Assembly (NCBI RefSeq): GCF_001005315.1
Contig: NZ_LBMG01000022.1
Coordinates: forward strand, 1-38,823
Origin: Kordia jejudonensis
GTDB taxonomy: Bacteria; Bacteroidota; Bacteroidia; Flavobacteriales; Flavobacteriaceae
Length of the DNA: 38,823 nt
Reading direction: 5' to 3'
Of the stretch, positions 1-38,823 are shown piece by piece. The notes below the pieces were generated by a model. That model was given only the letters and a program-made list of their open reading frames with translations, did not search any database and was not told where the DNA came from. Every line of letters starts with the position of its first letter. The first letter of the stretch is position 1. The position numbers and the translations under genes were made by a program.

Positions 1-10
1 GACCATGACT

Positions 11-53
11 GAACTTCGGTTCGCTTTTTTTTCTTAGCTAAGAAAAAGTTCGC
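11..53. terminator. hairpin and 20-bp palindrome at window edge
   Basis: A small stem GAAC-TTCG-GTTC (11-22) is followed by a run of T (25-32), which looks like a rho-independent terminator for a rightward gene outside the window. Overlapping it is a perfect 20-bp palindrome (28-47, centre CTTAG/CTAAG) that could fold on the leftward mannosidase transcript. GTTCGC occurs on both sides of the palindrome (19-24 and 48-53). It probably serves as a bidirectional terminator. The left flank is not visible. Confidence 0.4.
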
Positions 54-60
54 ATATTTT

Positions 61-2550
61 TTATCTAATTCCATTCAAAGTTTTTATCTCTAAGTCATCA
101 ATGCTTTCAGCTTCGGTTGTAAATGTAATTGTAATCGTTTCATTTGGCAACAGATCAAAGAAATTGTCTGAAAAATGTCCTTTGGCTTTTGTATGGAAAA
201 ATATATCTTTTTGTAAAGTGCTGGCTGAAACTGTAATTGTAAAACCTTCTTCGGTTTTTAACACTTCCGTAGAAAGGTCTTGTACGGGTAATTGTAAATC
301 TTTCGGTCGAGCCAGATAAAACAAAGAAGAAACATTTGCCGTATTTGAAGTTAATGTTGCTTTCATCACAATATCTTCAGGATTCGCTTTGAGAGTAGCG
401 ATAGGAGTTTCTACGATTAATGTACTTGCATTTGCTGGAATATTTACATTTTGAATTATATTTTCTATCATGTTCCCTTCAAAATCTAAAAAACTAAGAT
501 TCAATTCGCCTTCCAAAGCCGTTAATTTATCAGAAACAACGTAGGTTTTAATGATGTCATCTTTCACAACCGAAGAAATCAATACATTTTCAAACGACTT
601 TTTAGCTTTGTAATGCAATGCTTTCCAATTTCCCATAAAATCAATACTTGACCATGAAACTACTGGCCAACAATCATTTAATTGCCAATACAAGCTTCCC
701 ATACAATACGGCATGGCGCGACGTTGTGCTTCCATTCCCATGGTTATTCCTTTGGCTTGTGTTAATTGACTCATATATACATAATCATCGCCAGCAGTTG
801 GAACAGGATAATCACGTTCCATATATTCACGAATCAACATAAAACCTCTTGGATGTTTTTGATGCGTAAGGTAACTATCATGATTGATACTGATGCTGTC
901 TTCTCCCGTAAAATAGCGAATAGCTTCATAGGAAGGAAACGATTGAAACCCGAATTCGCTCATAAAACGCGGTACTTTTTGTTCAAAACGTTCAAAAGGT
1001 AATGCATCATGCCAAACGCCCCAATCGTGCGCATCGCCTTCAAATTGAAACTGCGGATTGCCACGTCCGTAACTTGGTGAACTTTCCCAATACTCAATTT
1101 CAGGGTTTAGTTTTGCTACAGTTTCAGGTAGTATATTATCAAAAATTGCCAAATAACTTTCCCAAATTTCTTTCTTTTGCGCTGCTGTTTTATCGGCTTG
1201 CCAGCCCCAACGGTGCCAACCTTCGCTATTTTCGTTATTTCCACACCAAAGCGCAATAGATGTGTAATTTCGCAAGCGCGTTACTTGATCTATAGCTTCT
1301 TGTTGTACGTTTGCTAAAAAGGTTTCATCTCCAGGATACATCGCGCAAGCAAACATAAAATCTTGCCAAATTAAAATTCCTTTTTCATCACACAATTCAT
1401 AAAAAATATCATTTTCATAGATTCCGCCGCCCCAAACACGGAGCATGTTCATATTGGCATCAACAACAGCATTCAGAAGTTTTTCATAATGCGCATCCGT
1501 CACATTGTTTTGCATGCTGTGTTGCGGAATGTAATTGGCACCTTTCATAAATACAGGAATTCCGTTGAGTTCAAAGTAGAAGGTTTCTCCTTTTTCGTCT
1601 TTTTTAGTAATTAGCTTGATTGTACACAGTCCTTTTTTAACTTTTTGCTGTGCTTTTAAATCTTTTCCCTCCAGCAAACTAATGTTGAACTCATACAAAT
1701 ACGGTTCGCCCAAATTGTGCGTCCACCAACGTTTCGGATTCGTAATGTTAAGTTTCGTTGTATACGTATGCGTTCCTTGTTTGGCAGGCTTAGTGATTGA
1801 ATGTTTTGTATTATCAAATTTAACTTCAAACGTGACTTCTTCTACAGCTTCATCCGACGAAATGGTATATTGAACCTCAAATACTGCCAACGAATCTGTT
1901 ATGGTTTCTTGTTTAAAATATACATTGTCTAACTTCATGGTATTCCAAGAAGTTACTTTGATTGGTTTCCAAATTCCTGATGTGTTTAGTGTCGGTCCCC
2001 AATCCCAACCGTACTGAAATTGTGCTTTTCGGGTAAAAACTCTTGGTCCAGCAGGCAATGTATACGCTAGTTTTGCTGCTTCTTTTGCTTCATGAATGCT
2101 TGTTCTTTCAAACTCAATACGTAGCGCATTGGTTGCTTTTGCTACTTTTTTTATGTCAAATTTCCACGTTCGAAACGCATTGTTCGTTTTCCCTAACAAT
2201 GAATCATTTATATAAATAGTTGCATACGTATCCAAACCTTCAAAAGTCAATTCTATATGTGATTTTTCTAAAGTTTCCTCGTCAAGCGAGAATGTTGTCT
2301 GATATTCCCAATCCTTCGTAGTTACCCATTGTACATTGAGCTCGTTTGTTCCCAAAAAAGGATCTTGAATTTTGTTGTGCATTAATAGATCTGCATAAAC
2401 ATTTCCAGGGACTGATGCTTCAAGCCACGTTGTGTCGCTTACTTTTTGCTTAAATTCCCAGTTTTGATGAAGGTAGGAAACGCTTGGTCGGTCATCTTTT
2501 GCACAACTTATCAAGAAAAATACTAGTAAAAGTGTTAAGATTTTATTCAT
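61..2550 (-). CDS. GH2 beta-mannosidase, predicted surface lipoprotein
   Basis: This 829-aa exo-glycosidase is predicted to remove non-reducing beta-mannose, such as the Man-beta-1,4-GlcNAc core of N-glycans. It starts with a lipoprotein signal peptide (lipobox LISC, Cys16) followed by AKDD, a Lys-acidic-acidic pattern like the flavobacterial lipoprotein export signal for surface display. An N-terminal jelly-roll sugar-binding domain (about 25-200) precedes an Ig-like domain (about 205-305) and the TIM barrel (about 310-650). The barrel carries WCGNNE (acid/base Glu440) and FMSEFGFQSFPS (nucleophile Glu532), both typical of GH2 mannosidases rather than galactosidases. Length matches the family. 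Its start codon overlaps the end of cutC by 8 bases, so the two are probably co-transcribed. Family assignment is firm; the N-glycan substrate is inferred from neighbours. Confidence 0.93.
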   Translation of the reverse strand: MNKILTLLLVFFLISCAKDDRPSVSYLHQNWEFKQKVSDTTWLEASVPGNVYADLLMHNKIQDPFLGTNELNVQWVTTKDWEYQTTFSLDEETLEKSHIELTFEGLDTYATIYINDSLLGKTNNAFRTWKFDIKKVAKATNALRIEFERTSIHEAKEAAKLAYTLPAGPRVFTRKAQFQYGWDWGPTLNTSGIWKPIKVTSWNTMKLDNVYFKQETITDSLAVFEVQYTISSDEAVEEVTFEVKFDNTKHSITKPAKQGTHTYTTKLNITNPKRWWTHNLGEPYLYEFNISLLEGKDLKAQQKVKKGLCTIKLITKKDEKGETFYFELNGIPVFMKGANYIPQHSMQNNVTDAHYEKLLNAVVDANMNMLRVWGGGIYENDIFYELCDEKGILIWQDFMFACAMYPGDETFLANVQQEAIDQVTRLRNYTSIALWCGNNENSEGWHRWGWQADKTAAQKKEIWESYLAIFDNILPETVAKLNPEIEYWESSPSYGRGNPQFQFEGDAHDWGVWHDALPFERFEQKVPRFMSEFGFQSFPSYEAIRYFTGEDSISINHDSYLTHQKHPRGFMLIREYMERDYPVPTAGDDYVYMSQLTQAKGITMGMEAQRRAMPYCMGSLYWQLNDCWPVVSWSSIDFMGNWKALHYKAKKSFENVLISSVVKDDIIKTYVVSDKLTALEGELNLSFLDFEGNMIENIIQNVNIPANASTLIVETPIATLKANPEDIVMKATLTSNTANVSSLFYLARPKDLQLPVQDLSTEVLKTEEGFTITVSASTLQKDIFFHTKAKGHFSDNFFDLLPNETITITFTTEAESIDDLEIKTLNGIR

Positions 2551-3277
2551 GGTTCGTATGGATTCGTTCTAAAATCTGTCTTATTTTTTCTTTGTTCGAA
2601 ATGGCAATACGCGTTTCGTTGAATAGGGAAGTACTGTTCATGCTAATTTTTGGAATGTTAATCGATTGATGAATATTCGTCGCCGAACAGTGTATTTCTT
2701 GAAAACCACTTTCTTTGAACAACAGTGCATTTTTTGGGTTGATTCCGCCACCAGGCATGATGATTAATTCGTTTTCAACAAGTTCTTGCAATTCTTGTAG
2801 TAACAGAATTCCTTTTTCGGCAGTTGTTTCCTGTCCAGATGTCAATACACGATTTACGCCTAAAACTGCCAATTGTAATATGGCTTCTTGCGGATCAGGT
2901 GTCCAATCGAAACCACGATGAAAGGTAAATGATAGTGGCTTTGCGAGTTCAATTAATTCCTGTGTGCGTTCTTGATCTATCGTTTGATCTTGCAACAACA
3001 CACCAGATACAATACCGGCGCAACCTAATTCTTTACACAAAAGTATATTCTCTTTCATGATTTCAAATTCTTCACGTGAATAAGTAAAATCGCCACTTCT
3101 CGGACGAATTAATACATGTACAGGAATTTCAAGATCATTCATAACTTTTTTGAGCAATCCGTACGAAGGTGTAATGCCGCCAATGGCCAATTCGGAACAC
3201 AATTCAACACGATGTGCCCCTGCTTTTTGAGCGTTGATAGCAGATTCATAAGAGTTTGCACAGATTTCTAGTAGCAT
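2543..3277 (-). CDS. cutC: CutC family protein
   Basis: A 244-aa TIM-barrel protein of the CutC family (copper homeostasis by annotation; the biochemical role is poorly established). Family features include the opening MLLEICANSYESA, the CSELAIGGITPSYG segment and a late PGGGI loop. The frame is open 39 codons further upstream (to 3394), but that stretch is low-complexity and has no family match. I therefore place the start at the ATG at 3275-3277, directly before the conserved first strand and giving the usual family length. The 3' end overlaps the beta-mannosidase start by 8 bases, implying translational coupling. CutC homologues sit near glycosidases in other Bacteroidota, so a carbohydrate-linked role is possible, but this is inference. 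Confidence 0.88.
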   Translation of the reverse strand: MLLEICANSYESAINAQKAGAHRVELCSELAIGGITPSYGLLKKVMNDLEIPVHVLIRPRSGDFTYSREEFEIMKENILLCKELGCAGIVSGVLLQDQTIDQERTQELIELAKPLSFTFHRGFDWTPDPQEAILQLAVLGVNRVLTSGQETTAEKGILLLQELQELVENELIIMPGGGINPKNALLFKESGFQEIHCSATNIHQSINIPKISMNSTSLFNETRIAISNKEKIRQILERIHTNHE

Positions 3278-3502
3278 GCGTTGTTTGGTTATTTGGTATG
3301 TATTATGAATGCTTTTGTATGTTGAGTTTTCAACTTCATTCTCGTTCTCAAATATATGATTTATTCTCGTTTTCTGTAATGAGATGCTCTTCAATTCCTT
3401 TTACAAATTTGAGGTGTTTTAGTTGGTATGTTGATTAGTTTATATAAACTATCAATAGAAAATGAAGCATTAGGTTGTTTGATCAAGTTATTTTAAACAT
3501 GA

Positions 3503-4927
3503 TTAAAAACTAAAAACCAACGGAATGATAAACTGAAAAAATAATACTAAGAGCACAATTGAGATGATATTTAGTAGAAATCCTGCGCGTGCCATTTGTG
3601 CAACTTTTACATGACCGCTTGCAAATACGATGGCATTTGGCGGTGTAGACATGGGCAACATAAATGCGCAACTAGAAGCCATGGTTACTGGAATAAGAAT
3701 GTGTAAAAGATCAATTTGTAATCCGATAGCAACGCCCGCAACCATTGGAGCAAAAATAGCGATCAACGCCACATTGCTCATCAATTCTGTCATAAATAAC
3801 ATGACTGCAATTAGAATGCTACAAATTATAAGTATGCTTAATGTTGTGTTATCACTGACGGTTGTTCCGATGAGGTCAATGATTCCGACATTAGAAAGAC
3901 TGCTTGCAAGCGCCAATCCGCCACCGAATAAGAGTAGAATTCCCCAAGGCAACCGTTTGGTATCTTCCCATGCTAAAATGTTGGTGTTTTTGTGTGTTGC
4001 CGTAAAACATGCAAAAGCCGCAACAAGACTAATCGTTGTGTCTGATAGAGCTAGATTTGGAAATAGACTGTTTAGATAGTTTTTTCCTATCCATGCTAAA
4101 ATGGCTGCGATAAAAATAACCATCACAATGATTTCTGAGGTGCTTATTTTTCCTAGTTTTTCCATTTCACGATCAATGATTTCTTTCGATTGTTCAAAGG
4201 AAGCTAGATGATTTGGATACATCACTTTCGTCAAAATGTAGTAGATAAAAAACAGCATGATAATCGCAAAAGGAACACCTACAATCATCCATTTTACAAA
4301 GGAAATACTATAACCGTATTCGCTTTCCATAAAACCAGCTAGTACAATATTTGGCGGTGTGCCAATTAAGGTTGCAATACCACCAACATTGGCAGCGTAG
4401 GCAATTCCTAACATGATACTTAGTGCAAAATTTCTATCTTTTTTGGTAAAACCGTCTTCATCGTGAATCAATAATTCGATCACGGAATAGGCAATAGGAA
4501 GCATCACTACCGTTGTTGCCGTATTGCTAATCCACATACTTAAAAAAGCAGTTGCCAGCATGAATCCTAAAATGATTTTGTTTGGACTTGTGCCCGTAAG
4601 TTTTATGATTCCTAAAGCGACACGTCTGTGTAAGTTTACTTTTTCTAAGGCGAGTGCTAAGACAAATCCGCCAAAAAATAAAAATATGATAGGATGACCG
4701 TAATTGACGGCAACTTCTTTGATCGGCATAATTCCCAATAGCGGGTAAAAGGTAAGTGGAATTAGCGCAGTGATAGAAATAGAAACCGTTTCGGTAATCC
4801 ACCATAATATCATCCACAATGCAACTCCAATTACTTTGTCTGCTTCAGGACTAATGAGTTCAAAAGGCGCAAAAAAGAATAATAAACAGAGTAGAGGACC
4901 TAAAACAAGAATTATTTTTTTCTTCAT
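3503..4927 (-). CDS. DASS-family sodium/carboxylate symporter (SLC13-like)
   Basis: A 474-aa inner-membrane transporter of the divalent anion:sodium symporter family, expected to import di- or tricarboxylates (or sulfate) with Na+. It shows the duplicated family architecture. Each half has an Asn-containing binding motif: SNTATT with TPPN in the first, and SNVALIAIF with TPPNAIVFASG in the second. The latter is the family signature near the C-terminus. There are about 11-13 hydrophobic segments. The ATG start is followed directly by a MKKK hydrophobic first helix. It is the first gene of the leftward group DASS-cutC-mannosidase, with 225 bp before cutC, so it may be transcribed separately. 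The substrate cannot be read from sequence. Confidence 0.9.
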   Translation of the reverse strand: MKKKIILVLGPLLCLLFFFAPFELISPEADKVIGVALWMILWWITETVSISITALIPLTFYPLLGIMPIKEVAVNYGHPIIFLFFGGFVLALALEKVNLHRRVALGIIKLTGTSPNKIILGFMLATAFLSMWISNTATTVVMLPIAYSVIELLIHDEDGFTKKDRNFALSIMLGIAYAANVGGIATLIGTPPNIVLAGFMESEYGYSISFVKWMIVGVPFAIIMLFFIYYILTKVMYPNHLASFEQSKEIIDREMEKLGKISTSEIIVMVIFIAAILAWIGKNYLNSLFPNLALSDTTISLVAAFACFTATHKNTNILAWEDTKRLPWGILLLFGGGLALASSLSNVGIIDLIGTTVSDNTTLSILIICSILIAVMLFMTELMSNVALIAIFAPMVAGVAIGLQIDLLHILIPVTMASSCAFMLPMSTPPNAIVFASGHVKVAQMARAGFLLNIISIVLLVLFFQFIIPLVFSF

Positions 4928-5034
4928 AGTTAGTATTCAGATGCTCAACAGCATTATTATTCCTTAGCGTTATTGGAACTGCAAAATATGAAATTAAAAT
5001 TTCTTTGGGTATTTTTTTAGCGAAGTAATTTTAG

Positions 5035-5265
5035 TTAAAACAAACGAAGTCCTGTTAACTTTTGAACCTCAATAACATCCTTATTAAAAACAAAAAGACG
5101 ATATCTTGTATTTCCAATTCTGTTATAACTTGGAATGTCGTTTTGCCAAAATTCAATAGTATTTTCGTTCAAAAGCGCTATCATATCCGTAAGTTTTTCT
5201 TTAGAATATGTTGCAATTACTAAATGTGGATGTTTGATGCTATCTGCGATAAATGTATCGTGCAA
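5035..5265 (-). CDS. small hypothetical ORF, possible remnant
   Basis: An open frame of 76 codons starting at TTG, with no ATG until codon 28. I do not recognise the product. Composition is normal for a small soluble protein (no membrane helix, no signal peptide), and the motif FWQNDIPSYNRIGNTRYRLFVFNKD reads like genuine protein. Its 5' end overlaps the divergent toxin-like ORF on the other strand (5224-5265), so at least one of the two starts is wrong or one reading frame is a decayed fragment. It lies in an island of short ORFs between glycosidase genes. Confidence 0.3.
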   Translation of the reverse strand: MHDTFIADSIKHPHLVIATYSKEKLTDMIALLNENTIEFWQNDIPSYNRIGNTRYRLFVFNKDVIEVQKLTGLRLF

Positions 5266-5661
5266 TTTTTATATTTGAAGAATCAAGATGCAAGAAAAGA
5301 TATTTACAATGATATTAATGAAGGAAAAGCATTCATTATATTTGGAGGAACAGCAGGAACAGAAATTCCCTCAGTTATGTTCTCTAATAAATTGAAAAAA
5401 ATAGCTTCTAAAATTGATGCAAAAACCCAAACAGAAATCGACCGCTTACTTAAACAAGTAGTAAATGGTAATATGAATCCTGGAATTGGAAATAAGATAA
5501 TTCAGAATGATGGTAAAGTTATATTTAATAAATTTAGATCAAAAACCGGAAGAGTTTATCGGAGAGAAGGCGTAGAAGGAGATGTAGAAACACTATATTA
5601 TCCAACCAAGAAAGGGCAAACTGAAGCAGTAAATGCAATAATTAAACAACATGGATTTTAA
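5224..5661 (+). pseudogene. toxin-tip-like fragment (polymorphic toxin C-terminus)
   Basis: An open frame of 145 codons. Its last 100 or so residues (NGNMNPGIGNK, then FRSKTGRVYRREG and a short beta-strand/helix ending) resemble the small RNase-type C-terminal tips of bacterial polymorphic toxins (RelE/colicin-like fold); this is pattern recognition only. No Rhs, RHS-repeat or other delivery region precedes it: an in-frame stop lies just before the first ATG, and the first 20 or so residues are antisense to another ORF. It therefore looks like an orphan cassette or broken gene rather than a complete toxin. The downstream gene starts 11 bases before its stop, as expected of a toxin-immunity pair. 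It could instead be a functional small protein of unknown role. Confidence 0.4.
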
Positions 5662-5959
5662 TAAAAAAAATAATTATACTATTAGTAGAAACAGTTGTAG
5701 TGAGGACATTTTTAACGGAAATGAAGATATTTTTGTTACGCTTAAAAATGGTAAACAATATGTAGCTACTTTTTTTACCTATAAAAACGTAGAAAATATA
5801 AGAAAGAAAAATCAAAAAACAGGTGAAGAATTAAACGGTAAATATTTTTGGAGTTCGGATATGATACTCATAGAAGATTTGAGAATAGATACAATTAATT
5901 CTGTAATAGATCATTTGTTAGAACAAGATTATTTTTTTGATATTTTCAGTGAAGTTTAA
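5651..5959 (+). CDS. immunity-like small acidic protein
   Basis: A 102-aa soluble protein with no signal peptide or membrane segment. It is rich in Asp/Glu and aromatics. The core (KNGKQYVATFFTYKNVENIRKK, then GKYFWSSDMILIEDL and a C-terminal amphipathic helix) resembles small proteins found just downstream of polymorphic-toxin tips in Bacteroidota, and so a candidate immunity protein. It starts inside the end of the toxin-like ORF (11-base overlap) on the same strand, which fits the usual toxin-then-immunity order. Function is inferred from context. Nothing shows a direct interaction, and the toxin partner may be inactive. Confidence 0.5.
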   Translation: MDFNKKNNYTISRNSCSEDIFNGNEDIFVTLKNGKQYVATFFTYKNVENIRKKNQKTGEELNGKYFWSSDMILIEDLRIDTINSVIDHLLEQDYFFDIFSEV

Positions 5960-6072
5960 TATTTTTTGAGTTATAAAATCTCATAAATAAAATAATCATT
6001 CAATAAAACTGCTAGGAAACCCAACACCCAAAAGCAAAGCAACTCAATATCTAATACCCAACAACAAAAATC

Positions 6073-8355
6073 CTACTTCACTATAATTTCATCTAAAAAA
6101 GTCCATGCTTTGTTTCCCGCACCTTGCAAACCATCTTGAATGGTGCCGTAGTTTGGAATAAAAATTTCGATATGTTTGGTTGTGATTTCTTCAATTTGAA
6201 ACGTGTGTGGAACAAGTGTAGTGTCTGCAGTTGTGACTTGATTTACTTGATGTAACGTTCTGCCATCTTCTTCGTTTATATAACTAATTCCAATTTCCTT
6301 TGGCGCATAAATCCATTGTCCATTAGCATTGTAAAATCGTGTAGACACAGAACTGATTTTTGTGGGTTTATCAAATTCAATAGTGATTGTTACATCTTTA
6401 CCCCAAAAACCCAACCATTCTTTGTCGCCAAAACGCGTATTACTTCCCGAAACGCCGTTAACCAATCCTTTTGAACCGCTTCCTGCATAGGCTTTATGTG
6501 GTTTGGGTTCAAGTGAAATAGTTGCACCAACCGCAGCATGTTTATTAAAAATAAGCTCAAAATCACGTCCGAGTTTTTGTTTATTATCAAAGACCGCCGC
6601 TTTTAACACGGTTGAACCTTCAATAGGTAAGTAAGGTGTATATTTTTCGGATTGTAAATTTGGAGAAGATCCGTCAGTAGTGAAACGAATGGTTTTATCT
6701 CTAATAATGGTTTGTAAATCAAATACTAACTGATTATTCCGCGTAACAACGTTTCCTTCAATCTCATACAAATGATTGGCATAGTTGACATTCAAAGTAT
6801 CCAATCGTTTGTGAAAATGTGACAAACGATACGTAAAATCTTGATAATCGCGTTGTCGTGGATTCGACCAATTCACTTCTGCCATCGCAATCGCTCTTGG
6901 AAACGCCATATATTCAACTTGCTCAGGCGTTGTAATGTATTCCGTCCACACATTTCCTTGTGCACCCAAAACATGTGTTGCTTCTTCCGTAGAAAGTTCT
7001 TTGGGAATCGGATCAAAATAATATACTTTTTCCAGTGGCAAATAACCACCAATAGCCAACGGTTCATCTTCATTATCCGATTGATAATAATCAAAATACG
7101 CATGTGATGTTGGAGTCATAATCACGTTGTGTCCAGCTTTTGCAGCTTCAACAGCGCCATTTGTACCACGCCAAGACATTACAGTTGCATTTGGTGCCAA
7201 ACCGCCTTCCAAAATTTCATCCCAACCAATAATTTGCTTACCTTTGCTGTTAATATATTTTTCCATACGTGTAATAAAATAACTCTGCAAACCATGTTCG
7301 TCTTTCAAATCTTCTTTTTTGATGAGTTCCTGACAATGTTCGCAAGCTTTCCAACGCGTTTTTGGTGCTTCATCGCCACCAATATGAATGTACTTGGCAG
7401 GAAAAAGTGGCATGACTTCATCTAAAACATCTTCTAAAAATGTAAAGGTTTCCTCTTTTGGACAATAAATATCTTCAAAAACGCCCCATTTGGTCGCTAC
7501 TTTTACAGTTGTTCCTGTACAACCCAAATTTGGATACGCGGCAATGGCAGCTTGCGAATGTCCAGGCATTTCTATTTCAGGAATTACCGTAACATGTCGT
7601 TCAGAAGCATACTGTACAATCTCTTTGATTTCTTCCTGTGTATAAAATCCACCATACTTTTTTCCATCAAATTGTTGTGGTGTATCATTGTAATGTCCGA
7701 TCAAAGTTTCATCACGATACGCAGCAATATTTTGCAATTCAGGATATTTTTTAATCTCAATTCGCCAACCTTGATCGTCCGTCAAATGCCAATGAAACGT
7801 ATTCATCTTTAACATTGCCATGAGATCAATATATTTTTTGATAAATGCTACCGAAAATAAATGGCGTGATACATCCAAGTGCATTCCTCTGTACGTAAAG
7901 CGTGGCGCATCTTTTATATATAAATTTCTAAGATGAACGGAATTAGTTTCTACAGTAGCGGGTAACAATTGTCGAAAGGTTTGAAACGCATAAAAAGCGC
8001 CTTTTTCAGTTTTTGCTTTGATGATTATCTGAGAAGTATCAACCAAAATTTCATATCCTTCTTCATTTTCGATGGTTTCATCGTATTGAAAAGTTATCGA
8101 ATTTCTATCAGGTTTACTATGCTTTATCAATTGAAATCCCAATGTTTCTTCTACGTACTTATTAAAAAAATGTGCAGTAGTTTGAAGTTCGCTGTCATAA
8201 TGAAAAGAAACATTTTTATCCAAAATAAAAACACCTTCTTGGATTGTAAATTCATTGGGTATAGGTATAATATGTGGTCTAATGGGAAATTGTGGTTCTG
8301 TACAACCAATGAAACAGAGGAAAATTATGAATTTGAAAAAAATAGTACTTCTCAT
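6073..8355 (-). CDS. GH20 beta-N-acetylhexosaminidase, lipoprotein
   Basis: This 760-aa exo-enzyme removes terminal GlcNAc/GalNAc by substrate-assisted catalysis. The signal peptide ends in a lipobox (FIGC, Cys18), so the protein is lipid-anchored in the periplasm or outer membrane. An N-terminal alpha/beta domain (about 25-150, GH20b type) precedes the catalytic TIM barrel (about 153-500). Visible motifs are WHLTDDQGWRIEI, IPEIEMPGHS and HIGGDEAPK with the catalytic Asp328-Glu329 pair. After it come a chitobiase-type beta-sandwich (about 540-615, FTTDGSSPN) and a discoidin-like carbohydrate-binding domain (about 625-760). It is transcribed divergently from the GH92 gene with only 39 bp between start codons. 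In this setting it would cleave the chitobiose GlcNAc of N-glycans, but chitin oligomers are an equally allowed substrate. Confidence 0.93.
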   Translation of the reverse strand: MRSTIFFKFIIFLCFIGCTEPQFPIRPHIIPIPNEFTIQEGVFILDKNVSFHYDSELQTTAHFFNKYVEETLGFQLIKHSKPDRNSITFQYDETIENEEGYEILVDTSQIIIKAKTEKGAFYAFQTFRQLLPATVETNSVHLRNLYIKDAPRFTYRGMHLDVSRHLFSVAFIKKYIDLMAMLKMNTFHWHLTDDQGWRIEIKKYPELQNIAAYRDETLIGHYNDTPQQFDGKKYGGFYTQEEIKEIVQYASERHVTVIPEIEMPGHSQAAIAAYPNLGCTGTTVKVATKWGVFEDIYCPKEETFTFLEDVLDEVMPLFPAKYIHIGGDEAPKTRWKACEHCQELIKKEDLKDEHGLQSYFITRMEKYINSKGKQIIGWDEILEGGLAPNATVMSWRGTNGAVEAAKAGHNVIMTPTSHAYFDYYQSDNEDEPLAIGGYLPLEKVYYFDPIPKELSTEEATHVLGAQGNVWTEYITTPEQVEYMAFPRAIAMAEVNWSNPRQRDYQDFTYRLSHFHKRLDTLNVNYANHLYEIEGNVVTRNNQLVFDLQTIIRDKTIRFTTDGSSPNLQSEKYTPYLPIEGSTVLKAAVFDNKQKLGRDFELIFNKHAAVGATISLEPKPHKAYAGSGSKGLVNGVSGSNTRFGDKEWLGFWGKDVTITIEFDKPTKISSVSTRFYNANGQWIYAPKEIGISYINEEDGRTLHQVNQVTTADTTLVPHTFQIEEITTKHIEIFIPNYGTIQDGLQGAGNKAWTFLDEIIVK

Positions 8356-8394
8356 TTTAGTATATTAGATGCCATAAATTTAGCAATCTATTTA

Positions 8395-11346
8395 ATGAAA
8401 CTTCAATACAGCTTCTTTTTTATTGTCATATGGCTTTTTTTTAGCTGTAATTCTGACGAAAAAATACAAATTGTACAAAAAAATACCGTACTAATCACAT
8501 ATGTAAATCCATTTATTGGAACAGGCGGACACGGACATACATATCCAGGAGCAACCATGCCGTTTGGAATGATGCAACTAAGTCCAGATACGCGTTTGGA
8601 TGGTTGGGATGGCTGTTCAGGATATCACTATTCAGATGAATATATCTATGGTTTTTCGCATACACATTTAAGCGGAACAGGCGTTTCCGATTATGGCGAT
8701 ATTTTACTCATGCCAACCAACGAAGTAAACTTCAACAATGGCGCTGATGGAAAAAAAGGCTATCGCGCACATTTTTCGCATGACAATGAAATTGCGGAAG
8801 CTGGTTATTACAAAGTACAACTAGACAGTACAAATATTACAGTAGAATTGACCGTTTCTGAACGAAGTGGCATCCATAAATACACATTTCCTTCTGCGGA
8901 AAATCAAGTAGTGATGTTAGACTTAGTGCATCGTGATAAAGTATTAGATGCCAAAATTGATAAAATTTCGAATACTGAAATTGTAGGCTATCGTTTTTCG
9001 GAAGCATGGGCAAGTGATCAACGTTTGTTCTATGTCATACAAACATCGCATCCTTTTGATGATATCTTACAATCGCCACCAAAACAAGGAATGCCAGGCG
9101 CGCGACGATCTGCTTTGACATTTAAAAATCCAAACAATGAACCAGTTATCATTAAAGTTGGTATCTCAGCAGTTGATATCGCTGGGGCGCGAAAAAACTT
9201 GGAACAAGAAATAGGCGAGAAGTCCTTTAATGCGATAAAACAACAAGCACAAGACACTTGGGAAAGGCAATTGGAAAAAATTGTGATTGAAAGTGATGAC
9301 TTAGACTATAAAACAAATTTTTATACAGCGTTATATCATACGATGCTAGCGCCAAATATCTATCAAGATGTAGATGGACGGTATCGTGATATGGATTTAG
9401 AAATTCATCAATCGAATGAACATACACATTACACCGTTTTTTCTTTGTGGGATACGTATCGCGCAGCACATCCGTTGTATACGATTATTGAACAAGAACG
9501 TACAAACGATTTTATTAAAACCTTCATTAAGAAATATGAATCTGGCGGAATCCTGCCAATTTGGGATTTATCAGCCAACTATACAGGTTGTATGATTGGT
9601 TATCATGCTGTTCCTGTAATTTCGGATGCGTATCTAAAAGGCATTCGCGATTATGACGTGGACAAAGCGTTTGAAGCGATGAAACACAGTGCCACACGTG
9701 ATAAATTAGGCTTAGAATATTACAAAAAATTAGGATTCATTCCTGTAGAAAAAGAATCAGAATCGGTATCTAAAACCTTAGAATACGCTTATGACGATTG
9801 GACAATTGCACAAATGGCAAAAGCAATGGGAAAAACGGACGATTACGAAACTTTTGTCAAACGTGCGCAATTCTACAAAAATGTATTCGATCCAGAAACA
9901 CAATTCATGCGTGGACGTTTTAGAAACACGTGGTTTGCACCTTTTGATCCGTATGAAGTGAATTTCAATTACACAGAAGCCAACTCATGGCAATACAGTT
10001 TTTATGTACCGCAAGATATTTCAGGTTTCATAGAATTGTTAGGCGGAAAAGACAAATTAGAAGCACAATTGGACAAGCTTTTCACAGCAAAACAAGAAAC
10101 TTCAGGACGCAATCAGGCAGATATTACAGGATTAATTGGTCAATATGCGCACGGAAACGAGCCAAGTCATCACATGGCATATTTGTACAATTTCATCAAT
10201 AAACCTTCAAAAACGCAGGAATATGTGCATCAAATCTTAACCACGTTATACAAAAACGAACCAGATGGCGTTTCAGGAAATGAAGACTGTGGTCAAATGA
10301 GTGCTTGGTATGTATTAAGCAGTTTAGGATTTTACTCGGTAACGCCAGGAACGAACGAATATATTATTGGAACGCCATTATTCGATAAAGCAACAATAAA
10401 TCTAGAGAATGGAAAAACGTTTACGCTTGTCGCGAATCATCTCTCGAAAGATAATATATATATCAAATCCATAAGTTTAAACGGGAAAAATCATCCGAAA
10501 TCATTCATCAAGCATGAAGATATTATGAATGGTGGCAATTTAGTTTTTGAAATGACCAACGTTGCCACAGATTGGGGAACGCAAAACGAAAACATTCCTG
10601 TTACAACAATTACCGAACATACAATTGTATCGCCGCCGTTTATAGCGAAAGGCGATATTGCGTTCAAGGGAGAAACGGAAGTAACATTACAAACAGTTGA
10701 TAAAGAAGCTACGATTTTTTACAAATTGATCGATAACAACAAAGCTGAAAAAGTATCTTTTATCGAATATACAGCACCATTTAAAATAGCAGAAAAAAGT
10801 TCGCTAATGGTGTATGCTCAACGTGGAGATCAAAAAAGTGCAGAAATCGAAACGACCTTTTTCAAAATTGATCCAAACTTAAAAATTAAACTAGAAACGG
10901 AATATGCCAACCAATACAATGCTGGCGGACAAAACGCACTGATTGATGGAATTTTCGGTACAGAAGATTTCCGCACAGGAACGTGGCAAGGCTATTTTGA
11001 TAAAGATTTGATTGCCACTGTAGATTTAGGAAAAATAAAAGATGTTTATTCCATAAGCGCCAACTTTTTACAAGATCAAAAATCGTGGATATTTTTACCA
11101 ACAGAAGTAGAAGTATTTATTTCCACCGATGGAAAGAAATTTACAAGTGTGCAAAAGTTAGTACACGAAAAACCAAGACCTAAGGAAAAACCAAGTATTC
11201 AGAAAGTAGGAACAGCATTTAAGACCAAGAAAGCACGCTACGTAAAAATAGTTGCAAAAAAACTAGGTAAATTACCAGAATGGCATTTGGGATACAAACA
11301 TGACGGACGTTCATGGTTGTTTGTAGATGAAATAGAAATACGATAA
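8395..11346 (+). CDS. GH92 exo-alpha-mannosidase, predicted surface lipoprotein
   Basis: A 983-aa calcium-dependent exo-alpha-mannosidase family protein. Family signatures include NPFIGTGGHGHTYPGA near the N-terminus, GNEPSHHMAYLYN, and GQMSAWYVLSSLGFY in the (alpha/alpha)6 domain (about 290-720). After these come a chitobiase-type Ig-like domain (about 760-830) and an F5/8-type discoidin domain (about 845-983), the same C-terminal pair as in the adjacent GH20. I set the start at 8395 because MKLQYSFFF begins a signal peptide with lipobox FFSC (Cys18), followed by NSDEK, an acidic patch like a surface-export signal. The frame is open 142 codons further upstream, but that part is antisense to the GH20 gene. 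The glycosylasparaginase follows after 18 bp, so they are probably co-transcribed. Linkage preference (1,2, 1,3 or 1,6) cannot be told. Confidence 0.93.
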   Translation: MKLQYSFFFIVIWLFFSCNSDEKIQIVQKNTVLITYVNPFIGTGGHGHTYPGATMPFGMMQLSPDTRLDGWDGCSGYHYSDEYIYGFSHTHLSGTGVSDYGDILLMPTNEVNFNNGADGKKGYRAHFSHDNEIAEAGYYKVQLDSTNITVELTVSERSGIHKYTFPSAENQVVMLDLVHRDKVLDAKIDKISNTEIVGYRFSEAWASDQRLFYVIQTSHPFDDILQSPPKQGMPGARRSALTFKNPNNEPVIIKVGISAVDIAGARKNLEQEIGEKSFNAIKQQAQDTWERQLEKIVIESDDLDYKTNFYTALYHTMLAPNIYQDVDGRYRDMDLEIHQSNEHTHYTVFSLWDTYRAAHPLYTIIEQERTNDFIKTFIKKYESGGILPIWDLSANYTGCMIGYHAVPVISDAYLKGIRDYDVDKAFEAMKHSATRDKLGLEYYKKLGFIPVEKESESVSKTLEYAYDDWTIAQMAKAMGKTDDYETFVKRAQFYKNVFDPETQFMRGRFRNTWFAPFDPYEVNFNYTEANSWQYSFYVPQDISGFIELLGGKDKLEAQLDKLFTAKQETSGRNQADITGLIGQYAHGNEPSHHMAYLYNFINKPSKTQEYVHQILTTLYKNEPDGVSGNEDCGQMSAWYVLSSLGFYSVTPGTNEYIIGTPLFDKATINLENGKTFTLVANHLSKDNIYIKSISLNGKNHPKSFIKHEDIMNGGNLVFEMTNVATDWGTQNENIPVTTITEHTIVSPPFIAKGDIAFKGETEVTLQTVDKEATIFYKLIDNNKAEKVSFIEYTAPFKIAEKSSLMVYAQRGDQKSAEIETTFFKIDPNLKIKLETEYANQYNAGGQNALIDGIFGTEDFRTGTWQGYFDKDLIATVDLGKIKDVYSISANFLQDQKSWIFLPTEVEVFISTDGKKFTSVQKLVHEKPRPKEKPSIQKVGTAFKTKKARYVKIVAKKLGKLPEWHLGYKHDGRSWLFVDEIEIR

Positions 11347-11364
11347 TTTTTAAATTCAACTGAT

Positions 11365-12378
11365 TTGAAAAGAAGAAAATTTATACAAAATACAATCTTG
11401 TCTGGCTTAGGTTTATCCGTAGCAACAGCATTAACAGCTTGTGCGGACGAAACTAAAATGACTACTATAACTGATGAAACTAAAGCGGTTTCCACAGGAA
11501 AACCTGTCATTCCAATGGTAATTGCTACGTGGAATGTACCCAACGCAACTAAAAAAGCTTGGGAAGTATTACAAGCTGGAAAATCTGCTTTAGATGCTGT
11601 AGAACAAGGTGTCATGGTGGAAGAGGCAGACGTAAACAATCAGTCGGTTGGAAAAGGCGGATTGCCCGATAGAGACGGAAATGTAACCTTAGACGCTTGC
11701 ATCATGAACAAAGAAGGTAATTATGGCGCAGTCGTTTGTATCGAAAATATAAAACATCCAATATCGGTTGCCCGAAAAGTAATGGAAGATACACCGCATG
11801 TACTATTAGCTGGAAACGGTGCGAAGCAATTTGCAATAGAAAGTGGTTTTACACCAGAAAATCTATTGACGGAAGCTTCAAAGAAAGCTTGGGAAGAATG
11901 GAAAGTAAAATCTGAATACAAACCTGTGATCAATGTGGAAAATCATGATACGATAGGAATGTTAGCCATTGATAAAAACGGAGATATTTCGGGCGCATGT
12001 ACCACAAGCGGATTATCATACAAAATGCAAGGTCGCGTGGGCGATTCGGCAATTATAGGTTCAGGATTATTTATTGACAATGAAATTGGCGGTGCAACGG
12101 CTACAGGAATGGGCGAAGAAGTCTTAAAAACTGTTGGAAGTTTCCTCATTGTAGAATTAATGCGACAAGGGAAATCGCCACAAGAAGCCTGTGAAGAAGC
12201 GGTACAACGCGTTGTAAAGAAAAGTCCCAATTACAAAGATTTTCAAGTGGGATACATTGCTGTAAACAAACAAGGAGAAACAGGCGCGTATTGTATTCAC
12301 GAATGGTTTAATTATACGACGTATCAAAATGATGAAAACAAAAATCACAAAGCGGATTATTACGATAAGAAAAAGTAG
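11365..12378 (+). CDS. N4-(beta-N-acetylglucosaminyl)-L-asparaginase family hydrolase
   Basis: A 337-aa Ntn hydrolase of the glycosylasparaginase family, which splits the GlcNAc-Asn bond left after N-glycan trimming. The precursor self-cleaves before the threonine of HDTIGML (Thr196), producing alpha and beta chains; GRVGDSAIIGSG and CTTSG are the substrate-binding loops. The start is a TTG at 11365, chosen because it gives a twin-arginine leader (KRRKFIQ) followed by a hydrophobic segment and lipobox LTAC (Cys26); no upstream ATG is available in frame. The protein is therefore exported folded and probably lipid-anchored. It lies 18 bp downstream of GH92, and its role completes the N-glycan pathway suggested by the neighbours. 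A plain L-asparaginase or isoaspartyl peptidase is less likely given the loop sequences and context. Confidence 0.9.
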   Translation: MKRRKFIQNTILSGLGLSVATALTACADETKMTTITDETKAVSTGKPVIPMVIATWNVPNATKKAWEVLQAGKSALDAVEQGVMVEEADVNNQSVGKGGLPDRDGNVTLDACIMNKEGNYGAVVCIENIKHPISVARKVMEDTPHVLLAGNGAKQFAIESGFTPENLLTEASKKAWEEWKVKSEYKPVINVENHDTIGMLAIDKNGDISGACTTSGLSYKMQGRVGDSAIIGSGLFIDNEIGGATATGMGEEVLKTVGSFLIVELMRQGKSPQEACEEAVQRVVKKSPNYKDFQVGYIAVNKQGETGAYCIHEWFNYTTYQNDENKNHKADYYDKKK

Positions 12379-12537
12379 TTTTGGGTTTTAAATTTTAAAT
12401 GCTAAATGCTAAATTTTGAATGTTGAAATATACTTTCGAATTGACGAATTGATGAATAACGAATAACGAATAACGAATAAACAATTTTGAAATTATAAAT
12501 GTTAAATGCTAAATTTTAAATGTAAAAAAGTAAATTT

Positions 12538-12601
12538 CAACTAAACAACTAAACAACTAAACAACTAAACAACTAAACAACTAAACAACTAAACAACTAA
12601 A
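12538..12601 (+). repeat. tandem array, 8 x CAACTAAA
   Basis: Eight perfect head-to-tail copies of the 8-bp unit CAACTAAA, with no G on this strand. It is the second of four arrays in the composite locus upstream of the FHS symporter. Confidence 0.95.
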
Positions 12602-12851
12602 CAAAAAGGAAATTATAAATGTTGAATGCTAAATGTAAAATATTAAATTAAGAAAGATACTTTTTAAGACCCAAGACCCAAGACCCAAGACCAAAAGAAA
12701 CTAGTATTGAGATGTCAGTATTGAGTAGTGAGAATTATATTCAAAACAACAAACAACTAATAACGAATAACGAATAACGAATAACGAATAACGAAGTTAA
12801 AATGTTGAATGCTACATGTTGAATTTTGAATTGAAAAGAATACTTTTTACA

Positions 12852-12935
12852 ATCAACCATCAACCATCAACCATCAACCATCAACCATCAACCATCAACC
12901 ATCAACCATCAACCATCAACCATCAACCATCAACC
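12852..12935 (+). repeat. tandem array, 12 x ATCAACC
   Basis: Twelve perfect copies of the 7-bp unit ATCAACC, then a variant copy (AGCAACC) and a short AAC tract up to the symporter start. A 7-bp unit shifts frame and spacing with every copy gained or lost, and the array lies 32 bp before the start codon, within the likely promoter or leader. Confidence 0.95.
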
Positions 12936-12967
12936 AGCAACCAACCAACAACAACAACAAAAACCAT

Positions 12968-14284
12968 ATGTCAACAACTACGAAAAACTCGTACAAAAGT
13001 GCTTTTATATTTGTAACCACTTTATTTTTTCTGTGGGGATTTATTACCGTTTTGGTCGATCCGTTAATTCCACGACTCAAAGAAGTCTTTGAACTCACTT
13101 ATTTTCAGTCAGGAATGATCCAATTTGCGTTTTTTGGTGCGTATTTAGCGCTGTCGATTCCTGCAGGATTTCTATTGTCTAAAATTGGTTACAAAAAAGG
13201 AATCATTCTCGGTTTAATCATCATGGGTTCTGGATGTTTGCTATTTTACCCAGCAGCTTCTTCCCGAATTTATATTGTATTTTTATTAGCTGTATTTATA
13301 TTGGCAAGCGGCATGACCATTTTGCAAGTTGCTGCCAATCCGTATGTAGCCGCGTTAGGTTCTGAAGAAGGCGCTAGTAGCCGATTAAATTTAGCACAAG
13401 CGTTCAATTCACTAGGAACTGCCATTGCACCCGCAATTGGAGCCATGTTTATCTTGAGCGATAAAATAAAAACCAGTGACGAAATTACCGCATTGAGTAC
13501 TTCTGATAAAGAAATTTACTATGCGGCAGAAGCATCAAATGTGCAAATACCATTCGTGGCAATTGCTTTATTTACCTTGTTATTAGCCGTAATTTTCGCG
13601 TATGTAAAACTGCCCAAAATATTGCAAAAAGCACCAAAAGGCGGCTATATTTCACTTTTAAATTCGCCTTCCTTACTCATGGGCGCTATTGGAATTTTCG
13701 TTTACGTCGGAGCAGAAGTTGCCATCGGAAGTTACTTAACGAATTACTTCATCGATATGAATCTAGCGGAAGCCATTGTCAACAATTCAACGATGAAAAG
13801 GATTTCCGAATTGATTGTAAGTGCCGATCTTTCCACACTAGATCCGAAAGCCATTGTAGGAGCATTTGTAACGTTTTATTGGCTCGGCGCCATGATTGGA
13901 CGATTTATTGGTGCGTATTTAACCAAAATCATTGATCCCGCAAAAGTGTTAATTGGTTTTGCGCTTGGTGCATTGATAATGATAATAATTTCTATTAATA
14001 GTGTAGGATTTATCTCAATGTGGAGTATATTAGCAGTCGGATTATTTAATTCTATTATGTTTCCGACGATCTTTACTTTAGCATTAGGCGGATTGGACGA
14101 TTTAAAACCACAAGCATCAGGTATTTTGTGTACCATGATTGTTGGTGGCGCAGTCATTCCACCATTGTACGGACTGTTGACCGATAATATTGGCTTTAAA
14201 ACAGCATTACTTTTAGTATTTGCTTGTTATACCTACATTATGATTTACGGATTTGTAAAACAAAGAAAGAAAGTAGTAGCATAA
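12968..14284 (+). CDS. FHS-family sugar/H+ symporter (NagP/FucP/GluP-like)
   Basis: A 438-aa major facilitator with 12 predicted membrane helices in two bundles of six. The N-terminal stretch LWGFITVLVDPLIPRLKEVF, the FFGAYLALSIPAG helix and LQVAANPYV place it in the fucose/glucose/GlcNAc:H+ symporter group rather than the generic sugar porters. It would bring a released monosaccharide across the inner membrane. Given neighbouring GH20, GH92, GH2 and glycosylasparaginase genes, GlcNAc or mannose is the most likely cargo (inference). The ATG at 12968 lies at the end of a long G-free repeat leader. Copy-number change in the arrays could alter expression. The substrate cannot be decided from sequence. 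Confidence 0.88.
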   Translation: MSTTTKNSYKSAFIFVTTLFFLWGFITVLVDPLIPRLKEVFELTYFQSGMIQFAFFGAYLALSIPAGFLLSKIGYKKGIILGLIIMGSGCLLFYPAASSRIYIVFLLAVFILASGMTILQVAANPYVAALGSEEGASSRLNLAQAFNSLGTAIAPAIGAMFILSDKIKTSDEITALSTSDKEIYYAAEASNVQIPFVAIALFTLLLAVIFAYVKLPKILQKAPKGGYISLLNSPSLLMGAIGIFVYVGAEVAIGSYLTNYFIDMNLAEAIVNNSTMKRISELIVSADLSTLDPKAIVGAFVTFYWLGAMIGRFIGAYLTKIIDPAKVLIGFALGALIMIIISINSVGFISMWSILAVGLFNSIMFPTIFTLALGGLDDLKPQASGILCTMIVGGAVIPPLYGLLTDNIGFKTALLLVFACYTYIMIYGFVKQRKKVVA

Positions 14285-14313
14285 ACATAAATAATCAAAA
14301 GACTTTAGTATAG

Positions 14314-16314
<2,001 letters not shown>

Positions 16315-16321
16315 CGAATTG

Positions 16322-17017
16322 ATGAATTTAGCAAAACCGACACATATCGCCTTTTTAGTTATTGCAGCAATTACAATGCTTGTAGCTATGTTTATGGAGA
16401 AGTTTTATTTAATTTATTTTCAGCCATTTACGGTGTTAGCGATACTTGTTATTTATTTTACAGAGAAAAAAGACGCTACAAGTGTATTATACATTCTGGC
16501 ACAAATTATTGGACTCGTAGGCGGAATCCTTTTGATATTGGGCATGCGACACTATTTAAAAGCCGTTTCCATACTGTTTTCGCTGTTTTATGTATTGTAT
16601 CTTCGGTTGATGTATGTTCGGAATTTACACGATAAAGGAAGCCTGAAAACATATTTGTATGTTGCTATATTTTCGATTCCAGTCTTATATATTTATTACA
16701 ACGTTATTCAAATAATTTCGTCCGAACTCACAGAAGTAGTCATTTATTTTAGCTTTTTAATGTTTTTTATGCTGAGTTATATCATTACAGCATTGTATTA
16801 TTATATAAAAGATAAATCGCCTTCAAACCTTTGGATGTTGATTGCTGCCATGAATTTAGGCTTTATGAATATTATTATTGGACTCAATGAGATGTATATG
16901 TATGAAACCATTTTTACAGTAATTGTGGTATTCTGTAGTTTGTGTATTCAATATTTTGTGTTGAAATTTATGTTGTATGATAAAAATGAAGACGATGATA
17001 TCTTGAATATGTTTTAA
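16322..17017 (+). CDS. polytopic membrane protein, YhhN-like family, copy A1
   Basis: A 231-aa integral membrane protein with about eight hydrophobic helices and a short acidic C-terminal tail (KNEDDDILNMF). I place the start at the ATG at 16322; a TTG lies just before it. It is a close paralog of the next gene: both have the motif LWMLIAA.NLG.MNII and Y.YE..FTVI in the last third. Layout and the late helix pair weakly recall the YhhN/TMEM86 lysoplasmalogenase family, but the Asp residues conserved there are not evident (GLVGGILLI where a GD would be expected). Enzyme activity should not be assumed. It follows ligA by 7 bp and precedes its paralog by 4 bp. Confidence 0.75.
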   Translation: MNLAKPTHIAFLVIAAITMLVAMFMEKFYLIYFQPFTVLAILVIYFTEKKDATSVLYILAQIIGLVGGILLILGMRHYLKAVSILFSLFYVLYLRLMYVRNLHDKGSLKTYLYVAIFSIPVLYIYYNVIQIISSELTEVVIYFSFLMFFMLSYIITALYYYIKDKSPSNLWMLIAAMNLGFMNIIIGLNEMYMYETIFTVIVVFCSLCIQYFVLKFMLYDKNEDDDILNMF

Positions 17018-17021
17018 TGAA

Positions 17022-17714
17022 ATGGCATATAAAAAACAAGCACATATTGCCTTTTACATTACAGCTTTTCTATCATTGCTCGTGGCGCTTATTTTTGAAA
17101 AAAGAATCTTATTATTTATTTATCCGTTTACGTTTGTTACCATCTTTTTAATGTATGTGTCAGAAAATAAACGGGCAATTAGCGTTTTGTTTTCAATAGC
17201 ATTAGTATCAGGAATGGCTAGCGGAATTCTTCTTATTGAAGGATTTGGACAATATGTTCGAGAAGTCTCTGTGCTTGTTTCGCTGTTTTATATTATCTAC
17301 TTACGATTGATGTATTTGAAAAATATAAAAATGAAAACAACACCCAAAATTTACTTGCGAGTGTTGCTTATATTTCTTCCAGTATTATATGTATATGACA
17401 GAGTTATTTGTTTGATATATAATGAATTGGAATATGGTTTCAGCTACTTTGCAGTCATGGCAATTTTTATGTTGATTTACATCATGACGGCAATTTATTA
17501 TTACTTACGAAATAAAAACCAATCTAATTTATGGATGCTCATTGCAGCTGTAAATTTAGGTATTATGAATATTATCGTGACCATTAATGAACTATATATG
17601 TACGAACGAATGTTTACAGTAATTGCAATTCTTTGCAGTCATTTTATGCTATTCTTCTCATATAAGTTTATGTTGGAAGAAAATACAGAAAATGTATCAC
17701 AACTATTAGAATAG
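17022..17714 (+). CDS. polytopic membrane protein, YhhN-like family, copy A2
   Basis: A 230-aa protein with about eight membrane helices, paralogous to the gene 4 bp upstream along its whole length (shared FEK.., LFYI.YLRLMY, LWMLIAAVNLGIMNII, YMYERMFTVI). It probably arose by tandem duplication and is translated from the same mRNA. As in A1, the catalytic Asp pair expected of active lysoplasmalogenases is not visible. The C-terminal tail is short and acidic (EENTENVSQLLE). Function unknown; a lipid-linked or sensory role in the inner membrane is possible. The gene ends convergently with the DoxX gene after 35 bp. Confidence 0.75.
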   Translation: MAYKKQAHIAFYITAFLSLLVALIFEKRILLFIYPFTFVTIFLMYVSENKRAISVLFSIALVSGMASGILLIEGFGQYVREVSVLVSLFYIIYLRLMYLKNIKMKTTPKIYLRVLLIFLPVLYVYDRVICLIYNELEYGFSYFAVMAIFMLIYIMTAIYYYLRNKNQSNLWMLIAAVNLGIMNIIVTINELYMYERMFTVIAILCSHFMLFFSYKFMLEENTENVSQLLE

Positions 17715-17749
17715 GATATTAATTTAAAAAATAATACTGTTATGAGAAC

Positions 17750-18145
17750 TTAGAACTTTTTTCCAATGATTGGAATGTTTTTACGTTGTAGCCAAAGTGT
17801 AATAGCACTTAATAGAAACACAACTACAGCAGTAATAAACAATGTGCCACCATCGGGTTTGCCTTCAAACGGAACTTCAATACCAAGTTGCGTTAAGTGC
17901 ATCATAATAGCTCCGCCAATTATTCCGAGTGTTAGTGTTGCACCAAGCCAAGCGGTTTTTGGAATTACAATTAAAATTCCAGCAATTAGTTCTGCAATTC
18001 CGATTCCGATACGTCCATAAGGTTCTAAACCAACTTGTTCAAAGATATAAACACTATCAGGATGCGCGGAAAGCTTAAAACGTAAAGTTTGGATAAGAAT
18101 GATAGCAATAGCAAGTCGGATGATGAATGGAATGTATTTTTTCAT
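17750..18145 (-). CDS. DoxX-family membrane protein
   Basis: A 131-aa protein with four predicted membrane helices. The arrangement (N-terminal helix with a loop ending in F.L..HPDSVYIF, then EPYGRIGIGIAELIAGILIVIP, and a late MHLTQLGIEVPFEGKPDGG loop) is typical of DoxX/DoxD-like proteins in Flavobacteria, linked loosely to quinone or redox processes. It is monocistronic and lies convergent to the A pair and divergent from the B pair of YhhN-like genes. A TAGCTTTG -7-like box within an inverted repeat lies upstream (18198-18212). Precise function is unknown. Confidence 0.8.
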   Translation of the reverse strand: MKKYIPFIIRLAIAIILIQTLRFKLSAHPDSVYIFEQVGLEPYGRIGIGIAELIAGILIVIPKTAWLGATLTLGIIGGAIMMHLTQLGIEVPFEGKPDGGTLFITAVVVFLLSAITLWLQRKNIPIIGKKF

Positions 18146-18197
18146 AAGAGTTGGTTTTTAGCGTTTTAGTTGTGACTGTAGTCGACGAAAAAAAACA

Positions 18198-18212
18198 TAG
18201 CTTACAAAGCTA
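18198..18212 (-). promoter_or_regulatory. inverted repeat overlapping a -7-like box upstream of DoxX gene
   Basis: TAGCTT-ACA-AAGCTA is a 6-3-6 inverted repeat. Read on the minus strand it contains TAGCTTTG, matching the Bacteroidota -7 consensus TAnnTTTG, about 53 bp before the DoxX start. It could be a promoter with an overlapping operator. No clear -33 TTG was found at the expected distance. Confidence 0.35.
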
Positions 18213-18274
18213 CACAAATTATATATAATGATACACATATTTTTACAATACATAGTTAGTTAATTTATTATAGA

Positions 18275-18916
18275 ATGCCAAAACAAAAAATCCTCTTAGT
18301 TCTTTATTTTATTGTTCTCGCTTTGGACGCGATTGGTGTTGTATTTCCAGAATGGATTGATAGAAAATATACCACTTTTCTGCCAATACCACTTTTATTA
18401 ATATTGTATGTGTACACGGTAAAAAAAATGAATTGGTTGTATGTGACGTCGTTGATTTTTACGATGATAGCTATTATATTTTTTAATATGCCATCTTACT
18501 TCAAACTGGCATTGGTTTTCTACGGAATTGGCTTGTGTTTTTATGTAATTATCGTCCTAAAAAAAGCAGTAGTTATTCCTGTGAAAACAATTGTTATTGC
18601 TACGATTCCATTTCTAATAGTGTATTTAGTTCCGTTATTTTTTTATTCTGATGCTGTACAAACTGAGATATTTAACTATATCATGTTTTACGTGTTTTTT
18701 GTAGGCTTGTTCTTCTTCATTTCCACCTTAGTGTATATCAATAAACCTAGCAAAACAAATTTGTGGTTGTTATGTTCTGGAATTCTGTTTTTAATTTCTA
18801 CAATTATTCACGGATATAATCTTTTTTTCGAATACGTAACTACTATACGAGTAGGCGTTGTGATTACATTTCTAATCATGCATTTTGCGATGTATAAATA
18901 TGTTAGCAAACAATAA
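18275..18916 (+). CDS. polytopic membrane protein, YhhN-like family, copy B1
   Basis: A 213-aa inner-membrane protein with about eight helices. It shares with the following gene the early FP..IDRKY motif after helix 1, the mid ..YGI.......IIVLK.. stretch and ATIPFL..Y..P, and shares with the A pair the T-N-L-W-L-L motif before the last helices. The segment SGILFLISTIIHGYN resembles the last conserved block of YhhN/TMEM86 lysoplasmalogenases, but Thr stands where that family has Asp. I call it a divergent family member of unknown function. The start is an ATG with no competing upstream codon. It is divergent from the DoxX gene. Confidence 0.7.
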   Translation: MPKQKILLVLYFIVLALDAIGVVFPEWIDRKYTTFLPIPLLLILYVYTVKKMNWLYVTSLIFTMIAIIFFNMPSYFKLALVFYGIGLCFYVIIVLKKAVVIPVKTIVIATIPFLIVYLVPLFFYSDAVQTEIFNYIMFYVFFVGLFFFISTLVYINKPSKTNLWLLCSGILFLISTIIHGYNLFFEYVTTIRVGVVITFLIMHFAMYKYVSKQ

Positions 18917-18953
18917 AAAATAAAAAACATAGGAATTCAGACTAGAAATAATT

Positions 18954-18961
18954 TATTTTTG
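18954..18961 (+). promoter_or_regulatory. -7 promoter box TATTTTTG for copy B2
   Basis: An exact match to TAnnTTTG nine bases before the ATG at 18970. A transcript would start at about 18966-18968, giving an almost leaderless mRNA and ruling out the GTG at 18964 as start. No -33 TTG is visible. Confidence 0.45.
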
Positions 18962-18969
18962 TAGTGCTA

Positions 18970-19653
18970 ATGAAAAAGATTACACTTTTACTTATAATTC
19001 TTTTAACGCTTATTTTTTCTATAGATATACTTTGGTTCTTTTTCCCAGATTCTATAGATAGAAAATACGCCATTGTATTAACGATTCCTGTAATAACGCT
19101 TTGCTATTTCTTGCATGCTGAAGCCAAAAATATCCTGTATTTACTAGCATTGGTAGCATTTATCATTGCCGATTACTTATTTTTTATAGAAAAAAGTTTG
19201 ATCTATGGAATTACAAGTAGTGCTATAGCTTTATCCATATACGGAATTATTGTTTTGAAGCAATCACACTATATTTCTACGCGACAATTGCTTATTAGTA
19301 CGATTCCTTTTTTAGCATTGTACATGTTGCCTTTCTTATTCTTTGTTGAAAAAATAAATGATGAAATTTTCGGCGAAGTTATCTTTTACAGTTTTGCCAT
19401 CGGTTACTTTTCGTTTATGTCAATCATGACCTATTTTGGCAAAAGAAACAGGCTGACTCAAAAATTGCTCATTGCAGGAATCGCAACCGCTTGTATGGGA
19501 GCACTTTTTGGAATATTCTTATTCGTCGAAAGAGCGCCCATATATTCTGTTTTGGCAAATTTATTTTTTATATATTCTCATTATAAAATGTGGCAATATA
19601 TTATTTTAAAAGATGCCAAAGAAAACAAGGATAAAGAAGCAATTATACTATAA
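18970..19653 (+). CDS. polytopic membrane protein, YhhN-like family, copy B2
   Basis: A 227-aa protein with about eight membrane helices and a charged C-terminal tail (KDAKENKDKE). The ATG at 18970 is preferred over a GTG two codons upstream because a -7 box ends at 18961. Of the four copies it alone retains an Asp in the third-helix region (FIIADYLFF), where YhhN enzymes have GD, but the second family Asp is again missing. It is paralogous to B1 (FPDSIDRKY, YGIIVLK, STIPFLALYMLPFLFF). The last 11 bases overlap the 3' end of the metallophosphatase gene on the other strand. Function unknown. Confidence 0.7.
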   Translation: MKKITLLLIILLTLIFSIDILWFFFPDSIDRKYAIVLTIPVITLCYFLHAEAKNILYLLALVAFIIADYLFFIEKSLIYGITSSAIALSIYGIIVLKQSHYISTRQLLISTIPFLALYMLPFLFFVEKINDEIFGEVIFYSFAIGYFSFMSIMTYFGKRNRLTQKLLIAGIATACMGALFGIFLFVERAPIYSVLANLFFIYSHYKMWQYIILKDAKENKDKEAIIL

Positions 19654-20563
19654 TTGACTTTCCGTTTGCAATCACATTTTTTTCATCATCAAAATAGAAG
19701 TCAATTCTTCCCACATAAATACCATACGCACCGACTTGATTCACTAAAACAGATTCCCCGTCTATATTTTTTTCAATTGTGGGTTTTGGTAAAAAAGTAT
19801 GTGTATGTCCGCCAATAATTAAATCGATATTCTTAGTTTTTCTTGCGAGAATCAAATCAGAAGGTCGCTCTGGATTTTTCTTATAATTGTACCCAATATG
19901 TGAAAGACAAATGACCAAATCGCACTTTTCTTCTTCTTTCAACACACGACTCATATCTTGTGCAAACTCAATAGGATCGTGATATACGGTTTCTTTATAC
20001 ATGCGTTTATCAACCAAACCTTCTAACTTGACACCAAGTCCAAAGATTCCAATTTTGATACCATCTTTCACAAATATTTTATACGGTTTCACATGTGTAT
20101 CCATGACCGTATTCTTAAAATCATAATTTGCAGAAACAAATTCAAAATTTGCATTTGGTAATTGCTTGTACAATCCGTCAATTCCGTTGTCAAAATCGTG
20201 ATTTCCAATCGTTGCCAAATCGTATTTCATCATACTCATGAGCTTAAACTCCAATTCGCCACCATAATAGTTAAAATACGGTGTTCCTTGGAAAATATCG
20301 CCTGCATCTAACAATAACGTATTTGGATTTTCCTTACGAATTTTAGAAACCAACGTGGCTCTTCTTGCTGCGCCACCTTGGTTTGGATTCCGTGGATGAT
20401 TGGCGCCAAAAGGATCAATATGACTGTGGACGTCGTTGGTATGTAAAATGGTAATATGTTTCTTTGCCGAACTTACTGTAAAACTTTGTAATGACAAACC
20501 TCCTAAAGTTACAAAAGCACTTGTTGCTAACGAATGTTGTATAAAATCTCTTCTCTTCATCAT
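19643..20563 (-). CDS. 5'-nucleotidase-type metallophosphatase, catalytic domain only
   Basis: A 306-aa calcineurin-like phosphoesterase equal to the N-terminal catalytic half of UshA-type 5'-nucleotidases. All metal-ligand motifs are present: HTNDVHSH (41-48), LDAGDIFQG (85-93), GNHDFDNG (120-127), SHIGYN and GGHTHTF (about 250-256). It begins MMKRRDFIQH with a hydrophobic stretch, a twin-arginine export signal, so the folded metalloenzyme is probably sent to the periplasm. The usual C-terminal substrate-binding domain is missing here and is instead encoded by the gene 7 bp upstream in the same operon. Together they may act as a two-subunit nucleotidase. Either of the two first Met codons could be the start. 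Confidence 0.9.
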   Translation of the reverse strand: MMKRRDFIQHSLATSAFVTLGGLSLQSFTVSSAKKHITILHTNDVHSHIDPFGANHPRNPNQGGAARRATLVSKIRKENPNTLLLDAGDIFQGTPYFNYYGGELEFKLMSMMKYDLATIGNHDFDNGIDGLYKQLPNANFEFVSANYDFKNTVMDTHVKPYKIFVKDGIKIGIFGLGVKLEGLVDKRMYKETVYHDPIEFAQDMSRVLKEEEKCDLVICLSHIGYNYKKNPERPSDLILARKTKNIDLIIGGHTHTFLPKPTIEKNIDGESVLVNQVGAYGIYVGRIDFYFDDEKNVIANGKSIIV

Positions 20564-20570
20564 GTATGGT

Positions 20571-21320
20571 TTATAATTTTACAAATCTGCCGTCAAGTTT
20601 CGCAGGAATTGTGTCTACAGTTTTAAAATAATCAATCATTGCGTTTCTAATCTTGTAATCTAACACTTCTAAGGTTACAGGATCTTGAAGAAAATACATG
20701 CGGTCGCCACCGTGTTGTAAATAATCTGACGTTACAACCGTATATGTTTTGCCGTCTTCAATTGGTTTTCCATTCACCAAGGCTTCATGTACGGTAAAAT
20801 CATTATTCAATTTAATTGTCAAACCAGCTATTGGATGTGCTCTTTTTGCTTCCGCTAGATAGTTTACAAGTGCGTGTACATTCTCAGCAGTCAATTCGGC
20901 AACAACAATAGAATTTTCAAAAGGCATTACATTAAATGCAGTTTGGGTTGTAATTGGACCTTTTGCAATTGGAGCGCGAATTCCACCATGATTTAGCAAA
21001 CATATATCAATACTTTTTCCAGTACGTTTCTTATAAACAGGTTCTGATTGTAGCTTTACAAAATCGGCCATTAAATTACCAATCGTAGTTTCCAGCTCTC
21101 CATCGCGTTTGTGCATATCTTTTGGTGCATAACTCAGTACTTTTTGCATATCTTCCTGAATGCGCTCGCGAAACGGTTGTATATACGCTTCAATTTCTTC
21201 ATTGGCAGCAATAGAATCAGTAATATTGATACGTTTTCCTTCAATTCGGGAAACATCTTGCTTCTCTTTAGCACAGGAAAAGGCTAAAAAAAGAGCGAGT
21301 AGTGGAATAAATCTCTTCAT
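20571..21320 (-). CDS. 5'-nucleotidase C-terminal domain protein, lipoprotein
   Basis: A 249-aa protein made only of the 5'-nucleotidase C-terminal (substrate-specificity) domain. It has its own lipoprotein signal (lipobox AFSC, Cys16, followed by AKEK). Family motifs are visible: NHGGIRAPIAKGPIT, NVMPFENSIVV and TSDYLQHGGDRMYFL, which in fused enzymes supply nucleotide-binding residues. It lacks the metal site, so alone it should be non-catalytic. The catalytic half follows 7 bp downstream, and the gene order is reversed relative to the domain order of fused enzymes. Two export routes (Sec-lipoprotein here, Tat for the partner) would bring the halves together outside the cytoplasm. Confidence 0.88.
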   Translation of the reverse strand: MKRFIPLLALFLAFSCAKEKQDVSRIEGKRINITDSIAANEEIEAYIQPFRERIQEDMQKVLSYAPKDMHKRDGELETTIGNLMADFVKLQSEPVYKKRTGKSIDICLLNHGGIRAPIAKGPITTQTAFNVMPFENSIVVAELTAENVHALVNYLAEAKRAHPIAGLTIKLNNDFTVHEALVNGKPIEDGKTYTVVTSDYLQHGGDRMYFLQDPVTLEVLDYKIRNAMIDYFKTVDTIPAKLDGRFVKL

Positions 21321-21547
21321 AAAAATAAAATATGCGGCAAATTATGAAAAATCATAGATACTATTGGCGCGAATTGCACTAAAAAAATGTCAAGACACAC
21401 AGTTTTTTTGTGATTCTAAGGCAAAAATCAACGTTCATTGTTAAAAATCAACGTTTGTAAAGTATTTTTTTTGCGCTCAAAACTTCCGCGTAATTTGCAG
21501 TATAACTTACGTTTAAAAGGGTAAAGGTTAAATATAGGTTACTTCAG

Positions 21548-21584
21548 ATGAGATGTATCAACTATGAATGCATCTCATTTTTTT
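21548..21584 (+). terminator. hairpin with T-run upstream of dapA group
   Basis: ATGAGATG (21548-21555) pairs perfectly with CATCTCAT (21571-21578) around a 15-base loop, followed by seven T. It has rho-independent terminator geometry on the plus strand, but no gene ends before it on that strand. It may therefore be a leader attenuator or insulation of the following promoter. Confidence 0.5.
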
Positions 21585-21596
21585 GTTGAAAAAATG

Positions 21597-21604
21597 TACT
21601 TTTG
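21597..21604 (+). promoter_or_regulatory. -7 promoter box TACTTTTG for the dapA group
   Basis: An exact TAnnTTTG match ends 20 bases before the ATG at 21625, placing the transcription start near 21609-21611 and downstream of the hairpin. No clear -33 TTG is at the usual distance. Confidence 0.5.
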
Positions 21605-21624
21605 TGGAGAATTAAATAGCATAC

Positions 21625-22140
21625 ATGTTTTTAAAAGCATTACAATACAAGTCCTCTAAAAAAGCATTAACGAAACAATTGTCGAAAACGATTGCGAAAG
21701 AAGTTACTGAGCATCCAATTAAAACGATTGGAATTCTTATCAATGCAGACGAAATTCAGCATGTAGCGGAAATCACAAATAGTATTGAAATTGATGCTAA
21801 AATTCATGTATTATGTTACCATAAAGATTTTAAAAAAACGCGGACAATCACGCATCCAACATTTTACGAAAAAGATTTTGGTTGGAAAGGAACACCTAAA
21901 ACGGAAACCTTGCAAGCGTTTTTTAACACTCCGTTAGATTTGCTAATCAGTTATTACAGTTCAGATACGTTGCCATTGCAGTTAGTATCGGGCTTGCATA
22001 CGGCGAACTTAAAAGTTGGTATTGCAGGAACAGATCAGCAAATTCACGACATGATTATTCAAACCAAAGAAACAGAAGTAGCAGTTTTTACAACAGAACT
22101 ACACAAATATTTACAGATACTTAATAAACTATCAAAATGA
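21625..22140 (+). CDS. uncharacterised flavobacterial protein upstream of dapA
   Basis: A 171-aa soluble protein without signal peptide or membrane helix. The N-terminal 30 residues are a Lys-rich helix; the rest alternates strands and helices ([59 protein letters not shown]), suggesting an alpha/beta fold. I believe it belongs to a Bacteroidota family catalogued as DUF6913, but am not certain. It overlaps the dapA start by four bases (ATGA), so the two are translationally coupled. Any role in lysine or diaminopimelate synthesis is inferred only from this coupling. Confidence 0.75.
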
Positions 22141-23018
22141 AGAAATTCATCGGAACCGGCGTTGCATTAGTTACCCCTTTTAATGCAGATCATTCGGTAG
22201 ACGTTACAGCACTTACACATATTGTAGAACATGTAATACAAGGTGGTATAGAATACTTGGTTGCTTTAGGAACAACGGCAGAAAATGCTGTGCTGACTCC
22301 TGAAGAGAAACAATTAGTTGTAGATACTATTCTAAAAGCCAACAACAAACGTTTGCCAATAGTGTTAGGTATTGGTGGAAATAATACAGCAGCTGTTGTA
22401 AACGAACTAAAAACAACAAATTTGGAAGCTATAGATGCAATTTTATCCGTATCTCCATTTTACAACAAACCTACGCAGGAAGGAATTTACCAGCATTTTA
22501 AAGCAGTTTCAGAAGCAAGTCCAAAACCAATTATCATATACAATGTGCCTGGACGTACGGCAAGTAACATGTTGCCAGAAACCGTAATTCGTTTGGCAAA
22601 TGATTTTGATAATATTATTGCTGTAAAAGAAGCGGCTGGCGATATTGTACAAGCGATGCGTTTAATTCAACTTGCGCCGAAAGATTTCTTAGTTATCTCT
22701 GGAGATGATATGATTACGTTGCCAATGGTATATGCTGGTGGAGCAGGAGTAATTTCGGTAATTGGGCAAGGATATCCAAAACAATTCTCAGAAATGGTTA
22801 GGTATGCCTTTGCGGGAAATATCTCAGGAGCAAACAAGCTACATTATAAAATTATGCCAGCCATTGATTATATTTTTGAAGAAGGCAATCCAGCAGGAAT
22901 CAAAGCGGTTTTTGAAAAACTAGGAATAGCAACAGCAACTGTGCGTTTGCCTTTGGTGGAAGCTTCGCAGACGCTCAAAGAAAAATTGAATAACTTTACA
23001 GATCAATTGAATTCATAA
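22137..23018 (+). CDS. dapA: 4-hydroxy-tetrahydrodipicolinate synthase
   Basis: This 293-aa cytoplasmic TIM-barrel enzyme condenses pyruvate with aspartate semialdehyde, the first committed step to diaminopimelate and lysine. The Schiff-base lysine is in AVKEAAGD (Lys164), the catalytic Tyr135 is in YNVPGRT, and the paired threonines are in LGTTAEN (46-47). This residue set and its length fit DapA better than N-acetylneuraminate lyase. It starts within the stop of the preceding gene (ATGA overlap), and the potassium channel gene follows after 7 bp. Confidence 0.96.
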
Positions 23019-23025
23019 GGTTTCA

Positions 23026-23946
23026 ATGGCAACAAATAAAGTAAAAGATCCAGGACTTGGCGAATCGACCATTACATCTGCAAAACGCATTGTAAACAAA
23101 GATGGTACATTCAACATAAAACATCTGAATGGAAAAGCTGGAATTTCTGCGTTATACGCATATTTGGTAGACATCAGCTGGACACGCTTTTTTTGTTTGG
23201 TATTTTTAGCATATACAGTATTAAATGTATTCTTTGCAAGCATTTATGTAGCTATTGGTGTTGAATATATTGGTGTAACTCCTGTATCATTTTTAAAAGA
23301 TTTCATCAAAGCTTTTTTCTTCTCTTCGCAAACGGTTACAACCTTGGGTTATGGAGCAATGGCGCCAAAAGGAATATTGGCAGGAATTGTTTCTAGCATT
23401 CACGCATTAACAGGATTGCTTAGTTTTTCATTCGTTACAGGATTGTTATATGGACGTTTCTCTAAACCAAAAGCATCTATTGAATTCAGTAATAACATCA
23501 TTTACAGAGATTTCAAAGAAGGAAAAGCGTTAATGTTTCGGTTGATCAATAGTAAAACGGATGTAATGATCAATCCGCGAATTGTAGTTACACTCGCAAT
23601 TACTGAAGAAGATGCAAAATATGGATATCGCCGCAATTTCTATCAATTAGAATTGGAAAGAGATCAAATCACCTACTTGCCAACCACTTGGACTTTAGTT
23701 CATGAAATTACCGAAGATTCTCCGTTGGCAAAATTTTCCAAAGAAGAACTCCAAAATCTCAATGGAGAATTTCTCATCATGATTACCTATTATGATCAAG
23801 CATTCAACGAAGAAGTATACAAATTACATTCCTACACATTTGAAGAACTTACTATGGATGTTGCGTTTGAAAAAGCTTTCTACTTTGACGAAGAAGGATA
23901 CACTGTGTTAGATCATCATAAATTGAGCAATACGAAGAAACTATAG
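23026..23946 (+). CDS. inward-rectifier (Kir-type) potassium channel
   Basis: A 306-aa bacterial Kir homologue. After about 45 cytoplasmic residues come TM1 (about 50-73), a pore loop with the selectivity filter TVTTLGYG (about 104-111) and TM2 (about 118-145). The C-terminal 155 residues form the Ig-like beta-sandwich that gates Kir channels (e.g. RLINSKTDVMINPRIVV, then LTTWTLVHEI-type strands and a final FDEEG..VLDHH). It would conduct K+ in the inner membrane as a tetramer. It is co-directional with dapA at 7 bp. Metabolic linkage to dapA is not evident; the grouping may be purely positional. Confidence 0.92.
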   Translation: MATNKVKDPGLGESTITSAKRIVNKDGTFNIKHLNGKAGISALYAYLVDISWTRFFCLVFLAYTVLNVFFASIYVAIGVEYIGVTPVSFLKDFIKAFFFSSQTVTTLGYGAMAPKGILAGIVSSIHALTGLLSFSFVTGLLYGRFSKPKASIEFSNNIIYRDFKEGKALMFRLINSKTDVMINPRIVVTLAITEEDAKYGYRRNFYQLELERDQITYLPTTWTLVHEITEDSPLAKFSKEELQNLNGEFLIMITYYDQAFNEEVYKLHSYTFEELTMDVAFEKAFYFDEEGYTVLDHHKLSNTKKL

Positions 23947-23993
23947 TTTTTTGTCAATTTGATTGTTTGTTGGTTTATTTTGTTTTTCATTTA

Positions 23994-24041
23994 CAAATCA
24001 ACAAATCAACAAATCAACAAATCAACAAATCAACAAATCAA
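23994..24041 (+). repeat. tandem array, 6 x CAAATCAA
   Basis: Six perfect copies of the 8-bp unit CAAATCAA lie in the 272-bp gap between the channel gene and bamD. The array is G-free on this strand and resembles in unit length and base content the arrays at 12538-12935, though the AT-rich module found there is absent. The rest of the gap shows nothing but the -7 box near its end. Confidence 0.95.
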
Positions 24042-24194
24042 CACACAAATAGCGAAGTATATTCAATAATCCGAAAAGCAACGTACAGCTAATAGTTCAG
24101 GAAAAAGTTAAAACTATGATAAAGACTATTAAAAACAAATATCTAAAATTATTTTAGCGGCTTAAAAATGTTTTTTTAATACATAATAAATACA

Positions 24195-24202
24195 TACTTT
24201 TG
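24195..24202 (+). promoter_or_regulatory. -7 promoter box TACTTTTG for bamD operon
   Basis: An exact TAnnTTTG match. Transcription would start about 24207-24209, on or just after the first ATG (24207), supporting the second ATG (24219) as the real start of bamD. Confidence 0.5.
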
Positions 24203-24218
24203 CAAGATGTTTAAAAAT

Positions 24219-25013
24219 ATGAAGAAGTTTCTTTACATACTATTAGTAGCGATCACGTTGATCTCGTGTGGTGAGTACCAAAATGCTTTAAAGTCTGAGG
24301 ACACAAAGGTAAAATACGACTTAGCGGAACGCTTATACAAAGAAGGTAAATTCAAAAAGTCAAGCCGTCTATTTGAACAAATAGTTCCTAAATACAGAGG
24401 AAAGCCTCAAGGAGAACGTGTTACATACATGTATGCACGATCGTTATTTGAAGTAGAACAATACTTTATTTCAGCCTATCAATTTGAGCGTTTTGCAAGA
24501 TCATATCCAAAAAGTGATAGCGTGCAAAAAGCATTATTCTTTGAAGCGAAAAGCTATTACATGGAATCGCCTCGTTACAGTATAGATCAGACTGAAACAA
24601 AGAAAGCAATCAATAAATTGCAATCTTTTATCAACGGATATGCTAATTCTGAAGATTTACCAGAAGCTAATAAAATGGTAAGTGAGTTGACAACGAAGCT
24701 TGAGAAAAAAGCATATGAAATAGCAAAGCAATACAATACAATTGCAGATTACAAAGCATCTATCAAAGCTACTGAGAATTTTCTTTCGGACTATCCAGGA
24801 ACTACTTTTAGAGAAGATGCAATGTTTTTAAAATTAGATTCATCATACAAATTGGCTTCAAAGAGTTTCATTTCATTAATGAAAGAACGTTTTGATGTCG
24901 CAGCGTCTGCATACCGAACGCTGATAAAATTTTATCCTGAATCGAAATACAGAGAAGAAGCCGACCAAATGATGGCTTCGATAACACAAGAATTAGAAAA
25001 ACTTTCAAAATAA
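24219..25013 (+). CDS. bamD: outer membrane protein assembly factor BamD
   Basis: A 264-aa outer-membrane lipoprotein of the BAM complex, needed to insert beta-barrel proteins. The signal peptide MKKFLYILLVAITLISC ends in a lipobox (LISC), followed by five tetratricopeptide-like helical repeats (AERLYKEGKFKKSSRLFEQIV, YMYARSLFEVEQYFISAYQFERF and so on to the C-terminus). I prefer the ATG at 24219 over one four codons upstream because it gives a standard signal peptide and the -7 box lies at 24195-24202. Length fits the Bacteroidota family. It begins the conserved group bamD-rpoZ-coaBC-DUF4835. Confidence 0.93.
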   Translation: MKKFLYILLVAITLISCGEYQNALKSEDTKVKYDLAERLYKEGKFKKSSRLFEQIVPKYRGKPQGERVTYMYARSLFEVEQYFISAYQFERFARSYPKSDSVQKALFFEAKSYYMESPRYSIDQTETKKAINKLQSFINGYANSEDLPEANKMVSELTTKLEKKAYEIAKQYNTIADYKASIKATENFLSDYPGTTFREDAMFLKLDSSYKLASKSFISLMKERFDVAASAYRTLIKFYPESKYREEADQMMASITQELEKLSK

Positions 25014-25022
25014 CCCTGAATT

Positions 25023-25349
25023 ATGGTGGATATTAAAAACTTAGATGCTCCAATAAGCACAACAACAGTTGAACGAAATCAATTTGATGCGCCAACGGAC
25101 AATATTTATGAAGCGATTTCTGTAGTTGCCAAAAGAGCAATTCAGATCAATTCAGAAATTAAAAAAGAATTAATCGAGAAGTTAGAAGAATTTGCTACGC
25201 ACAACGATAGTTTAGAAGAAATTTTCGAAAACAAAGAGCAAATAGAAGTATCTAAATTCTATGAAAAACTTCCAAAACCACATGCAATTGCGGTACAAGA
25301 ATGGTTGGAAGAAAAAATATACTACCGTAACACTAAAGAAGAAGCATAA
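25023..25349 (+). CDS. rpoZ: RNA polymerase omega subunit, Bacteroidota type
   Basis: A 108-aa cytoplasmic protein matching the Bacteroidota version of the omega subunit, which helps assemble and stabilise RNA polymerase. The central helix pair (NIYEAISVVAKRAIQINSEIKKEL) corresponds to the conserved omega core; the N-terminal extension and acidic C-terminal tail are usual in this phylum. It lies 9 bp after bamD and 3 bp before coaBC, the standard flavobacterial arrangement, which is the strongest support for the name. Confidence 0.88.
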   Translation: MVDIKNLDAPISTTTVERNQFDAPTDNIYEAISVVAKRAIQINSEIKKELIEKLEEFATHNDSLEEIFENKEQIEVSKFYEKLPKPHAIAVQEWLEEKIYYRNTKEEA

Positions 25350-25352
25350 TAG

Positions 25353-26564
25353 ATGTCAATATTAAGGGGCAAAAAAGTACTATTAGGCGTAACCGCTGGC
25401 ATTGCCGCTTATAAAACAGCTTCACTTGTACGGTTATTCATAAAAGCAGGCGCAGACATCAAAGTGGTGATGACGCCTGCTGCAAAAGACTTCATTACAC
25501 CGTTAACACTCTCCACACTTTCAAAAAATCCTGTTCATTCCACTTTTACGAATGAAAGCGATGAAAATGATATGTGGACAAATCATGTAGAACTTGGTTT
25601 GTGGGCAGACTTTATGTTGATTGCGCCAGCAACAGCAAATACAATGTCCAAAATGGCTACGGGAAATAGTAACAACTTACTATTGGCTACCTATCTATCT
25701 GCAAAATGTCCTGTATATTTTGCGCCAGCAATGGACTTAGATATGTACAAACACGATTCTACGAAAAATTCCTTTGAAAAATTAACCAGTTTTGGAAACA
25801 TCATGATTCCTGCGACAAGCGGAGAATTAGCCAGTGGTTTAATGGGAGAAGGAAGAATGGCAGAACCTGAAGATATAATTAGCTTTATTGAAAATGATAT
25901 CTTAGGAAAGCTTCCGCTGAAAGGAAAAAAAGTGGTAATTACCGCAGGACCAACATACGAAACAATTGATCCTGTGCGTTTTATTGGGAATCATTCGTCT
26001 GGAAAAATGGGCTTTGAATTGGCGCTAACTGCCGCAAAATTAGGTGCTGAGGTTACGTTAATTGCTGGGCCAAACAATCAACACATACAACATTCATTGG
26101 TCAATGTAGTCAATGTCATTAGTGCGGAAGACATGTATAATGCGGCGCACAATGATTTTCCATCAGCAGATATTGCTATATTATCTGCCGCAGTAGCCGA
26201 TTATAAACCAAAAGATGTTGCGACTCAGAAAATAAAAAAGAACGATTCATCGTTAACTATAGAATTGATCAAGACAAAAGACATTCTAGCTTCGTTAGGA
26301 GACATCAAAAAAGATCAGTTTTTAGTTGGTTTTGCATTAGAAACAAACAATGAACTCGAAAATGCAAAAGGAAAACTTACCCGAAAGAATTTAGACATGA
26401 TTGTGTTAAATTCATTAAATGACAAAGGTGCAGGATTCGGAAAACCAACAAATAAAGTTACAATTATTGACAAAAAAATGAATACCTTAGCTTTTGGGTT
26501 AAAATCGAAAGCTGAAGTAGCCAACGATATATTTAGTGAAATTTTAAAACGAATCAATGCGTAA
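25353..26564 (+). CDS. coaBC: bifunctional CoaBC (phosphopantothenoylcysteine synthetase/decarboxylase)
   Basis: A 403-aa cytoplasmic enzyme of coenzyme A synthesis. The N-terminal flavoprotein domain (about 5-180) is the CoaC decarboxylase with its active-site His (TNHVELG, His78); the C-terminal domain (about 185-403) is the CoaB ligase (ITAGPTYETIDPVRFI..SSGKMG, SAAVADYKP, GFALETN). Two positions differ from the E. coli pattern. The PAMN motif reads PAMD (Asp128), and the substrate-clamp Cys (ACG...GRM) is Ser161 in LASGLMGEGRMAEP. I believe this is shared by other Bacteroidota but cannot check. It starts 3 bp after rpoZ and overlaps the next gene by 8 bases. Confidence 0.94.
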   Translation: MSILRGKKVLLGVTAGIAAYKTASLVRLFIKAGADIKVVMTPAAKDFITPLTLSTLSKNPVHSTFTNESDENDMWTNHVELGLWADFMLIAPATANTMSKMATGNSNNLLLATYLSAKCPVYFAPAMDLDMYKHDSTKNSFEKLTSFGNIMIPATSGELASGLMGEGRMAEPEDIISFIENDILGKLPLKGKKVVITAGPTYETIDPVRFIGNHSSGKMGFELALTAAKLGAEVTLIAGPNNQHIQHSLVNVVNVISAEDMYNAAHNDFPSADIAILSAAVADYKPKDVATQKIKKNDSSLTIELIKTKDILASLGDIKKDQFLVGFALETNNELENAKGKLTRKNLDMIVLNSLNDKGAGFGKPTNKVTIIDKKMNTLAFGLKSKAEVANDIFSEILKRINA

Positions 26565-27447
26565 TCTTGTTTTAAGTATCTTATTATTTGGTGCTGTATG
26601 TTTTGCAACAGCGCAAGAATTAAACTGTCAAATCACGATTGATACACAACAAGTCAATCAGACAAATCAGCAAATTTTTAGAACGTTAGAACGTTCCTTA
26701 AACGATTTTGTAAATAAAACGCAGTGGACAAATAAAGATTTCAAACCCGAAGAACGCATCAATTGTAGTATGGTTATCAATGTGGCTGAATACAATTCAG
26801 ATCAATTTGTAGCTACAATTCAAGTGCAATCATCACGACCAATTTACAATTCGTCATTTGAGTCGCCAGTATTCAACTTTAACGACAGACAATTTCGATT
26901 TGTCTATCAAGAATTTCAACCTATTGTATACAATCCAAATGCATTTACCACCAACTTAGTAGCTGTCATTTCATATTATGTATATGTTATCTTAGGAATA
27001 GACGCCGACACTTTTAAACTTCGTGGCGGTTCAGAATATTTTGCACAAGCACAACAAATCGTAAATCTAGCACAACCAAGTCCTTTCTTAGGATGGAAAG
27101 AAGCAGACGGAAATCGTACGCGTTGGTTGTTATTAGATAACTTGCTCAACAATACACACAAAGAATACAGAATGGTAATGTACAATTATCATAGAGTAGG
27201 AATGGATTTAATGGCAGATGATACACGAGCCGCAAAAAGTACCATTGCAAACAGTTTGGAACTGTTTAAAGCCTTAAACAGTAGACGTCCAAACTCTTTC
27301 TTACTACAAACATTTTTTGATGCAAAAGCAGAAGAAATTGAAAGTATTTATTCTGGTGGACCTAAAGTAAACATTGTCAACTTGGTAGAAACGCTGAATA
27401 AAGTGGCGCCATTTCATGCAACAAAATGGGGAAAAATTAAATTCTGA
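26557..27447 (+). CDS. DUF4835 family exported protein
   Basis: A 296-aa protein with a Sec signal peptide (MRNLVLSILLFGAVCFATA-QE). The mature part contains the family features ELNCQITID near the N-terminus, a FKPEERINCSM segment and a late FFDAKAEEIESIYSGG helix. Members are found only in Bacteroidota and almost always between coaBC and recN. The function is unknown, but co-occurrence with bamD suggests an envelope role (inference). Its ATG lies within the coaBC end (8-base overlap), so translation is coupled. Confidence 0.85.
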   Translation: MRNLVLSILLFGAVCFATAQELNCQITIDTQQVNQTNQQIFRTLERSLNDFVNKTQWTNKDFKPEERINCSMVINVAEYNSDQFVATIQVQSSRPIYNSSFESPVFNFNDRQFRFVYQEFQPIVYNPNAFTTNLVAVISYYVYVILGIDADTFKLRGGSEYFAQAQQIVNLAQPSPFLGWKEADGNRTRWLLLDNLLNNTHKEYRMVMYNYHRVGMDLMADDTRAAKSTIANSLELFKALNSRRPNSFLLQTFFDAKAEEIESIYSGGPKVNIVNLVETLNKVAPFHATKWGKIKF

Positions 27448-27450
27448 TTC

Positions 27451-27482
27451 TTGCAAAAATCTAATGCAATAGTCTATTTTTG
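27451..27482 (+). promoter_or_regulatory. promoter of recN (TTG -33, TATTTTTG -7)
   Basis: TTG at 27451-27453 and TATTTTTG at 27475-27482 are separated by 21 bases, as expected for the Bacteroidota major sigma factor. It is the most complete promoter in the window. The predicted start is near 27487, giving a leader of about 30 bases. Confidence 0.55.
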
Positions 27483-27517
27483 TACTTGATTATTTTCACA
27501 CAATAAATACAGTTGCA

Positions 27518-29173
27518 TTGCTCACACAACTATCTATAAAAAACTTTGCGTTAATTGATTCTTTACAAGTAAAATTTGATAAAGGATTGACAATTATTAC
27601 AGGAGAAACTGGTGCAGGGAAATCTATTTTACTCGGTGGTTTGGCATTAATATTAGGAAAACGTGCCGATTTATCTTCACTAAAAGATACAACACGAAAA
27701 TGTGTGATTGAAGCCGAATTTGCAATCAAAAAATACAAACTCAAGCACTTTTTTGAAACCCACGATCTCGATTACGATCAACACACCATTATACGACGGG
27801 AAATATTGCCTTCGGGAAAATCAAGAGCATTTGTAAACGATGTTCCTGTGCGTTTAGATGTGCTAAATGCGCTTGGCGATCGGCTTATTGACATACATTC
27901 GCAACATCAAACTTTACAATTGACCGATAATCAATTTCAATTTCAAGTCATTGATACCTTGGCAAATGTTATGGAAGAAGTAGTTTCATACCAAACTGTA
28001 CTCAGCGAATATCAAAAAAACACCAAAGCGCTTCAAACCATACGTCAACAACAAGCCGATTTAGAAAAAGAACATGATTATAATATGTTTCTACTCAAAG
28101 AATTGGAAGAAGCAAAATTGGAAGGTTTGGTATTGGAAGATTTAGAAACACAATACGAACGTTTGAATAATGCGGAAGACATCAAAACAAATTTGAGCGC
28201 TTCCGAACAATTACTTTCAGACGAACAAGTTGGAATCTTAAACCTGCTCTCAGAATTGCAAATCACTTCTGGAAAGTTGGTAGACATTGCGCCTGAATTT
28301 CAACAATTGGCAGAACGCATTAAAAGTTCCTACATCGAATTGGATGATATCTTTTCAGAAATTGTAAATCTACAAGGTGATGTAGAATTCAATCCTGAAC
28401 AATTAGAAGAAATAGCGGCAAAGCTTCAAAAAATATTTGATTTACAAAAAAAGCACAATGTACTAAGCATTGAAGAATTGCAAAGTATTCAGTTTGACCT
28501 AGCAGAAAAAGCAGAAGTTTCTGAAAACATTGATGAAGTTATTCAAGCAAAGGAAAAAGAATTAGAAGCATTTGCACAACAGTTAAAGCAACTTGCAGCG
28601 ACAATTCATCAAAAACGTATAGCAGGAATTCCGTTACTTACCGAACAGTTGGAAACGATGTTAGCAACCTTAGGCATGCCAAATGCGCGTTTCAATATAC
28701 AACTATCACAAACCGATCAGTTTTACGCTAATGGAATGGACGATTTGCAATTTCTATTTGCAGCGAACAAAGGCGGAAACTTTAACGAATTGAAAAAAGC
28801 GGCTTCAGGTGGAGAACTCTCACGTGTAATGTTGTGTATCAAAGCAATACTATCGAAGTATATGCAGTTGCCAACCATCATGTTTGACGAAATTGATACG
28901 GGAGTTTCTGGAGAAGTAGCTAATAAAATGGCGAAAATAATGCAAAACATGGGGAAAAGCATGCAAGTATTCTCCATTACACATTTACCACAAATTGCTG
29001 CCAAAGGAAAGCAACATTTCAAAGTATACAAACAAGACGTAAACGAAGTAACCACTACATATTTAAAAGAGTTGAGTGACGATGAGCGCGTTAGAGAAAT
29101 AGCGCAAATGTTGAGCGGCGCCAAAATATTAGATTCGGCTTTAGCCAATGCCAAAGAACTATTGAAATCATAA
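27518..29173 (+). CDS. recN: DNA repair protein RecN
   Basis: A 551-aa SMC-like ATPase that acts in double-strand break repair. The Walker A motif GETGAGKS (29-36) is followed by two long coiled-coil arms (about 155-235 and 270-370). The ABC signature GGELSRV (about 428) and Walker B IMFDEIDTG (about 455) with the THLPQIAAK switch complete the head. The start is a TTG at 27518: no in-frame ATG or GTG lies between the promoter and the conserved LTQLSIKNFALI, the usual first residues. It has its own promoter after DUF4835, with FabI next downstream. Confidence 0.96.
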   Translation: MLTQLSIKNFALIDSLQVKFDKGLTIITGETGAGKSILLGGLALILGKRADLSSLKDTTRKCVIEAEFAIKKYKLKHFFETHDLDYDQHTIIRREILPSGKSRAFVNDVPVRLDVLNALGDRLIDIHSQHQTLQLTDNQFQFQVIDTLANVMEEVVSYQTVLSEYQKNTKALQTIRQQQADLEKEHDYNMFLLKELEEAKLEGLVLEDLETQYERLNNAEDIKTNLSASEQLLSDEQVGILNLLSELQITSGKLVDIAPEFQQLAERIKSSYIELDDIFSEIVNLQGDVEFNPEQLEEIAAKLQKIFDLQKKHNVLSIEELQSIQFDLAEKAEVSENIDEVIQAKEKELEAFAQQLKQLAATIHQKRIAGIPLLTEQLETMLATLGMPNARFNIQLSQTDQFYANGMDDLQFLFAANKGGNFNELKKAASGGELSRVMLCIKAILSKYMQLPTIMFDEIDTGVSGEVANKMAKIMQNMGKSMQVFSITHLPQIAAKGKQHFKVYKQDVNEVTTTYLKELSDDERVREIAQMLSGAKILDSALANAKELLKS

Positions 29174-29220
29174 AACGGAATATTCAATACAATCACATCG
29201 TTCAATTAAATCTTTTACCA

Positions 29221-29228
29221 TATATTTG
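29221..29228 (+). promoter_or_regulatory. -7 promoter box TATATTTG for fabI
   Basis: An exact TAnnTTTG match 39 bases before the fabI ATG. The leader that follows is rich in CTAAAA/AAC words and almost free of G. No -33 TTG at the usual distance. Confidence 0.45.
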
Positions 29229-29267
29229 AGCTACCAAAACAACTAAAAACGACTAAAATTAACTAGC

Positions 29268-30083
29268 ATGTCATATAACTTATTAAAAGGAAAAAGAGGA
29301 ATCATATTTGGTGCTTTAGACGAAAATTCTATTGCATGGAAAACGGCTGTACGTGTACATGAAGAAGGTGGAACATTTGTACTTACCAACGCACCAATTG
29401 CAATGCGTATGGGGAAAATTAGAGATTTAGCAGAGCAAACAGGTTCTGAAATCATTCCAGCAGATGCTACAAGTACAGAAGACCTTCAAAACTTAGTTGA
29501 CAAATCAATGGAGATTTTAGGTGGAAAAATTGACTTCGTTTTGCATTCTATCGGAATGTCTGTAAATGTTCGTAAAGGACGTCACTATACAGACTTAAAC
29601 TACGATTGGATGACGAAAGGTTGGGATGTTTCTGCGGTATCTTTTCACAAAGTAATGCAAACATTATACAAATCTGACGCGATGAGCGAATGGGGAAGTA
29701 TTGTAGCGTTAACTTACATGGCTGCGCAACGTACATTTCCAGACTATAATGATATGGCTGACAACAAATCGTACTTGGAATCTATTGCGCGTAGTTTTGG
29801 ATATTTCTTTGGGAAAGACAAAAAAGTACGTGTCAACACAATTTCTCAGTCGCCAACACCAACCACAGCAGGACAAGGTGTAAAAGGATTTGACGGTTTC
29901 ATTTCATACGCTGAAAAAATGTCTCCACTAGGAAATGCCACTGCGTTAGATTGTGCAAACTACACCGTAACGTTATTTTCAGATTTGACAAAACGTGTAA
30001 CGATGCAAAACTTGTATAATGATGGAGGATTCTCAAACACAGGAGTAAGTCAGGAAGTAATTGAAAGATTTACAGAAGAATAA
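29268..30083 (+). CDS. fabI: enoyl-[acyl-carrier-protein] reductase (NADH)
   Basis: This 271-aa short-chain reductase catalyses the last reduction of each fatty-acid elongation cycle. The nucleotide-binding region IIFGALDENSIAWKTA (11-27) has the FabI-specific SIAW motif; the catalytic residues appear as Tyr150 and the Tyr160-x6-Lys167 pair. The C-terminal NDGGFSNTG is the family end. It is the FabI class inhibited by triclosan-type compounds. It is monocistronic, with its own -7 box and a strong terminator. Confidence 0.97.
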   Translation: MSYNLLKGKRGIIFGALDENSIAWKTAVRVHEEGGTFVLTNAPIAMRMGKIRDLAEQTGSEIIPADATSTEDLQNLVDKSMEILGGKIDFVLHSIGMSVNVRKGRHYTDLNYDWMTKGWDVSAVSFHKVMQTLYKSDAMSEWGSIVALTYMAAQRTFPDYNDMADNKSYLESIARSFGYFFGKDKKVRVNTISQSPTPTTAGQGVKGFDGFISYAEKMSPLGNATALDCANYTVTLFSDLTKRVTMQNLYNDGGFSNTGVSQEVIERFTEE

Positions 30084-30391
30084 ACACAACATACTTCTAA
30101 AACATAGTAAATGTCTCTAAAATAATTTAGGGACATTTTTTTTGGTTTAAATTTTCACAGAAAAACACAAATGATATCGTATTCAAAAATATATTCTTTC
30201 TCTCGTATTGACGCTTGTTCAAAGATGATTTTATAAAAAATAATATAGTTAAAAAACGGTGCTAATAGCCATAAAATCATAAACGAACAATTGATAATCA
30301 AACGGATACATCTAATTTAATTTGTAAAAGAACATATCTTTTAATAGCTTAGGCGTCTCGAACTCAACTTTTAAGCAACCTAAAACCGACT
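30084..30391. other. 308-bp gap between fabI and the FG-GAP gene
   Basis: Apart from the fabI terminator (30111-30143), the gap is AT-rich. A TTG at 30291-30293 and TAATTTG at 30318-30324 form a weak promoter-like pair for the next gene, one base short of the consensus -7 box. No coding potential was seen. Confidence 0.4.
30111..30143 (+). terminator. rho-independent terminator of fabI
   Basis: ATGTCTCTAAA (30111-30121) pairs with TTTAGGGACAT (30126-30136) around a four-base loop with one T-G wobble, followed by eight T. It sits 28 bases after the fabI stop. Confidence 0.85.
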
Positions 30392-32122
30392 ATGAATAAA
30401 CTAGTACGTTTCTTCAGCATCTGTTGTATTTTAATATTTTCAACTAAAATCTGCGCACAAGCATACTTTACAGATCAAGCGACAGCGCTTGGAGTAGGCG
30501 ACTTCAGCGGCACAATTTTCTTAGGAGGAGGCATCTCTTTTTGTGACTTTAATAATGATGGATGGGATGATATTACCATTGCAACGCAAAGTGGCGATCC
30601 CGTAAAAATTTATAAAAACAATGGAGACGGAACTTTTTCTCCAGAAACTACATTAGTGCCAAATAATACTGCACAACAAAAACAAGTCATTTGGGTAGAT
30701 TTTGATAACGACGGCGACAAAGATTTATTTGTAGCGGGCGATGTAGATGGAAGTCGTTTCTACAGAAATGATGGAACACAACTAACAGACATTACAGTCG
30801 CTGCCGGATTTCCAACAGAACCACAAGATAATTATGGTGCGTCGTGGGGAGATTACAATAATGATGGATATTTAGATGTATTTCTTTGTAACAGAGGTGC
30901 AAACATTCCGCAACCCAACTATTTATATAAAAACAATGGAGATGGAACGTTTACAAATGTAAGTGCTGCGGCTGGTATTGATGCTGGAAGTCACTTGTCA
31001 TTCTGTTCCGCGTTTTTTGATTACAATAATGATGGATGGCAGGATATATACATGGCAAATGATAAAATCAACACTACAAACATACTATATAAAAATAATG
31101 GCGATGGTACATTTTCAGATGTTAGTGAAGAATCAGGAACAAATATTGCTATTGACGCAATGTCAGTGACAATTGCCGATTTTGATGGCGATACATGGTT
31201 TGATATCTATGTAACCAATGGAATTCCTGGAAACTATCTGTTGCGAAATAATGGCGATGGAACATTTACGAACATTGCGAATCAAACTGGTACAATGTTT
31301 AACAGTATTGCATGGGGAGCAGTATTTCTAGACGCTGAAAATGATGGAGATTTAGACTTATATGTAAGTGGAGCATTTGATGGAAGCAACGCATCCTACT
31401 TATCTGCGGCTCTTTACACAAATAACAATGCAGGAACATTTAGCATTGCAAACAATTCAAGCTTTCAGAACGATACAAGAGAAAGTTATGCAAATGCAAT
31501 TGGAGATAGTGACAACGATGGTTTTCCAGAAATTATAGTAAGTAATTCTGGAGGCGACAATATCTTTCTATGGAAAAATGAAACGACAGATACAAACAAC
31601 TGGCTAAAAGTAAATTTGGAAGGTGTTGTAAGTAACAAACAAGGAATTGGTGCTACAATCGAAATAAATAGTGGAGGCGTATCACAATATAGATACACAG
31701 TTTGTGGAGAAGGCTATATTTCACAAAACTCAAGTACAGAATTTTTTGGAGTGGGCACAAATGCAGTTATTGATTATGTTCAAGTAACTTGGTTAGGCGG
31801 CGCGCAAGATATCTTATATAATGTAGTGCCAAATCAGACACTAACAATTTTAGAAGGTAGTAGTCCATTAAACACAGAAGAATTTGAAACAAATAATACA
31901 ATACGAGTATACCCAAATCCAACCACTGGAAAAATTTGGATTCAAAATACTACAAATAATGTACACGAATATGTGGTATTTGACAGTAGAGGAGTACAGG
32001 TAAAAAAAGGAAAAATACATCAACAAGATTACATTAATCTGAATACTTTATCTTCAGGCTATTACACACTAAAAATAACAGGGAAAAAAGGAGTATTTAC
32101 TAAAAAAATAATGTTAAAATAA
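30392..32122 (+). CDS. secreted FG-GAP/ASPIC (CRTAC1-like) protein with T9SS sorting domain
   Basis: A 576-aa exported protein. The signal peptide (about 1-24, ending CAQA) is followed by seven or so FG-GAP/VCBS-type repeats (about 40-400), each with a calcium-binding loop of the form DFNNDGWDD, NNDGYLD or ENDGDLD and a YKNNGDGTF strand. An ASPIC/UnbV domain follows (about 405-480). The C-terminal 70 or so residues (VYPNPTTGKIW through LSSGYYTLKITGKKG and KKIMLK) are a type A T9SS sorting domain, so it should be secreted across the outer membrane and perhaps anchored to the surface. The repeats suggest a calcium-dependent beta-propeller with adhesive or polymer-binding function; no enzymatic motif is visible. 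It stands alone. Confidence 0.88.
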   Translation: MNKLVRFFSICCILIFSTKICAQAYFTDQATALGVGDFSGTIFLGGGISFCDFNNDGWDDITIATQSGDPVKIYKNNGDGTFSPETTLVPNNTAQQKQVIWVDFDNDGDKDLFVAGDVDGSRFYRNDGTQLTDITVAAGFPTEPQDNYGASWGDYNNDGYLDVFLCNRGANIPQPNYLYKNNGDGTFTNVSAAAGIDAGSHLSFCSAFFDYNNDGWQDIYMANDKINTTNILYKNNGDGTFSDVSEESGTNIAIDAMSVTIADFDGDTWFDIYVTNGIPGNYLLRNNGDGTFTNIANQTGTMFNSIAWGAVFLDAENDGDLDLYVSGAFDGSNASYLSAALYTNNNAGTFSIANNSSFQNDTRESYANAIGDSDNDGFPEIIVSNSGGDNIFLWKNETTDTNNWLKVNLEGVVSNKQGIGATIEINSGGVSQYRYTVCGEGYISQNSSTEFFGVGTNAVIDYVQVTWLGGAQDILYNVVPNQTLTILEGSSPLNTEEFETNNTIRVYPNPTTGKIWIQNTTNNVHEYVVFDSRGVQVKKGKIHQQDYINLNTLSSGYYTLKITGKKGVFTKKIMLK

Positions 32123-32264
32123 TGTAAAAAAAAAAGGTGAAAAAAACGCATTAAAAGGTTTCTTGTCGTTTAAAATGCTCGTTTCGTCGACATTTTCGTG
32201 GTTGATCCAAAAAAAATGTAGTTCTTTCGCTGATATTCAACTAACTAACTAAAAACTAACTTTT

Positions 32265-34865
32265 ATGACAAAAATTACACTTAAAATCTGTATGATAATG
32301 TGTTTATTGGGTACCTATGTAGGGATCTCACAAACATTAAATCAAGCCGCGAGTTGGCCTAATGCAGCCTGGACACTTTCTGGGTCGTATACTGCGGGAG
32401 GATTATTATCTGATCCAACAGGAGCAGGTACCACTTTTACATGGGATGATGACGCAGCTGGTAATGGTTCTGTTGATAATCTCATAGCAACTTCACCAGT
32501 AATCGATCTTACTGCTGCAAGTGGAGCTGGAGAAACGTGGATTACTATCAACAGTACATTTACATACAGAGCCCTTGGAGGTGATGTATTAATTATTGAA
32601 ACGTATGATGCAGATGCTATGACGTGGTCTACATTATATACGTTTAGCGGAAACACAACTACAAGTGACTATCAAGATTGTTTAGTTGTAGATGCGTATA
32701 CAACGCAAGTACTCGACATCTCTGGATTTACGGCTACACAATTGTCAGGATTTCAATACCGTATTTCTTACGATGACCAAGGTGGATGGCAATGGGGATG
32801 GTGTATAACTTCACCAACCATTACATCGGCGGCACCGCCATCATGTATTGATCCTTCAATGTTAACTGCTACAAGTATTACAGATACAACTGCTGACTTA
32901 GGTTGGACAGAAAACGGAACTGCAACTGCATGGAATATTGAATTAGTTACTAGTGGCGCAGCAGCTACAGGAACACCTACAGCTTCAGGAGTTGCCAATC
33001 CATACATGGCTACAGGACTTACAGCAGATACATTATATGATTATTATGTACAAGCCGATTGTGGACCAGGAGGAATATCTGCTTGGGTTGGCCCTTTTAC
33101 ATTTAGAACAGCTTGTGTAGCAATTGCAGCCGCATACACAGAAGACTTTGAAACTTTCACACCAGCAGTAGATGCCGCATTTGTAGCAGAAAACTGTTGG
33201 ACAGGAAGTAACACTGGGGTATCATACTTTTGGGAATCTGCAGCTGGTACAGATGCAGGATCAGGAGGAACAGGACCAGATCCTTCAATCACAACAGGAA
33301 ATTACTTTTATACAGAAGCATCAGGCGCAAGTAACGGAAATGTTACTGAATTAGTTTCTCCATTAGTAGATTTAACAGCATTAACGGCACCAGCTTTGAC
33401 ATTTAATTATCATATGTATGGTGTACAAATAGGTACTTTAGACGTAATTGTTAATGGAACAACTACAGTTTGGACACTAAGTGGACAACAACAAGCCACA
33501 GCAACGACTCCATGGGAATTAGCAGTTGTTGATTTAGCTGCATATGCAGGACAATCAATCACTGTAACATTTAGAGGAACGGCAGTAGGAACTTTTGAAG
33601 GAGATATTGCTATTGACAATATTTCATTCACAGAATTACCTTCATGCCCGCAACCAAATGCATTAACAGCTACTACGATTACTGATACAACAGCTGATCT
33701 AGGATGGACGGAAAACGGAACAGCTACGGTTTGGGATGTTGAAATCGTTGATGTAACAGCAGGAGGAATGGCAACAGGAACACCAACAGCTTCAGGAGTT
33801 ACAAACCCTTATGCAGCAATGGGACTTACACAAAATAACGATTACTCTTTTTATGTAAGATCCGACTGTGGAGGAGGAACATTATCGTCATGGGCTGGAC
33901 CATTTGCATTCACAACTTTAGAAACGTGCCCAACACCTTCAGGGTTAACGGCTACGAATATTATGGAAACTACTGCTGACTTAGGTTGGACAGAAAACGG
34001 AACAGCAACGGCATGGAATATTGAATTAGTAGACCTAAGTGCTGGCGGAACTGCTACAGGTACTGCAACAGCTACTGGAATCATGAATCCGTATATGGCA
34101 ACAGGATTAGTAGGAGATAATAGCTATGAATTCTATGTACAAGCTGACTGTGGAGTTGATGGCGTATCTGCTTGGGCAGGACCATTTGCATTTGATACAC
34201 CATATGTAGCTGTACCACCATCGTGTACTAATGATACATTTTTAGATTCAGGAGGAATGTCAAATGATTATTCAGACGATGAAAATATTACCTACACTAT
34301 TTGTCCAGATAATGCTGGAGATGCAGTAACCGTAGAATTCACTTTCTTTAATACAGAAAATGATGGACCTGCTGGCTGTTGGGATGGATTAACAATTTAT
34401 GACGGAGCAGACAATTCAGCAACAGCAATTCTTCCGCCAGGAGGTGGATTTGTCTGGTGTTGGGATGAAAATGATATACCAGCAGAAGGAACAGGAGATT
34501 TAGAAGGTATGATGATTACTTCTTCGGATGCTTCAGGATGTTTAACGTTTGTATTTACATCAGACACTTCAGTAACAAGACCAGGATGGGAAGCAAATAT
34601 TGCATGTAACCCATTATCTGTTGAATCTGCAGAAGTTAGAGGTTTCGTACACTATGTTGACACGGTAAATAATAGCTTTAACGTAAATGCTCAAAGTAAC
34701 ATTGACTCAATTGAAGTATATAACTTAGTAGGACAAATCATTACAACTGCTAAGCCAAATGCTAATTCAGGAGCTGCATATTTAGGTTCAGCTAAAAATG
34801 GCGTTTACTTTGCAAGAGTAACCTTAGAAAATGGAAGAACTTCCACTGTAAAATTTGTGAAGTAA
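32265..34865 (+). CDS. secreted FN3/MAM/CUB multidomain protein with T9SS sorting domain, copy 1
   Basis: An 866-aa exported protein. Signal peptide (1-22, ending GISQ), an N-terminal beta-rich domain with the TLNQAASWPNAAWTLSG motif (23-185), FN3 (about 190-280), MAM-like jelly roll (about 281-457, ending GDIAIDNISF), two more FN3 (458-550, 552-645), a CUB-like domain (about 650-780, with DNAGDAVTVEF, WDGLTIYDG and four Cys), and a type A T9SS sorting domain (about 790-866). No catalytic motif is present, and the domain set is that of surface adhesins. FN3 copies share TTADLGWTENGTAT and NPY.ATGL words. A paralog with one extra MAM-FN3-FN3 unit follows after the terminator. Confidence 0.88.
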   Translation: MTKITLKICMIMCLLGTYVGISQTLNQAASWPNAAWTLSGSYTAGGLLSDPTGAGTTFTWDDDAAGNGSVDNLIATSPVIDLTAASGAGETWITINSTFTYRALGGDVLIIETYDADAMTWSTLYTFSGNTTTSDYQDCLVVDAYTTQVLDISGFTATQLSGFQYRISYDDQGGWQWGWCITSPTITSAAPPSCIDPSMLTATSITDTTADLGWTENGTATAWNIELVTSGAAATGTPTASGVANPYMATGLTADTLYDYYVQADCGPGGISAWVGPFTFRTACVAIAAAYTEDFETFTPAVDAAFVAENCWTGSNTGVSYFWESAAGTDAGSGGTGPDPSITTGNYFYTEASGASNGNVTELVSPLVDLTALTAPALTFNYHMYGVQIGTLDVIVNGTTTVWTLSGQQQATATTPWELAVVDLAAYAGQSITVTFRGTAVGTFEGDIAIDNISFTELPSCPQPNALTATTITDTTADLGWTENGTATVWDVEIVDVTAGGMATGTPTASGVTNPYAAMGLTQNNDYSFYVRSDCGGGTLSSWAGPFAFTTLETCPTPSGLTATNIMETTADLGWTENGTATAWNIELVDLSAGGTATGTATATGIMNPYMATGLVGDNSYEFYVQADCGVDGVSAWAGPFAFDTPYVAVPPSCTNDTFLDSGGMSNDYSDDENITYTICPDNAGDAVTVEFTFFNTENDGPAGCWDGLTIYDGADNSATAILPPGGGFVWCWDENDIPAEGTGDLEGMMITSSDASGCLTFVFTSDTSVTRPGWEANIACNPLSVESAEVRGFVHYVDTVNNSFNVNAQSNIDSIEVYNLVGQIITTAKPNANSGAAYLGSAKNGVYFARVTLENGRTSTVKFVK

Positions 34866-34891
34866 TCTTATTTAAAACATATAATATCATT

Positions 34892-34922
34892 AAAAGCTGT
34901 TCTTCATTGGACAGCTTTTTTT
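34892..34922 (+). terminator. rho-independent terminator after copy 1
   Basis: AAAAGCTGTTC (34892-34902) pairs with GGACAGCTTTT (34909-34919) around a six-base loop with one T-G wobble, followed by a T-run to 34922. It lies 27 bases after the stop codon and insulates copy 1 from copy 2. Confidence 0.85.
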
Positions 34923-35139
34923 GTTTCTATAATATAACACAATATAAAAATGGACAATAGTAAGTAATGTCTATTTTTTTAATTGATTATATTGGTAAAT
35001 TGAGTATATTTTCTTTCATATGCTATTGAAAAAAACCTCTTTTTAAAATACAATAAACACAGATCACTTTATCCCCTTGATTAAATGTATTTTATATCTA
35101 AAATAATTCTTATATTTATCCCACTAACTAACTAAAACG

Positions 35140-38100
35140 ATGTACATGAAAAAAACTACAATTAAAGTTTTGTTTATGATGTTTTTTGCTATAACCTATT
35201 CAGGGTTTGCGCAAACATTAAATCAAAATGCGATGTGGCCTAACGCAAACTGGTCACTAACAGGGACTTACAATGCGGATCCATCAGCTCTTGAAGCAGA
35301 TCCAACAACTTCTCCAAACTTTGCTTTTGATGATGACGATGCAGGAAATGGAAGCGATGATGATATTGCTGCTGAATCACCAATAATTGACTTAACCGCG
35401 GCACATACCGCAGGAGAAACATGGATTACAGTTTCAGGAAACCTTGTTTATAATTATAACAATGATGATATTCTTCAATTTGAATATTGGGATGCAGATG
35501 CAAGTACTTGGAATGTATTCAGTGGACCTATTGATGCTGATACTACTACTGCTCCAACCGATAATTTCTGTTCAGGAACCGCGGAAGCTTACACAACAGA
35601 TGTTCTTAACATCGTAGGATTTACGCCAACTCAATTATCGGGCTTTAGATACCGAATTTATTTTGATGATTTAGTAGGTGCTGCAGGATATGAGTGGGGA
35701 TTTTGCTTCGATGCTCCAACCATTACTTCGGCAACACCACCATCTTGTCCAGATCCATCTATGTTAACAGTGTCAAACATCACTGATACTACGGCAGATT
35801 TAGCATGGACTGAAAGCGGATCAGCAACTGCATGGGATGTTGAAATAGTAACTACTGGAACGCCACCAACAGGAACGGCAACGGCAACAGCAGTTTCAAA
35901 TCCATATACAGCAACTGGACTTACAGAAAATACAGAATACGATTACTATGTTAGAGCTAACTGTGGTGTTGATGGAACTTCAGCATGGATCGGCCCTTTG
36001 ACATTTAGAACAGCTTGTGCTCCAATTGCTGCACCATATAGCGAAAATTTCGAAACATTTACAACTGGAGGAAGTGCATTTATTTATGAAAACTGCTGGA
36101 CAGGAACTGGTGGAGGATATTACTGGGAATCTGCTCCAGGTGATGATGCAGGATCAGGCGGAACAGGACCAGATCCTTCAATTACAACAGGAAACTACTT
36201 TTATACAGAAGCTTCCAATGGATCAAGTGGCGATACAACTGACTTAATTTCTCCTTTAGTAGATTTAACAGCATTGACGGCACCAGCATTAACATTTAAC
36301 TATCACATGTTTGGTGGACAAATAGGAACGTTAGACGTATTGGTAAACGGTACAACAAATGTTTGGACTTTATCAGGAGAACAGCAAACTAGCGCAACGG
36401 CTCCATGGGAAATTGCAGTGGTTGATTTAGCTGCGTTTGCTGGTCAAACAATATCAATTACATTTAGAGGAACAAGCGCAGGAACATTTGAAGGAGATAT
36501 CTCAATTGATAATGTGTCATTTACTGAATTACCATCGTGTGCTGCGCCAAATGCGTTAACAGCAACAAATATTACTGGTTTCTCTGCTGATTTAGGTTGG
36601 ACAGAAAACGGAACAGCAACAACTTGGAATATTGAACTCGTAGATATTACGGGTGGAGGAACAGCGACAGGTACTGCTACATCAGTAGGAGTTACCAATC
36701 CTTTTAGTGTTACAGGATTAGATCCGTCAACTGATTACGAATACTACGTTCAAGCAGACTGTGGTGTAGATGGAACTTCTGCTTGGGTAGGACCATTCTC
36801 ATTTACGACTACAGTAGCATGTCCTGAACCTACAGCATTAACTGCAACAAACGTTTTGACTGAATCTGCTGATTTAGGATGGACCGCTGGAGGATCAGAA
36901 ACATTGTGGGATATTGAAATCGTAGATATCACTGCTGGAGAAACAGCAACAGGAACAGCTACGTCAGAAGGTGTTACAAATCCTTATAATATTACTGGAC
37001 TTACAGAGGACAATGTATATGAATTTTATGTAAGAGCAGATTGTGGAGCTAACGGTACTTCTGTTTGGGCAGGACCATTAACTTTTGCGACAGCTTGTGC
37101 AGCAACGACTGCGCCATATACAGAAGACTTTGAAACATTTACAACTGCAGGAACTGCATTTACGAATGAAAACTGTTGGTCTGCAACTGGTGGAGCATAT
37201 TATTGGGAATCTGCACCTGGTACTGATGCTGGATCAGGAGGAACAGGACCAGATCCTTCAATTACAACAGGAAACTACTTCTACACAGAAGCATCTGCTG
37301 GAGCTTCTGGAGATATAACAGACTTAACTTCGCCGTTAGTAGACTTGTCAGGATTAACTGCACCAGCTTTAACATTTAACTATCACATGTTTGGAGGTCA
37401 AATAGGAACGTTAGATGTATTGGTAAATGGAACGACAAACGTTTGGACACTAAGTGGTGAACAGCAAACTTTGGCAACGACTCCATGGGAATTAGCAGTT
37501 GTTGATTTGGCTGCTTTCGCAGGACAAACTATATCAGTGACATTTAGAGCTACAAGCGTAGGAACATTCGAAGGAGATATCTCAATCGATAATGTATCTT
37601 TTGAAGAATTACCTGCTTGTCCAATACCAAATTCATTAACAGTTGCAAATATTACAGATACTACTGCAGATTTAGGATGGACAGAAAATGGAACAGCTAC
37701 GGCTTGGGATATTGAAATCGTTGATATTACAGCAGGAGGAATGGCAACAGGAACACCAACAGTTTCAGGAGTTACAAATCCTTACACATCTGTTGGACTT
37801 ACACAAAATAACGATTATTGTTTTTATGTAAGAGCTGATTGCGGAGCAGCAACATTTTCTGATTGGGCAGGACCATTCTGCTTTACAACTTTAGAAACGT
37901 GCCCAGCACCTTCAGGGTTAACTGCTACAAATATTATGGAAACTACTGCCGACTTAGGTTGGACAGAAAACGGAACATCAACTACATGGAATATTGAATT
38001 AGTAGACCTAACTGCGGGAGGAACTGCAACAGGAACTGCAACAGCTTCAGGAGTTACTAACCCGTATACAGCAATGGGCTTAGTAGCAGATAGCAACTAT

Positions 38101-38823
38101 GAATTCTATGTACAAGCTGATTGTGGACCAGATGGTGTATCTGCTTGGGCAGGACCATTTGCATTCGCTACACCATATGTAGCTGTACCACCAACATGTA
38201 CTAATGGTACGTTCTTAGATTCAGGAGGAAGATCAGGTGATTACTCAATTAATGAAAATATTACGTATACCATTTGTCCAGATATGGCTGGAGATGCTGT
38301 AACTGTAGAATTCACTTTCTTCAGCACAGAAAATAATGGAGCTACTGCTTGTTGGGACGGATTAACAATTCATGATGGAGCAGACGCTACAGCAACAACA
38401 ATTGATCCTCCAGCAGGTGGAACAATCTGGTGTTGGGATGAAGATGACGTACCAGCAGAAGGAACAGGAGATTTAGAAGGTATGATGATTACTTCTTCAG
38501 ATGCTTCTGGATGTTTAACATTCGTATTTACATCTGACACTTCAGTAGTAAAAGATGGATGGGAAGCTGATATTACGTGTGCACCTTTATCAGTAGATTC
38601 TTTTGAAAATAGAGGTTTCGTACACTATGTTGATACAGTAAACAATAGCTTTAATGTGAACGCACAAAGTAACATTGACTCAATTGAAGTATATAACTTA
38701 GTAGGACAAATCATTACAACTGCTAAGCCAAATGCTAATTCAGGAGCTGCATATTTAGGTTCAGCTAAAAATGGCGTTTACTTTGCAAGAGTAACCTTAG
38801 AAAATGGAAGAACTTCCACTGTA
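35140..38823 (+). CDS. secreted FN3/MAM/CUB multidomain protein with T9SS sorting domain, copy 2 (3' end cut by window)
   Basis: An uninterrupted frame of 1228 codons runs from the ATG at 35140 to the last base of the window. By alignment to copy 1 only four residues (KFVK) and the stop are missing. Signal peptide (1-26, ending GFAQ; a Met at position 3 is an alternative start) and an N-terminal domain with TLNQNAMWPNANWSLTG (27-200). Then FN3 (about 202-290), MAM (292-465), FN3 (466-560), FN3 (561-650), MAM (652-825), FN3 (826-918), FN3 (920-1015), CUB (1018-1145) and sorting domain (1148 on). This is copy 1 plus one inserted MAM-FN3-FN3 unit of about 360 residues. The leader has ACTAACTAACTAAAA, like copy 1. 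It is predicted to be an adhesin-like T9SS cargo with no catalytic motif. Confidence 0.88.
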   Translation, partial: MYMKKTTIKVLFMMFFAITYSGFAQTLNQNAMWPNANWSLTGTYNADPSALEADPTTSPNFAFDDDDAGNGSDDDIAAESPIIDLTAAHTAGETWITVSGNLVYNYNNDDILQFEYWDADASTWNVFSGPIDADTTTAPTDNFCSGTAEAYTTDVLNIVGFTPTQLSGFRYRIYFDDLVGAAGYEWGFCFDAPTITSATPPSCPDPSMLTVSNITDTTADLAWTESGSATAWDVEIVTTGTPPTGTATATAVSNPYTATGLTENTEYDYYVRANCGVDGTSAWIGPLTFRTACAPIAAPYSENFETFTTGGSAFIYENCWTGTGGGYYWESAPGDDAGSGGTGPDPSITTGNYFYTEASNGSSGDTTDLISPLVDLTALTAPALTFNYHMFGGQIGTLDVLVNGTTNVWTLSGEQQTSATAPWEIAVVDLAAFAGQTISITFRGTSAGTFEGDISIDNVSFTELPSCAAPNALTATNITGFSADLGWTENGTATTWNIELVDITGGGTATGTATSVGVTNPFSVTGLDPSTDYEYYVQADCGVDGTSAWVGPFSFTTTVACPEPTALTATNVLTESADLGWTAGGSETLWDIEIVDITAGETATGTATSEGVTNPYNITGLTEDNVYEFYVRADCGANGTSVWAGPLTFATACAATTAPYTEDFETFTTAGTAFTNENCWSATGGAYYWESAPGTDAGSGGTGPDPSITTGNYFYTEASAGASGDITDLTSPLVDLSGLTAPALTFNYHMFGGQIGTLDVLVNGTTNVWTLSGEQQTLATTPWELAVVDLAAFAGQTISVTFRATSVGTFEGDISIDNVSFEELPACPIPNSLTVANITDTTADLGWTENGTATAWDIEIVDITAGGMATGTPTVSGVTNPYTSVGLTQNNDYCFYVRADCGAATFSDWAGPFCFTTLETCPAPSGLTATNIMETTADLGWTENGTSTTWNIELVDLTAGGTATGTATASGVTNPYTAMGLVADSNYEFYVQADCGPDGVSAWAGPFAFATPYVAVPPTCTNGTFLDSGGRSGDYSINENITYTICPDMAGDAVTVEFTFFSTENNGATACWDGLTIHDGADATATTIDPPAGGTIWCWDEDDVPAEGTGDLEGMMITSSDASGCLTFVFTSDTSVVKDGWEADITCAPLSVDSFENRGFVHYVDTVNNSFNVNAQSNIDSIEVYNLVGQIITTAKPNANSGAAYLGSAKNGVYFARVTLENGRTSTV

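Follow-up and report, generated by a model that had tools for sequence, protein, structure and literature searches.

Gene content of the locus

The window, by which we mean the whole stretch of DNA analysed, is one whole contig of 38,823 bases. Its interval 61-14284 contains the following features.

61..2550 (-): GH2 exo-beta-mannosidase (Pfam mannosidase domains; match to 2je8)
2543..3277 (-): CutC (PF03932; Pfam 218.9 bits)
3503..4927 (-): DASS sodium-coupled anion symporter (TIGR00785, 312 bits)
5224..5959 (+): two small orphan ORFs between the DASS symporter and GH20 (Pfam-negative)
6073..8355 (-): GH20 beta-N-acetylhexosaminidase (PF00728; 6q63)
8395..11346 (+): GH92 alpha-mannosidase with a C-terminal F5/8-type domain (PF07971; 6f8z, 7zgm)
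11365..12378 (+): glycosylasparaginase, AGA (matches to solved enzymes; alignment A1)
12968..14284 (+): FHS-family sugar:H+ symporter (gluP subfamily model TIGR01272)

All five families that an earlier note had named here (GH2 beta-mannosidase, GH20, GH92, AGA and the FHS carrier) are present by profile and structure matches. That note was silent on CutC, the DASS symporter and the two orphan ORFs, which lie inside the same interval. Since only 60 bases separate the end of the GH2 gene from the contig edge, the cluster may be truncated there. The genes are treated as one unit because they are conserved together in relatives, and not from the window alone.

The three glycosidases have clear solved relatives and lipoprotein-like N-termini, with the signals judged by eye. 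GH2 contains the mannosidase Ig domains defined by Pfam, its top solved relative is the beta-mannosidase 2je8 (691 bits), and its N-terminus reads MNKILTLLLVFFLISC. GH20 matches PF00728 with 427 bits and the beta-hexosaminidase 6q63 with 605 bits (N-terminus ..FIGC). GH92 scores 626 bits against PF07971, 652 bits against 6f8z and 631 bits against 7zgm (N-terminus ..LFFSC). This gene likely starts at 8395 rather than at the listed TTG at 7969, which leaves a gap of 39 bases to the divergent GH20 gene.

Judged by its sequence, the Ntn hydrolase is a true glycosylasparaginase (EC 3.5.1.26). It scores 382 bits to glycosylasparaginase versus 126 to isoaspartyl peptidase/L-asparaginase. The nucleophile Thr196 is invariant in alignment A1, and in solved enzymes the beta chain aligns from query position 196-197 onward. 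Its N-terminus resembles a twin-arginine signal with a cysteine at position 26. The FHS carrier exceeds the cut-off of the FHS/gluP subfamily model TIGR01272 (262.6 versus 202.55). It is not NagP-type by score (180.5 versus an equivalog cut-off of 625) and it falls under the fucP equivalog cut-off. The family does not reveal which sugar is carried.

The CutC gene end and the GH2 start share 8 bases, and the CutC protein scores far above the Pfam cut-off for PF03932 (218.9 versus 23.3). Its structure model (pLDDT 93) finds CutC structures as its top 19 Foldseek matches, followed by PdxS, HisA/PriA and PdxJ, which we take to be phosphosugar enzymes. No signal peptide was seen by eye, and CutC is likely a cytosolic TIM barrel. 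In ten diverse CutCs the sole invariant cysteine is C27, in contrast to several acidic, Arg and His positions that never vary; C6 and C27 are both invariant in 21 closer homologs. E25, R58, R60, H120 and D124 belong to the invariant residues. According to its structure title, one solved relative contains calcium. The copper sensitivity of Escherichia coli cutC mutants is assigned entirely to the MicL small RNA in the available text of PMC6538781.

No SusC/SusD, GH18 or GH85 protein occurs among the window proteins scanned against Pfam, a scan that left out several ORFs, including 24207-25349, 26557-27447 and 29268-30083. The adjacent SusC/SusD pair that serves as the criterion for a SusC/SusD-type polysaccharide utilisation locus is thus absent among the scanned proteins; because the contig ends 60 bases past GH2, such a pair may lie beyond the edge. 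In the whole genome, no GH18 or GH85 match was found at E<=1 with one Pfam model for each. A PNGase F homologue (L065) is encoded on another contig and scores 366 bits to 1pgs. By eye, its alignment keeps the positions D60, E118 and E206, which have functional roles in PNGase F. The role of E118 is also given in the available text of PMC9522356. The genome has one GH92 copy, only weak partial matches to the NagA equivalog model with none above the curated cut-off, and no match to the NagB equivalog model. By these models the genome lacks both enzymes.

Recurrence of the gene set and linkage of AGA to CutC

The search for the same gene group in relatives that the earlier note had proposed finds it repeatedly. 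In a sample of 80 named loci centred on AGA (the best 80 by similarity), all five genes plus CutC occur together in 13. GH92 is near AGA in 45/80 of these loci, CutC in 47/80, GH20 in 19/80, GH2 in 14/80, and an FHS-like carrier in 34/80, a count that includes carriers of 26-38% identity. The FHS match reaches at least 60% in nine of the 13 full-set loci and only 32-37% in the other four (L076, L085, L089 and L145). Three of the 80 have none of the set, and 29 of the 47 CutC-bearing loci have CutC without GH92, GH20, GH2 or FHS. SusC and SusD are each found in 1/80 (E<=1e-20). The DASS symporter accompanies AGA in none of the 80 and is not kept with the cluster; we therefore dropped the idea that it imports the aspartate produced by AGA. 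The two orphan ORFs have no Pfam match at E<=1 and are likewise found in 0/80.

The pairing of AGA with CutC extends across the phylum. Both genes are listed in 102 of 395 Bacteroidota genomes, and they lie within 2.5 kb of each other in 52 of these 102, representing ten families, and within 20 kb in 56. If a 4-Mb genome is assumed, about 0.13 of the 102 would be expected to have such a close pair by chance. The close pairs comprise 44 with the order AGA>CutC> (nine families), seven divergent pairs in Flavobacteriaceae, and one reversed pair in a tenth family. AGA and CutC are apart in 46 of the 102 genomes, on different contigs in 36 and distant in 10. Genome G179, from the same genus, carries CutC-GH2 on a different contig from AGA, GH92 and GH20; in Kordia algicida the FHS gene is the sole set member within 10 kb of AGA; and G028 is among several genomes with AGA and no CutC match.

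Within Flavobacteriaceae, AGA-CutC often occupies a fixed chromosomal order with polA and other housekeeping genes (71/99 loci), in context classes that are defined by these genes, so that their absence from other classes follows by construction. PolA is near AGA in 55/99 loci and CutC in 51/99 (ORF-based counts). Chromosomal inertia explains part of this pairing, and we do not take adjacency in Flavobacteriaceae as proof. A CutC-including block is also present in a yidC-pyrG-carB context, in six of 11 such loci.

CutC is also linked to sugar genes on proteobacterial plasmids. We hand-chose 26 of 60 listed plasmid records with CutC (19 annotated, 7 unannotated), a sample that is neither random nor paired with a matched control set and from which Listeria, Enterococcus faecalis, Fusobacterium, the majority of Enterobacteria and some further groups are missing. 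Of the 19 annotated regions, 11 contain genes that clearly belong to amino-sugar or N-glycan metabolism; one has a fucosidase and a ROK gene, three have a sugar-kinase-type gene only, and four have none of these. CutC lies near NagA, NagB, MurQ or a hexosaminidase in eight of the 15 hand-chosen annotated regions from outside Bacteroidota. Alphaproteobacterial plasmid regions in which CutC is near genes of the nag, mur or hexosaminidase type and AGA is absent number eight. No sugar link was seen in the CutC regions of the Parabacteroides, Cetobacterium, Klebsiella and Enterococcus gallinarum records. Seven plasmid records carry an AGA with at least 48% identity: CutC adjoins this gene in three from Hymenobacter, lies about 6 kb away in Novosphingobium and about 180 kb away in Sphingomonas, and is found only on another replicon in two from Persicobacter. 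The AGA region of Enterococcus gilvus has no CutC.

A possible role in salvage of Asn-linked glycans

These observations suggest that the locus is probably a flavobacterial module, found repeatedly in relatives, that salvages Asn-linked glycans with exo-acting, envelope-anchored enzymes and has CutC as its cytosolic amino-sugar partner. GH92 would take off alpha-mannose, GH2 would remove the core beta-mannose, and GH20 would remove GlcNAc. AGA could then split GlcNAc-Asn into aspartate and 1-amino-GlcNAc, the latter would decay to GlcNAc and ammonia, and the FHS carrier may import the freed sugar. Rather than a copper protein, CutC would be an enzyme of amino sugars, with GlcNAc or a phosphorylated derivative of it as the most likely substrate. 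On balance we lean toward CutC being an amino-sugar catabolic, phosphosugar-type TIM barrel for GlcNAc or a GlcNAc-derived phosphate after the AGA, hexosaminidase or MurQ pathways, with AGA-CutC as its frequent operon-like form in Bacteroidota. Action on 1-amino-GlcNAc only is less likely, since CutC also has nag and mur neighbors where AGA is missing. Against the salvage module with CutC speak the split of the set in G179 and in Kordia algicida, the loci that have CutC alone, the fixed chromosomal order in Flavobacteriaceae, the genomes and plasmids in which AGA and CutC are apart or CutC is missing, the CutC regions with no sugar link, and the lack of NagA and NagB by the equivalog models.

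The earlier note had described a complete glycoprotein-salvage pathway ending in import. Its core holds up, in that the exo-acting families fit the stripping of N-glycans to GlcNAc-Asn and the splitting of this product, and they recur in relatives. The words "complete" and "ending in import" go too far for a genome with one GH92, no NagA over the cut-off and no NagB, and for a carrier whose sugar its family does not reveal. The proposal that an AGA route makes an endoglycosidase unnecessary is weakened by the PNGase F homologue elsewhere in the genome and by a relative of another family (L155), in which one SusC/SusD locus holds AGA and CutC together with a PNGase F-like gene. The same two observations indicate that the lack of SusC/SusD, by which the locus had been set apart from classical polysaccharide utilisation loci, is a local arrangement only and does not define another kind of pathway.

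An ordinary accessory exoglycosidase cluster is a possible but rather unlikely alternative. PNGase F would then release glycans elsewhere, the imported oligosaccharides would be trimmed by the cluster, AGA would serve minor glyco-Asn, and CutC would be a passenger of slow rearrangement. The PNGase F homologue, the frequency of polA beside AGA in Flavobacteriaceae and the separation of CutC-GH2 from AGA in G179 are all compatible with this explanation, but it does not readily account for the AGA>CutC> order across nine families, with reversed and divergent forms elsewhere, for the alphaproteobacterial plasmid regions in which CutC has amino-sugar neighbors without AGA, or for the CutC-including block in the yidC-pyrG-carB context. 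It is improbable that CutC is instead a metal-handling protein that serves neighboring enzymes or guards against copper. The family name and the calcium in a solved relative speak for such a function, but the few invariant cysteines, the assignment of the mutant phenotype to MicL and the linked neighbors, which are sugar genes where found, argue against it.

We consider it very improbable that the Ntn hydrolase works in the breakdown of asparagine, isoaspartyl peptides or cyanophycin and lies among glycosidases by coincidence. A cphA-like gene (labeled by eye) is present in the fetched flanks of 20/99 loci, and several loci have a second asparaginase-type gene that is 33-36% similar, but the bit scores separate the enzyme from isoaspartyl peptidases, and GH92 is near AGA in more than half of the named loci.

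If the salvage interpretation with an amino-sugar role for CutC is correct, then a protein conserved from bacteria to humans whose copper label is doubtful would gain such a role, with bearing on how bacteria use N-glycans and recycle cell-wall sugars and, via the human CutC relative, on GlcNAc salvage. Marine flavobacteria would also possess a compact, lysosome-like recovery of glycoprotein carbon and nitrogen.

Comparison with known systems

Animal lysosomes degrade Asn-linked glycoproteins stepwise with alpha-mannosidase, beta-mannosidase, beta-hexosaminidase and glycosylasparaginase. The enzyme steps proposed here are the same, but the alpha-mannosidase belongs to another family, the enzymes are lipoprotein-like, and an importer and CutC are added. 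Within the PubMed Central open literature, glycosylasparaginase is not mentioned among the matches listed in our search for prior knowledge, no paper was found that pairs it with CutC, and no proposal of a sugar role for CutC was found in the portions available.

The alf-2 genes of Lactobacillus casei, which act on Fuc-GlcNAc-Asn, likewise combine MFS-type import with a glycosylasparaginase that yields Asp and 1-amino-GlcNAc (PMC6960285, available text). There, however, AGA lacks a signal peptide, a fucosidase is present, and the Discussion names no mannosidase and no CutC. Flavobacterial use of N-glycans is also known from the Gpd system of Capnocytophaga canimorsus, where it is thought to be completed by periplasmic exoglycosidases. 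Gpd differs in its SusC/D-like complex, its endo-enzyme GpdG and the separate locus numbers of its exo-enzymes, and the word asparaginase does not occur in the available text of this paper (PMC3128124). The plant N-glycan loci of Bacteroides massiliensis share PNGase and GH92 with this genome, and 7zgm, named in that paper, ranks second among the structure matches to the GH92 of the window; those loci are PNGase-led (PMC9522356, partial text). Asparaginase is not mentioned in the available main text of PMC9522356 or in that of a review of bacterial N-glycan breakdown (PMC10154615).

In the Xanthomonas nix N-glycan cluster, a cutC gene (XAC3091) and an asparaginase gene (XAC3092) are reported with or near the cluster (PMC5700972 and PMC6718126, in the available text), and cutC was read there as copper resistance (PMC6718126). 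Although nix differs in having a TonB receptor, a fucosidase and a galactosidase, it has in common with the present locus an alpha-mannosidase, a beta-mannosidase, a hexosaminidase, cutC and an asparaginase.

Gene arrangement and recurrence of the set

The 38,823-base window is one entire contig of a 217-contig, 5.36-Mb draft genome, and family or structure matches confirm in it the five families reported by the earlier note (GH2, GH20, GH92, AGA and FHS). A minus-strand group (GH20, then symporter, CutC and GH2) and a plus-strand group (GH92, AGA and FHS) diverge at a point between 8355 and 8395. The CutC and GH2 genes overlap by 8 bases, and ligA begins 32 bases past the end of the FHS gene. 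By eye, GH2, GH20, GH92 and AGA have a signal-like N-terminal stretch ending at Cys, and the CutC N-terminus has no such stretch. Other features of the window are:

23026-23946: homologue of inward-rectifier potassium channels (PF17655, PF01007)
30392-38823: FG-GAP/ASPIC, MAM and fn3 domains, together with C-terminal sorting domains, in three large proteins; the contig ends before any stop in the last ORF

The 80 named loci compared surround the best 80 of 583 confirmed AGA matches. The closest of these belongs to Kordia algicida OT-1 (88% identity), whose AGA locus has ligA (94%) and more downstream genes in common with the window; on these grounds the window probably comes from a Kordia species. 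Contig ends can cut named loci, and 53 of the 80 span at least 20.9 kb.

Genes found near AGA (number of loci or relatives)
Gene; best 80 of 583 confirmed; loci of at least 20.9 kb (n=53); 20 further relatives
GH92; 45; 28; 13
CutC; 47; 35; 8
FHS-like carrier; 34; 24; 12
GH20; 19; 14; 7
GH2; 14; 10; 4

When the group was sought in relatives, as the earlier note had proposed, all five of these genes lay beside AGA in 13 of the best 80 named loci, but the set is split within the genus. One Kordia genome (G179; loci L039 and L147) keeps AGA, FHS, GH92 and GH20 together and has the CutC-GH2 pair on a separate contig, where a metallopeptidase-like gene follows it; in K. algicida (L066), FHS is the only set member within 10 kb of AGA. 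The FHS match among the 13 full sets is at least 60% in nine and only 32-37% in four. CutC is the sole one of the five genes in 29 of the best 80 loci and none is present in three; AGA stands alone in three of the 20 further relatives. Neither the DASS symporter nor the two overlapping orphan ORFs between it and GH20 (5224-5959) occur in any of the best 80 loci. These ORFs have no Pfam match and, at a guess, are a toxin-immunity remnant.

Release enzymes and GlcNAc fate

Against solved glycosylasparaginases (the Elizabethkingia enzyme) the window AGA scores 382 bits, compared with 126 for isoaspartyl peptidase/L-asparaginase and 128 for an unnamed relative. Alignment of the solved beta chains starts at its Thr196, which is kept in 13 of 13 aligned AGA sequences. 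Judged from sequence, it is a predicted glycosylasparaginase, and the rule for this enzyme, as excerpted, implies that proteolysis would have to precede AGA and that intact glycoprotein would not be a substrate. In some flavobacteria (L042, L051, L058, L069, L074 and others) another asparaginase-type gene, 33-36% similar to AGA, lies beside the AGA locus, with genes nearby that were labelled by eye as cyanophycin-synthetase-like and cyanophycinase-like.

The whole genome has no match to GH18 or GH85 at E<=1 (one Pfam model each), one GH92 and six SusD matches, all of the latter outside the window. It holds one PNGase F homologue (366 bits, contig C138), whose gene adjoins TonB receptor and glucose/sorbosone dehydrogenase genes. 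By a count made by eye in the alignment, this protein retains the counterparts of D60, E118 and E206, functional residues of PNGase F. An excerpt of PMC9522356 gives E118 as a marker of the PNGase group that rejects core alpha-1,3-fucose.

The earlier note called the pathway complete. This is not established, because NagA matches in the genome are weak and partial, none above the curated cut-off, and the NagB model has no match; among 14 control genomes, the NagA model exceeds its cut-off in seven and the NagB model exceeds its own in four. GlcNAc-releasing enzymes accompany this NagA and NagB result in the same genome.

Linkage of AGA and CutC

Among 249 genomes of the window's family, with AGA matches listed for 150 of 217 genomes, AGA and CutC are both listed in at least 121. 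They lie within 15 kb in at least 71 and within 500 bases in at least 55, at least 52 of these divergent. This closeness is partly chromosomal inertia, because 71 of 99 AGA loci keep one old neighbourhood (ORF-based, labelled by eye), which includes polA in 55 loci and CutC in 36. Outside it, 15 of 28 loci have CutC near AGA (ligA context, 0 of 2; yidC-pyrG-carB, 6 of 11; elsewhere, 9 of 15).

The phylum-wide sample is a stronger test. Among its 395 genomes, AGA occurs in 165 at E<=1e-70 (149 of them listed), CutC in 123 and both in at least 102 of those listed. In 52 of these 102 the two genes are at most 2.5 kb apart, against a chance expectation of about 0.13 for a 4-Mb genome with kinship among genomes ignored; in another four the distance is at most 20 kb, in 10 the genes share a contig but lie far from each other, and in 36 they occupy different contigs. 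Among the matches listed, 44 close pairs run in one direction with AGA first (families f1, f2, f3, f4, f5, f8, f24, f31 and f39), seven are divergent (all f1) and one has CutC first (f10).

Twenty further loci, from other families, were picked for close AGA and CutC. GH2 follows CutC in L148-L150, with GH20 within the stretch and a small ORF between in L148, and L167 reads AGA>CutC>GH2. A NagB-type gene and GH20 adjoin the pair in L157, and in several loci (e.g. L151, L162) no glycan genes were recognised nearby by eye and window queries.

The window CutC matches 63 plasmid records, of which 60 are listed; 19 annotated and eight unannotated regions were examined. Explicit amino-sugar or N-glycan genes lie near CutC in 11 of the 19 annotated regions among the records listed (L173, L174, L177, L178, L179, L180, L189, L190, L191, L195, L196; three Hymenobacter and eight Alphaproteobacteria hosts). 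Only a sugar-kinase-type gene is near CutC in L188, L192 and L193, and no amino-sugar, N-glycan or sugar-kinase genes are present in the annotated regions L171, L172, L187 and L194. In L197 (Alkalihalophilus pseudofirmus plasmid), leucyl aminopeptidase and dipeptide ABC transporter genes flank CutC on one side and alpha-L-fucosidase and ROK kinase genes on the other, which would fit small-glycopeptide uptake.

By tblastn, six of the eight unannotated regions (L176, retrieved through its AGA match, and L181-L185, retrieved like the remaining two through CutC) have amino-sugar or N-glycan genes; in L170 there are genes for a ROK kinase and an asparaginase-type protein (33%), and a weak ROK match is all that L186 shows. 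Within 10 kb, L176 (Novosphingobium sp. RL4 plasmid, 3026-12828) encodes NagA, a SIS isomerase, CutC and GH92 as well as an AGA homologue of 49% identity, and at the sequence level it reads as an alphaproteobacterial version of the module. Among the seven plasmid records with AGA of at least 48% identity, CutC is adjacent in three Hymenobacter, about 6 kb off in Novosphingobium and about 180 kb off in Sphingomonas; two Persicobacter carry it on a separate replicon. CutC is absent from the Enterococcus gilvus AGA region.

The predicted CutC model (pLDDT 93) has the look of a TIM barrel. Apart from CutC structures, the solved folds nearest to it are PdxS, HisA/PriA, MJ1099 and PdxJ, enzymes that act on phosphorylated sugars or metabolites of a similar kind; their TM-scores of 0.5-0.7 are at the level of a common barrel and no proof of function. 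Ten diverse CutCs keep, among others, E4, R23, E25, C27, R58, R60, H120, R121, D124, S147 and H196, which look like an active site, not copper ligands. The excerpted text of PMC6538781 ascribes the copper-sensitive phenotype of E. coli cutC mutants wholly to MicL RNA. Because of these fold neighbours, conserved residues and the MicL explanation, CutC is probably an enzyme of amino-sugar metabolism, with GlcNAc or one of its phosphorylated derivatives as the likely substrate.

Comparison with known systems

The earlier note's view that the locus lacks SusC/SusD holds for the feature tested, an adjacent pair. When the window's own genome supplied the queries (eight ORFs for receptors, six for SusD), SusC and SusD homologues each occurred in one of the 80 named loci, the best of 583 confirmed, at E<=1e-20, and SusC-type receptors in five at 1e-8. 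SusC/D-type loci elsewhere can nevertheless contain AGA-CutC (L155, L174), and L155 reads receptor>SusD-like>PNGase F-like>AGA>CutC>GH92>two fucosidases>alpha-galactosidase. In excerpts of PMC5700972 and PMC6718126, the Xanthomonas nix N-glycan cluster contains cutC XAC3091, with asparaginase XAC3092 near; from their gene numbers we infer that the two adjoin.

Every enzyme of the module belongs to a known family, and within the PubMed Central open-library literature searched, the new element is the grouping with CutC. Animal lysosomes degrade glycoproteins stepwise, and by analogy the window locus may work like that degradation and like the Fuc-GlcNAc-Asn pathway of L. casei.
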